Assembly: GCA_021234155.1 (NCBI GenBank)
Contig: JAJEKV010000011.1
Location: 498,001 to 562,000 of the forward strand
Reading direction: 5' to 3'
Source of the DNA: Isoetes taiwanensis
Lineage: Eukaryota > Streptophyta > Lycopodiopsida > Isoetales > Isoetaceae
Length of the DNA: 64,000 bases
Shown: piece after piece, positions 1 through 64,000 of the stretch
Position numbering within the stretch: the first letter of the stretch is position 1
How the letters are laid out: the number at the start of each line of letters is the position of its first letter
The notes under the pieces: generated by a model
Told to the model about the DNA's origin: nothing
The model's database searches: none
What the model saw: only the letters and a program-made list of their open reading frames with translations
Made by a program: the position numbers and the translations under genes

Positions 1-757
1 TTAAGAGGCATTTTTGAGGCATTTTAGTGTTGACCTATTCAATGATTAGCAAAATATAATTAGTTCGATTACCTTAATGCAACATTGACTCCTAGAATAC
101 TTAGAAATTGATTGTTGAGTCATCACAGGGAGAAAATTATCTGTTTGTTCTTGCACACTATGGCCTGAGGAGTCTCATTTGTATCCTCACTAGTTATTGC
201 TTTTGAACTAGGAACGAAAGCAACAGAAAGAGCTCTGCTTTCTAAGTTCCAGAATGTAAATGCTATGGAGGGCAAGAACAACAAAAGGATTATGCATCTC
301 TACAGATGATCCATTAATCAAGGCAGAACTAAAGAATCGGAGTGCGAGAGGCTTCAAAAGTATTTCTCCACATTTGTAAATCTGAAATTTAGACATTTTA
401 TAATGCTTGTTTTGTGTATATTTTGCCTTCTCTCCATTTTCAGATTTTTCGTTGAAGTAACAGCAGAAGCGACCAGCCACAAACTTAAGCACCTTCTATT
501 GTTATCATTTTTCTGTAATCTGGTTGTGGCTAAGTGCCTGTCTTTTTCTTAGATCACCAGGACAAAATTGGTTTTCTTAGCAGAGCTAACCCTGGCAGAG
601 TACCACTTTCTTCAATATCTTCCATCAATAATTGTTGTATCAGCCCTTTTTCTAGGGCAATTCAATCTTGATTGCCACCCTGGTATGCTGATATTATTGT
701 CTTGGATTTTCATTAAATCCCTTTGATTTCTTTTTCCTCCGATGTGCTATATTTAGC
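1..757. other. No recognisable gene
   Basis: AT-rich sequence with only short open frames. I see no family motif, RNA gene or repeat here. It could be the intron or UTR of a gene lying off the left edge. Confidence 0.4.
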
Positions 758-1329
758 GTGCAGTTCTACAGCAATATACAGGATATCAGCCTTCAGAGTT
801 GGAGGATTATGTTAAACGAATTTACCAACTGCAATGTAGTACCAACCACCAGAAATCATCATTTATTCGTGAGAAGTATAGATGCCATAAATCCAAGTGT
901 GTTGAAGATAAATTTCCTCCCTATCTGGGAGTGGAATGCTTCCATGCGCTAGTCATTAGAAGCCGTGGAAAAGCAGCTATGTACAATAGCTTAGTTTGAC
1001 TAGGCTGAAGATTTGAGATAATTTTCATGTACAAATGATGTAAAGATAACTTAAACAACGGCCAGATGTGATTCATTTGGCGCTATTCACTTGTGTTCTT
1101 TGCAGTTCTAATTTATTCATAATTGTTTCATTCCAGGAGCCAATATAAAAGCAGGATCATTTGGATAAGGACAGCCATGACAAGGAGAGAGACACCATTT
1201 GAAGATGAGGATTATGCATATACTGGAAGATCTTACAGGCATGAGGATGATATTGGCGCATTACAATACTTCTTGCTCATGTGTAACATTGAAAAATACA
1301 AGAGGATAGCTAGATCGGGACATCAATGA
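758..1329 (+). other. Possible exons of an unknown gene
   Basis: Two short plus-strand open stretches (about 758-999 and 1131-1329) have little internal stop density. The second follows a good acceptor (TTCATTCCAG at 1128-1137) and ends in a stop at 1329; it encodes an acidic stretch PFEDEDYAY followed by a basic tail. I recognise no family. It could be the last exon of a gene entering from the left, a decayed transposon frame, or chance. Nothing between 1330 and 1611 is recognisable. Confidence 0.2.
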
Positions 1330-1611
1330 CTTTTAGTATTAGATGTCTCAACAATGTACTCTGAAAGTTGCTACTTATATTCTATGGTCTTTGTAGACCT
1401 TTAAGCAATATTATTGGTCTTACTGCTTATGTTTTATGATTTTCGTAGACGTTTATGCAATATCAGAATATAATTTAAGTAGGTGTAATATGTGCAATAT
1501 CTTTGAATTATAGATATCAATTTGCAACTTAAATGGGCCTCCCTTTAATTTAATTAATGTGACAAAAAAAAGGGATTGGGGTAAACTAAAACTACTCTAA
1601 TCGTTGCACTA

Positions 1612-2045
1612 CAGATGACTCTATTTTGACGCTATTTCTGATTCTCAATCTGATGCTACGAACGACTCTATTTTGATACTATTTCTGACTCTCAATCTGA
1701 TGCTAAGGTTGCCTAAATTCTAATGCTATGGATCACTATATTTTGACGCTATTTTTGACTCTCAATCTGATGCTATGGTTGCCTAAATTATGTCCATTAC
1801 TGTGAAGGTAGAGTTGACTCTAATTCTAACATTATGATTGACTCTAATTCTGACTTTAATTATGATGGTAGAGTCGACTCTAATTCTAACCCTATAATTG
1901 ACTCTAATTTTGACTCAAATTGTGATGGTAGATTTGACTTTAATTTTAACACTATGATTGACTCTAATAGTGGCTCTATGTCTGCTGTAACTCTGATGCT
2001 AAATTCTGACGCTAATTCTGACGTTTAAACGACAGAGCATAGAGT
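1612..2045. repeat. Degenerate tandem repeat, GACTCTAATTCTGA-like units
   Basis: Repeated units of about 12-45 bp are built on GACTCTAATTCTGA, with longer variants carrying GACGCTATTTCTGA and CTCAATCTGATGCTA. One frame reads as a run of Asp, Ser and Asn, but this follows from the repeat and is not evidence of a gene. A few more units recur near 2128-2142. Confidence 0.75.
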
Positions 2046-2660
2046 CAGTTTTAGCGTCAGCCATAATGTCAGTTCAAGGGTTCTTTGCTATTTTTTTTCC
2101 TATCTATCTTTATAACTAAGGTCTGACTCTAAAACTGACTCTAATACCCCCTTCCTCTTATAGTGAATAGTGGACTTACTTGATATTAGATAGATCCATA
2201 GTGGTATGTTGTACTGGAGCAGTAGATGGAACAAGAAAAATAAGCTGCTCGGCAGATATGAATTCACACTGTGCCTTGAATAACTGGGATTCGCTGGATT
2301 CACACTGCGCCTATAGCTGGAGGATGGCTCACCTCGGATTTCTGTGAGCGCCAAGAAGAAAGCGCCTGACAGCACGCATGCACCTTGCAAAATTTCTGTC
2401 TAGGCGCATGAGAAAAGCCGCGCGTCTTATGCGAGCGGCAGCTGAAATGAGCAGACGGATTTGAAAGCGCCTGAACCGTGCACGAAAACGTCTGCGTCGT
2501 ACCATGGTTGCCTTAAGAGGGAGAACGGCGACAAAGACAAAGCTTTAAATGCAAAGTACAATTTCAAAATAAGCAGACGATTCAAATTTGCACAGGTGGC
2601 AGTCAAATTTCAAATTACGAGCGGGAATTTTGAATTTTATGTTTCAAATTACGGGCGGGG
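2046..2660. other. No recognisable gene
   Basis: Mixed-composition sequence with short open frames only. The minus-strand frame at 2100-2390 has no recognisable domain. The part after 2400 becomes GC-richer and leads into the GC-rich repeats. Confidence 0.4.
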
Positions 2661-2935
2661 TTTTTAAATGTTATATTCAAATTTGGGCGGGCGGGCGGAA
2701 GGGCGGGAAATATTCGAATTTGAAAGTTCAAATTTGGGCGGGCATGGACGCCTGGACCGCCACGGGCATGGGCGGGCATAGGCGGCTGGACCGCCACGGG
2801 CATGGGCGGGCATGGGCGGCTGGGCGGGCATGGGCGCTTGTCGCAAGTTGTTCCAGCTCTCAGCGCCTCGAACCTAGCCGCTAGCGCCCAGCGCCTAGCC
2901 GGCAGCGCCTAGAGCCCAGCACCTCGTGCAACCCT
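2661..2935. repeat. GC-rich tandem repeats
   Basis: Iterated GGGCATGGGCGG and CTGGACCGCCAC units run from about 2690 to 2840, followed by repeated AGCGCCTAG/AGCGCCCAG units (about 2868-2930). Both strands are open through the repeats purely because of composition, so the overlapping open frames here are not credible genes. Confidence 0.7.
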
Positions 2936-3127
2936 TTTTGGCCTCTTTTTTCAGTGTTTTCTGGCGCCTAATCTCTAGAGTTCAGTGACTTACCTCTTCG
3001 AGCAGGACACCAGTTTTCGGGCAAAAATCAAGGCGCTCGAAATGGAAATCGACAAATCTGGAGCTCCTCGGGCTATGGAGACAGCGGCTAGCACCCTGCT
3101 AGGCACAGGTATATCATCTACTTGCAT

Positions 3128-3345
3128 GGTTTCTTGTTTGTTTGTTCGAAATGGCGCCACCGTGCCATTTGGATGCCTGTTAGCTTATCTTGTTGTTGGT
3201 AAATGGCACCACCGCGTCATTTGAATGCCTGTTAACTTACTTTAGGGAGTCCTTGTTGTTGGCAAATGGCGCCTCCATTTGGATGCCTCTTAGCTTACTT
3301 TAGGGAGTCTTGTTGTTGGCAAATGGCGCCATGCGCCATTTGATT
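3128..3345. repeat. Three to four tandem ~65-70 bp units
   Basis: A unit reading TTGTTGTTGGCAAATGGCGC, then CATTTGGATGCCTGTTAGC and CTTACTTTAGGGAGTC repeats three to four times with small indels. The array lies just left of the LTR of element A. No coding function is visible. Confidence 0.75.
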
Positions 3346-3419
3346 GTGAACTGGTTATAGTGGCGACTATGGTCAAGCCATTTGCTAATTGGGACAAATC
3401 GAGCAACTCGTGGGCAAAT

Positions 3420-5087
3420 TGTGACGTCCCCTACTCGTATACGGTGCACTCACCGTATACAAACAAGAGTTCTCCCCCTATACCAGCTCCATGCCGATAC
3501 AGGGCCCTCCACATGACACTGCAACCATGACGGGTTCCAGTGGGAAGAGTGAAGGGGTCATTTTACCCCGTCTCCCTCAGGGCCTACCTAGCTGCGGAAG
3601 CGTAAACATACATGTCAGTATATAAGAGCAACACATATATCCACCTCTAGGGTGGTACATCACATCTGCAATAGACAATGATCAGCACAATGCATATGGG
3701 AAATCCTACCCAAGGCTCAGACACAGGGATGGACTGACAAGCTTGGGTCTCCAGAGTTCATTGCAGACTGAATTTATGGCAATGGGTTTGGCTGGCATAA
3801 GAACATGGCAAGGGGTAGTCCACTCCATCCGCCCCTCCTGTGCACACTTTGCAGAGTAGGCTGAAAAGTGTTGGGACCTGACTGTAGCTTGCCGGGTGCA
3901 TAGCCAAAGGGGCTATTCCTGGGTTGCATCTCCCCAGTCCCAATGGAGCAGGTAGGGATCACTCCCCCCAGAGATCTACATGCTGACTCAAGGTGACTAG
4001 AGGGCCACTGCCCTTATTCGACTGAACCCACTGGAAGGTGAACCCCACCCCACGGGTGTCAAGCCCATGCCTTGCCCGCACTCAGTGGCAAGCCATTAGA
4101 CCTAGTCACAATGATCCCCGGTAGCACTAACACACCATAGGGATCGTTCAAGAGTCAGAACATGAACCTCCTTCTTAGCCAGTCTGGCCCCTTCACCCAC
4201 AACCAGGTGTGGTTCTTGTACACAGGCCGAATCTATAGTGTGCTAGCGAGGCTAATCTAGGAACATCTACTACCAAGCTTTAGGTCTCTACCCCCCTTCC
4301 CAATACAAGGAGTTCATAGAGATACATCATCCATATACATCATAGAAGAACTAAAGAACTAGATCTAATCTATATCATAGAGTTAGGTTCTTTAGTTAGA
4401 GTCTGCTATCTAGAGATCTAGAAGGCTACTATGGGCAATTTAATAGGCTAAACCTACTGATTCTATGATAAAATAAGGTTTAGACTATTTAATTGGCTAA
4501 ATACCTGATCCTTGGGTTCCTCCTCCTGACCTGAGTTCGACCATCCTGCTGAAATGCTCGAATCAAGGGAAACTAATGGTGCAATTCTCTCAACAGAGTC
4601 TGGGAGGCGGTTTTGACCCTTGGGGCAGCCAAAATAGAGCTCTAAAACCCTAGAAATGAAAATGGGCAAGTTAGGGTTTCCCTTCCTAAATAGACAAGGG
4701 GGGTGGTTAGGGCTTCCAATTATCCCCTTTTGGCATGTGGGATAATTGGGAATGGGCCCACTTGCCTTTAATGGCTAGGTGGCAAAAGGTGCCACATGGA
4801 AAGGTGTGCCCACATTAATAAATGTGCACATTGGAAAATGTGCACATTAATTGCACCTTGGGTATGGCCCACTTGGCATAAAGTGTCCACATTGGAAAAT
4901 GTGCACCTAGATTAATGTGCACATGGTTAAATGTGCACATTAGCAAATGCACATTCCCTGCAAGTTGCCCCCTAGGGGCTACCCGCCTGGCTATACGTCG
5001 GCGTACACGTCAGTCGGGGTGGCGTGTACGCGTGACGAGGCAGTACAGTATACGTCCTGGGACCGTATATTCTGCTGGAACGTCACA
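3420..5087 (-). repeat. 3' LTR of chromovirus A
   Basis: 1668 bp bounded by TGTGACGTCC at 3420 and CGTCACA ending at 5087, giving the standard TG...CA ends inside a 7-bp inverted repeat. It is the LTR next to the end of pol, so it is the 3' LTR of a minus-strand element. The left flank CAAAT (3415-3419) would be half of a target duplication, but the other end is missing, so this cannot be tested. Confidence 0.88.
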
Positions 5088-5101
5088 TTCTCCCCACCTT
5101 G
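5088..5101 (-). promoter_or_regulatory. Polypurine tract of element A
   Basis: Immediately internal to the LTR, the minus strand reads CAAGGTGGGGAGAA. This is the expected plus-strand DNA primer site of an LTR retrotransposon, and element B has an equivalent tract in the same place. Confidence 0.75.
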
Positions 5102-5966
5102 AAATGATGATGTCTGCAGCATCGTGGGTCTCCCCACCTTGGGATCTTCCTAACCTGCAATCAACCTGATACATACAATATATACTACTATAATACTTAC
5201 ATATTTATTAAGATTACCTTAAGGTAATATTTTTAGAACATTATTACGCCATTCTATTATGGAATAACTTATCAATTCACAACATCATTAAAACAGGTTA
5301 CTCAATAATTCACTTATCACGACAATTAAGTTTATCAAAATTAAAATTAACGTCCGAGGTACTCTTCATTCCTTGCAACACATTCCAACAAAATTTGTGT
5401 TGCAAGTCTTCGTAGCTCGACCTCTTTGCCCTCCGGAGCGCTCTATTGGCCTGCAGGTCAACACTACGTTAGTACCATTTAATTATTAGTAAAATTTTGG
5501 TTATATGGTGACCACCCCACCTATCTACATGGATGCATGGCTAATCTCCCGGCGTAGGAAGAGGATAAATCTTCCATAATGGCCGTGGAGACAGCGTCCT
5601 ATTATGCCTATATGCCTCTCATGCCTACACCTCTAGTTGCCCAGCGTGGAGGATATCCTTCTCGCGTGGGGGGCGTGAAGGATAGGTTCCTCCTATCAAA
5701 GCATATATGGGGCTAAAGGTGCCTTTCCTATCAATGCATTCCTCAATGACCTCCTTTCTCTCGAGGTCGTCTACTTCCGTGGAACAGAAATAGACTTTCT
5801 AGTCTACCTTCCACTCATCCAAGCGGAAACGCGGTCATGCCTACGTCGACATTACACCACGCCCTAGACATCACCGTGGCAGTCTCATCATCGGTTACAA
5901 CGCATGCAATCCATACCTAGCATAGGTTGCATGCGTAGATTAATCTTAACTACACATAGAATTAAT
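5102..5966 (-). other. Element A 3' untranslated internal region
   Basis: Lies between the pol stop codon and the polypurine tract. AT-rich with no open frame of note. Its length matches the corresponding stretch of element B (42.77-43.6 kb). Confidence 0.6.
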
Positions 5967-7625
5967 CTACACAATCGACATGCCTGAGCCGATTTCTTCG
6001 GAGATGACCTTGCCGTCCCATTGCTCCATGAACTGTGGGTACTGCTTTAGTAGATCCTTCTTAAGTACCCATGTCGCGTCTTCCACTGGCAAGTGTTTCC
6101 ACTTGACCAAGTATTGGAGGAACTCCGACCTCCTTGTTTTCTTGAAGGCTTTATCAAGAATCAATTCTGGAACTATTTCCAACTCCTCCTCCGTCATTTC
6201 CAACAACGTTGGAGTGTCTAAGACTTCGTCTGGATTTGGAGTATGCTTCTTCAACAAACTCACGTGGAAGACCTTATGAATCTTTAGGTGTGCTGGCAAG
6301 TCTAATTTGTAGGCTTGATTACCTACTCTCTCGACTACTCTGAAAGGTCCAGCCCACCTTGGAGCAAGCTTCTTACAATTTCCGATGCGGAGCTTCGCCT
6401 GCTTCACTTTGATCTTGAGCCAAACATCGTCGCCAACTTGGAATTCTCTAACTGTTCGATGCTTGTCGGCGATGCTCTTCTGCCGGCTCCTTGCTGCTAG
6501 AAGATACCCCTGAACTTCTTCCACTAGCTGCTGCATATCGGCCAACATGTGATGCGAAACTTCTACTTTTGACACTGGGTTGTGCCAGGTGTCTGGAGTC
6601 AGGCATTGATAGCCGTAGTTGATCATAAACGACGACATTTGGGATGATTCCTGCTTGGTGCTATTGTATGCAAACTCCACCAAGTGAATAAATTCTTCCC
6701 ACATACCTTGCTTATTCCAGACATAGTTTCGTAGCATGTCTTCCAAAATCCTGTTGGTCCGCTTCGTTTGGCCATCCGTCTGAGGATGATACGCCATGCT
6801 CATGGATAGCTTCGTCTGAATTGTGGCAAAGAGGTCTTGCCAAAAGGCGCTCATGAACTTCGGATCCCTGTCGGATATGATCTCTCTTGGCATGCCATGA
6901 AGCCTAAAGATCTCTTTGGTGAAGAGCTTTGCTGTATCCATAGCGGTGTCTGTGGTCCTGCAAGGCACAAAGTGTGCCATCTTTGACAACTTGTCGACCA
7001 CTACCATCAAGGCATCCTTCCCTCTTACTGTCCTTGGAAGCCCTGTTATAAAATCCATGCTGATCACTTCCCACTTAGCGTTTGGCACCGCTAATGGCTC
7101 TAATGCTCCTGGAATTCGAAGCTGTTCTGCCGTTGTCTGCTGACATAGCTGACATTCCTTGATGTAGCGAGCGACTTGCTTCTTCATTCCTGGCCAATAA
7201 TAGCTGCTGCGCACTTTGAAATATGTTTTCATAAATCCCGCATGGCCAGCTATTGGACTGTTGTGCGTGTCATGGAGGATCAATTTCCTTATGCCTGATG
7301 ATTCGGGCACGCACAACTTGTTCTTATGATATAAGAGGTTACCTTCCTTCTTAAAGTTTTTGAAGGCTTCCCGCTCTTTGTCCGTTCTTGCTTCCCTGCA
7401 TACGCTTGCCCATACTTCCTTGAAGTCGACATCCGTTGGCAAGGACTCTTCAATCTTCTTCCCGAAGTCGCTGGAAAGCATCGAAATTGCATTGCAATGC
7501 ACTCTCGTTGTCAGGGGATGCCTTGAAAGCGCATCCGCTACCACATTCAGCTTCCCTGGCTTGTAGACTATATCAAAGTCGTACTCCTCAAGGAACTCCA
7601 TCCACCATCTCTGCCTCAGGTTGAG
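5967..7625 (-). pseudogene. Element A pol, C-terminal part: RNase H end, integrase, chromodomain
   Basis: A 544-codon open frame continues pol after the MITE. It starts in the RNase H tail (WWMEFLEEYDFDIVY, ADALSRHPL). The integrase follows with its HHCC finger (GHAGF... CQLCQQ) and core Asp residues in SMDFITGLP and SDRDPKF. The third catalytic residue, normally Glu in GQTE, reads Lys (GQTKRTNR), which should abolish strand transfer. A chromodomain ends the protein (FLQYLVKWKHLPVEDATW), the hallmark of chromoviruses, which target heterochromatin. It formed one polyprotein with the 8.25-10.1 kb frame before the MITE inserted. Confidence 0.9.
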
Positions 7626-7633
7626 GTGTGGTT

Positions 7634-8240
7634 CAGGGAATAAATTACTAATCGCATATTTCTTTTTAGCTAGAATGACTTTAGCTAAACTTGCTCGATC
7701 TTAATCCCAAAACTTTCTGTGGTTTAGCTAAACTCTACATATTTTTCCTCTCATACTTTCTAGCGTTTAGCTAAACTAACCCAAACATCATCCCAAAAAA
7801 TTCTATGGTGTGGCCAACAGAAAGCATTAAAAGCCAAATTGCTATACTTTTTTTCAATTGTTTCCACTTAATTTAGTCATTTTCTTTGTGAAAAACATTT
7901 TAAAATAATGCGAACTAGCAAGGCCTAGGACTCAAATTAAAACATAATGCTAGAAGCTAAACTACTAATCATATATTTCATATAAACTAGAATGATGTTA
8001 GCTAAACTAGCCCGAAATTCATTCTAAAGGTTTCTATGGTTTAGCTAAACAATATCAAATTTCACTCTCTTACTTTCTAGCATTTGGCTAAAGAGCTCCA
8101 GGGTTGGTGTAGTCCCGAAAAAAGTTAAGCTAAAATTATTGTTTTTTTCCCAAATTTTTCCGTTTACTTTAGCCAATTTTTTCTGAAAATGTGCTAAAAA
8201 ATCGCCAAATAGCTAAGTTTAGCCCTTAAATTATTCCATG
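7634..8240. mobile_element. hAT-type MITE inside pol
   Basis: 607-bp AT-rich insertion flanked by a perfect 8-bp direct repeat GTGTGGTT (7626-7633 and 8241-8248). Its ends form 10-bp inverted repeats CAGGGAATAA / CATGGAATAA with one mismatch. Inside are many copies of TTAGCTAAAC-like motifs on both strands, like the subterminal repeats of hAT elements. It has no coding capacity. Removing it and one target copy restores the RNase H reading frame around it. The 8-bp duplication and CA-GGG end point to hAT; a Mutator MITE would usually give 9-11 bp. Confidence 0.85.
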
Positions 8241-8248
8241 GTGTGGTT

Positions 8249-10112
8249 GCGTGAATACATACTGGAGGCTCTGGTGATCTGTATCCAATTGGAACTTCCT
8301 TCCCAAAAGGTAATGCCTCCAAATTCTTAATGCCCTGACAACTGCAAGCAATTCCTGGTCATGCGTGGGGTAGCGCGTCTCGGCGTCGTTCATCTTTCTG
8401 GAATCATACACTACTACACGCTCTTCTTGCATAAGCACTGCACCTGTAGCTATCTTAGTCGCATCCGTCGCCACAAGCTTATCTTTCTCCGGATCTGGCA
8501 GGGTTAAGACGGGGGCGGTCGTTAAAGCTTCCTTCAACAATTCAAATCCCTTTTGGGCTTTCTTGTGCCAATGATCTACCCAGTCTTTCACTTTTTCTGC
8601 CCTCGTCAAGTCTGTTAGCGGGGCCGCTATCTTAGCAAAGTTCTTCACGAACTTTTTGTAGTACCCGGCTAGGCCGAGAAAGCTTCTGACCTCATGCACA
8701 TTCTTCGGTGCCGACCACTGAATGACGGCTTCAATCTTGGAAGGGTCCGTCGAAATTCCTTCTGCAGAGATCACATGACCAAGATATTCCACCTTCTCCT
8801 TTGCGAAGTGGCACTTCGACAACTTAGCGTACAACTGGTGCCTCTTCAACTTCTCTAGCACTCTCCTTAAGTGTTGTACGTGCTCCTCAAGGGATCTGCT
8901 ATACACCAAAATGTCATCAAAGAATACAATCACAAAGGTGTCTAAGAACTCCCTGAAGATGTCGTTCATGAGCCTCATGAACGTCGCGGGGGCGTTCGAT
9001 AAGTCGAAAGGCATTACCGTGAACTCATAATGCCCATACCGCGTTCTGAAAGCGGTTTTATGAATATCTTCTTCCTTTATCCGGATCTGATGATAGTCTG
9101 ACCTTAAGTCAATTTTGGAGAAGACCTTTGCTTCTTGAAGCTGATCCATCAAATCATCTGATCTGGGGAGCGCATACTTGTTCTTAATGGTGTGCTTGTT
9201 CAACTGCCTATAGTCTATGCACATCCTCAAACTGCCATCCTTCTTCTTGACAAAAAGAATGGGCGCTCCGAATGGTGAGACGCTAGGTCTAATGAAGCCT
9301 AGGTCGAGCAACTCCTGCAATTGCTTCTTTAACTCCGTCAACTCCTGCGTCATCATTCTGTATGGAGCCTTACTTGTCGGCTTCGTTCCCGGTTCGAGCG
9401 CTATTTCACACTCGACTCCCCTGTAAGGAGGAAGGTGCTCGATCTCATCAGGAAAGAGATCGTGGAACTTCGTGATCAACTGAGCTATTTGCTTCGGCAA
9501 CTTACTGAGCACCTTGTCTTCTTTGCTTTCTTCGGACTCCGGCTCTTCAATCTCAAGCTTAAAGATGTATGCTACTTGCTCGCTCTTGATGCACTTGAAC
9601 AACTGTTTAGAAGACATACACTGCATGATGGGAACAACTTCTTTACCTGTGATCTCAATGATCTTGCCATCGGGCATTGGGAAGGTCACCTTCCGCTTCC
9701 CACAATCAATGATGGCCCCTGCTGGTCCAAGATACTCCATTCCTATGATCAAGTCGTACTTGCCGATGCCCATTACTTCTGCCCCCATCTGGATATTAAT
9801 CCCTGGCAAGTCGATGTCGAAGTTGATTCTCTTGCCTGCCGTCTGCCTTACTGTCCCACTTGCTAAAACAACAGGCCTCGGTTTCGACTTTAATGGTTTC
9901 AACTTCAACATTTCAACCATTCTGGGGGATGCAAAGTTATGGCTACTTCCTGAGTCTATCAGGACTACGAAGGACTTGGCCTTGGCCTTCCCTACTGTGG
10001 AAATTACTTTATACTGACTCTCTGCTTGCTCCGTATCTATTGCGGCAAAGATATGACACTCACCCTGTATATAGTCGCGGGCTGCCTCGCCGTCATCGTC
10101 AGACAGGATGTC
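8249..10112 (-). pseudogene. Element A pol, N-terminal part: protease, RT, RNase H
   Basis: Open minus-strand frame running without a break from the gag stop into the MITE junction. The protease shows the Asp-Ser-Gly active site ([14 protein letters not shown], near 9935-9975). The reverse transcriptase has [26 protein letters not shown] and the catalytic FFDDILVYS. RNase H begins [14 protein letters not shown]. Typical Ty3/gypsy order. The frame from the first Met is 564 codons (9920-8226), but the protein really continues upstream through the protease into gag. Confidence 0.9.
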
Positions 10113-11430
10113 CTAATCTCCCAACTCTGCTAGTGCTGCACTCATGACGTAGGGGCAGTTCGCTGTTCTATGGCATGGCTGGAAGCACCTGAAGCAAAGC
10201 TGTTTCTCCATGCACTCTTGCCTCTTCTCTTTGGGCATAGCCTGCAAAAAGGATCGCACTGCTTTGGAGTAGTTTGACCCCTCCTGCTTGTCCTTGAAGG
10301 ACACCTGCTTCTTCTCCTGCTGCTTCCCCTGGTTGCCACCATATGAGGCTCTAGCTGGACCTGGACTGGCTGCCCTAGGGCTATAGCTTCCTGTTGCCTT
10401 GCCTTTATCCTGAAAATACTGCTGCCTCTGCCCGCTATTCTGAGGTCCCGTCCCTTGCAAGCTTATTGCTTTGGACTCTGCTTCCGATATTGTCTTAGGG
10501 TTTATTGCCCTTACAAGCTTGCGGATTTCCTCGTTCAGCCCCTCAATATAGCTTTCCACTGCATGCTTCTCACCTAGCTTTGGCACATAAAGCCTTAGCC
10601 TCATGAATTCCTCTGTATATTTCTGGACTGATTTGTTTCCTTGCTGCAACCTATAGAACTGCTGCATCATGCTAGACTTGTGCTCTCTTGGGACGTAGTG
10701 GCGCTTGAAGGCTTTAGCAAACTTCTTGAACCTGCAAGCAACCCTGCTTAAGCCGTGTGCCTTGGCATAACCCTTCCACCAAATGCGTGCTGCTCCCTTC
10801 AGATTGGCTGTTGCTACTCTGCCTTTATCCTTATCTTTCATACCATAAGCGTTGCCATATTCGCTCATCTCATCGAGCCAAGCCTCTGCCTCCATGCCCG
10901 ACCTGTTCTCGCCTGAGAATTGCTCGAGCTTTCTGGCCTTCCAAACATTTCCCAGTGCAAGGTCCACTTTCTTCTGGTAGTCGGAGGTTCTTGTGTCCCT
11001 TTGTCGTTCTTCTGTGGCATCCCTCTGTCTTCCCTCTGCATTGTTCCTTTGCCTTCCATCTGCTTGGTCCTGGGCCTGCTCTTCTTCTTCCTCGGAGTCG
11101 GAGTCTGAATCTGAGCTTGAGTCGGAAGAGTCCGAGCTGGGGGACCTTCTTCTCTTGCTCCTCTTCTTGTCCCTTCCTGTTTTCCGAGCTGATGCTTGCG
11201 GCAACTGAGCGTTGCCCACCGAACCCGCTCCTGCTTGTGCAACCAGCAAAGCCTTTATCTACTCAAGGTCCGTTCTCATCTGTGATATTTCTTCTTCTGG
11301 GGTCATGGGTCCAAATTCCTCAAACAGGTTCCTTGCCGGAGGTGGTCTGGGTGGACTCTGTTCTTCCCTAAGGTCTTGGCGTTGTCGTTCCCCTGAGCCT
11401 AGGCCTCTAACTGCATACACAAGTAATTCA
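10113..11430 (-). pseudogene. Element A gag
   Basis: 378-codon open frame (11249-10113), with the same frame extending upstream to about 11430 across one in-frame TAG near 11262. It contains a capsid-like region (MEAEAWLDEMSEYGNAY, RLYVPKLGEKHAVESYIEGL) and a CCHC zinc knuckle, CFRCFQPCHRTANC, near the C terminus. It forms particles and binds RNA. A single TAG (10113-10115) separates it from pol in the same frame. Most relatives have one continuous gag-pol frame, so both TAGs are most simply nonsense mutations. Confidence 0.85.
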
Positions 11431-11450
11431 TGGCTATATGGTTAGTTTTA

Positions 11451-11589
11451 CTTGTTCCCTTGCATTGTTTATGTTTGTTGGTATAGTTGTGAGGCAAAGA
11501 TACATCAACAAAACATTTAAAGTGCAACAGAAATCATATTTATATTATATAATATTTTAGTACAAAAGTCTCCGGGATCAAGAGTCTAA
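11451..11589. other. AT-rich boundary of element A and the next gene
   Basis: Homology to LTR-element sequence stops here without a recognisable 5' LTR or PBS. An AT palindrome (TATTATATAATA, about 11553-11564) lies just downstream of the minus-strand gene that follows and could act at its 3' end. Confidence 0.4.
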
Positions 11590-12640
11590 CTAATCTTGAA
11601 ATCGCCGGTAAGACGGGTTGTCCTCAAGAAACTTCTTAACTTGGGCCGTTCCTACCGAATGACCCAAGTTCCTGATGATGCTTGCTGACGAGCCGCCCTG
11701 CAAGGCTCTCGCCAGCTCTTCTACCCTGCGGTCGGATGTAAGGGCCGCGGTCACCGCCAATCTCGCCTGCCGTCGATGGGGTATGGCGAAGTCGAAGAGG
11801 TCAAGTGCCATTGCTCTCTTGACTAGGACAAAGATAGTCGGCGTTTGTTTGCTATTCGAGCATGCCTGCCGAAGCCTGAGAGTGCAATCAGCATGAACAC
11901 CCCTTCTTCACCTCTGGGGCTGAACTTGCGGTGTATCACCGCTACTCTCCCATCTAGCAGCAGCGGCAGGTAGTACCTCAGGGATCTGTCGTTGTGCGTC
12001 GCGGATGATTCCCCATATGTTTGGCCTCCTGCTCTATGCCCCCGGCGATTCGTACGACCTCTATCTCGGTGAGCTCCCGTAGTCTTCAATTGTGGAGTCC
12101 ACTTTCCTGAGGTCGATTCCCCCTCTCCTCTTGCCGGGGTGGTGTCAAGGCACGGGCATTAGGATGCTCGCGTGGTCTTCCCACGGATCCCCATCTCTTC
12201 TTGGAGGGCGAGGAACTCCTCCTCCGCTGGCAGCTCTCGCCGTCCATCATTTGCCCGATGTTGTTTGTAGGCCGATGTCGGAAGTCGACTCCCCCATTGT
12301 AGGTGTCGGCCTCCCTCACTTGGAAGCGAAAGTCCGAGGCTCCCCGACGATGAAGTCGCCCAAGTCGGACTGCCGTGGCTGGTGGAGCAGCTTCATCCAA
12401 TCTGAGCCCCTCTCCCCGCATTCTGAAGGTTCGATGTCACCGAGGAGTAGATACTCCTCTCCGTTGATGATGATAGGGGCTAGGCTTGTGATGCCTAGCC
12501 CAAGTGGGGGAGCAACTCTGATGTTCTGCCGGCTCTGCTCGAAGTTGATCAGCTCCTGTTCTAGATCTGCTTGTTGCCGTTCCTCCTCTGAGTCGAGCTC
12601 CGTGTACTTATCATCGTCCGACTCCTCTTCTTAAGCATGA
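11590..12640 (-). pseudogene. Unknown gene with acidic N-terminal stretch, frame-disrupted
   Basis: Three adjoining minus-strand stretches look coding but sit in different frames. An acidic part (about 12630-12400) reads LDSEEERQQADLEQELINFE, then EEYLLLGDIEPSE. A middle part (about 12000-11823) reads RYYLPLLLDGRVAVIHRKF. A C-terminal part (11811-11590) reads ALDLFDFAIPHRRQARLAV and ends SYRRFQD. The last two join cleanly if one base is skipped near 11824. I recognise no family. It may be a frameshifted gene or have unrecognised introns. It opens the 11.5-24 kb array. Confidence 0.45.
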
Positions 12641-13145
12641 ATTCATTAATTAGAGAAATTTGGAATTCTCGTTTAGCATGAAATAGGTTAGCGGGTAGCC
12701 ATATAGTGCAAAAACTACTACCAATTGAGTAAAAGTTGGCGTTTTTTTGCACAAATTCTGCAAAGGCTTCAGTCTTATTCGGAAATATAGTTTTTACTGC
12801 TAATGCAAAGGTTCACCGCGAGTATAACGTAGTAGGAGGGAGTGTTAAAACTTCTCGCAAGAAGCGCGAACGCGATGTTTCGCAGCTGAAAGGAGACAAA
12901 ATAATGTGCCTTTTATTAAAACCATATGAGAGCATTGTGTTAAAAGAAGGTACCGAGGAGCAAGGATATCACACAAAATTCAGTATTTAAAGCCATATAA
13001 TTGCTACAGAGGATCGCGGTCGCGATTATTTTTAGCATTAAACATATGGTAAAAGATATGGGTAAAGACAAAACCAAAGTTCCCGAAACAAAAATTTCCA
13101 TTGAAGGAAGTAATATACAACATAATTACTGATTGAAGGAGATAA
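12641..13145. other. Intergenic region with a GC palindrome
   Basis: No coding signal. It contains the 12-bp palindrome TCGCGGTCGCGA at 13014-13025, one of several near-identical palindromes between 13.0 and 17.2 kb. Confidence 0.5.
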
Positions 13146-14917
13146 TTATTCTGATTGTGTTTCAGATACTTGATCAGGTATCACACCCATTTCATTGGCC
13201 ATGCGATTGACATGCTCTCTACCCAATTCCATAGCTTGTGTTGTGTCCATCTCTGAATAACCTGTGATCTCTGGAACTACAACACCCATGGCCTTTGCGA
13301 TGCGCTGCAGATGTGAATCAGGCTCCCATTCTTCACTGTCCATTGCACTGCTCCCGCCTATAAGTTCCTTTTGCAAAGCTCTTCGATCAAAGAGCATTCT
13401 CATTGTGGATGAGAGAGCTTCTTCTTTGTTAATACTGATGCTCCCCGTGACCCAAGAACCTCATCTTGGTCAATCTCCATGTCTTTGTTGGTGCGCTTCC
13501 ATGTGTTCTCGCCCACGTATTCAAACTGATGTTAAGCCTGTCAAGAAAGGCATGTACCCATCAAGCTTCTCATTAAGTGCACTCAATTTTTTGAAAAGTG
13601 GGCTCCGTGGCTTCTATACCTTTTTCTCGCTCTTCAAGCAAGCGCTTTGTTTCTTGCATTCTCTCTTCAGTAGGACTTAGCATCGAGGTTTTCCAAAATG
13701 GAATCCAACTTTGATAGATCTGTGTTTTTGGGTGATATTGATGTCGGGTTGAGCTGGATCGGGCTCAACATTCTCTCGCTTTCGGCTCTTCCTCCAACCC
13801 ATCGGCACTTGGATTGGCCATTTTATCAAGCGCTTTCAAAGAACGCCTCGGAAACGCACACTTTACCCGAACTTTCGAAGCCACGCTCTTTTTTGCCTTG
13901 CATAAGAGCAACACGAGAAGCCGCCCCAAAAAAAAAGAAATCCGAACACAACCATCGGTCGGCACCAAATGCTCAACAATATGGTAGGCATAGGAGGTTT
14001 TCAGTGGCATTTCAATACAAGATCTCCTTCCATTGCCGCCCATTTGAATCTTGGTTTGCCCAGTAAAAAGAGTCTCGATATTTCTTTTTATGTTCTCGCC
14101 GGCATCCTCATTACCCGTTAGCGGCATTGGAGGCAATGGTGTTGACTTAGGAGCCTTGCCGCGTGGAGATAGGTGAAGCTCCAACTCTCGCTGCACAGTG
14201 TTACACGAACATCACTCCTGTTAATGCACATATGACTAATAAAGTACTGATGTTCTTTCACCCTTCGTTTGCTCTCCCATCCCATTTCTTCATAGGAACC
14301 TAAAGATAGGTAGCCACCGCCCTGAATTTGCTTCGATCGCACAAGCAATTTGGCAAATTTATCGAAGCATGATAATAACCAAGTGATAAACTTTGGCAAT
14401 CGTCATGGTAGCTATCCTTGTAAATAGATCGTGTATTTCTTGCAATCCCATACCTTGTTCATCCCTCGGATGTCAATAAATATCAATGTCGCATTCTCTG
14501 ACACTTGGGAGGAAGTAGGGATGCCATCCTTTGTCACTGCTATGACAATATTTTTCTTTTCCTTTCTTTTTCTAGCCTCTTCCGCTTTAGAATATTCCCC
14601 GATTGGCTCCAAAAAGGCTACGTGTAGGTTACCTAGTGTATGATCCTTGTTATAATTAGCCTTCACGCATCAGATCGAGATCCGATATATCCAAAGATTC
14701 TCTCAGATAGTCAAATCGTGAAAAGCCCAAGCAATTCCTTCCAGCTATCGAAATCCTTTTGCAGTAAATTTGTGGCATAAGATAAAATTTCTCGCCTCAT
14801 AAAAGTGAGGGTTCTGATGTCAGTTGCCCGTTGTTTGCAATCAAATCTCCCGCTATAACCTGACTGCACCTTTAAATACGTCTTGCCTTCTATAATCTCA
14901 TCGAAAGCAAATGACAC
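13146..14917 (-). CDS. Downstream exon-like segments of the ParB-like gene or a separate unknown gene
   Basis: Minus-strand open pieces at 14917-14711, 14666-14412, 14196-13765 and 13403-13146 follow the ParB-like frames on the same strand with short gaps. One contains a run of hydrophobic strands and a KDGIP motif (NIVIAVTKDGIPTSS... LIFIDIRG). Another reads HLSPRGKAPKSTPLPPMPL and is Gly/Asn-rich. The last is acidic with MDTTQAMELGREHVNRM. They could be later exons of the upstream gene. I recognise no family and cannot place the splice sites. Confidence 0.35.
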
Positions 14918-14934
14918 CTCTCATTCGACATACC

Positions 14935-15579
14935 TCAGAGCAACCGGAGCCAGGTCTTGTTAAAGAAGTCTTTGGATGGCTTGTCCGGAAACTCACCATG
15001 GTCGTCATTGAGTTTACGACTCACCCACAGACCGGCAACTTCCATTAACTTCTTGAAAACCTTTTCATCCATAAAAATGAATTGTTTTTCATCCTTAAGC
15101 TCCTGCACTTTCAAGGTGGTCGTTGCAATTTCATGGAAATCCTGCAGAAGCAATTTCAAGGTCATCAAGATCGCGGCCGCGAACTTGGCGAGTAGAAAAC
15201 AAATAAATACCTTCCAAGCTGAAGTTTTAGCTGTCCCTATAGGTCCTTGTGGAGGGCAACCATAAGCCTTGTGCTGATGACGAAGTTGTTGCAGTTTTTC
15301 AATCAGTGGCTCTCTGTACACGGTGTTTGCAATTACTTCGTTGCATTGAATACTCAACTCTATATATTCCTTGTCTGTAAGATTTCCGTTGAGCACCCTT
15401 GATCTTCTTCTAGCATATACTTTGGCAAATTCTCGTTGTTGCTCGAACTTCGCCGACCTAATCAACAAAGGAGTTGTGCAAACAAGAAATAATCGTGGTT
15501 GCCAGAAATAATATAAAATTTCTTGCCCTTCAAATCTTCTGGATTGCTCCATGTCACCCTCCTCCTGAAAGATAGACAA
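14935..15579 (-). CDS. Middle exons of ParB/sulfiredoxin-like gene
   Basis: A 214-codon minus-strand frame. Its useful part begins FEQQREFAKVYARRRSRVL and continues LTDKEYIELSIQCNEVIAN, a charged helical segment typical of what follows a ParB/Srx-like core. The first part of this DNA is better read one frame over, giving LKGKKFYIISGNH, which joins the preceding exon; the switch between frames falls near 15465-15480 and may be a base error or a lesion. A palindrome TCGCGGCCGCGA (15171-15182) interrupts the later part, so an intron there is likely. Confidence 0.45.
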   Translation of the reverse strand: MSIFQEEGDMEQSRRFEGQEILYYFWQPRLFLVCTTPLLIRSAKFEQQREFAKVYARRRSRVLNGNLTDKEYIELSIQCNEVIANTVYREPLIEKLQQLRHQHKAYGCPPQGPIGTAKTSAWKVFICFLLAKFAAAILMTLKLLLQDFHEIATTTLKVQELKDEKQFIFMDEKVFKKLMEVAGLWVSRKLNDDHGEFPDKPSKDFFNKTWLRLL

Positions 15580-15627
15580 CCGTCAGGTCAAATCTACATA
15601 ACGAGTGTCCAAAAGATAAAGAATTAG

Positions 15628-16779
15628 TTACTTGGTAATAGGGTCAAACGGAACGACGTCAGCAGGGGTGAGGACCTCTGTCGGGTATGTCTTGAAGCTT
15701 TTAACCAGAGTTTGAACATGGTCATTTGACCGCATTCTGTGTGTCAAGTTTGCTGGTGCAGGTTCACAATCAAAAATAGAAATCTTTGTAAACCAATTAA
15801 CCCCTAAGGGGTAGAACCTTTTGAACTGTTCAAGCTTCTGAGTGGTTTGCTCTGCCATCTTGCGTTCCTCTTCGGGATTGAACTTCAACTCGACTGGAAT
15901 GGCAGGTGCGTGGGGCCATGTCAATGCTAGTGTAGAGGAGGCATTCGTAACTGAGGGGGTTTGAGAACTGCTGGGCTGCGGGCTATCTTCATTAGGTGTC
16001 AGATTCTTAAGGCTAATTCTGAAAGGAGGGAATTTTTTTGGAATAAATCCACCAGATGTACTGCTATCTGGGGCCTTCATAGCAATAGGAAGAGTAGGGT
16101 TAACAATACCGGAGGGGTTTATCGTGGATTGTGGTTCTTGAGCAATTTCTTTTGGTGCTGATGTCTCTCCCAAAGCAGCAATAGGCTTCACACTCTTTTT
16201 CTTGGCCACGGCTCTTAGCCAATTAGTGTCCATCACGGAGGGCATCTTCTCGTCCCGAACTGCTTTCAAGGCACAGCTCGGAGGCTTCTTGTCTGTAGAC
16301 AAACCATTTCTGCATGCCGAGAACCCGAGCAATATGTCTCTGTTTCCCTTTATACCTGACAAAGAGAGAGATTCATAGGATGGCAACAACCAGCCATAAC
16401 CCTTAGCTGACGTGGGGACGTTTTTCCCTGTGGCTGGCTTGTTCATTTTGCTGGCTGTCATCATAGACGGGTCATAATTGCGCCATTTCAAAATGTACTC
16501 CAGAAACTGCAATGCTTGTGTGTCCTCAATGCTGCATATGATAGCATCTTGCACATTGTTCTTCGTGCCTTCCCACATTGCCACCACTATGCCAACTTGT
16601 TCAACGCCCTCGCCTTTTTTCCATTCCAAATAAAAAAGGCATGTGTCCTTTTCAAGGACACCCTTAATGTGCGGTATAGCCTGTGCAATCTCAATACACC
16701 ATTTCCTTTCATTGGAAGGGGTTATAATACGGACGGGCTCGACATCTGGTCCTCGGAAGAGAGCAAGTGCTATAAACAA
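15628..16779 (-). CDS. ParB/sulfiredoxin-like domain protein, N-terminal exon
   Basis: 383-codon frame on the minus strand. Residues 1-170 are globular and unrecognised. Residues 170-310 are low-complexity, Ser/Pro-rich. The C-terminal 70 residues (WFTKISIFDCEPAPANLTHR, then VQTLVKSFKTYPTEVLTPAD) match the start of a ParB/Srx fold. A donor sits in the last codons (CCAA|GTAACT) and an acceptor (CTTTCAG) before the next exon, where the reading continues VTWSNPEDLKGKKFYIISGNH-like. That segment has the G-N-H motif of ParB-family proteins. Function is not known. It is divergent from the plus-strand DUF7869-like gene across a palindrome-rich spacer. Confidence 0.5.
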   Translation of the reverse strand: MFIALALFRGPDVEPVRIITPSNERKWCIEIAQAIPHIKGVLEKDTCLFYLEWKKGEGVEQVGIVVAMWEGTKNNVQDAIICSIEDTQALQFLEYILKWRNYDPSMMTASKMNKPATGKNVPTSAKGYGWLLPSYESLSLSGIKGNRDILLGFSACRNGLSTDKKPPSCALKAVRDEKMPSVMDTNWLRAVAKKKSVKPIAALGETSAPKEIAQEPQSTINPSGIVNPTLPIAMKAPDSSTSGGFIPKKFPPFRISLKNLTPNEDSPQPSSSQTPSVTNASSTLALTWPHAPAIPVELKFNPEEERKMAEQTTQKLEQFKRFYPLGVNWFTKISIFDCEPAPANLTHRMRSNDHVQTLVKSFKTYPTEVLTPADVVPFDPITK

Positions 16780-16850
16780 AAGCCTGTGGTGAGTGCCTGG
16801 TAGGCTGCATAATGTGGTGCAAGGAAAAGGTATAAACTACTGTAGAGAAA

Positions 16851-17195
16851 CGCGACCGCGATCCTGCCGAGCAGCTAAAATAGAACTCCACACTATCGCG
16901 GCCGCGACGTTGTGTAGCACTTAAGCACGGCAAGAAAACATCGCGGTCGCGAACCTAATGACGTACTATACTAGTACTCATGAAACATATAAAGAAAGAA
17001 AATCTATACTCAGCCAGACCGCGGCCGCGATCTTGTTGAGCAGCTACACTTATGAAGACCGTTGTCTAGAAATTACAAAACCTATCAAGCAAGACCGCGG
17101 CCGCGATCTTGTTGAGTAGCTACACTTATGAAGACCGCTGTCTAGAATTACAAAACCTATCAAGCAAGACCGCGGCCGCGATCTTGCTGAGCAGC
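16851..17195. repeat. GC palindrome cluster with 75-bp tandem repeats
   Basis: Between two divergent genes there are six close variants of TCGCG(G/A)CCGCGA: near 16851-16862, 16895-16906, 16941-16952, 17020-17031, 17096-17107 and 17171-17182. The last three belong to ~75-bp tandem units that also contain GAGCAGCTACACTTATGAAG and ACAAAACCTATCAAGCAAG. The same palindrome occurs at 13014 and 15171. The position suggests binding sites for a dimeric protein or a shared regulatory module. Confidence 0.75.
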
Positions 17196-19890
17196 CTATG
17201 ATGTTATCGTTTTTGCCGATCCAAACCATGCTGTGTCTGACGTGAAGTTAGGGGAAGGCTCGATAGTTGCTACTATCATGAACATTTTTCCAATGCCTGA
17301 AAAGATCTCTATGCGCTGCCAGGCCTGTGCAGAAATGCCCCAACTGCATGACCTTGTGAGATGGCCCATAGCCCTCGTGCTCGTTGATAACATTCCAGTT
17401 TCTACTCTTGTGGTTGCGGTGAAGGAGAAGGATGTGGAGAATGAACCTTACTCCATTAGACCCGAAATTGGCATCACCAAAAAGAGACCTTACAGCATGG
17501 TCAATCGGAGACCCAGAACACGCCCAGCACAGAGTAAATGTGAAAGAAAAACTAGTGCTGAGGCTATTCTAGACTTCAGGTCATCACTGTGCTGCATGAA
17601 ACGATGCTGTGCAAATTTTACATCCCAGGAGATAGCTTGCATGAGAACCTTTTACTGGAACATGAAGTCCTCGGAGCGCACAACTTTTGCATATAACATG
17701 CTAGATCTTTGCTCTGAAAATGGTGTAGTCCGCAAACTGATGTTGAATAACAAACAGGTGTGCGTGAAAGCATGGCATAAAGCCTATGGCATTCCCATTT
17801 CCACTTTTTACAAGTGGAAGAAGCTCTTCAATGATGGCCACAGAATTGCTGAGCACGGAAATACTGGGTCTAAGAAGCCAAGGTCTCATACTTTGGCTGG
17901 CAATGCTGTGCTATCTATGTTCATAGATGAAAACGCAGAGACGATGCCACACCGCTCGAAAATTACGAGCGAGGGTAGCAGACAAAATGTTAAGAGGCTA
18001 CCTTCAGTCTTGACTAAGAAGGATATACACCAAGAAGTAGATATTTTCGTTACAGAGATGACAGGCAAGCATATTTCTCCTTCGTCATTTTTGTCTGCTT
18101 GGAAAGAGAATCATTCAGAGGTATCAATAGCTAAGAGGATAGCATTTTCCAAGTGTAACACCTGTATTGTCATAAAGGAAAAGTTTGCTAAGACCAGAGA
18201 TCCAAACGAAAGAAGGGTATTTGCAATAGAGAGGAAATCGCATATGACGGCCCAGATTTCTTGCAGGACTTTGTCGCACAGATCTCCTGAGCACGCTTTA
18301 ACCATTATACATGATAAGATGGATCAGAATAAGACCATGGTCCCTCGTCTAGAGAAGCTAGCAAAGTCTGTATGGAGGGGTGAACGACTGAAGGTCAGTG
18401 TTACAGGTGCTCTCATGCACGGCCATGGTATAGGTGCCTTGGGCCACTTCTCACTGGACCTCTGGCCTGATGATTCTAATTTTCATGTGGGATCCTTGAA
18501 TCATACCTTGAAGACACTGGAGAATAAATATGAGGATAATTGGGGCCATTTGAGAGATACTGATCGTCCTGAAAGCAGCTGGGTGCAGCAATTTTAAACA
18601 CAGATAACCTCAGGACAAAAATGATGAATGGCAGTAGAAATGATTTTATGCCTCCTATCAAAGGCCCCATGGTAGCAAACAAGTTGCCTAGGAGGCTTTA
18701 CTTGCAGCTAGATAATTGCTCAGGTCAGAATAAGAATAGATATCTTTTCTCTTACTTGTCATACTTGGTTTGGTTAGGTGTATTTGATCAAGTGCAGCTG
18801 GGATTCATGATGGTTGGACACACCCACGATGACATAGATGCCCTATTTGGAAACTACTCTACTCTAATGAGAAGATCAGATGCATTGACTATTCCGGAGC
18901 TTATGCAACTCTTCAGGCAGTGTAGTTCAAAGGCTCCTTCGCCTTTACCTTGTGACAGGGTTCTGATTGGAAGGAATTCGTGAAAGGTTTTATCCCTGAT
19001 AAGAAGGACCGTTTATGTGGTCACTTGGAACCTCTACTCTTCAAGTTTTGCATGAAGGATGGATGGCCACTAATGTTCTACAAGATGAGGCCAGGGCATA
19101 GGGAGTGGCTCCCTGAAAAGGGAATCGAATGTGGAAGGAGGATGCCCAAGGTTTACCTATGATTCCAGAGGGGTCACCTAAGGTCCTGCTTGCACCATAT
19201 GGGAGCTTGAAAGATATAGGTGCATTAAGAGCTTCTATTGCCAAGTACATGATGCATCGGCAGCTATTTTAGAGCTGGGCGATAAGTCATGGTCCAACAC
19301 ATATACTGAATGAAGTTATTGACTACTGGTCCACCTTGTTGCGAGTGCTTGGTGACGTGCAGCCCGTGAGAGCTCTCATTCAGGATTTCTCGCCCAAAGA
19401 CCAGCAAAGTGCATTGAAGAACCCGAAAAGAGTGTTTGTGGATGAGCACATTGAAGCATCTCATTACGTTGGGCCTTTCTCGGGTAGACCCAAGAACCCA
19501 GGTTGAAATATTCGACCCCTACCAAGATGTCAAGAAGGGAATGCTCTTGCTAATCGACCACATGATAACCGCCCGACATGGATGGGTTTTGGCCAAGAGG
19601 ACCCAATAGAGGACCCTAATCTCCCACATTACTTAAGAGGTGTTTGTCTCTTGGTTTGAACCTATTGCGAGAAAGGGAACCTCATATGCAATGCAAGATA
19701 GGGATTGCTTTGGAGCAAGAATTGGAGACCCAATCCTAATGACCCGCCACGCTACCAACCTTTGAAAACAATAGACTATGGTTGGGCCGAAAAGACCAGG
19801 CCATTGTCGGTGGTGATCCCCAATGAGTGTTCGGGCTCGTTGCAAGAATTAGTGGCTAAAGAAGCTAAGGACGATGATGAGAACTCTTGA
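17191..19890 (+). pseudogene. DUF7869-like (putative DDE-type) gene, copy 1
   Basis: Plus-strand frame of 454 codons (to 18597), continued in other frames at 18621-18983, 18980-19162 and later pieces up to a TGA near 19890. A Cys-rich segment (FRSSLCCMKRCCANF) is followed by an HTH-like stretch (CVKAWHKAYGIPISTFYKWK). The core reads LYLQLDNCSGQNKNRYLF and MMVGHTHDDIDALFG. This DN..GQNKN...GHTH..ID pattern belongs to DUF7869 proteins, and the spaced Asp residues suggest an RNase H-like transposase or nuclease fold (inference). The first ATG is at 17278, but the frame is open from 17191 after a CAG, so an upstream exon is likely. Frameshifts may be sequence errors. Confidence 0.65.
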
Positions 19891-20074
19891 GGTATGCAAT
19901 GCTCTTTTACATAATTACTATATCATTCATAACATGAAAGTTACAATAGACTAGTTATTATTTGTTACGCCTCTGCTTTCCATCTCAACACAAGAGCTCT
20001 TACACTATACAATGCTAAACAATGATTCATTCATCTTCGTGGATCTGTAGTAGTGATCCCCGATATCTCATAGC

Positions 20075-20266
20075 TCATTCGGCTCGGGAAGCCAAATCGG
20101 ATGGATCATTACACGACTTGACGCACAACGAATCTCGGCCAAAAGCTTTTCTTCGCAGGTAGGGATCAAGAAGAAGATGCCTGTCTAGGCAACCAACAAG
20201 ATCAGAGTGGCTCATTGAGCACTTGATCGCCTCGATGTGGTGAACTGATGATGGCGGAAAATCCAT
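20075..20266 (-). CDS. Small tandem gene 1 (63 aa), unknown
   Basis: Begins MDFPPSSVHHIEAIKCSMSH and shares with gene 2 a nearly identical N-terminal half (SDLVGCLDRHLLLDPYLRRK). The C-terminal part diverges after an apparent frameshift relative to gene 2. A TATA box (minus-strand CTATAAAAGC, 20298-20307) is only about 32-41 nt before the ATG, so the leader must be almost absent. No family recognised. It lies tail-to-tail with the DUF7869-like gene. Confidence 0.5.
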   Translation of the reverse strand: MDFPPSSVHHIEAIKCSMSHSDLVGCLDRHLLLDPYLRRKAFGRDSLCVKSCNDPSDLASRAE

Positions 20267-20297
20267 GGGAGAAGAGTGAACTTTAGCCCGGTGAGAA

Positions 20298-20342
20298 GCT
20301 TTTATAGTGAAGTAGAATGATTGAGGTGAATTATTGGGCTTG
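20298..20342 (-). promoter_or_regulatory. Shared promoter module of small gene 1
   Basis: Minus strand reads CAATAATTCACCTCAATCAT, then TCTACTTCACTATAAAAGC. The same module stands at the same distance before small genes 2 and 3 and in their second-segment copies, so it is likely the core promoter. Confidence 0.65.
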
Positions 20343-20360
20343 ACTTCTAGCCATTATTGC

Positions 20361-20400
20361 TCGTGTATTAGACCGTTGTATAAATACAAGTATAATACAT
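20361..20400. terminator. AT-rich imperfect hairpin between small genes 1 and 2
   Basis: TGTATTAGACCGTTGTATA pairs imperfectly with AAATACAAGTATAATACA. It lies just downstream of small gene 2. Equivalent hairpins follow small gene 3 (20946-20981) and the 167-aa gene (21556-21583). A 3'-end-forming or terminator role is inference from position. Confidence 0.4.
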
Positions 20401-20601
20401 CTTTCGTATGGATATATGTATGCTTTTAAAACATGTGCTTGAGTAATTCAGGTGTGGTTGAAATTAGGAACTGCTTGCAGATATACTGGAAGTCGAGTAG
20501 CACACCCTTACACTACATTCAGGTATGATACATCAAACAATATTCATTGTGGTATTATTTCCTTACATAGCTCTTACACTATACAATGCTAAACAGGTGA
20601 T

Positions 20602-20844
20602 TCATTCATCTTCAGGATCTGTAGTAGTGATCCCTGATATCTCATAGCTCATTCGCTCAGGAAGCCAGATCAGATCGATCGTAACACGAATTGACGCAGG
20701 GCAATGAATCTCAGCGCCCAAAGCTTTTCTTCGCAGATAGGGATCAAGAAGAAGATGCCTGTCCAGGCAACCAACAAGATCTGAGTGGCTCATTGAGCAC
20801 TTGATCGCCTCAATGTGGTGAACTGAAGAAGGCGAAAAATCCAT
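20602..20844 (-). CDS. Small tandem gene 2 (80 aa), unknown
   Basis: Best-preserved member of the family. The N-terminal half is HHIEAIKCSMSHSDLVGC then LLLDPYLRRK. The C-terminal half, with RVTIDLIWLPERMSYEIS, matches gene 3 (RVKVHILGFPIRRSMSE). It ends in an acidic tail. The TATA box (20880-20889) is 36 nt before the ATG. The conserved KC.(M/L)S(H/Y).DL..C core could be a short interaction module. No known family. Confidence 0.55.
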   Translation of the reverse strand: MDFSPSSVHHIEAIKCSMSHSDLVGCLDRHLLLDPYLRRKALGAEIHCPASIRVTIDLIWLPERMSYEISGITTTDPEDE

Positions 20845-20879
20845 GGGGGATGAATGAAATTAAGCCCCGAAGTGAGAAG

Positions 20880-20926
20880 CCTTTATAGTGAAGTGGAATG
20901 ATTGAGGTGAGTTATTGGGGTATACT
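20880..20926 (-). promoter_or_regulatory. Shared promoter module of small gene 2
   Basis: Same module as at 20298-20342 with two or three substitutions and a CTATAAAGGC TATA box, 36 nt before the start codon. Confidence 0.65.
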
Positions 20927-21222
20927 ACACCACCAAAAGTCTGAACGTGTATCAGACTGTTGTATACGTACAAGAATAATACTTATTTCATACTAATATG
21001 CGTATGTTTCAAAACATGTTTGCTTGACGAATTTAGCTATGATTGAATTCAATGACAGCTTGCAGAATAAGTGGAGGTGGGATAGCACATCGTTACAATA
21101 TACTCAGTTAAGGTACGTGATATTACATCCTTAATCAGAATGCCATTACATCCTTACTTAGTTATTAGGTACCCATGTCATTATTACATTATTAGCGGTG
21201 CGATTCACTTTCGTCATCAACA

Positions 21223-21447
21223 TCAAAGCTCGTGATGCCATTCACTCATAGATCTCCTGATCGGGAAGCCAAGAATATGGACTTTAACGCGAGTGAGCTT
21301 CCTGCAAGCACTAGCAGGTCCATCATCTTTAGATAAGAGCCATGGATCAAGCTTAACGCTATTTCTAGCGCATTCGCCCAGATCGTTGTAGCTCAAGTAA
21401 CACTTGAAAGAGCGGATGTGCTCTGGACGAGGCATCGAGGAAGCCAT
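21223..21447 (-). CDS. Small tandem gene 3 (74 aa), unknown
   Basis: Diverged paralogue of small genes 1 and 2. It keeps HIRSFKCYLSYNDLGEC, KLDPWLLSKD and RVKVHILGFPIRRSMS at matching positions. Conservation at protein level despite low DNA identity, plus a conserved promoter, argues that the family has been under selection. The TATA box at 21482-21491 is 35 nt before the ATG. Confidence 0.55.
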   Translation of the reverse strand: MASSMPRPEHIRSFKCYLSYNDLGECARNSVKLDPWLLSKDDGPASACRKLTRVKVHILGFPIRRSMSEWHHEL

Positions 21448-21481
21448 GGAAGATGAATGGCCTCTACCCCCTCGTGAAGCT

Positions 21482-21526
21482 GTTTTTATAGTGAAGTAAA
21501 ATTATTGATGTGAATTATTGGCGTAC
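21482..21526 (-). promoter_or_regulatory. Shared promoter module of small gene 3
   Basis: Third copy of the module, more diverged (CAATAATTCACATCAATAAT, then TTTACTTCACTATAAAAAC) but with the same layout and spacing to its ATG. Confidence 0.6.
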
Positions 21527-21701
21527 AATGTAGGGCCATTATTGAGCTTCTACGAGTGTCATGTACACGTACAAGTATAACACAAAATTTGTATGTATAT
21601 GTGTATGTTAATTACCTCATGTTTGTTGGGTCGAGTACTAGGTGAAAGTATTCGTGCTTGAGCAAATAAGGTGTGCTCAAAATTCTCAAAATTGCGTTAT
21701 T

Positions 21702-22205
21702 TTATCCAATTAATGAAATCATGCTTTCTTCTTCCTCCTCTCCTTCCTGCTCTTGCTGATACTGCAAAAGCATCTGCTCTTCTGCTTGCACTGCTATGGG
21801 GTCCACCTCCATCGGAGGGATAGAGGTTGCCCCCATTGGGTTTTCAGCGCGGTGGGATAAGAACATAGCTAGGGCGGCAGTGTAGGAGAAATACTTGGTC
21901 CTGTTGGCTGTCAGGACCATGTAGTCTGGCAACCTCTGCGCCTTGTTGGTTAAGTACTTGGCGATGTTGGGGACATCACCCAAGGCTGCTTGAAGGGATG
22001 GGCGGGGAACGAAATATCCTATGCAAGGGGGAACCTGAACAAGGGAGGGTCCTACCCTAGCTTGAAACTCTGCTAACACTTGCCTATATGCTGGGGTTGC
22101 ATTTAGCATAGCTTGGATATCAATTTCTTTCCCAAAGACTTGGAAGATGTCGTTGACATCCGCCTCAAAGATGGGCCTTGGCGCTTGTACCATCGCTGAA
22201 GTCAA
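21702..22205 (-). CDS. Unknown 167-aa protein with acidic tail
   Basis: Single open frame on the minus strand. Residues 1-125 look globular (DVNDIFQVFGKEIDIQAML, VPPCIGYFVPRPSLQAALGD). The tail is Gln/Glu-rich (YQQEQEGEEEEE). A TATA box, CTATAAATAGG, lies at about 22330-22340 on the minus strand, about 130 nt before the ATG, so the leader is longer than in the small genes. It lies between the hairpin pair after the H3-fold gene and small gene 3. No family recognised. The second-segment copy (about 38715-39200) has lost the frame. Confidence 0.55.
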   Translation of the reverse strand: MTSAMVQAPRPIFEADVNDIFQVFGKEIDIQAMLNATPAYRQVLAEFQARVGPSLVQVPPCIGYFVPRPSLQAALGDVPNIAKYLTNKAQRLPDYMVLTANRTKYFSYTAALAMFLSHRAENPMGATSIPPMEVDPIAVQAEEQMLLQYQQEQEGEEEEESMISLIG

Positions 22206-22526
22206 GCGATGGCCATTGTTCTAGCGAAGAAGAGAGTATCGAACGGATGCAGAAGCGCCTCAGGGAGCAGGAAGATCGCCTAAGCAGTGGAAAGCAAACT
22301 TGCAGGGTGCTAAATGAGAAATGGAGGACCTATTTATAGAAAAGGGAAAAACCCTAATTTTGGACTGACCTAAATTTTCTTTGAATTGGGTGATTCTACA
22401 CTATAAAGAGGTGCAATTGCAAGTTTGAAGACTACTTTTAGGGTTTAGGCATGCTAAGAACAAGTGAAAGACCTATTGCAATGGCCCGGAGATCATCTAG
22501 GTATGGCGTGGCAAGAAATTGGTGCG

Positions 22527-22797
22527 AGGTCTCACCTTGCGTTAGCGCGCCAGATAATGGAAAGTTCATTTTACGCCTGGCGCGTGTGTGAGACATGGGG
22601 GTCTAAAATGGGCTAAACTTGATCAGTTTGGGTGATCTCGAGGGTGTAATTCTACTTAACTTCGTCGAGTTAGGCGGAATTGACCCCTTATTTCATCAAT
22701 TTGGGCGATTTTGGGCGATTTGGGCATGGTCTCTGCGTTAAGCCCGGCGAAAAATGAGATTCTCATTTTCTGTCCTGGCGCGACGTGTGAGACATCG
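22527..22797. repeat. Pair of GC-rich hairpins, copy 1 (degraded)
   Basis: Two imperfect inverted repeats (22527-22594 and 22727-22797), about 200 bp apart, correspond to the better-kept pair at 39522-39790. Arms are variants of GTCTCACACGTTGCGCCCAG and CTGGCGCGACGTGTGAGAC. Arm damage here concentrates at CTG/CAG and CG-rich positions. Confidence 0.65.
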
Positions 22798-22905
22798 TCT
22801 CAATTTTGCTCAAAAACTCCAATTTGACCAAAATAAAAGCTAGAATTCAATTTCTTAACCTATTTAAACAAGATTAGACACATTATTTACACAAAATTCC
22901 TTATA

Positions 22906-23331
22906 TTAACAAAATTGTTCATTATTTACAAAAAAGTTCAAGGGCGCTCCCTTGATGTGCCTAGCAAGATGCATATCCTGCCTCATGAGCGTGACCCTCT
23001 TCGCGTGCACGGTGCAGGCCGTTGAATCTTCAAAATGCTGCACTATTTTCGCCTCTGCTGCCTCCTGTAGACACAGCAACATTTCGTCCGTCACCCGCAT
23101 GTTTGTGTTATACTCTTGTATAACTTCTTGGACCAAGCGTTGAAACGGTGCCCGGGGGATCAAGAGTCCGTAACTTCTCTGGAAGTGCCGGATTTCTTTG
23201 AGGGCTCTGTTCTCCAACTTCTTCCTACCGGCCCGCTTCTTTCCTGGTGCTCTGGGAGGCTTGGGCTTCGGTGGCGGCGGCTTCAGGGTCTGGCTTCTTG
23301 TCGGGTGTCTGCCTTCAATCGTTCTCACCAT
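22906..23331 (-). CDS. Divergent histone H3-fold protein (H3-like A), copy 1
   Basis: 141-codon frame. After a basic Pro-rich tail beginning MVRTIEGRHP, the histone fold is plain. The alpha-N/alpha-1 part is [20 protein letters not shown] then QRLVQEV. Alpha-2 is [17 protein letters not shown]. The loop-2/alpha-3 part is [20 protein letters not shown]. LLIPxAPF and AKRVTLM resemble CENH3, but loop 1 has the canonical H3 length, so it is not a clear CENH3. It lacks the RPGT motif and the ARTKQTARKS tail, so it is not a replicative H3. The reading is open far upstream except for one TAG (next entry). Expected to bind DNA or chromatin; partner unknown. Confidence 0.8.
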   Translation of the reverse strand: MVRTIEGRHPTRSQTLKPPPPKPKPPRAPGKKRAGRKKLENRALKEIRHFQRSYGLLIPRAPFQRLVQEVIQEYNTNMRVTDEMLLCLQEAAEAKIVQHFEDSTACTVHAKRVTLMRQDMHLARHIKGAPLNFFVNNEQFC

Positions 23332-23334
23332 GTG

Positions 23335-23795
23335 CTCCTAGTAGTAGGCATTGTATGCCTCCCACTTCACCATGTAAGCGTTGTGCTCCTTGATCCTCTT
23401 CTGATAGACCTTGACGGGGTCTATCACATATGCCTCCCGTTGTGGCCGCGGGGCTTTGACCCTATCCCACGTCGGGAATGGTGGGGGCTTCGGCGGCTGT
23501 CCAGGCTGCTGCTCATCAGGTGCCACCTGCTCCGGTACCTCCTTCTCCACGACTGGGGGCTTCGAAGAACTTGCCCCCTCAGTGTTGGGGACGTAGTCTT
23601 CGTCCGAGTCGTCGGTAGAAGGCGGGGTCTCGTCGCCTGATGGTTCGTTGATGCTGATACCTTTCCCTCGCTTACCAACCCCTACGACCCTTCTTTTGCC
23701 CGCCTTAATGCCTTTGACCTTCTTCCTCTTGGTTCCCGGGGCTGTGGTTGGGTTGTCCTCTCGTTTATTTGTATAAAGAGTGATCCAATATAGTT
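23335..23795 (-). CDS. N-terminal extension in frame with H3-like A
   Basis: Same frame as the H3-like domain, separated from it by one TAG (23335-23337) just before MVRT. It encodes a basic stretch (GTKRKKVKGIKAGKRR), an acidic stretch (DETPPSTDDSDEDYVPN), a Pro-rich stretch and a helical segment (VYQKRIKEHNAYMVKWEAY). The TAG is present in both 17-kb copies. Either the upstream part is a separate gene, the TAG is a mutation older than the duplication, or splicing removes it. A similar layout precedes the second H3-fold gene at 50-51 kb. Confidence 0.5.
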
Positions 23796-24110
23796 ATTCC
23801 TTAGATGCATTTCCCCTATCAGTGGGAAGCCATTGATCGCTAAATCATATACTTTCAGAAGGTGGTCACTATGGATGATGCTCATCTCCCTAACCTGGCT
23901 TATACTGTGGCAATTGGGTCGTGGCACCTCAAGGCCTGCTTTGGAAGGAAAAGCGAGCTCAATGGCTCGCTAGATGGAATGTCGCGGGGAGCATAGGTGC
24001 ATCTGATTTTGCAAACATAGGCATATCACCATAGCTTGAGGCAATACCTTAACGCTTGCTTCCTCAGCAAGATCTAGGATGCCATTGCCCTCGAACAGGT
24101 CAAGATAGCA
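23796..24110 (-). CDS. Upstream exon-like sequence of the H3-like A locus
   Basis: Minus-strand frame reading YLDLFEGNGILDLAEEASVK and, further on, SIIHSDHLLKVYDLAINGF. The second segment keeps it as one 141-codon frame (41100-40675). It ends exactly at the LTR. Across the retrotransposon, the right flank at 53337-53370 continues the same open frame, so element B probably landed in this exon. No family recognised. Confidence 0.4.
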
Positions 24111-24117
24111 CATTATC

Positions 24118-25795
24118 TCATGGCGCCTCCACCTTTAAACATATGGCGCCCGACCGTACACTCGGCGGAAATCCCCGTCCCGGCTCAACAACCGCCCGCA
24201 GGCCCTCAGATCTATCCGCACTCTGGAACCTCCGTAGTGCGGGGAAGGGGACTGAAAGGTGTGTCTTGGCGCCCTTCCCTATGGGCTCCTATCACGTGGA
24301 AGCATAAACCGCGTCGAGAACTAGCAATACAATACAATATGCTACCTCGAAGGGTAGCTCAATCGCATATCCGAGGAGATACAAGGAACATAATCATATA
24401 CCATAAAACATGAGGGGCTCCCTACGGTGGCTCAGGCACATGAGGGGAATCGTACGACTAGATAGGCCTCAAGATAGAAGCGGACCAGAGTCATAACAAT
24501 GGCGGGGCTGGCATAAGACAATGGCTAGGGTTGACCACTCCATCCGCCCCTCCCATTGCATACTTTGCGGATGGGCTAGACCAAGGCGTGGCATGACTCT
24601 AACCTTCCTGGATCGCAATCCCATGGCATCACCCATCGGGACTACTCCGGTTGCATCTCCCCGTCCGAGTGAGGTAGGAAGGGTTGCATCTCCCCTTCCC
24701 GGGGTCTAGAGGCTCCACGCGGCGGCTAGAGAATCGTGGCGACACCGATTAAGAACCGGCCCGAACCCCCAAAACAAGAGCCAAGCTGACACTTGCAACT
24801 CTTGAGAGGCAGGGCAACACCATTGCCCCAGGAGGTGTCGGACCCATGCTCGGCCCACACGAAGTGACCGACCATAAGCCTAGCCCACTATGGGATCCCC
24901 CGAAGCCCCCACTCGGCGGGGATCCTCCCTCCATCTTGCCTCTAGCCCGTTGTGTGTAGTGCTTGAGTCACATCATAGCCTCCATAGCCCGGTGGGTTCC
25001 TATGCACGAGCCGCATGTAATAGGAACTAAAGGATCTACACTAGGAGCATACTACATATGGCCCTAGGTCTCTACCCCCCTTCCCAACACAAGAGGAGCA
25101 ACATGATCAACCAATATCACATACATCACATCATGATCAATATCAATATCATATGAACATCTTAACCTAAACATACATAGCTAACTAACAGTTAGGGTTC
25201 CTTGATTAGGGTTCAAGATGTTCAACAAAAAGGATCTAGGGTGGCTCTACTCTAGACCACGAATCACTAGCCCATCCCCGAGTGCTAACTTCCGGATGAA
25301 CTAACATGAACTCTACTCAACCTACCTCCTCCCGGATCCGCTTCCTCCCATTCTGGCGTCTCCATGCTCCTAGGCGTGGTCCAAGGCCTGCTCCCTCTAC
25401 GATCATACACACCTTCCGGGGCTCTTTGCTCCCAGGCTAGGCTATCTGCCGAGCGGTGCTTTCAAAGCGGAGTTTCGGGCACGTGGATGAGAGTTCAGGT
25501 GCTAGGTCAGGAAAAAGGATCTAGGGTTAGGGTTAGGGTTAGGGCTCATATAGGTGTGGGTCCACATGGGATGCCACGTGGCACCACTAAGATGAGGCCG
25601 TGTGGCGGTTGCCCACTAGGATAAGGCCATGTGGAAATGGGCCTTATCCTAAGGTTATCTAAGTTAAACAATTAACTTAGATGTGCACCCTTGCCACTTA
25701 TCCAAGGCATACAAGGCTACCTAGGTAGACTTCGTGTGGTGACGCGGGTCGAGGAATATATCGTATTTATGGTATATTCCTTGGAACGCATCACA
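24118..25795 (-). repeat. LTR of element B, copy 1
   Basis: Matches the LTRs at 41105 and 51684 over its full length. Its ends are altered (CATGGCGCCTCC in place of the TGTGACGCTCCC start; CGCATCACA at the end). It contains a short TTAGGG array (about 25525-25540) and is followed internally by the polypurine tract complement TTCTCCCCCC. Confidence 0.85.
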
Positions 25796-26626
25796 TTCTC
25801 CCCCCAGGACAATCTTTGTCCTCGACATTGCGCTAAGGTGACGAAACCTATCTATCACGCAAAACAACATAAGATCATACACTTAAGTTTAATTTAAACA
25901 ATCAACTTCCTATTAAGGTTAAATGTCAAAATTTAGGCTATATTTGTACTTATACAAAATTATATAGCCTTAACAAGGTTACTTCCTACAATAATTCAAA
26001 ACATTATTATAAGAGTTATTAGGGTTCATAATCTAAATTATGGTTCCCCCATCTTCTCGTAATGCGCCCCACCTCGAAGCTCCTCTCACTTGCCTGCACA
26101 TGGAGCACATTACGTTAGTTTAATTAATAAGTTTGTGGTTTTAGGGGACCACCCCCCTTACCATACCTTGCACTCGATCATGGCCCTTTCAGATTTGAGC
26201 TTAAGGACCATTTAAGATGATATTATCATCGCCCATGATCAAGTGCTACCTTGTACTCGGCTACCCGGTTCCGAGTACCCCTAGTGCATCATGCCCCAAG
26301 GGTTTTAAGCTAGGGAACGTCTCACGATCCCATCATCGCGCATGATCACTTTGACCTTCACCATGACCCCCCTATGGCCAGGTGTGTGACCCCCACATCG
26401 TGGCATAGAGAGCATCCGACCGATGTCCCATCATCGCGCACCATGCCTTTCCTCTCTCTTTCGCATGACCCTATTGGTCATGCGCACCTCTTGGTGCATG
26501 TTGGCCTAGAGAACGCCTTAAAGGCTTATCTCATCATCGCCCACATGTTCCAAGATTCTGGCATATGTATTCCACAAGCTAGAATACATCTGCCAGAATT
26601 AGAGGTTAACTAAGAAACATACTAAG

Positions 26627-28075
26627 CTAACCTCCTGGCGAGTCGGGGTCAACCAAGTCGGAGACGACTCGCCCATCAAACTTCTTCATAAATTCTGGGT
26701 ATTGCTTCTCCAAATCCTGCTTCAATACCCATGTCGCGTCTTCCACGGGCAAGTGCTTCCACTTGACCAAATACTGGAGGAACTGAGACCTCCTAGTCTT
26801 CTTGAGTGACTTATCAAGAAGTAACTCAGGCACAATTTCAACTTGCTCCTCGGTCATTTCCAACAAAGTTGGAGTATCCAAAACCTCATCAGGGTTAGGG
26901 TTGTGCCTTTTTAATAAACTCACATGGAAGACCTTAAGGTGGGCCAAGAGATCCAACTTGTAGGCTTGAGAGCCCACTCTTCTCCAAGATCGTGAACGGA
27001 CCGGCCCACCTAGGGGCGAGCTTCTTACAATTGCCGATGCGAAGCTTCCCTTGCTTAACCTTTACTTGAGCCAACTTTATCTGCCACAACAACAACTCTG
27101 GAGGAGTTTTATGTCTATCTGCTTGACTCTTCAGATATGCCCATGCTGATTGAAGATACTCTCACACTTCTACCAAAAGCTCCCGCATATATGCTGTTGT
27201 TGTTGAGAAACTTCCACCTTGGGCACTAGATTATGCCAAATGACTAGGGTCAAGCATTGATAACATCTTCGATGACTCTTGCTTCATATTATTGTACATA
27301 ATTGATCAGGTGGATGTACTCGGTCCATTTGGATTACTTGTTCCAATCATAGTTTCTCAACGTGCTCTCCAAAATTGTGTTGGCGCGGTCCCTTTGCCGA
27401 TTTGACTGCAAAAGATAAGCAAAACTCATCAACAAGTTGGTGCAGCTCGTGTTGAAGAAGTCTTGCTAACGTCGCTAAAGAACTTCGGATCTCTATTGGT
27501 GATGATCGACACATTGCATTCCATGCGACTGAAAAGAACTCTTATGTAGACCACCGCGGCTAGATCCAAAGTGGCATGGCAAGAATGTGCCCTTTTGATA
27601 AACTATATACCACAACCATCAAGGCTTCAAAGCTTCTTGTTGTCCTTGGAAGGCCCGCTATGAAAACCATGCTGAAAACTTGCCACTTGGCGTCTGGCAC
27701 CGCTGCTGGCTCCACTGACATTCTTGGCTATGTCTGATTATCTGCTTCTTCATACCTGGCTAGACGTAGCTACTTCTAATCTTGAAGTAGGCCTTTATAA
27801 ATTTTGCATGGCCGGAAATAGAGCTTATTATGCGTGTCCTGGAAAATTTTTCTTACTCCTTATGCTTTGAGTATAGTTGTTCTTTGATATTAAAGATTAC
27901 CTTCCTTTTTAAAATATTTGAAGGTTTCTCTTTCTTAATCCGTTCTTGCATTCTTGTAAGGACTAGCCCATCATGTGCTTGAACTCCATGTTGGGGGAGA
28001 TGGCTTCTTCTATCTTCTTGCCGAATTCGCTTGCCGAAGTGGAGATGGCATTGCAAATTGCTGCTTCAAAAGCTT
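26627..28075 (-). pseudogene. Element B integrase-chromodomain remnant, copy 1
   Basis: The chromodomain (FLQYLVKWKHLPVEDATW, 26977-26627) is intact and very close to that of element A. Upstream integrase sequence is recognisable in pieces (LRIGNCKKLAPRWAGPF, ITNRDPKFFSDV) but broken by many stops and frameshifts. The catalytic core is not usable. Confidence 0.8.
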
Positions 28076-29060
28076 GCCAATGAGTGGCGACGTCTTAACA
28101 TCTCCACGACTGCATGCTCTTCCTTGATTTGCTGTAGGTCACGATGCCGTCGAAGAGAATTGATGAAGAAATCATCGAAGGAATCTTCGAAGATGTCGTC
28201 CTCAAATGCATACAAGTTGGTGGAGCATTCCATAGACTCAAGGGCATCACTGTGAAGTGATAGTGCCCATACCAAGTTCTGAAGGAGTCTTATAATTATC
28301 TTCCCTTTTCATCCTTATTTGCTGATTGCCCGAGCTTAAGTCGATTTTGTAGAAGAATCCTGCTTTTTGGGGCTGATCCATTATGTCGTTGCTTGTTGAG
28401 CTGCCCATGGTTGATATACATCTTTAGACTTCCATCCTGGTCGAAAGGATCCCCAAGTTGATCAACTCCTACAACTGCTTCTTGAGCTCTGCTAGCTCGG
28501 AAGTGCTGATTCTATAAAGATCCTTGCTGATCGGCTCTGCCTCCAGTGCAAGAGTGATTTCGAACTCTATGCCTCTATAGAGCAAAAGCTCTCAAATTTC
28601 ACCTGGAGATATATCATGGGACTTCTTGATTAACTTAGAAATTGGCCGAGGCAACTGTTTCGAAGTAGCATCTTCCTTCTTACTCTTGTAGTCGGGGTCG
28701 ACAACTTGTAGCTTGTGTACGACCTCATTCCTCATGATGTACTTAAGTAATTGCTTTACTGACATGCGTTGCACGATTGGAATTACTTCCTTAACTTAAT
28801 TATAAGGTACTTGCTCTTTGGTGCTGGGATAAGTATCTCTTGCTTATGATAATCAATTATTGCCTTAGCCAGCTTTAATATTGCATGCTTATTATGAGGT
28901 CATAGTTGCCAATGTACATAAGTTGGTGCCGATGCTCTACTTTGCTTCGCTTAAGGTTGATGTCGAACTTGACTCTTGTTCCGTTGGTTTTGGCCTTGGC
29001 TTAATTACTGGCCTAGATTTAGACTTAAGAGTCTTGCTCTTAAAGATGTCCATCATCTAG
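28076..29060 (-). pseudogene. Element B RT and protease remnants, copy 1
   Basis: Fragments of RT (FTVMPLSLWNAP-like; the YxDD region reads LFDGIV, so the second catalytic Asp is lost) lie beside a deletion that removes most of RT and RNase H. The stretch 28774-28592 matches the protease-to-RT linker of element A (MQRMSVKQLLKYI). Pol of element B is therefore internally deleted as well as mutated. Confidence 0.7.
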
Positions 29061-30770
29061 GAGGTGCAAAATTACAAGTTAAAGAACTACTTACATAAAT
29101 CCTATGGCCACAAGTTAGTCGGCATGACATTACTTTTGGGCACACATAGAAAACTATATGATTAGATAATTATTCTTATTTTAGATCTAATCTATACTCT
29201 AGGATCTACCCTTTCTTAATTATTGCCCTCTTGAAATAGCCCCACCTTTGAGTTGATGCCATCTAAGAAGTTGGCCGGACTTATTAGATTGCTTCCCTTC
29301 ATTTGGTCGGATTATTCCTTATGCTGCGGAAGTACTCGTCATATACATGGTCGACGATTATCCTATTATTGAATCCTTCTTAGCGAGGTGATCAAGCTCA
29401 CGAAGAGGTTCCAATATATTGGATATCTGCCAGCAATGTATATAATTATTGTACTCCATACATTTTCTTCCCAATACTTGAAGCTTTGCTCCATTCTTGG
29501 GTCCATTTTCTAAAGGAGAAGACAAAAAAAATCTACTCGAAATTTCGTCCCCATCCCATCATGGATGTTATCACCCATAATTCTAAGAAACTCAACTATC
29601 TGATAGGTCCTCTAGCTTGCTTAAAGCTGGTGTAGTCATTAGTCGTTGGAGTAGCAAGGTGATGATCCATAATTTGTTGAAAAGAATCTGGTATTCTTGG
29701 AGTTGTTGTATGATCATTCGAGTGCTCTGCTTCCTTTCGTTGAACATATTCTGACTCTACTCGTCCTTAATGTATTATCCCTCTTAGTAAGTGGACTTGC
29801 TGATGTAGATAACATAATGCTCGGTGTCGCATCCTAGAACCTCGAAGGTAATGTTCTTCACATTCTAGAATCTTTCATGTCGCTCATCTGCCTTGGAGGT
29901 TACGAGATTTGAGGGTGATTCTTCTAACTCCTGAGTTGATACTGTTGTGTTGACCTTGTCGATTCTATTCTTCGTCCTGCTGGTTGCATGCTGCTGTTGT
30001 AAGGCTGAAGACAATGTCGAGTGCCTTACCACTTCTAACTGTGCAACTTCTCTTGCTGAGAGGAGTTTATTTGCATCCATGTGCAGGGACTATAATCTTG
30101 AGTAATCAGTTAGTAATGCTGGTATTTTGTCCCCCATGTTGCCTCTTCTTGATGGTACTTGACCTCCAATCTCTAAGGTGGAAGATCGAAGATCATCATG
30201 AGCCTGCGATGGTGCTGCTGAGGTTGATGTAGGCGCTCTGAAGTATTGGGGCTGATGAGGAAGAAGTTTGTTGCAGTCTCGCCATACTCGTATTCCTGAG
30301 CAGCCCACCCTTGCTGGCTTGTAATACCTATAATAATTTCTCTTCCGAGGAGATATGCTCAGTCTCATCCTTCAGAACTCTTGATATCATAAGTTGATGA
30401 AGTCATCTACTTGTTGGTGGCATAGCTGTGACATTAGTCGTCGATGTCGGGCCCTTCCTCGAGACAATATGGCGCTTGGAGAATATCCTTGACTAGGAGC
30501 TAATGTGGTCGATTTTTATAAGTGCCATGATGCCCATTGGCTGTTGCATAGCCCTCTTGGCAAGTCTTATGTCTAATCTTGATGTCGCAGTCGTCCTTCC
30601 GATAGGCTCCCCTTTCTTATTTGTGTTCGGCCTTCCCTGTACCCCATCTTGGCCTTTGATTTGCTGAAGTTTCCTCCATAAGTTTGCCTCTGCTTTCAAT
30701 TCGTTGATGTTGTCAAGTGGCTCCACTGTCGAGGCTCGAGGATCTGTAACGAAGGTTCTCCTGACCTATT
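29061..30770 (-). pseudogene. Element B gag-region remnant, copy 1
   Basis: Minus-strand pieces in several frames: 30726-30493 (NINELKAEANLWRKLQQIK, preceded by EPRQ-like sequence), 30368-30090 and 30080-29865. They occupy the position of gag between protease and 5' untranslated sequence. No zinc knuckle is intact. Assignment rests mainly on position. Confidence 0.5.
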
Positions 30771-31169
30771 TTACTGCCTTAAGCACAAGGTAACTAATAC
30801 TACCACAAGAACAATTACTTATATCTACTAACTCTACAAACCCTATTTTTATGCCTTTATCCACTCTCCCTCAATTGACCCACCTGGCACTTTACTAGGC
30901 ACTGAGAAATGTACTTATTTACTGTTATGGGGTGGTAGAAGGAGACTCATTCACTGGGTGTACTTGGTGTGCTAGATTGAATTACTTAGATAGAATTAAT
31001 TCCTAGACAATTATCTATGATACAAGGCATGGCTGAAGACACTTGATGATAGTGCACCTATAACGTGTGTTGGTGTATCGTACCAACGTGTGACAACAAT
31101 TTCTAAGGCCTTGGCAACTAGCCGGGTTTCTAAGGAAAAGGTTTAATTATACTACCTATAGAATATAGA

Positions 31170-32050
31170 ATAGAATAGAATATACATTAACGTCCCTCAG
31201 GCCGTGAGGCCCCCGGACTTGTGTAGCATCCTGCGAGCTCCCATAGGGTGCTGCCAGCAAACAGACGCATAGGTTTTATGTAGCCATCTAGCGGGCTTCA
31301 CTTGTTCTTTACATATTACCCGCATCATGCTTATAGCTGGCTTCTTGGCCATACACAAATGCATCGTTATAAACAGTTTTGAACTGTACTTTGTGGGCTT
31401 CTCTGATCCGCCTCATCCGTGCTTTTCAGATTAATAGCCCTCTCTCTTTGTGCACCCCCCGGTGTCTTATTATCATTTCTTTTATAGCTTTCGCTATGTC
31501 TGTGAGTGTCTCTTCTTTGTCCATCAGTGCTGGGAGTGGGAGATCCCACCTGACCTTGTTAAATTTGGACCTTATGTCGTTGTAAACCGGACACTCCTTT
31601 ACCATGTGCTCTTCGTCTTCTATTTTTCCTGAGTCACATACCCGGCATATTCGCTCTGCTCTATCTATTTTCCTCCATCTATCTTTCTCAATTCGGAGGT
31701 CGTGGCTTCCCATCCTGAATCTGGCCAGTGTTCCCCTGTTGCTTCTATTCAACATGGTGCTTTTGTATGTGATATGCCCTATCTGTTTCCCTGGATTGAA
31801 GGTTTCCAATAGCCACTGTTTTTTGGGCCCTGTGTGCCGTGCCATCCAGGCTCTCACTGCTCTGCCTGTCCATTCTTCGTCCCATCCGTCTGATTGTATA
31901 ATCTGACTTAGTTGCATCCCCATATTTGCTGTCCATTTCGCCAATTCGTTAAACCATCCTTTGCCCGCTGTTATATGCTGTTTTGCTGATTCATCTATCG
32001 CTAGTGACGCCAGTTTGTCCTCTTTCCCCGTGGTCGTTGTCCTTTATTAG
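31170..32050 (-). pseudogene. LINE C-terminal remnant, copy 1
   Basis: Minus-strand frame 31944-31426 ends with a zf-RVT-like finger typical of non-LTR retrotransposons (ERICRVCDSGKIEDEEHMVKE, CPVYNDIR). Its 3' end, near 31140-31180, is a run of TTCTA-like units as the tail. It is a 5'-truncated insertion inside element B, upstream of gag. Confidence 0.7.
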
Positions 32051-32168
32051 GTACCTAAGCGTCCTTTTCAGTGAGGCGACAAGACACTTAGCAAGATAAG
32101 AGCGACAACTAAAATTTTGTGATGAGTGCGGATGCCGTCTCTATCTAGCTTAAGGATCTTGGTTCTAA

Positions 32169-32318
32169 CTATAAGGCTTGGTCATATTGGCAAATGATGT
32201 CGGTGTAATAGGGAGTTGTAGTCAAAATGGCATGGAGATCAAAGAGATGATCAAATACATGGAAGGCTTGCTTTCGGCGGCCTCAATCGTACCATCTAAC
32301 AAAGCTTGATGGTGCCAT
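32169..32318 (-). CDS. Small ORF (~48 aa) with TATA box, copy 1
   Basis: Counterpart of the cleaner copy at 49111-49257, with small length differences. It has a TATA box (minus-strand CTATAAAAAGGG, 32427-32438) about 110 nt before the ATG. It lies downstream of the second H3-fold gene and its hairpins, as the 167-aa gene does after H3-like A. Confidence 0.35.
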
Positions 32319-33042
32319 TGAGCAGAGATAGCTATGAAAAATGGTTGCTGGGATTAAGCAAAGGGCTAGAAAATCGCCAAAGGAGCTGAGAGCAGTTATG
32401 ATGGGGAGAAAATGACAAATGATGGCCCTTTTTATAGACTAGGGGTACCTCGGGTTCCGTGCACAAAGGTTCCGATGGGGGCGGACTTGAATCTATAGCC
32501 ATGGTTGTCCAAATGAGCTACCATGAAGTGTAATTCTAAACAAAGCAAAGCAAGAAACACTACATGGCAGTTTGTTGGGTCAAAATTGGTCAATTTAGGC
32601 AAAATTGGGCGAAATCGGGTGGCGTCGCGAGAAATAGCTCTGCTACCGAGGGCTTGCATGTTTTTCAGCGATGCGACCCGATTTTCGGTCATTTCTATTC
32701 CTATGAAGGGTTTTTGGGAATTTAAACATCCTAACATGACTTTTCAAAGATGATTCTAACCTAACTAGCAACTTTTCTTACTCAAATTGACACCTATTTC
32801 TATCGAAAGCCAAATCGGGTGGCGTCGCGAAAATGGCTCAAGGCCGAGGGCGCGAGTGGTTTTCGCGATGCGACCGAAGTTGACTTTGACTTTGACTTTT
32901 TTTTTTTTTTGCAAACCGGGTTAGGCTGCGTTAGCGACGCGAGGCCTTTCTCGCGATCCAACCCAAGTTGACTTTGACTCCATATATATACATACAACCA
33001 TTACTTCTAGGAACATATATACATACAAGTTCAAAATCTTAT

Positions 33043-33400
33043 TCAAAGATTCCTAAATTTCATTTTTTTTTTTCTAATCCTCCAAGCTAGGTTCATGCTC
33101 TTGAGCATAATGGTCATCCTCTTGGCATGAATGGTGCGGATCTTGGCCTCCTCGGCTTTGGCCGCTTCTGGCGAGATCCCCGCCATCGTTGATGTGGTTC
33201 CGTAGTCGTGGCCCATCTTGAACTCCTCAATAGACCTTTGATGTAGGCACTTTCGAAGAGAGTTTCGGATCATCGACCGGTATGATGTTGGCAATGTCGA
33301 ATATCTTTGAAAGCAGCTCTCTTGTCTTTGGGGATTTGGCCCATGGCGGACCTTCTTCGGGGAATCGGGTCAAGGTGGTGGAGGCTTGATTTTCGACTGT
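33043..33400 (-). pseudogene. Second histone H3-fold gene (H3-like B), copy 1
   Basis: The C-terminal half is readable (MGHDYGTTSTMAG, then IRTIHAKRMTIMLKSMNLAW). The N-terminal part of the fold is shifted out of frame relative to the copy at 50011-50320, where it reads through. Differences fall at CTG/CAG positions, so the break may be a sequencing error. Confidence 0.65.
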
Positions 33401-34215
33401 GGTCGGCTGCCTTGTCACATCGTTTGGCGGAGATAAATCTTGTATGCTGCCTTCTTCTTCTCGTACTCCATATCTTGCTTGAGTTTTAAGTAGCTTCTCG
33501 CTGATGTTGCCCTCCTTGGACTGCATTGGATATGGTTGCCGGCGTAGGACCTCGTCTTTTCTTGACCTCCTCCTCCTCTTCTTCTTTAGCCTCTTGCTTC
33601 CCTCTCCACATTTGTTGTGGTCCTTCTTCCTCGGGCTCATCCTCCTCCAGTTCATCCAGTTGTGGTTCTCTGATAACCATGCTCTCCCTACGCCTAGCTT
33701 CACGCCTCTTTGTACGCTTTTCTTCTGCATTGGTTGCTCGCTCGCCTAGCTGATGTTCCTGCTGCTTGGGTTGCTTTCGTTATGCCGAGGTTGCTCCCTC
33801 TTGCTTCTTTGCTCCCCTATTCTTCCTGGTGTTGGGGTTGCTCCAGTTGCCGAGGTTGCTCTCGCTACTTGCTCTTCCCCTGCTCTCCCTGCGCCTTGCG
33901 ATCATTCGCCTGAAGTGCTAAGTCGTTGCTCCTCCTCGAAAGTGAAGCGATTAAATGCGAAGAGCTTGAGTGGCCAAGTTAGATCATCGGCCTGGGTCGC
34001 GGGGCCTCAAGAATTTGCTTGTCTCCGCCCACCGTGAGTGCTTCCACGTTCCAGTGCAAGCTGGAGCCTCCATCCTTCCTAGCTACTTGTTTGGTCCTCC
34101 CAACAACTTAGCTTCCTTGATGGTGGCCTCTTCGAGCGATCTTGCCTCTATCTTCGCGGCTCCTTTGGATCGATCTCGTCGGCTGTTCGTTCGGTGGACA
34201 CTCTTCACGGCAGCC
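33401..34215 (-). other. Charged N-terminal region of H3-like B, copy 1
   Basis: Minus-strand Glu/Lys/Gln/Arg-rich low-complexity coding-like sequence (EELEEDEPEEEGPQQ, repeats of EQPRQ-type) upstream of the H3 fold. Several frames are open because of composition. Compare the copy at 50321-51180. Confidence 0.4.
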
Positions 34216-34534
34216 TTCTGAGATTAGCTTCTAATTAAAACTTTACAAGGGTAAGGGAGAGGTTCAAGCTACCATTTGGAAACTTCTAGGGAGTAGAGGT
34301 GTTTCCATAGGTTTATTAGCTACTTTTTCTTAAGAGTAAATTTATTATAACCATGGGTTAATAATTAAGGTACTTCCCCTAACCACTTAACTATTTCTCA
34401 AAATTTCCTAATTCCTTTTTGGGCCAAGTAGTGGTCATTTCACGCCATTTCTTTCAAGCTTTCTTTTGAGCGATTTCTCGTTCAATTTTTTTGCTTGGAA
34501 GGTGCGGTTCATGAACAACTTGAGCTCAAATTTA

Positions 34535-34559
34535 CTGATTCTATAAAGATCCTTGCTGA
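34535..34559 (+). repeat. 25-bp templated filler at the duplication junction
   Basis: This stretch (CTGATTCTATAAA... TTGCTGA) is identical to 28506-28530, deep inside the segment. To its left, homology follows the end of the segment; to its right, the start. Overlaps of 2 bp (CT) and 5 bp (GCTGA) mark the two switches. Confidence 0.85.
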
Positions 34560-36880
34560 GGCTATTCTAGACTTCAGGTCATCACTGTGCTGCATGAAAC
34601 GATGCTGTGCAAATTTTACATCCCAGGAGATAGCTTGCATGAGAACCTTTTACTGGAACATGAAGTCCTCGGAGCGCACAACTTTTGCATATAACATGCT
34701 AGATCTTTGCTCTGAAAATGGTGTAGTCCGCAAACTGATGTTGAATAACAAACAGGTGTGCGTGAAAGCATGGCATAAAGCCTATGGCATTCCCATTTCC
34801 ACTTTTTACAAGTGGAAGAAGCTCTTCAATGATGGCCACAGAATTGCTGAGCACGGAAATACTGGGTCTAAGAAGCCAAGGTCTCATACTTTGGCTGGCA
34901 ATGCTGTGCTATCTATGTTCATAGATGAAAACGCAGAGACGATGCCACACCGCCGAAAATTACGAAATGAGGGTAGCGAACAAAATGTTAAGAGGCTACC
35001 TTCAGTCTTGACTAAGAAGGATATACACCAAGAAGTAGATATTTTCGTTACAGAGATGACAGGCAAGCATATTTCTCCTTCGTCATTTTTGTCTGCTTGG
35101 AAAGAGAATCATTCAGAGGTATCAATAGCTAAGAGGATAGCATTTTCCAAGTGTAACACCTGTATTGTCATAAAGGAAAAGTTTGCTAAGACCAGAGATC
35201 CAAACGAAAGAAGGGTATTTGCAATAGAGAGGAAATCGCATATGACGGCCCATTTTTGGGACTTTGTCGCATGAGATCTCCGAAAGCACGCTTTTAACCA
35301 TTATACATGATAAGATGGATCGAGAATAAGACCATGGTCCCTCGCCTAGAGAAGCTAGCAAAGTCTCAGATGGAGGGGTGAACGATCAAGGTCGCTGTTA
35401 CAGGTGCTCTCATGCACGGCCATGGTATAGGTGCCTTGGGCCACTTCTCACTGGACCTCTGGCCTGATGATTCTAATTTTCATGTGGGATCCTTGAATCA
35501 TACCTTGAAGACACTGGAGAATAAATATGAGGATAATTGGGGCCATTTGAGAGATACTGATCGTCCCGAAAAGCAAACCGGTGCAACAATTTTAAACACG
35601 ATAACCTCGGGACAAAAATGATGAATGGCGAGAAATGATTTTATGCCTCCTATCAAAGGCCCCATGGTAGCAAACAAGTTGCCTAGGAGGCTTTACTTGC
35701 AGCTAGATAATTGCTCGGTCGTAATAAGAATAGATATCTTTTCTCTTACTTGTCATACTTGGTTTGGTTAGGTGTATTTGATCAAGTGCAGCTGGGATTC
35801 ATGATGGTTGGACACACCCACGATGACATAGATGCCCTATTTGGAAACTACTCTACTCTAATGAGAAGATCAGATGCATTGACTATTCCGGAGCTTATGC
35901 AACTCTTCGTGCAAGGTGTAGTTCAAAGGCTCCTTCGCCTTACCTTGTGACAGAGGTTCCCGATTGGAAGGAATTCGTGAAAGGTTTTATCCCCGATAAG
36001 AAGGACCGCTTATGTGGTCACTTGGAACCTCTACTCTTCAAGTTTTGCATGAAGGATGGATGGCCACTAATGTTCTACAAGATGAGGCCGGGCATAGGGA
36101 GTGGCTCCCCTCGAAAAGGGAATCGAATGTGGAAGGAGGATGCCCAAGGTTTACCTATGATTCCAGAGGGTCACCTAAGGTCCCGCAGACCATATGGGAG
36201 CTTGAAAGATATAGGTGCATTAAGAGCTTCTATTGCCAAGTACATGATGCACCGGGCAGCTATTTCTAGAGTCGGGCGATAAGTCATGGTCCAACACATA
36301 TACGAATGAAGTTATTGACTACTGGTCCACCTTGTTGCGAAGTGCTTGGTGACGTGCAGCCCCAGTAGAGCTCTCATTCAGGATTTCGCCCAAAGACTGT
36401 GCAAAGTGCATTGGAAGAACCCGAAGAGTGTTTGTGGATGAGCACATTGAAGCATCTCATTACGTTGGGCCTTTCTGGGACCCAAGAACCCGCTTGAAAT
36501 ATTCGACCCCTACCAAGATGTCAAGAAGGGAATGCTCTTGCTAATCGCACCACATGATAACCGCCTCGACATGGATGGGTTTTGGCCAAGAGGACCCAAT
36601 AGAGGACCCTAATCTCCCACATTACGAAGAGGTGTTTGTCTCTTGGTTTGAACCTATTGCCGAAAGGGAACCTCATATGCAATGCAAGATAGGGATTGCC
36701 GGAGCAAGAATTGGAGACCCAATCCTAATGACCCGCCACGCTACCAACCTTTGAAAACAATAGACTATGGTTGGGCCGAAAGACCAGGCCATTGTCGCTG
36801 GTGATCCCCAAAGAGTGTTCGGGCTCGCCAGCAAGAATTAGTGGCTAAAGAAGCTAAGGACGATGATGAGAACTCTTGAG
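34555..36880 (+). pseudogene. DUF7869-like gene, copy 2, 5'-truncated
   Basis: Lacks the first ~120 codons present in copy 1, because the duplication starts inside the gene. It keeps the Cys-rich and HTH-like parts in one frame (to 35274) and the core DN..NKN / GHTHDDIDALFG in another (35711-35950), followed by VPDWKEFVKGFIPDKKDRLC and a C-terminal part ending near 36880. It helps read the C-terminal region that copy 1 breaks. Not expected to be functional. Confidence 0.7.
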
Positions 36881-37056
36881 GTATGCAATGCTCTTTTACA
36901 TAATTACTATATCATTCATAACATGAAAGTTACAATAGACTAGTTATTATTTGTTACGCTCTGCGTTTTCCATCTCAACACAAGAGCTCTTACACTATAC
37001 AATGCTAAACGGTGATTCATTCATCTTCGTGGATCCGTAGTAGTGATCCCGATATC

Positions 37057-37254
37057 TCATAGCTCATTCGGCCAGAAGCCAAATCGATGGATCATTACAC
37101 GAATTGACGCAGGGCAACTAATCTCACCAAAAGCTTTTCTTCGCAGGTAGGGATCAAGAAGAAGATGCCTGTCTAGGCAACCAACAAGATCAGAGTGGCT
37201 CATTGAGCACTTGATCGCCTCGATGTGGTGAACTGATGATGGCGGAAAATCCAT
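37057..37254 (-). CDS. Small tandem gene 1, copy 2
   Basis: Same N-terminal half as the gene at 20266. The C-terminal half reads CPASIRVMIHRFGFW, matching gene 2, which shows that copy 1 of this gene is the altered one. The promoter module and TATA (about 37288-37297) are conserved. Confidence 0.5.
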   Translation of the reverse strand: MDFPPSSVHHIEAIKCSMSHSDLVGCLDRHLLLDPYLRRKAFGEISCPASIRVMIHRFGFWPNEL

Positions 37255-37595
37255 GGGAGAAGAGTGAACTTTAGCCCCGAAGTGAGAAGCTTTTATAGTG
37301 AAGTAGAATGATTGAGGTGAATTATTGGGCTTGACTTCGGCGCCATTATTGCTCGTGTATTAGACTGTTGTATAAATACAAGTATAATACATCTTTCGTA
37401 TGGATATATGTATGCTTTTAAAACATGTGCTTGAGTAATTCAGTGTGGTTGAAATTAGGAACCGCTTTGCGATATATTTGAAGTCGAGTAGCACACCCTT
37501 ACACTACATTCAGGTATGATACATCAAACAATATTCATTGTGGTATTATTTTCTTACATAGCTCTTACACTATACAATGCTAAACAGGTGATTCA

Positions 37596-37834
37596 TTCAT
37601 CTTCAGGATCTGTAGTAGTGATCCCTGATATCTCATAGCTCATTCGGCCAGAAGCCGATCAGATCGATCGTAACACGAATTGACGCAGGGCAATGAATCT
37701 CAGCGCCCAAAGCTTTTCTTCGCAGATAGGGATCAAGAAGAAGATGCCCGTCCCGTGCAACCAACAAGATCCGAGTGGCTCATTGAGCACTTGATCGCCT
37801 CAATGTGGTGAACTCAAGAAGGCGAAAAATCCAT
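37596..37834 (-). pseudogene. Small tandem gene 2, copy 2
   Basis: Counterpart of 20602-20844 starting at the ATG at 37834. The frame is disrupted by one- or two-base differences, mostly at CTG/CAG. Confidence 0.45.
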
Positions 37835-38199
37835 GGGGATGAATGAAATTAAGCCCCTCGTGAGAAGCCTTTATAGTGAAGTGGAATGATTGAGGTGAGT
37901 TATTGGGGTATACTACACCACCAAAAGTCCGAACGCATATCGATCATTGTATACGCACAAGAATAATACTTATTTCATACTAATATGCATGTTTCAAAAC
38001 ATGTTTGCTTGACCTAATTTAGCTATGATTGAATTCAATGACGCCTTTGCGTAATAAGTGGAGGTGGGATAGCACATCGTTACAATATACTCGCTTAAGG
38101 TACGTGATATTACATCCTTAATCGAATGCCATTACATCCTTACTTAGTTATTAGGTACCCATGTCATTATTACATTATTAGCGTGTGCATTCACTCGCC

Positions 38200-38440
38200 A
38201 TCAACATCAAAGCTCGTGGATGCCATTCAAATTCATAGATCTCCCCGATCGTGAAGCCGGTAAATATGGACTTTAACGCTGAAAGTGAGCTTCCCGCAAG
38301 CACCAGCAGGTCCATCATCTTTAGATAAGAGCCATGGATCAAGCTTAACGCTATTTCTAGCGCATTCGCCCAGATCGCTTGTAGCTCAAGTAACACTTGA
38401 AAGAGCGGATGTGCTCGGACGAGGGCATCGAGGAAGCCAT
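38200..38440 (-). pseudogene. Small tandem gene 3, copy 2
   Basis: Counterpart of 21223-21447 with the ATG at 38440. The frame breaks near 38396, where copy 1 is open. TATA and promoter module are retained. Confidence 0.45.
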
Positions 38441-38714
38441 GGAAGATGAATGGCCTCTACCCCCTCGTGAAGTCGTTTTTTATAGTGAAGTAAAATTATT
38501 GATGTGAATTATTGGCGCATAAATGTAGGGCCATTATTGAGCTTCTACGAGTGTCATGTACACGTACAAGTATAACACAAAATTTGTATGTATATGTGTA
38601 TGTTAATTACCTCATGTTTGTTGGGTCGAGTACTAGGTGAAAGTATTCGTGCTTGAGCAAATAAGGTGTGCTCAAAATTCTCAAAATTGCGTTATTTTAT
38701 CCAATTAATGAAAT

Positions 38715-39200
38715 CATGCTTTCTTCTTCCTCCTCTCCTTCCTCGCTTTGCCGATATCGCAAAAGCATCTCCTTCTTCTCGCTAGATTTGCTATGGGGTC
38801 CACCTCCATCGGAGGGATAGAGGTTGCCCCCATTGGGTTTTCAGCGCGGTGGGATAAGAACATAGCTAGGGCGGCAGTGTAGGAGAAATACTTGGTCCTG
38901 CTATCGCCGTGACCATGTAGTCCGGCAACCTCTCGCCTTTGTTGGTTAAGTACTTGGCGATGTTGGGGACATCACCCAAGGTCGCTTGAAGGGATGGGCT
39001 GGAAACGAAATATCCTATGCAAGGGGGAACCTGAACAAGGGAGGGTCCTACCCTAGCTTGAAACTCTGCTAACACTTGCCTATATGCTGGGGTTGCATTT
39101 AGCATAGCTTGGATATCAATTTCTTTCCCAAAGACTTGGAAGATGTCGTTGACATCCGCCTCGGAAGATGGGCAATCGGCGCCGCCATCGCCGGGTCGGC
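38715..39200 (-). pseudogene. 167-aa gene, copy 2, frame-disrupted
   Basis: The central part (39105-38866) keeps MLNATPAYRQVLAEFQARV. Both ends are shifted relative to 21702-22205, and the region around the ATG differs strongly (GC-rich substitution block at 39165-39205). Confidence 0.5.
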
Positions 39201-39521
39201 CCGGGGGCCATTGTTCTAGCGAAGAAGAGAGTATCGAACGGATGCAGAAGCGCCTCAGGGAGCAGGAAGATCGCCTAAGCAGTGGAAAGCAAACTTGCAG
39301 GGTGCTAAATGAGAAATGGAGGACCTATTTATAGAAAAGGGAAAAACCCTAATTTTTGGACGACCTAAATTTTGCTGGAATTGGGTGATTCTACACTATA
39401 AAGAGGTGCAATTGCAAGTTTGAAGACTACTTTTAGGGTTTAGGCATGCTAAGAACAAGTGAAAGACCTATTGCAATGACTGGAGATCATCTAGGTATGA
39501 CGTGGCAAGAAATTGGTGCGA

Positions 39522-39790
39522 GGTCTCACACGTTGCGCCCAGACCGATAATGGAAAGTTCATTTTCTGCCCTGGCGCGACGTGTGAGACATGGGGTCTAA
39601 ATGGGCTAAACTTGATCAGTTTGGGTGATCTGAGGGTGTAATTCTACTTAACTCGTCGAGTTAGGCGGAATTGACCCCCTTATTTCATCAATTTGGAGCA
39701 GTTTTGGGCCGATTTGGGCATGGTCTCACACGTTGCGCCCAGCCCGAAAATGAGATTCTCATTTTCTGTCCTGGCGCGACGTGTGAGACA
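39522..39790. repeat. Pair of GC-rich hairpins, copy 2 (well preserved)
   Basis: Hairpin 1: GTCTCACACGTTGCGCCCAG at 39523-39542 pairs with CTGGCGCGACGTGTGAGAC at 39571-39589. Hairpin 2 has the same arms at 39723-39742 and 39771-39789, exactly 200 bp on. They lie 3' of H3-like A and before the TATA box of the 167-aa gene. GAAAATGAGATTCTCATTTTC makes a second, inner palindrome in the loop of hairpin 2. Confidence 0.85.
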
Positions 39791-39899
39791 TCGTCTCAAT
39801 TTTGCTCAAAAACTCCAATTTGACCAAAATAAAAGCTAGAATTCAATTTCTTAACCTATTTAAACAAGATTAGACACATTATTTACACAAAATTCCTTA

Positions 39900-40330
39900 T
39901 ATTAACAAAATTGTTCATTATTTACAAAAAAGTTCAAGGGCGCTCCCTTGATGTGCCTAGCAAGATGCATATCCTGCCTCATGAGCGTGACCCTCTTCGC
40001 GTGCACGGTGCAGGCCGTTGAATCTTCAAAATGCTGCACTATTTTAGCCTCTGCCCTCCACAGACCACAAAGAACATTTCGTCCACACCGCGATGTTTGT
40101 GTTATACTCTTGTATAACTTCTTGGACCAAGCGTTGAAACGGTGCCCGGGGGATCAAGAGTCCGTAACTTCTCTGGAAGTGCCGGATTTCTTTGAGGGCT
40201 CTGTTCTCCAACTTCTTCCTACCGGCCCGCTTCTTTCCTGGTGCTCTGGGAGGCTTGGGCTTGTGCGGCGCGGCGCCGTGTGGTCCGCTTCTTGTCCGTG
40301 TCTGCCTTCAATCGTTCTCACCCTGTGCTC
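39900..40330 (-). pseudogene. H3-like A, copy 2
   Basis: Same gene as 22906-23331. The alpha-3 part and most of the fold are the same, but a few differences (about 40048-40090 and 40262-40300) break the frame in alpha-2 and in the N-terminal tail. The in-frame TAG before MVRT is retained. The extension (40331-40790) is identical or nearly so. Confidence 0.65.
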
Positions 40331-40674
40331 CTAGTAGTAGGCATTGTATGCCTCCCACTTCACCATGTAAGCGTTGTGCTCCTTGATCCTCTTCTGATAG
40401 ACCTTGACGGGGTCTATCACATATGCCTCCCGTTGTGGCCGCGGGGCTTTGACCCTATCCCACGTCGGGAATGGTGGGGGCTTCGGCGGCTGTCCAGGCT
40501 GCTGCTCATCAGGTGCCACCTGCTCCGGTACCTCCTTCTCCACGACTGGGGGCTTCGAAGAACTTGCCCCCTCAGTGTTGGGGACGTAGTCTTCGTCCGA
40601 GTCGTCGGTAGAAGGCGGGGTCTCGTCGCCTGATGGTTCGTTGATGCTGATACCTTTCCCTCGCTTACCAACCC

Positions 40675-41100
40675 CTACGACCCTTCTTTTGCCCGCCTTA
40701 ATGCCTTTGACCTTCTTCCTCTTCGGTTCGCCGGCTGTGGTTGGGTTGTCCTCTCGTTTATTTGTATAAAGAGTGATCCAATATAGTTATTCCTTAGATG
40801 CATTGCCCCTATCAGTGGGAAGCCATTGATCGCTAAATCATATACTTTCAGAAGGTGGTCACTATGGATGATGCTCATCTCCCTAACCTGGCTTATACTG
40901 TGGCAATTGGGTCGTGGCACCTCAAGGCCTGCTGGAAGGAAAAGCGAGCTCAATGGCTCGCTAGATGGAATGTGCAGGAGCATAGGTGCATACAGTTGCA
41001 AACATAGGCATATCACCATAGCTTGAGGCAATACCTTAACGCTTGCTTCCTCAGCAAGATCTAGGATGCCATTGCCCTCGAACAGGTCAAGATAGCACAT
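40675..41100 (-). CDS. Upstream exon of the H3-like A locus, copy 2
   Basis: 141-codon frame reading YLDLFEGNGILDLAEEASVK and SIIHSDHLLKVYDLAINGF. It is cut at its 5' end by the target site of element B (TTATC, 41100-41104). It may code for part of the same protein as the basic/acidic extension downstream, through a frame change or intron near 40780. No known domain. Confidence 0.4.
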   Translation of the reverse strand: MCYLDLFEGNGILDLAEEASVKVLPQAMVICLCLQLYAPMLLHIPSSEPLSSLFLPAGLEVPRPNCHSISQVREMSIIHSDHLLKVYDLAINGFPLIGAMHLRNNYIGSLFIQINERTTQPQPANRRGRRSKALRRAKEGS

Positions 41101-41104
41101 TATC

Positions 41105-42751
41105 TGTGACGCTCCCTGCTAAACATATGGCGCCCGACCGTACACTCGGCAGGAAATCCCCCGTCCGGCTCAACAACCGCACAGGCCCTCCGTCTATCCC
41201 GCACTCTGGAACCTCCGTAGTGCGGGAAGGGGACACGAAGGTGTCTTGCGCGCCCTTCCCCTATGGGCTCCTATCACAGCGGAAGCATAAACACGTCAGA
41301 ACTAGCAATACAATACAATATGCTACCTCGAAGGGTAGCTCAATCGCATATCCAGAGATACAAGGAACATAATCATATACCATAAAACATGAGGGCTCCT
41401 ACCCGTGGCTCCGACACATGAGGGAATCGACTGACTAGATAGGCCTCAAGATAGAGCAGACCGAGTCATAACAATGGCGGGGCTGGCATAAGACAATGGC
41501 TAGGGTTGACCACTCCATCCCGCCTCCCCGCATACTTTGGCATGGGCTAGACCAAGCCGCGGGCATGACTCTAACCTTCCTGACACGCAAATCCCATGGC
41601 ATCACCCATCTGGGACTACCCCAGTTGCATCTCCCCGGTCCCATGAGGTAGGAAGGGTTGCATCTCCCCTTCCCGGGTCTAGAGGCTCCACGGGCGGCTA
41701 GAGAATCGTGGCACACACGATTCGTAACCGACTCAACCCCCAAAACAAGAGCCAAGCCGACACTTGCAACTTTTGAGAGGCAGGGCAACACCATTGCCCC
41801 AGAGGTGTTTCGGACCCATGCTCGCCCACACCGGCGACCCCACCATAAGCCTAGCCCACTATGGGATCCCCGGCCCCCACTGGGCGGATCCTCCCTCCAT
41901 CTTGCCTCTAGCCCCGCTGTGTAGTGCTGAGTCACATCATAGCCTCCATAGCCCTAAGTGGGTTCCTATGCACAGCCGCATGTAATAGGAACTAAAGGAT
42001 CTACACTAGGAGCATACTACATATGGCCCTAGGTCTCTACCCCTTCCCAACACAAGAGGAGCAACATGATCAACCAATATCACATACATCACATCATGAT
42101 CAATATCAATATCATATGAACATCTTAACCTAAACATACATAGCTAACTAACAGCTTAGGGTTCCTTGATTAGGGTTCAAGATGTTCAACAAAGGATCTA
42201 GGGTGGCTCTACTCTAGACACTAATCACTAGCCCATCCGGCGCTAACTTCCTGATGAACTAACATGAACTCTACTCAACCTACCTCCTCCAGATCCGCTT
42301 CCTCCCATTCCCCGGGCGCCTCCATGCTCCTAGACGGGGTCCAAGGCCTGCTCCTCCCCACGATCATACACACCTTCCGTGGGCCGCTGCTCCGTGCTAG
42401 GCTATGTTTAATCCAAGTGTGCTAAAACGGAGTTTCCGCACGGGATGAGAGTTCAAAAAGCTAGGGTCGAAAAAGGATCTAGGGTTAGGGTTAGGGTTAG
42501 GGCTCATATAGGTGTGGGTCCACATGGGATGCCACGTGGCACCACTAAGATGAGGCCGTGTGGCGGTTGCCCACTAGGATAAGGCCATGTGGAAATGGGC
42601 CTTATCCTAAGGTTATCTAAGTTAAACAATTAACTTAGATGTGCACCCCTTGCCACTTATCCAAGGCATACAAGGCTACCTAGGTAGACTCGTATGGTGA
42701 CGGGTCCAGGAATATACGTATTTATGGCGTATATTCCCTTGGAACGTCACA
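41105..42751 (-). repeat. 3' LTR of element B
   Basis: 1647 bp from TGTGACGCTCCC to GGAACGTCACA. The first 200 bp differ from the other LTR (51684) by only a few C/T changes, pointing to a fairly recent insertion; later parts differ more, again at CTG/CAG. Confidence 0.92.
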
Positions 42752-42766
42752 TTCTCCCCCCCTTAG
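42752..42766 (-). promoter_or_regulatory. Polypurine tract of element B
   Basis: The minus strand reads CTAAGGGGGGGAGAA directly before the 3' LTR, as in element A. Confidence 0.8.
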
Positions 42767-43589
42767 GACAATGCTGTCCTCAGCATTGCGCTAAGGTGAC
42801 GAGCCTATCTATCCTGCAAAACAACATAAGATCATACACTTAAGTTTAATTTAAACAATCAACTTCCTATTAAGGTTAAATGTCAAAATTTAGGCTATAT
42901 TTGTACTTATACAAAATTATATAGCCTTAACAAGGTTACTTCCTACAATAATTCAAAACATTATTATAAGAGTTATTAGGGTTCATAATCTAAATTATGG
43001 TTCCCCCATCTTCTCGTAATGCGCCCCACCTCGAAGCTCCTCTCACTTGCCTGCACATGGAGCACATTACGTTAGTTTAATTAATAAGTTTGTGGTTTTA
43101 GGGGACCACCCCCCTTACCATACCTTGCACTCGATCATGGCCCTTTCAGATTTGAGCTTAAGGACCATTTAAGATGATATTATCATCGCCCATGATCAAG
43201 TGCTACCTTGTACTCGGCTACCCGGTTCCGAGTACCCCTAGTGCATCATGCCCCAAGGGTTTTAAGCTAGGGAACGTCTCACGATCCCATCATCGCAAGA
43301 TGATCACTTTGACCTTCACCATGACCCCCTATGGCCGTGTGTGTGACCCCACATCGCGGGCATAGAGAGCATCCCACCGATGTCCCATCATCGCGCACCA
43401 TGCCTTTCCTTTCTTTTCGCATGACCCTATTGGTCATGCGCATCTTCTTGGTGCATGTTGGCCTAGAGAACGCCTTTTAAAGGCTTATCTCATCATCGCC
43501 ATTACATGTTCCAAGATTCTCGCATATGTATTCCACAAGCTAGAATACATCCGCCGTAATTAGAGGTTAACTAAGAAACATACTAAGCT

Positions 43590-45050
43590 AACCTCCCCGG
43601 CGAAGTCGGGTCAACCAAGCCTGAGACGACTCACCCATCAAACTTCTTCATAAATTCTGGTATTGCTTCTCCAAATCCTCGCTTCAATACCCATGTCGCT
43701 TTTCCACTCGCAAGTGCTTCCACTTGACCAAATACCGGAGGAACCGAGACCTCCTAGTCTTCTTGAATGACTTATCAAGAAGTAACTCAGGCACAATTTC
43801 AACTTGCTCCTCGGTCATTTCCAACAAAGTTGGAGTATCCAAAACCTCATCAGGGTTAGGGTTGTGCCTTTTTAATAAACTCACATGGAAGACCTTAAGG
43901 TGGGCCAAGAGATCCAACTTGTAGGCTTGAGAGCCCACTCTTCTCCAAGATCGTGAACGGACCGGGCCCACCTAGGGGCGAGCTTCTTACAATTGCCGAT
44001 GCGAAGCTTCCCTTGCTTAACCTTTACTTGAGCCAACTTTATCTGCCACAACAACAACTCTGGAGGAGTTTTATGTCTATCTGCTTGACTCTTCAGATAT
44101 GCCCATGCTGATTGAAGATACTCTCACACTTCTACCAAAAGCTCCCGCATATATGCTGTTGTTGTTGAGAAACTTCCACCTTGGGCACTAGATTATGCCA
44201 AATGACTAGGGTCAAGCATTGATAACATCTTCGATGACTCTTGCTTCATATTATTGTACATAATTGATCAGGTGGATGTACTCGGTCCATTTGGATTACT
44301 TGTTCCAATCATAGTTTCTCAACGTGCTCTCCAAAATTGTGTTGGCGCGGTCCCTTTGCCGATTTGACTGCAAAAGATAAGCAAAACTCATCAACAAGTT
44401 GGTGCAGCTCGTGTTGAAGAAGTCTTGCTAACGTCGCTAAAGAACTTCGGATCTCTATTGGTGATGATCGACCTGTGCATTCCATGCAGCCTGAAAGAAC
44501 TCTTATGTAGACCACACGGCTAGATCCAAAGTGGCATGGCAAGAATGTGCCCTTTTGATAAACTATATACCACAACCATCAAGGCTTCAAAGCTTCTTGT
44601 TGTCCTTGGAAGGCCCGCTATGAAAACCATGCTGAAAACTTGCCACTTGGCGTCTGGCACCGCTGCTGGCTCCACTGACATTCTTGGCTATGTCTGATTA
44701 TCTGCTTCTTCATACCTGGCTAGACGTAGCTACTTCTAATCTTGAAGTAGGCCTTTATAAATTTTGCATGGCCGGAAATAGAGCTTATTATGCGTGTCCT
44801 GGAAAATTTTTCTTACTCCTTATGCTTTGAGTATAGTTGTTCTTTGATATTAAAGATTACCTTCCTTTTTAAAATATTTGAAGGTTTCTCTTTCTTAATC
44901 CGTTCTTGCATTCTTGTAAGGACTAGCCCATCATGTGCTTGAACTCCATGTTGGGGGAGATGGCTTCTTCTATCTTCTTGCCGAATTCGCTTGCCGAAGT
45001 GGAGATGGCATTGCAAATTGCTGCTTCAAAAGCTTGCCAATGAGTGGCGA
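43590..45050 (-). pseudogene. Element B integrase-chromodomain remnant, copy 2
   Basis: Counterpart of 26627-28075. The chromodomain is broken at its C-terminal side here (reading LVKWKHLRVEKRHGY). Integrase fragments are as in copy 1. Confidence 0.75.
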
Positions 45051-46025
45051 CGTCTTAACATCTCCACGACTGCATGCTCTTCCTTGATTTGCTGTAGGTC
45101 ACGATGCCGTCGAAGAGAATTGATGAAGAAATCATCGAAGGAATCTTCAAGATGTCGCCCTCAAATGCATACAAGTTGGTGGAGCATTCCATAGACTCAA
45201 GGGCATCACCGGCGGAAGTGATAGTGCCCATACCAAGTTCAAGGAGTCTTATAATTATCTTCCCTTTTCATCCTTATTTGCCGATTGCCCGAAGCTTAAG
45301 TCGATTTTGTAGAAGAATCCTCGCTTTTTGGGGCTGATCCATTATGTCGCTGCTTGTTGAGCTGCCCATGGTTGATATACATCTTTAGACTTCCATCCCG
45401 GTCGAAAGGATCCCCAAGTTGATCAACTCCTACAATCGCTTCTTGAGCTCGCTAGCTCCTGGAAGTGATTCTATAAAGATCCTTGCTGATCGGCTCGCCT
45501 CCAAAGCAAAGAGTGATTTCAACTCTATGCCTCTATAGAGCAAAAGCTCTCAAATTTCACCGAGATATATCATGGGACTTCTTGATTAACTTAGAAATTG
45601 GCCGAGGCAACCAAGCTTCAAGTAGCATCTTCCTTCTTACTCTTGTAGTCGGGGTCGACAACTTGTAGCTTATGTACGACCTCATTCCTCATGATGTACT
45701 TAAGTAATTGCTTTACTGACATGCGTTGCACGATTGGAATTACTTCCTTAACTTAATTATAAGGTACTTGCTCTTTGGTGCTGGGATAAGTATCTCTTGC
45801 TTATGATAATCAATTATTGCCTTAGCCAGCTTTAATATTGCATGCTTATTATGAGGTCATAGTTGCCAATGTACATAAGTTGGTGCTGATGCTCTACTTT
45901 GCTTCGCTTAAGGTTGATGTCGAACTTGACTCTTGTTCCGTTGGTTTTGGCCTTGGCTTAATTACTGGCCTAGATTTAGACTTAAGAGTCTTGCTCTTAA
46001 AGATGTCCGTCATCTAGGAGGTGCA
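45051..46025 (-). pseudogene. Element B RT and protease remnants, copy 2
   Basis: Counterpart of 28076-29060, with the same internal deletion of RT/RNase H. It also carries the sequence used as filler at the duplication junction (about 45469-45490). Confidence 0.65.
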
Positions 46026-47815
46026 AAATTACAAGTTAAAGAACTACTTACATAAATCCTATGGCCACAAGTTAGTCGGCATGACATTACTTTTGGGCAC
46101 ACATAGAAAACTATATGATTAGATAATTATTCTTATTTTAGATCTAATCTATACTCTAGGATCTACCCTTTCTTAATTATTGCCCTCTTGAAATAGCCCC
46201 ACCTTTGAGTTGATGCCATCTAAGAAGTTGGCCGGACTTATTAGATTGCTTCCCTTCATTTGGTCGGATTATTCCTTTATGTCATGGAAGTACTGCGTCA
46301 TATACATGGTCGACGATTATCCTATTATTGAATCCTTCTTAGCGAGGTGATCAAGCTCACGAAGAGGTTCCAATATATTGATATCTGCCAAAGAATGTAT
46401 ATAATTATTGTACTCCATACATTTTCTTCCCAATACTTGAAGCTTTGCTCCATTCTTGGGTCCATTTTCTAAAGGAGAAGACAAAAAAATCTACTTAAAT
46501 TTCGCCCCCATCCCATCATGGATGTTATCACCCATAATTCTAAGAAACTCAACTATCCGATAGGTACCTCTAGCTTGCTTAAAGCTGGTGTAGTCATTAG
46601 TCGCTGGAGTAGCAAGGCGATGATCCATAATTTGTTGAAAAGAATCGGTATTCTTGGAGTTGTTGTATGATCATTCGAAAGTGCTCTGCTTCCTTTCGTT
46701 GAACATATTCTCGACTCTACCGTCCCCAATGTATTATCCCTCTTAGTAAGTGGACTTGCTGATGTAGATAACATAATGCTCGGTGTCGCATCCTAGAACC
46801 TCGAAGGTAATGTTCTTCACATTCTAGAATCTTTCATGTCGCTCATCTGCCTTGGAGGTTACGAGATTTGAGGGTGATTCTTCTAACTCCCGAGTTGATA
46901 CTGCTGTGTTGACCTTTGTCGATTCTATTCTTCGTCTCCGCCTGTTGCATGTCGCTGTTGTAAGGTGAAGACAATGTCGAGTGCCTTACCACTTAACTCA
47001 GGCAACTTCTCTTGCCGAGAGGAGTTTATTTGCATCCATGTGCGTGGACTATAATCTTGAGTAATCAGTTAGTAATGCTGGTATTTTGTCCCCCATGTTG
47101 CCTCTTCTTGATGGTACTTGACCTCCAATCTCTAAGGTGGAAGATCAAGATCATCATGAGCCTGCGATGGTGCTGCTGAGGTTGATGTAGGCGCCCAAGT
47201 ATTGGGGCTGATGAGGAAGAAGTTTGTTGCGCCTCGCCATACTGTATTCTGAGCAGCCCACCCTTGCCGGCTTGTAATACCTATAATAATTTCTCTTCCG
47301 AGGAGATATGCTCGCCTCATCCTTCGAACTCTTGATATCATAAGTTGATGAAGTCATCTACTTGTTGGTGGCATAGTCGCGGACATTAGTCGCCGATGTC
47401 GGGCCCTTCCTCGAGACAATATGGCGCTTTGGAGAATATCCTTGACTAGGAGCTAATGTGGTCGATTTTTTATAAGTGCCATGATGCCCATTGGTCGTTG
47501 CATAGCCCTCTTGGCAAGTCTTATGTCTAATCTTGATGTCGCAGTCGTCCTTCCGATAGGCTCCCCTTTCTTATTTGTGTTCGGCCTTCCCTGTACCCCA
47601 TCTTGGCCTTTGATTTGCTGAAGTTTCCTCCATAAGTTTGCCTCTGCTTTCAATTCGTTGATGTTGTCAAGTGGCTCCACCGCCGAGGCTCGAGGATCCA
47701 GAAGGTTCTCCCGACCTATTTTATCGCCTTTAAGCACAAGGTAACTAATACTACCACAAGAACAATTACTTATATCTACTAACTCTACAAACCCTATTTT
47801 TATGCCTTTATCCAC
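46026..47815 (-). pseudogene. Element B gag-region remnant, copy 2
   Basis: Counterpart of 29061-30770. The frame 47815-47453 is longer than in copy 1 and joins a short N-terminal stretch to NINELKAEANLWRKLQQIK. No zinc knuckle seen. Confidence 0.5.
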
Positions 47816-48109
47816 TCTCCCTCAATTGACCCACCTGGCACTTTACTAGGCACTGAGAAATGTACTTATTTACTGTTATGGGGTGGTAGAAGGAGACTCA
47901 TTCACTGGGTGTACTTGGTGTGCTAGATTGAATTACTTAGATAGAATTAATTCCTAGACAATTATCTATGATACAAGGCATGGCTGAAGACACTTGATGA
48001 TAGTGCACCTATAACGTGTGTTGGTGTATCGTACCAACGTGTGACAACAATTTCTAAGGCCTTGGCAACTAGCCGGGTTTCTAAGGAAAAGGTTTAATTA
48101 TACTACCTA

Positions 48110-49000
48110 TAGAATATAGAATAGAATAGAATATACATTAACGTCCCTCAGGCCGTGAGGCCCCCGGACTTGTGTAGCATCCTCGCGAGCTCCCATAGGG
48201 TGTCTGCCAAAGAAACGACGATAGGTTTTATGTAGCCATCTAGCGGGCTTCACTTGTTCTTTACATATTACCCGCATCATGCTTATAGCTGGCTTCTTGG
48301 CCATACACAAATGCATCGTTATAAACAGTTTTGAATCAGACTTTGTGGGCTTCTCTTGATCCGCCTCATCCGTGCTTTTCGATTAATAGCCCTCTCTTTT
48401 GTGCACCCCCTGTCTTATTATCATTTCTTTTATAGCTTTCGCTATGTCCGTGGAGTGTCTCTTCTTTGTCCATCAAGTCTTTGGGAGTGGGAGATCCCAC
48501 CCGACCTTGTTAAATTTGGACCTTATGTCGTTGTAAACCCACACTCCTTTACCATGTGCTCTTCGCCTTCTATTTTTCCCGAGTCACATACTCGCATATT
48601 CGCCTGCTTCATCTATTTTCCTCCATCTATCTTTCTCAATTCGAGGTCGTGGCTTCCCATCCCGACCGCCGCTGTTCCCCCTGTTGCTTCTATTCAACAT
48701 GGTGCTTTTGTATGTGATATGCCCTATCTGCTTCCCCGGATTGAAGGTTTCCAATAGCCACCGCTTTTTGGGCCCCCGTGGTGCCGTTGCCATCCAAAGC
48801 TCTCACCGCTCGCTCGGCCCATTCTTCGTCCCATCCGTCTGATTGTATAATCTGACTTAGTTGCATCCCCATATTTGCTGTCCATTTCGCCAATTCGTTA
48901 AACCATCCTTTGCCCGCTGTTATATGCTGTTTTGCTGATTCATCTATCGCTAGTGACGCCAGTTTGTCCTCTTTCCCGTGGCTGTTGTCCTTTATTAGGT
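48110..49000 (-). pseudogene. LINE C-terminal remnant, copy 2
   Basis: Counterpart of 31170-32050. The finger region is disrupted. The TTCTA-like tail (about 48108-48138) is kept. Confidence 0.6.
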
Positions 49001-49110
49001 ACCTAACTGTCCTTTCGTAGACGACAAGACACTTAGCAAGATAAGAGCGACAACTAAGCTGTGATGAGTGCAGATGCCGTCTCTATCTAGCTTAAGGATC
49101 TTGGTTCTAA

Positions 49111-49257
49111 CTATAAGGCTTGGTCATATTGGCAAATGATGTCGGTGTAATAGGGAGTTGTAGTCAAAATGGCATGGAGATCAAAGAGATGATCAAATAC
49201 ATGGAAGGCTTGCTCGGCGGCCTCACTGTACCATCTAACAAAGCTTGATGGTGCCAT
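49111..49257 (-). CDS. Small ORF (48 aa) with TATA box, copy 2
   Basis: Begins MAPSSFVRWYSEAAEQAF and continues HVFDHLFDLHAIL. A TATA box (CTATAAAAAGGG on the minus strand, 49365-49376) stands ~110 nt before the ATG, with the hairpin pair upstream. Too short to classify. Confidence 0.4.
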   Translation of the reverse strand: MAPSSFVRWYSEAAEQAFHVFDHLFDLHAILTTTPYYTDIICQYDQAL

Positions 49258-49551
49258 TGAGCAGAGATAGCTATGAAAAATGGTTGCTGGGATTAAGCAA
49301 AGGGCTAGAAAATCGCCAAAGGAGCTGAGAGCAGTTATGATGGGGAGAAAATGACAAATGAGGGCCCTTTTTATAGACTAGGGGTACCTCGGGTTCCGTG
49401 CACAAAGGTTCCTGATGGGGCAGACTTCGAATCTATAGCCATGGTTGTCCAAATGAGCTACCATGAAGTGTAATTCTAAACAAAGCAAAGCAAGAAACAC
49501 TACATGGCAGTTTGTTGGGTCAAAATTGGTCAATTTAGGCAAAATTGGGCG

Positions 49552-49825
49552 AAATCGGGTGGCGTCGCGAGAAATAGCTCTGCGCTGAGGGCGCAGACAG
49601 GTTTTTCGCGATGCGACCCGGTTTCGGGTCATTTCTATTCCTATGAAGGGTTTTTGGGAATTTAAACATCCTAACATGACTTTTCAGCATGATTCTAACC
49701 TAACTAGCAACTTTTCTTACTCAAATTGGACACCTATTTCTATCAGAAAGCCGAAATCGGGTGGCGTCGCGAGAAATGGCTCTGCGTCGAGGGCGCAGAG
49801 TGGTTTTTCGCGATGCGACCCGAGT
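49552..49825. repeat. Pair of GC-rich hairpins downstream of H3-like B
   Basis: Two large imperfect inverted repeats start at 49552 and 49754 (202 bp apart) with arms such as GGGTGGCGTCGCGAGAAA / TTTTTCGCGATGCGACCC and inner arms GCTCTGCG / CGCAGAGT. A third, partly symmetric GC block follows at 49862-49918 after a T run. Sequences differ from the hairpins near 39.5 kb, but number, spacing and position relative to the H3-fold gene are the same. Confidence 0.8.
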
Positions 49826-50010
49826 TGACTTTGACTTTGACTTTTTTTTTTTTTTTTTTGCAAACCGGGTTAGGCCTGCGTTCGCGACGCAGAGGCCTTT
49901 CTCGCGATCCAACCCAAGTTGACTTTGACTCCATATATATACATACAACCATTACTTCTAGGAACATATATACATACAAGTTCAAAATCTTATTCAAAGA
50001 TTCCTAAATT

Positions 50011-50322
50011 TCATTTTTTTTTTCTAATCCTCCGCGCTAGGTTCATGCTCTTGAGCATAATGGTCATCCTCTTGGCATGAATGGTGCAGATCTTGGCCTC
50101 CTCGGCTTTGGCCGCTTCCTGGCGAGATCCCGCCATCGTTGATGTGGTTCCGTAGTCGTGGCCCATCTTGAACTCCTCAATAGACCTTTGATGTAGGCAC
50201 TCGAAAGAGAGTTTCTGGATCATCAGACTGGTATGATGTTGGCAATGTCGAATATGCTGAGCAGCTCTACTGTGCTGGGGATTTGGCCCATGGCGGACCT
50301 TCTTCGGGGGAATCGGGTCAAG
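50011..50322 (-). CDS. Divergent histone H3-fold protein (H3-like B), copy 2
   Basis: One frame reads through the whole fold: HIRHCQHHTSLMIQKLSFE aligns with the H3 alpha-N/alpha-1 (REIRRYQKSTELLIRKLPF), then RSIEEFKMGHDYG, RQEAAKAEEAKICTIH and AKRMTIMLKSMNLARRI. Alpha-2 is about nine residues shorter than in H3. The spacing of the AxxIRxxQxxTxLxIxKLxF pattern over the whole domain makes chance very unlikely. Much diverged from H3-like A. It sits inside element B between PBS and gag, on the element's own strand. Codon-level decay is modest, so it may have been functional recently. Confidence 0.75.
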   Translation of the reverse strand, partial: LDPIPPKKVRHGPNPQHSRAAQHIRHCQHHTSLMIQKLSFECLHQRSIEEFKMGHDYGTTSTMAGSRQEAAKAEEAKICTIHAKRMTIMLKSMNLARRIRKKK

Positions 50323-51180
50323 GTGGTGGAGGCTTGATTTTCGACTCTGGTCGGCTGCCTTGTCACATCGTTTGGCGGAGATAAATCTTGTATGCTGCCT
50401 TCTTCTTCTCGTACTCCATATCTTGCTTGAGTTTTAAGTAGCTTCTCGCTGATGTTGCCCTCCTTGGACTGCATTGGATATGGTTGCCGAGCGTAGGCCT
50501 CGTCTTTTCTTCGGCCTCCTCCTCCTCTTCTTCTTTAGCCTCTTGCTTCCCTCTCCTGTTGTTGTGGTCCTTCTTCCTCGGGCTCATCCTCCTCCAGTTC
50601 GTCCAGTTGTGGTTCTCTGATAACCATGCTCTCCCTACGCCTAGCTTCACGCCTCTTTGTACGCTTTTCTTCTGCATTGGTTGCTCGCTCGCCTAGCTGA
50701 TGTTCCTGCTGCTTGGGTTGCTCGTATTGCCGAGGTTGCTCCTACTGCTTGCTGCTCCCCTATTCTTCCTGGTGTTGGGGTTGCTCCTGTTGCCGAGGTT
50801 GCTCTCGCTACTTGCTCTTCCCCTGCTCTCCCTGCGCCTTGCGATCATTCGCCTGAAGTGCTAAGTCGTTGCTCCTCCTCGAGTGAAACGATTCGTCTGA
50901 AGAGCTTGAGTGGCCAAGTTCGTCATCTGGCCTAGGTCGCAGGGCCTCAAGAATTTGCTTGTCGCCGCCCACCGTGAGTGCTTCCACGTTCCAGTGCAAG
51001 CTGGAGCCTCCAACCTTCCTAGCTACTTGTTTGGTCCTCCCAACAACTTAGCTTCCTTGATGGTGGCCTCTTCGAGCGATCTTGCCTCTATCTTCGCGGC
51101 TCCTTTGGATCGATCTCGTCGGCTGTTCGTTCGGTGGACACTCTTACGGCAGCTTCGGAGATTAGCTTCTAATTCGCTTT
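50323..51180 (-). CDS. Charged N-terminal region of H3-like B
   Basis: Low-complexity coding-like sequence rich in Glu, Gln, Arg and Lys (EQPRQ repeats, KRTKRREARRRESMVIREP, ELEEDEPEEEG) followed by a helical piece (MEYEKKKAAYKIYLRQT), mirroring the layout of the H3-like A extension. Frame changes at 50.5-50.7 kb prevent one continuous reading. Start not identified. Confidence 0.4.
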
Positions 51181-51670
51181 ACAAGGGTAAGGGAGAGGTT
51201 CAAGCTACCATTTGGAAACTTCTAGGGAGTAGAGGTGTTTCCATAGGTTTATTAGCTACTTTTTCTTAAGAGTAAATTTATTATAACCATGGGTTAATAA
51301 TTAAGGTACTTCCCCTAACCACTTAACTATTTCTCAAAATTTCCTAATTCCTTTTTGGGCCAAGTAGTGGTCATTTCACGCCATTTCTTTCAAGCTTTCT
51401 TTTGAGCGATTTCTCGTTCAATTTTTTTGCTTGGAAGGTGCGGTTCATGAACAACTTGAGCTCAAATTTACTATAAGGTTTCTTTTGACTATATTATTTC
51501 TACCACTTAGACTATACTTAATCTAATTACGACCCTGCTAATGGGGGAAAAAAATTCTCCCATATTTCGCGGTTCAAGACTGGAATTCTCATTCCATTCC
51601 ATAGCCAGGCCAGTTAGTCTACCTATTCAGGGATATGGTCAGTGCTAGCTCTTGGTCAATCAAGAACATT

Positions 51671-51682
51671 GCTCTGATACCA
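51671..51682 (-). promoter_or_regulatory. Primer binding site, initiator Met tRNA
   Basis: The minus strand reads TGGTATCAGAGC one base inside the 5' LTR, matching the 3' end of plant initiator-Met tRNA. It primes minus-strand DNA synthesis of element B and fixes its orientation. Confidence 0.92.
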
Positions 51683-51683
51683 T

Positions 51684-53331
51684 TGTGACGCTCCCTGCTA
51701 AACATACGGCGCCCGACCGTACACTCGGCAGGAAATCCCCCGTCCGGCTCAACAACCGCACAGGCCCTCCGTCTATCCCGCACTCTGGAACCTCCGTAGT
51801 GTGGGAAGGGGACACGAAGGTGTCTTGCGCGCCCTTCCTCTATGGGCTCCTATCACAACGGAAGCATAAACACGTCAGAACTAGCAATACAATACAATAT
51901 GCTACCTCGAAGGGTAGCTCAATCGCATATCCAGAGATACAAGGAACATAATCATATACCATAAAACATGAGGGCTCCTACCCGTGGCTCCGACACATGA
52001 GGGAATCGGCTGACTAGATAGGCCTCAAGATAGAGCAGACCGAGTCATAACAATGGCGGGGCTGGCATAAGACAATGGCTAGGGTTGACCACTCCATCCG
52101 CCCCTCCTGTGCATACTTTGCAGATGGGCTAGACCAAGCTGTGGCATGACTCTAACCTTCCGGATACGCAATCCCATGGCATCACCCATCGGGACTACTC
52201 CAGGTTGCATCTCCCTGGTCCGATGAGGTAGGAAGGGTTGCATCTCCCCTTCCCGGGGTCTAGAGGCTCCACGGGCGGCTAGAGAATCGTGGCGACACAC
52301 GATTCGTAACCGACTGAACCCCCCAAAACAAGAGCCAAGCTAACACTTGCAACTCTTGAGAGGCAGGGCAACACCATTGCCCCAGGAGGTGTCGAACCCA
52401 TGCTCGGCCCACACGAAGTGACCGACCATAAGCCTAGCCCACTATGGGATCCCCCGAAGCCCCCACTCGGCGGGGATCCTCCCTCCATCTTGCCTCTAGC
52501 CCCGTTGTGTAGTGCTGAGTCACATCATAGCCTCCATAGCCCGGTGGGTTCCTATGCACAGGCCGCATGTAATAGGAACTAAAGGATCTACACTAGGAGC
52601 ATACTACATATGGCCCTAGGTCTCTACCCCCCTTCCCAACACAAGAGGAGCAACATGATCAACCAATATCACATACATCACATCATGATCAATATCAATA
52701 TCATATGAACATCTTAACCTAAACATACATAGCTAACTAACAGTTAGGGTTCCTTGATTAGGGTTCAAGATGTTCAACAAAGGATCTAGGGTGGCTCTAC
52801 TCTAGACACGAATCACTAGCCCATCTGAAGTGCTAACTTCCGGATGAACTAACATGAACTCTACTCAACCTACCTCCTCCAGATCCGCTTCCTCCCATTC
52901 CTGGCGTCTCCATGCTCCTAGACGTGGTCCGAAGGCCTGCTCCCTCTACGATCATACACACCTTCCAGGGGCTGCTGCTCCAGGCTAGGCTATGCCGAAC
53001 GGTGCTCGAAACGGAGTTTCGGGCACGTGGATGAGAGTTCAGGTGCTAGGTCAGGAAAAAGGATCTAGGGTTAGGGTTAGGGCTCATATAGGTGTGGGTC
53101 CACATGGGATGCCACGTGGCACCACTAAGATGAGGCCGTGTGGCGGTTGCCCACTAGGATAAGGCCATGTGGAAATGGGCCTTATCCTAAGGTTATCTAA
53201 GTTAAACAATTAACTTAGATGTGCACCCCTTGCCACTTATCCAAGGCATACAAGGCTACCTAGGTAGACTCGTATGGTGACGGGTCCAGGAATATACGTA
53301 TTTATGGCGTATATTCCCTTGGAACGTCACA
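51684..53331 (-). repeat. 5' LTR of element B
   Basis: 1648 bp with TGTGACG...CGTCACA ends, followed by TTATC (53332-53336). It holds the presumed promoter of the element. Confidence 0.92.
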
Positions 53332-53356
53332 TTATCAGTGCCATAAAAATCCCACA

Positions 53357-53880
53357 TTGGAAGGGGATCTGCAATGTTACCTACGTACCAATCTACCTAT
53401 GAAAAGTCATAGACTCATTACTTCAAGTCGCACAAGTGCACAACGTTTCCGAATTGAGACATGCAGATGGATTGGGGAGTCACACCAGAACTGGCTTTGT
53501 CGATGCTGCCAAATTGGAGCCATTGAGGATGAATGCCATACCCTCTAGAGTTGTCCAGCATGCAATCAGATCTGGACACGACATGCTGAAGTGGTCAAGC
53601 CTTACCAGCCATTACATGTGATACTGAGCACAGCTTCAATACGGATGTTGGGATAATACCTTTAAGAGGTCATAGATGTGCAAAACTAGCTATATCCTCG
53701 GACACTGATCTGGCTTATTTTTCATGATGTATTTGTACAGTCTGACAACACCCTTATTACTGCCACGGTTTCCCTCGTAAAGCTTTTGGGGCTGGGTTTT
53801 TTAATCCAGACAGTAATAAGTCTGATGCACTCTTTCATTGGGTCTCATAGACCGTTTGGCTTCTGTGGACGATAAAAAAC
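53357..53880 (+). pseudogene. LINE 3' remnant, plus strand
   Basis: A finger-like stretch (FRIETCRWIGESHQNWLC, then CCQIGAIEDECHTL) resembles the C-terminal zinc finger of plant LINE reverse transcriptases. It is followed by 3'-UTR-like sequence with GCTTTTGGGGCTGGGTTTTT near 53780. Strand and family differ from the LINE inside element B. Confidence 0.5.
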
Positions 53881-53906
53881 TATTCTATTCTTTAAATACA
53901 CTCTCT

Positions 53907-55018
53907 GAGACCATGGACGTTTCTTGGCGCACCTGCTCCGCCTGCGGCTAGGGCGGCAACAGGGGAAGGAGGCCGCCCTTCCATCCCCTCTTTCCGGTAC
54001 TGCTGCAGACCTTCTTGCAAGCCAGATAATTTGATCCGGTGCTAGTGGGGTTTGCCGATGTGTCAGAAGATTTTCTGCTTCAAAGAAATTGCTGATTTGA
54101 TTCTGGAGCAGCTTCAAGGCGGTCTTGTGGATTTGGCCTGGTAAGCCACTAACGTGGTATTCTGCTCTCAGTCTTTTTAAGAATGATGATTTGTTAAGCA
54201 AATCACACCGAAAGGGCGCAGAGTCTATAAGGTGGGGCAGAATTGAAGCTGAATTCATAAAGAGAGCAGTTTTTGGGTCTGTTTGGCAGTCTTTTTAGTT
54301 GGATCTTCTATCCATTTGGCTTTTTCCTCTCCTCTTGCTCTTTCTTGCTAGCGGAAAGACTAGGGATGTTTTCTTGAAAGGATCAGAGTAAATTCTTGAT
54401 CTTAAATTTACAGTTTTAAAACAGGATGTTGGATTACTTGAGATAGCCGAGCTAGGGATTTGAATGTTTCCAGAAAGACGCTTCCATATCATCCAGATAT
54501 CATAAGCCAGAATTAGGGAGAGTTCTGGTGGCTGGGCTATGTGTCTAGCTTATACAGGTTGGCTGACTGGAGCATCCCGACAATGCAGCATCTTACCTAA
54601 TCCCTTATTTGGTTGTAAAGCTGTTGATTTTGTTCACAGATTGAAGCATATTTGCTTCCCTAAGCAGTGCGGGAGACTGTTCAGGTTACTTCACATCTTC
54701 TTTCTATTCATTTCTATTTCTGCAAGAGGTTTTTTGGAGCATTCAGGATTGTTTGCAGTTTATGGAAAATGGGGATTGATTCCTGTAGTATTCTATTCAA
54801 CTAAGAAGATGTTGATACTGTAGTATTAGTTAGATAGAAGAAGAAGTTGAGAGAGACTCATGAGTACTGTAACTGCAGATATAATTCAGATCCATGTGGG
54901 ATCCTATATGCTTAATTTATATCTGATCCATGAGGGATCTTTGTATTGTAATTCTTCCAATCTGATCAATACAAAAAGTTCTTACCTTCAAAAAAAAATA
55001 AAATAAAAAAAAAATAAA
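53907..55018 (+). mobile_element. Retroposed sequence with poly(A) tail and 14-bp target duplication
   Basis: A 14-bp direct repeat TAAATACACTCTCT flanks it (53893-53906 and 55019-55032), and its right end is an A-rich tail (54990-55018). Both are hallmarks of target-primed reverse transcription of a polyadenylated RNA. Short frames such as CQKIFCFKEIADLILEQLQ occur, but none is long or recognisable. It could be a processed pseudogene, a LINE fragment or a long SINE. Confidence 0.75.
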
Positions 55019-55092
55019 TAAATACACTCTCTAATGCTTTTGCAATAATATGATTTGGAACATGAACATGTATTGAAGCAAGTGGAAGTATA

Positions 55093-57750
55093 TTAAGTTG
55101 TAATAATGGGAGGAAGGAGGAGGTTCTTGGTACCCAAAATGGAGGCATCACTCTCGGGAAATTTAGATTGACCAGGCAATTCCTCCACCTCTCCTTCATC
55201 AGACACTAGAATGGGGTAAGCAAGCAAATGGCCAGGAAGGTCAACTATTTGCGAGCCCACAAATGTTACCCAATGGTTGCTTGCAATGTTGTTTATTATT
55301 CTTGCACACCTTAAGCTCCAAGGCTCTAAATACTCACTCTTCAACCCCCCAAGGTGGTTATACCATAAAGACATTCTAAATCTATGGATTTGCCCATGTG
55401 GTGCTTCTTTCCTCCATGTTGTATAGTGTGGTTGATATCCACCCATTGCAATTTCAGTATCTCTTGCTCCATCCATAGACCTTTGGTTTAGGTTAGCAGA
55501 ACCTAAGATTATGTATTCATCGTCAACTGCAATAAGGATGTTTGTTAGTAACATGATAGATGTTATCTCAAATTTGACTTAAAACAAGTAGGCCCTCACC
55601 TATCATCAATTTTGAGTGAACATAGATCATGAATCGACGAGTCTCTTGTGCACATTTATAATTGCTTCCTTCAGGAGGAGTTTTAGGAGGTACATATTCA
55701 CCTTGAGTCTTAGTCTCTCGATTGCCCAAGCAAAAGAATGCAAGATAATCTCTTGGATTAACTCCATCAATGTTTTTGGATGCCAATGCCTTGGCAATTG
55801 CAGAATACATCATCTCCATAGTCTTTCTCTGCCAATATAAGATGGATTGTACTGAAGCACTATTTGGAATACCCTCTGGCCACATAGGAATTACAATATA
55901 AACCATAAATCTTTCTCCTGCCTCTATCTTGCTCACAATCTTCAATGCCAGTTCTCGTGGAATCAAATGGAGAGCCATTGCCTCGTGATCGGAATTCCAT
56001 GCAAAAGAGCTCCCAAGAAAATATTGATTTTCAATATAGATAAAATTCTTGGCACGACGTATAGCATGAATGTAGGCATCTTGAATACTTCTATCAATGG
56101 TACTATCCTTACCACTAACTAGTCCTACCATTGCTGCTTCATTAGGATCCGTAGGAAACCCTGCAGCAGCTCCTCCATCTATTGAGCGAAAAATTTGCAC
56201 ATGCCATGTTTCTAGGTCGTTTTCATCTGTGATTGATGAGGAGGAATCAATGCAAGCAATATCGTTAAGCGGAAGAAGCAATTCAAGTCCCTTCCCTTGT
56301 TTCTCCCATCGCTGTTCAAAATTACACAATACATCCAAAGCAACTGGTCCTTCAAGTTTGGAATGCACATCTTGCCAAGGTTGCCTAGGCCCTCCTTTTA
56401 TAATGCTAGCCTCAGGAAAACATTGTTGATAAAAATCATCTTTATGAATTGTTCCAAGTTCGTGAAATAGTGAATGCTGTGGAGTGTCATATCGCCCATG
56501 ACAAAGATCAATACCTCCAACAAAGCTCACTATCCTTCTATTTCCATGTTTCTTATTCGAATAATGTGCATCTAGAATGACACTTTTCTGGTGATGAGTA
56601 AACATGGTAGCAATACTAATCCCTTGAATTAAGGTTAATCCATCATCAGGATTTCTAGGACAACGAACACAATGAACATCTGTACCTCCAAAGTAACTTA
56701 TGGTCTCTTCATCATGGGTTTTCATAATCCCTTCTTTTTGAACTGAGGTGAATGATGTACGATCATCCCACAAAAGGATTAACACCCTAACGCCTTCAGA
56801 TGCCTTTCTCTTTAATAATTGACCCAGGGTCTCCTCTGAACACATCCCATGTTGATCACGCAGAAGTCGAATTTCCGTGTAAATGGCCCATCCAGTGATA
56901 TATATGAAATGCTGGGCATCATTCATGGCCTTGTATAGGTCTTCCCAACATCTTGTAGGTTGGTAGTAATGGGTGAGCCCTTCTAGGTGTATTGGAGGAA
57001 GGAAGGCATGTGGGGTATGTGGGGTATGTGCAGTGTTATAAAGCGTAACCTTACAACCAGTGTGCTGCTTGTAATATGTGAAGGGAACGCCAGAATAGTC
57101 ATTCCTAATCCCTGAGCCCCAGGTCTCATCTTCTTTGGCATCCATGTATTGTACCTTTAAGCATAGGTTGGACTTGCTTTTCTTTTCTCCTTTGTGGTGC
57201 AAAAAAGGATAACATCCCTCAACTTGTTCCTTGGGTAGATCCTCTGTGGAAATCGTAGTGGTACCCAAGGTCCAAGTGAAAATCCCGTCTTGTTTAACTA
57301 TGATTGAGATTTCTGAGACATTGTGAGCACAGTAGATGTGGAAGCATTCGTTCCATTCTGGATCTGATGTGATTTCTTCGATGATCCGGGTACGCCCGAC
57401 CGCGGAATCCCCAAGCTTAATAGTTGCATACAAACCCCAGTGCAATCCAAACATTCGCTTTATGCCCTTTATTAGCTGCACCCAAACAAGATTTGCTGAT
57501 ATGGAATGGAATTCATTTAAAAATTCAGAAACAGAGTTCAGATGCTCACCATTTCTAAGCAATTGGGGATGCAGAGATTAAACCAATGGAGCTGGGCTTT
57601 ACAGATCGTAATGTGCAGCGTCCCGTGCAGAAGAGGGGCTTCGTCCTGACCCAAAAATGAAACAGAAACAAAAAAAGCCTGAGAACTGCAGAAATGTAAA
57701 CGATCAGATACAGATCCCTAGAGACAATTTGATACCTTTGCTTGGGCCAT
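55093..57750 (-). CDS. Phospholipase D alpha (complete, four exons)
   Basis: Hydrolyses phosphatidylcholine and other phospholipids to phosphatidic acid at membranes. Exon 1 57750-57736 (MAQAK), exon 2 57645-57550 (DEAPLLHGTLHITI...), exon 3 57475-55600, exon 4 55526-55093; all introns GT-AG and the reading stays in phase, giving about 806 residues, the usual PLD-alpha length. An N-terminal C2 domain (LYATIKLGDSAVGRTR... CFHIYCAH) binds Ca2+/lipid. HKD motif 1 is HHQKSVILD, motif 2 HSKLMIVDDEYIILGSAN, split by the last intron. IENQYFLGSSF is also conserved. The C terminus reads LLLPPIITT, slightly unlike typical YLPTTLT-type ends. It appears intact. Confidence 0.95.
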
Positions 57751-58069
57751 CTCGCTTATGCGCTTCAGAATGATCTCTGTGCTAAGTTTTGTGCTCTACC
57801 CAACTATGCAAATTTCTTCTAGAATTAGCCTGTCAACAAACGCAGCAATTCTTGGCCATTTTTTTACCGCCGTTCCACTTAAATAAGTCATGTAGCACCT
57901 GTATTATTTAAACACATATAATTTTTGTGGTGGGTGGTTATGGGGGAGGGGAGGGGGGATATTATTCACACTATCATAGAACAAGTCATGGAGCCTTAAT
58001 GGCAACGTAATAGGCTAACATATAAAACATATTATTCACACTATCATAGAACAAGTCATGCAGCCTTAA
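57751..58069. repeat. PLD upstream region with two ~68-bp tandem units
   Basis: After the PLD start there is AT-rich promoter-like sequence. Units beginning ATTATTCACACTATCATAG are repeated at about 57960 and 58028, each followed by AGCCTTAATGGCAACGTAAT. No gene is seen. Confidence 0.6.
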
Positions 58070-59825
58070 TGGCAACGTAATAACATATAGGTTTTCATTG
58101 ACAATTGTGTGGCCTTGGACTTTTGCTAACACCCCAAGGAACCTATCCACCACAAAGAGGCTACAACTCTCTTCTCTGCATTCTGGTTGTTAGAACGTGT
58201 TTTCGTGTTGACAAATGTGTGCTGAAAGTTTTGGCACAGTATATTTCAGTACTAGGACAAAGAACAAGTCATTTGTGAGCTGTAGTTTATCACTACACCA
58301 CACAAGCAAGCCTGTACACCATAAACAACCTATCCACTATTCAGTATACATTTTCATTAGCAAGCCTATCCACCATAAAGAACATCCACACGTTCCACAT
58401 GTTTGATTATTGAAATTTTGTTTTCCAATTGATTGACCATTCTAAGAGAGGACACATTCTAAGTTCTACTGCGCTTCCATATTTTTGTACTTTGGCCAGA
58501 GAGAATTGTTATAATAGGACGTGTGTGTTCAATGTTGCCATGATGGACTATTTTTTCTTTTTTTCTTTTGTAAACAAAAAAGTTCGAAACACATGCTCTC
58601 CATGTGACACTTATATGAAAACTAAAAACTTCTACATAATGAAGATCCTAAATTAATACTTTGATCTATAAAAGATATTTCTTTTTTCTCCCTTTGATTT
58701 TCATACTATATTATTTGTCATGTAACATAACAACCATTACTATTAATTAAAATGCATAACAACCATTGGCATTAATAATTGCGAATGAACCCTCTATTGT
58801 TTTAGTGCATTTTTAGGTTGCCCCTAGGGGGGCAAACCCTCGTTTATGTGGGTTTGTGGGCATATCTAGGTATATGCCAGCATATGCTTAGAATATGCTG
58901 GTGACTGCTCCAAATTGGCTGCTGCCTGTAAATTCTCGGCAACGTAATAAGATATAGGTTTTCATTGACAATTGTGTGGCCTTGGACTTTTGCTAACACC
59001 CCAAGGAACCTATCCACCACAAAGAGGCTACAACTCTCTTCTCTGCATTCTGGTGTTTTCGTGTTGACAAATGTGTGCTGAAAGTTTTGGCACAGTATAT
59101 TTCAGTACTAGGACAAAGAACAAGTCATTTGTGAGCTGTAGTTTATCACTACACTGCACAAGCAAGCCTGTACACCATAAACAACCTATCCACTATAAAG
59201 AACATCCACAAGTTCAATATACATTTTTATTAGCAAGCCTATCCACCATAAAGAATATCCACACGTTCCACATGTTTGATTATTGAAATTTTGTTTTCCA
59301 ATTGATTGACCATTCTAAGAGAGGACACATTCTAAGTTCTACTGCGCTTACATATTTTTGTACTCTGGCCAGAGAGAATTGTTATAATAGGACATGTGTG
59401 TTCAATGTTGCCTGTGATGGACTATTTTTTCTTTTTTTCTTTTGTAAACAAAAAAGTTTTATATGTTCGAAACACATGCTTTCCATGTGACACTTATGAA
59501 AACTAAAAACTTCTACATAATGAAGATCCTAAATTAATACTTTGATCTATAAAAGATATTTCTTTTTTCTCCCTTTGATTTTCATACTATATTATTTGTC
59601 ACGTAACATAACAACCATTACTATTAATTAAAATGCATAACAACCATTGGCATTAATAATTGCCAATGAACCCTCTATTGTTTTAGTGCATTTTTGCGTT
59701 GCCCTAGGGGGCAAACTCTCGTTTACGTGGGTTTGTGGGTTTGTGGGCATATCTAGGTATATGCCAGCATATGCTTAGAATATGCTGGTGCCTGCTTCAG
59801 ACTGGCTGCTGCCTGTAAACTCTCA
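58070..59825 (+). repeat. Tandem duplication, units of ~870 and ~887 bp
   Basis: Copy one 58070-58938 and copy two 58939-59825 both start GGCAACGTAATAA.ATATAGG and end with GGCATATCTAGGTATATGCC, then CTGCTGCCTGTAAA.TCTC. They differ by small indels (for example an extra TTTATATG near 59458). The end segment itself contains a palindromic GCATATGC. No coding capacity. Confidence 0.9.
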
Positions 59826-60120
59826 TCCTAAGCGGGCTGCTAGCCATAGGCGGGTCCTTTTCTTGGGCTCTCTGATTTCTGCGACCCATTTGCCCCAAGT
59901 CCTCTGCCTTATGCCTCTGTATTCACAAAATGCATTCTCTGGACCTCCTTTTCCACGCATTGATCCCTTCTTCTATGGCTGAGCCTTCTGCTTCCGGATC
60001 AAACCCCCTGAGATACTCAAATTTAGCCCCGATTTTGCTGGTTCTTGATGCATTTTTCACAGATTCACTCTGCTTTTCAAGCTTATGTATAGAACGGATC
60101 AAAGATATGGGCAAAATCGG
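59826..60120 (+). other. Unassigned sequence before the NPF exon
   Basis: Contains a short open frame with MAEPSASGSNPLRYSNLAP and a hydrophobic stretch. It could be a 5' exon or leader of a chimeric transcript, but no family or splice donor is convincing. Confidence 0.25.
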
Positions 60121-60521
60121 CAGAATCTGAAGCCCTGCAATTCGTCATTTGGAGCAGATCAGTTTGACGGAACAGGCCTTTCGGAAAGGAAAAGCAAGAG
60201 CTCTTTCTTCAACTGGTGGTCATGGGGAATCCATTTTGCCAAGATCGCCGCTGCTACTCTGCTAGTGTATGTACAGGAGCATCTAGGTTGGGGTTTAGGG
60301 TTTGGCATTCCGACAGTTCTTCTCGCCATAGCCATGGCGATCTTGTTCGCTGGCACCAAGATTTTCAGGTTTCAAAAACCTGCGGGAAGCCCTCTTACCA
60401 AGATTGCACAGGTTGTAGCAGCTGCATTTTACAAGAGAAAGAACAGATCCCCTTCTGATATTACTCAGTTTTACGAAGATACAAGAAGAAACGGATTGAT
60501 GTCACATACAGACCAATTCCG
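60121..60521 (+). pseudogene. NRT1/PTR family (NPF) transporter exon fragment
   Basis: Reads LKPCNSSFGADQFDGTGLSE, SFFNWWSWGIHFAKIAAAT, GLGFGIPTVLLAIAMAI, FRFQKPAGSPLTKIAQV and HTDQFR. These are the central part of a proton-coupled nitrate/peptide transporter (FGADQFD and the following transmembrane helices). It starts after CAG and ends at a donor (CG|GTGAGA), so it is one genuine exon of about 400 bp. The other exons, about two thirds of the protein, are absent. Confidence 0.8.
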
Positions 60522-60769
60522 GTGAGAATCTTAACCCAGTTGTTACTTACGAATACCATGGTTCAGATTCAAGATAAAAGATTCCGCAAGTTGGTGTGTG
60601 TGTTGTGTAGATGGCGAGATAATGTGGTATGCTGCCAAACCCCATGACCATTGTGAAATATATCATATTCTATTACAACTTTTAAGAGTACCTGATTTAT
60701 GTCGGTGTTTGTTGCCCATGTCTCAAAAATTTTTAAAGTAAAATTGCCGATATTTGCTTTGTTTTGCAG

Positions 60770-62938
60770 GCGCGCAAGGAAGATGAGAGCTTGCAATTTG
60801 TTTTGTCTGATGCCACACTTTTAGGTCTTGCAAAAGTTTGTCCTTTGGATTATGAGTCAATTCTGGTTACAGTTTCTGAGACACAGAAAATAAATGGCGT
60901 TATGCAATCATTTCTTTTGGATCACATTGGCAGTCTCTTAAAGGTGTTGAAGCAAGCATCTGATGATGTTGCTAACAGCCTTGATGATGGAGGTGATGTA
61001 TTATCTGAAAGCCCGGTCTCTGTCAGTAAAATCGATCCAAGAAAGAAAGTTCACCAGTGCTGGAAAAGTCCAGGCCTGGATTATTCACGGTTGAGGTTTG
61101 TCAAGAAGTTTTCTTGTAAGGGTCCTGTCTACCAGAGCTGCAGGATCTATGCTGGTGATGGCCGCCTTCTGTGCTATTGTGACCGTAAAAAGATTGAATG
61201 GTAAGGTACTTTACTGAATTTCTTTATGTAGGTTTGGATGTATGCAGTATGGATAAATTCAGTCTATGGAAAGATATGCAGGATAAAGTTCAAGTTTATT
61301 ACTTTGACTAGACCAATTTTTGTATACATGAGTTCTGACTGCTCAGTTATAATATGATCTTAAGTGTTAAAAATATCATATTTTTCTTTCTCCATGCTTT
61401 GGTTCGTAGTCTTATATACTGGACATATTCTTTGTTGATATTGAAGCTATTTGGAGAGAGGGTTGGCAGAGGTATTAGATGAAGACCCACCCTCAATCAA
61501 GCTTCTTTTTGAACCAAGGGGTCGCCCAGAAGACAAGAATAACGAATTTTACATACAAAGCAAGGAAAATCGATGCGTGAGCTGTGGAGAGTCTAATCAT
61601 TATCTTCGTTACAGAATAATCCCGTCCTGCTACCGACAATACTTTCCGGAACATCTCAAGAGTCATAGGTCACATGATATTGTTCTTCTCTGTGTGGACT
61701 GCCATGAAATAGCTCACCAGGCAGCCGAAAAACATAAACGTAAAGTTGCAGCAGAGTTTTGTATACCCTTATTTGCTAAAAGTGTGCGGGATGCTGGGAA
61801 GGATGAAGTAGAATATTGTTGTGGAAGGCAGTGTTGGCGTTTCTCCTCTGCAATTACGCATGTCAGCAATGGCACTTTTATGCCATGGATCAGATTTACC
61901 TGCACACCGGCACGAAGAACTTACTTCTGTATGTTTTACATCAAAAAACTGTTATTAGATTCTCGTGTTTCCAGTACTTACATATCATACAGGTGGTAAA
62001 AACGTACTACGGTGGTCGAGAGATCGACACTGAAGATTTGAAAGCAGCACTGGTTGTTGGAATTGATTCTCATGGAGAGAAGTGTCTAAACAAGAAATTT
62101 AGGAAAATTATTTCTAACCAAGAACATAAGGAGAGGATAAAGCTATGTGCTAAGTCGGTACCTCAGGATGGGTCAGAGCTATGTGATTCCCTTGAAAATG
62201 GAAACTCTAGCTCTATGTCTACTGGAAAATCCCGTACTTCCTTGCTGGGCCGGGAGGATGCAATACGGTTGTTCATTCAAGGATGGCGATCAGTTTTTGT
62301 TGTTTCACTTAAGCCAGCCTTCCTCCCACCTGGATGGGATGTTGCACACAGGTACTTGGGCTTTCTACTTTATTTCTTAACTGGTTCATGCGAAAGTGTG
62401 CTAGAAGCATGAAAATGAATAGTTGGCTTTTGTTGTCAAAATCAAGAGATTTAAGCTATGAATAATGAAGGGCATATCATAAATGCAGGACCAATAAGTT
62501 CACAATACACCTGTCATGTCTAAGTCAGCATTGGTTAACTTTAACTTATCCTTACAGGTGGATTTGAGAGGGTGTATGTTTCCATTTCACAATAGCCATT
62601 TCATGCCATCTATGTTGGTAGAATCTCAGTTGAAATACCAAATTCTGTCACATATGCTTAGGGCGTCCTTGTCAAATGATCTGAGTTTAATGCACCTATA
62701 GATCTTAGGAGGCACTAGCTGCTCGTTTTCTCCGCCCAAAATGGAGTTTTTCATCTTATGGATATTACTTCTTGAAGTATACGAAAAAAATTTCTGCTTG
62801 CATCAGTTGCACATTTAGTTCCAGGTTAATAAAGGTAATATTGTCCGTTCTTCTATATTGTGTTCTTTCTGCAGTGGACACCGGGAGTTTGGAGATTATA
62901 GTGTGTATAATCCACACAACAAGACACACGGATTATAA
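60770..62938 (+). pseudogene. RRP6L3/EXD2-like gene, C-terminal part (HRDC and HNH-like regions)
   Basis: Exons 60770-61200, 61447-61928, 61993-62351 and 62875-62938. HRDC-like part: DESLQFVLSDATLLGLAKV. Then SCRIYAGDGRLLCYCDRKK and an HNH-like zinc region (CVSCGESNHYLRYRIIPSC, HSHD-type SHRSHDIVLLCVDCHEIAH). Then PLQLRMSAMALL, TYYGGREIDTEDLKAAL, FLPPGWDVAH and the last exon GHREFGDYSVYNP. All belong to plant 3'-5' exonuclease relatives acting on RNA/DNA. The DEDD exonuclease domain is missing upstream. One extra base near 61816-61818 shifts the frame. Codon TGG at the first splice becomes TGC. Confidence 0.8.
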
Positions 62939-63781
62939 GTTACTTTTTTGGTTTGCAAGGAACAACTGAAGCCGCTTCAGAATGTAAAACGAAACGACGT
63001 TAATTCACTCATTATTTTATAACAAAACTTTGAATTCATGGGCCATATAATGTGCATTGAAACATTTACGAGCGTACAAATTGGTAATTAAATGAGTGTC
63101 TTTTCAGTAATTAGTCTTTAAGGCAAAAGAGGCACAAGTAGGAAACATATTGGTAGGAAACATATTGAAGATAGTTGAAATGTTTTGGATGGTACCACAA
63201 TTATTAAGGACAACAACAAAAGTAGCTGGTGGCCTGATTTATGCAAGTTTATTAACAAATTCTGCTTTACAGAGACATTAACCTTCAAAATTGTGGGACG
63301 CATGACCTAACCAGAATTTTTTCAACATCCAGCAAACAAGGCTTATATGACTAGCAATGAGAAAATTAGCTATGCGCTCATTACACCTAAATGTAGTCAG
63401 CTCTAGCATTTAAATAGATTACCATGTTGGTTTTTGCTATCCCTGCTTCTTAGTTGGTAAAGCACATATAAAGTGCAAACCCATATATAATGCCTATGCC
63501 GCCTTATCTTGCAAGGCCAAACGTGCATTTAGTTAAAAGTTAATGGAAAAAATACGATGAACATTTTAATCTGTAGCACTTGTTATCACCGCAATATCAT
63601 TCTAGATTTACACGGAACTGCTGATGAATGAACAAGAGTTATTCATATCATAGTCAATCAAAATTTGCTTTTGGAAGTAAATAACAGAGATGGAAAGATC
63701 GGTTGTCCACGGCAAAGAGTTGTGAATAGAATAGAATAGACATTATTAAATGCCATTTATATATTCTCAAAATATATATCA
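62939..63781. other. No recognisable gene
   Basis: AT-rich sequence downstream of the RRP6L3-like gene. I see no coding or repeat signal that I can support. Confidence 0.4.
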
Positions 63782-63831
63782 GGTCCACTTTTCAATTTGC
63801 CATTTCGAGGACCCAAATTGAAAAGTGGACC
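63782..63831. repeat. Perfect 18-bp inverted repeat (hairpin)
   Basis: GGTCCACTTTTCAATTTG (63782-63799) and CAAATTGAAAAGTGGACC (63814-63831) are exact reverse complements with a 14-nt loop. It could be the centre of a foldback MITE or a small-RNA hairpin. The remainder to 64000 shows nothing recognisable. Confidence 0.85.
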
Positions 63832-64000
63832 AAGGTTATATGGCATGATGCCGCTAGATGTGCCATTTGGAAGGGTTCTATGTGTTCTTGTTTTTGTGAT
63901 TGTTTTTTTGTTCTTGCTATAGATTTTGGCAAGCCTTCGCCAGCCATTTTCAGGTTCAGGTGGAGAAGAACGAGGTTTAAGGTTTTAAGGCAAGGTCTTA

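Follow-up and report, generated by a model that had tools for sequence, protein, structure and literature searches.

Chromodomain-bearing LTR retrotransposons of Isoetes taiwanensis appear to maintain a gene for a histone H3 variant

What is a histone H3-like frame doing inside an LTR retrotransposon of Isoetes taiwanensis: is it a passenger or a gene of the element, and what might such a gene do? Chromoviruses read histone marks by means of a chromodomain, and we know of no retroelement that encodes a histone itself. The question arose in a window of 64 kb (the whole stretch of DNA that was analysed), in which an earlier note had placed an H3-fold gene between the primer binding site (PBS) and gag of a chromovirus and had explained it as a capture of cargo that might influence chromatin at insertion sites, or as a nested insertion.

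The H3-like frame is real. The frame 50433-50011 on the minus strand (H3-B, 50011..50433) was matched by phmmer to histone H3 in PDB chains (5.4e-11) and by profile search to Pfam PF00125 Histone (5e-9, above the cut-off), and a tblastn search of the window with canonical H3 recovered it at 50376-50014 (1e-13). The alignment had been thought to span the whole H3 fold; the match to H3 holds, but helix 2 is short by approximately 6 residues and many core residues are changed. C-terminally the frame ends in ...CTIHAKRMTIMLKSMNLARRIRKKK. A relic of the H3 N-terminal tail, GRTKQVARK (51006..51044, minus strand; tblastn E 4.6, weak alone), stands 630 bp upstream of the fold in a different frame, and 19 of the 20 B loci carry RTKQVARK upstream. 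The relic of an insert lies between tail and fold (50377..51005, minus strand), with broken frames and short tandem repeats, and is collinear in other B loci.

H3-B sits within a complete LTR element on the minus strand (element B, 41105..53331). The 5′ LTR (51684-53331) and the 3′ LTR (41105-42751) share 93.8% identity and have the termini TGTGACG...CGTCACA, and the target site duplication GATAA (TTATC on the plus strand) is present on both sides (53332..53336 and 41100..41104), as the note had read it. The PBS TGGTATCAGAGC (51671..51682, minus strand), which we take to be of the initiator-tRNA-Met type, immediately follows the 5′ LTR; the same motif was found after the 5′ LTR in three further copies described below (c1045, c1071, and the copy on C1034). 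Degenerate pol, running from protease/RT to integrase-chromodomain, was located at 43660..46028 on the same strand by tblastn to the long gag-pol element of the window, which bears out a chromovirus-type element with H3 on its own strand. The position of H3-B downstream of the PBS stands as well, but the gag remnant reported at 47.8 kb does not: the frame 47821-47453 was without Pfam match and a related gag gave no tblastn match in element B.

The interior downstream of H3-B holds several other features. Two GC-rich hairpins follow it (49746..49829 and 49545..49627, minus strand; RNA fold z −5.6 and −7.05), both belonging to the repeated unit D16, and their type-A counterparts (22535-22612 and 22718-22802) were weaker (z −1.8 and −2.1). 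A pair of GC-rich hairpins approximately 200 bases apart was thus observed directly after the H3 gene in both B and A, and may mark an RNA signal in the gap that separates H3 from the following ORF. By eye the frame 49377-49111 resembles orf2 of type-A elements, and tblastn of type-A orf2 against element B gave no match. Homology of element B to other B loci stops at 49017 (9 of the best 12 of 69 hits). The stretch 48107-49082 (minus strand) looks by eye like the inserted 3′ end of a LINE, and its frame 49082-48690 had no Pfam match.

Canonical H3 matched four loci in the window by tblastn, all on the minus strand, two of type B and two of another kind, type A. The pairing stems from a tandem duplication of 17 kb (unit 1, 17556..34536; unit 2, 34554-51472; 95% identical); the repeated segment takes in the H3-A gene together with one LTR of the B family and most of the interior of element B. 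Unit 1 thus carries a second H3-B copy (33064..33282, minus strand; tail relic 34104-34066) and a third B-family LTR (24136..25800, minus strand). Since element B is flanked at 41104-40300 by upstream sequence of an H3-A ORF (other A loci match 40300-40765), its insertion next to the H3-A gene, on the upstream side, probably preceded the 17-kb duplication. The long open gag-pol element of the window (5967-11258, minus strand) has a chromodomain (PF00385, 4.3e-10, in frame 7700-5967); upstream of it no H3 match was found, orf3-like remnants lie at 11593-12117, and its 5′ part seems to have been replaced. Other observations in the window were a 468-aa frame at 17191-18597 (plus strand) with a weak DUF7869 match (8e-5, below the cut-off), copied at 34546-35570 along with the 17-kb unit; a frame at 55568-57577 (minus strand) that by eye has the look of a phospholipase D (HHQKSVILD motif); and a tandem duplication of approximately 0.88 kb at 58071-59824 (92% identical).

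Whether H3-B is peculiar to this one insertion was addressed by searching the genome (1,658,258,908 bases, 1110 contigs). With the B frame, at least 151 matches were scored from 6248 first-look candidates and 20 loci were fetched, the copy in the window included. In 20 of 20 the DNA was collinear from the H3-B frame to past the LTR edge: ten gave a single alignment, eight were split in two with an overlap at the repeat tract, one had an internal deletion, and one a short gap. As these loci were chosen through the H3 frame, they establish one shared junction and not the presence of the block in every B element. With the block joined to the same LTR edge, at the same internal position, in all 20 loci, a nested insert does not fit and a one-off capture of cargo is not the explanation either; elements of types A and C also have H3 there. 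The suggestion of the note that the gene might influence chromatin is plausible.

Comparison of dN/dS among copies, a check the note had proposed, divided the families, with near-neutral change in B and constraint in A and C. For H3-B, dN was 0.083, dS 0.122, and dN/dS 0.68 (15 of the 20 loci; 70 codons; bootstrap 0.36-1.41 from 60 resamples); codon positions 1/2/3 differed by 0.057/0.083/0.074, and 6 of the 15 copies had internal stops. On these rates H3-B is a decayed, near-neutral relic of an H3 module of the element, and its ratio is an internal control for the selection estimates in A and C.

Type A is represented in the window by a gene at 22907..23793 (minus strand), with an open fold (23337-22907), an upstream frame (23793-23341), and one TAG between them; it matched Pfam Histone at 4.3e-27 and canonical H3 by tblastn at 23313-22948. 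The second copy (39905..40786, minus strand; tblastn 40292-39944) has its frame broken within the fold. A genome query with the A fold gave 10361 first-look candidates, the best 150 of which were scored (81-100% identical) and 30 loci fetched. One unbroken ORF of 398-422 aa was present in 8 of the 30, starting with MARTKQT[A/T]RK and ending in the H3 fold. The plan of type A is thus the H3 tail MARTKQTARK, then a long insert, then the fold, and it did not have the length (approximately 135 aa) and contiguous tail of a core H3. A tail-like match was found in the flank of 18 of the 30 loci and was in frame with the fold in 11. After K9 the sequence is mostly P-R-R rather than S-T-G-G, the remaining tail is also replaced, and a basic linker, KPPPPKPKPPRAPGKKR, precedes the fold. 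Stretches that could yield peptides specific to types A and C include FPTWDRVKAPRPQR and the N-terminal part of type C.

The type-A fold is identical to a host H3 (L028) at 52 of 90 positions. Across 28 of the 30 loci its dN/dS was 0.024 (dN 0.012, dS 0.504, bootstrap 0.011-0.041), a ratio whose dN is lowered because the loci were selected by protein likeness, and differences at the three codon positions were 0.036/0.011/0.218. In the eight full ORFs dN/dS was 0.086 in the tail, 0.21 and 0.11 in the insert, and 0.044 in the fold region. A dS of approximately 0.5 with a dN of 0.012 would be hard to get by selecting among neutral copies, and at the level of sequence these values demonstrate strong purifying selection on the type-A fold.

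The full-length type-A model was mostly unstructured, with few helices (pLDDT 51). AlphaFold2 modelling of the C-terminal 150 aa of one type-A ORF gave helices at 55-71, 79-92, 101-130, and 136-145 (mean pLDDT 68), four helices that follow the order of H3. In Foldseek the best 50 of 490 PDB matches to this model were all nucleosome or histone entries (top E 5.6e-7, TM 0.45 of query). The H3 fold is accordingly assigned in types A and C by Pfam, in A also by AlphaFold2 and Foldseek, and in type B by sequence match alone. Among 28 hand-picked H3 core and contact sites, type A retains 17 (R52, K56, P66, R69, R72, R83, C110, H113-T118, D123, L126, R128, and I130) and departs at 11, including R49, R63, L65, F84, Q85, and K122; type C retains 27.

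Type C emerged from a genome query with ordinary H3, in which the best 150 of 8760 candidates were scored: host H3 of the canonical kind accounted for 15 loci (90-91% identical to the query), and these were followed by 135 H3-like matches at 69-84%. Five of the 135 were fetched, with open folds in four (L074, L075, L077, and L078) and a broken one in L076. In L075 and L078 an ORF of approximately 410 aa joins an unrelated N-terminal part (MAITK...) to H3 from approximately residue 37; the canonical H3 tail is absent, and the protein starts with MAITK or MANTK instead. Type C matched Pfam Histone at 3.3e-41. Five folds, including that of the element c952, are identical to host H3 at 76-77 of 90 positions (84-86%), with dN 0.043, dS 0.87, and a ratio of approximately 0.05; pairs of the N-terminal part (three copies) gave dN 0.053-0.099 and dS 0.36-0.70. 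These values show strong purifying selection on the type-C fold too, with the same lowering of dN through the choice of loci by protein likeness.

In a tree of the fold (49 rows, 90 columns), types A, B, and C each fell on one side of a branch, C was placed next to a host H3, a weakly supported position (81/70), 26 of the 43 inner branches were left open, and A and B carry a warning of long-branch joining. H3 may have been gained by one capture or by several. A centromeric origin was considered and rejected. The hallmark of CENH3 is a longer loop 1 with a Trp; in an alignment with P0090, a Taxus protein interpreted as CENH3, type A had neither an extra loop-1 residue nor a Trp there, and type C reads LRFQTF. 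Type A shares with CENH3 and host H3 variants the H3 fold and a diverged, sometimes extended tail, but those are host genes, whereas type A is element-borne, 398-422 aa long, and without the CENH3 loop-1 residue.

Whole elements were then annotated, and those of types A and C have the gene order LTR-PBS-H3-(orf2/3)-gag-pol. In c1045 (C1045, L055+L056) the 5′ LTR extends to 1493 and is followed by the PBS at 1495, the H3 ORF at 2125-3399, orf2, gag at 5970-7111, pol to 10633, and the 3′ LTR at 11511-13140; the LTR flanks, ATGCC and ACGCC, differ by one mismatch, and the same stretch also contains a paralogous site that is uninterrupted. In c1071 (L051+L052) the 5′ LTR is followed by the PBS at 1485, the H3 ORF at 2146-3399, gag at 4965-6088, pol to 9621, and a 3′ LTR from 10505; beyond this the end is rearranged, with a second, partial LTR behind it. 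On C1034 a type-C copy has its LTR end at 1829, the PBS at 1831, the H3 ORF at 2493-3815, orf2 at 3973-5031, orf3 at 5621-6112, gag, and the start of pol; the fetched DNA stops before the 3′ end. A second type-C element is nested on the opposite strand in c952, with the same gene order and flanking repeats 89% alike, and no PBS motif was found in it.

In all four of these annotated copies no long ORF comes between the PBS and H3, and gag lies 1.6-2.8 kb further on. Gag and pol (PR-RT-RH-IN) are on the strand of the H3 gene in c1045, c1071, and nested c952, and on C1034 as far as fetched. The integrase chromodomain region is homologous by tblastn in c1045, c1071, and nested c952, with a remnant in B; by Pfam a chromodomain was scored only in the long gag-pol element of the window, which is without H3. 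By their gene content and homologies the host elements are chromodomain-bearing Ty3/Gypsy LTR retrotransposons. The PBS motif was present in the 1.5-kb flanks of 14 of 50 A and B loci, of 0 of 15 host H3 loci, and of 0 of 5 type-C loci, many A flanks being too short to reach it.

Exact motif counts extended these results to the whole genome. The fold motif C-x-[IMV]-H-A-K-[RS]-[IMV]-T had 3644 matches, the tail motif M-A-[RS]-T-K-Q-T-[AT]-[RS]-K 1071, and a pol motif 1816, with 0 for each reversed control; canonical host H3 loci number at least 15. On contigs with complete motif lists, the fold motif lay less than 2 kb downstream of 14 of 30 tail places, two pairs being 330 bases apart, as in host H3, and the other 12 being 1037-1265 bases apart. 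Many element H3 copies must be dead, as only 4 of the 12 long-spaced (element) pairs were in frame. Pairs out of frame were off by 2 in seven cases and by 1 in one. A programmed frameshift between tail and fold was rejected: by eye the break positions differ among five loci, and the breaks were read as decay or assembly indels.

Since the A and B loci were fetched by H3 frames, the share of elements without the gene cannot be read from them, and 48 pol places were therefore sampled independently of H3 likeness. On the strand of pol and no more than 10 kb upstream, the fold motif was present at 15 of the 48, at a distance of 5.6-5.8 kb in 10 of these 15, compared with 0 of 48 downstream and 2 of 48 on the other strand. 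Fold or tail motif was found upstream at 17 of 48 (tail motifs were counted upstream only). At the 31 places with no exact H3 motif upstream, the gene may have diverged, been lost, or never been present.

The nearest precedent found is H3L of a hAT DNA transposon in Pyrenophora tritici-repentis (Manning et al. 2013, PMC3538342). That study describes 26 genes whose H3-like product is diverged in both tail and fold and is neither H3 nor CENH3 (PMC3538342). Both cases present a mobile element with an amplified H3-like ORF, but the fungal element is a DNA transposon with TIRs and near-identical recent copies (PMC3538342), whereas the Isoetes elements are plant LTR retrotransposons with thousands of motif copies, divergent families, an authentic tail in type A, and measured purifying selection. 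A Pyrenophora-type hAT element was rejected for Isoetes, where LTRs, PBS, and gag-pol are present and not hAT transposase and TIRs.

Additional ORFs (aORFs) of plant LTR retrotransposons, such as Grande gene23, Retand, and env-like frames, lie mostly between pol and the 3′ LTR according to two reviews (PMC7264820, PMC11963269). Relative to the aORFs described there, an extra ORF retained across many copies of a family is shared, but the Isoetes ORF sits 5′ of gag and encodes H3. The word "histone" is absent from the main text of both reviews and of a rotifer LTR study (PMC5408684). Tcn1/Galahad-type chromoviruses of Selaginella and mosses are likewise chromodomain-bearing Gypsy elements of non-seed plants, and the passages describing them make no mention of a histone gene (PMC3350952). 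The open-licence PMC literature that was searched yielded no retroelement-borne H3. Transposon-borne histone genes and extra ORFs are thus known, and what is new, as far as found, is that a lineage of retrotransposons maintains an H3 gene.

Relatives were also sought in protein databases; in one of these searches ordinary H3 gene models swamped the best 120 of 5450 matches. Of 19 long H3 proteins examined, 16 (P0122-P0126, P0128, P0129, P0131, P0133, P0135, P0136, P0139-P0141, P0144, and P0150; 298-711 aa, five of which end short) resemble type A in having a MARTKQTA[R/W]K start, a long insert, and a C-terminal H3 fold, and P0127, P0137, and P0152 have other plans. The long H3 proteins include two clusters of 77 and 121 members, sizes that suggest amplified genes. 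Profile comparison of the inserts of A, C, and the ENA long H3s found no homology; because the long H3s share a plan and their inserts are unrelated, the tail-insert-fold plan may have had more than one origin. P0123 and P0140 were also run against viral contigs and gave no matches.

Taken as a gene, the H3 frame of these elements is almost certainly real and selected. We consider it probable, with reservations, that a chromodomain Ty3/Gypsy lineage holds H3 as a standing module and makes an H3 variant that acts on chromatin. As the first long ORF after the PBS, H3 should be readily produced from element RNA. The variant would then associate with the H4 of the host and be built into nucleosomes or H3-H4 complexes, a step that we rate somewhat above even; such pairing is conceivable because helix 2, loop 2, and helix 3 retain many of their residues (almost all in C, part of them in A). 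Conservation of the fold alongside divergence of the exterior agrees with a protein in contact with H4 and chromatin. The type-A insert or the N-terminal part of type C, plus the H3 tail where present, would alter how the host marks or reads the chromatin of the element, and the outcome would be blunted silencing, integration steered by the chromodomain of the element itself, or both. That escape from silencing or targeting is the purpose we put forward more tentatively, at rather less than an even chance.

The type-A tail fits contact with writers or readers of K4/K9, and it invites another reading, in which the protein is a soluble decoy that soaks up such writers and readers or histone chaperones and thereby eases silencing. 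Such mimicry would suit the retention of MARTKQT[A/T]RK while the rest of the tail is replaced, and the tail dN/dS of 0.086. It is nevertheless unlikely: constraint is strongest on the fold (0.024), and type C has a near-host fold without the tail, neither of which a pure tail decoy needs. The fold and basic stretches could instead bind or compact element RNA or cDNA, either within the virus-like particle or within the pre-integration complex. The place of H3 in the four annotated copies, as the leading long ORF downstream of the PBS and 5′ of gag, and the basic linker ahead of the fold would speak for such a role. Histone dimers, however, normally act on double-stranded DNA with H4, and the conserved tail of type A would go unexplained; we regard a particle role as improbable.

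The supposition that a host H3 was transduced and amplified with the element as functionless cargo describes family B well, with its near-neutral change and broken frames, and there it stands; for A and C it is contradicted by strong purifying selection over a dS of 0.5-0.9 and by the presence of H3 at the same position in three distinct families, so that as a general account it has very little chance of being right. Transduction as a single event was rejected on the 3644 and 1071 motif copies and on the ratios of 0.024 and approximately 0.05 in A and C. A separate H3 repeat nested inside one element, or an assembly artefact, is hardly credible even though the window has a 17-kb tandem duplication, c952 holds a nested element, and H3-less elements could escape a search by H3 frame, for all 20 B loci are collinear past the LTR edge and A and C elements on other contigs have the same order.

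In a doubtful extension of this reading, the long H3 variant with its authentic K4/K9 tail would be a substrate or ligand for chromatin readers, the integrase chromodomain of the element included. Nucleosomes containing element H3 would then be marked as places for transcription, for protection from silencing, or for integration, and the element would own both a mark-bearing histone and a reader. In such plants H3 antibodies, H3 gene counts, and proteomics may detect element proteins. The findings suggest that these elements use a self-made chromosome protein, and they bear on the origin of histone variants and on whether silencing can be evaded or steered with a home-made H3. With thousands of element H3 motifs set against at least 15 canonical loci, they raise the question of whether selfish elements enter the nucleosome pool of their host.
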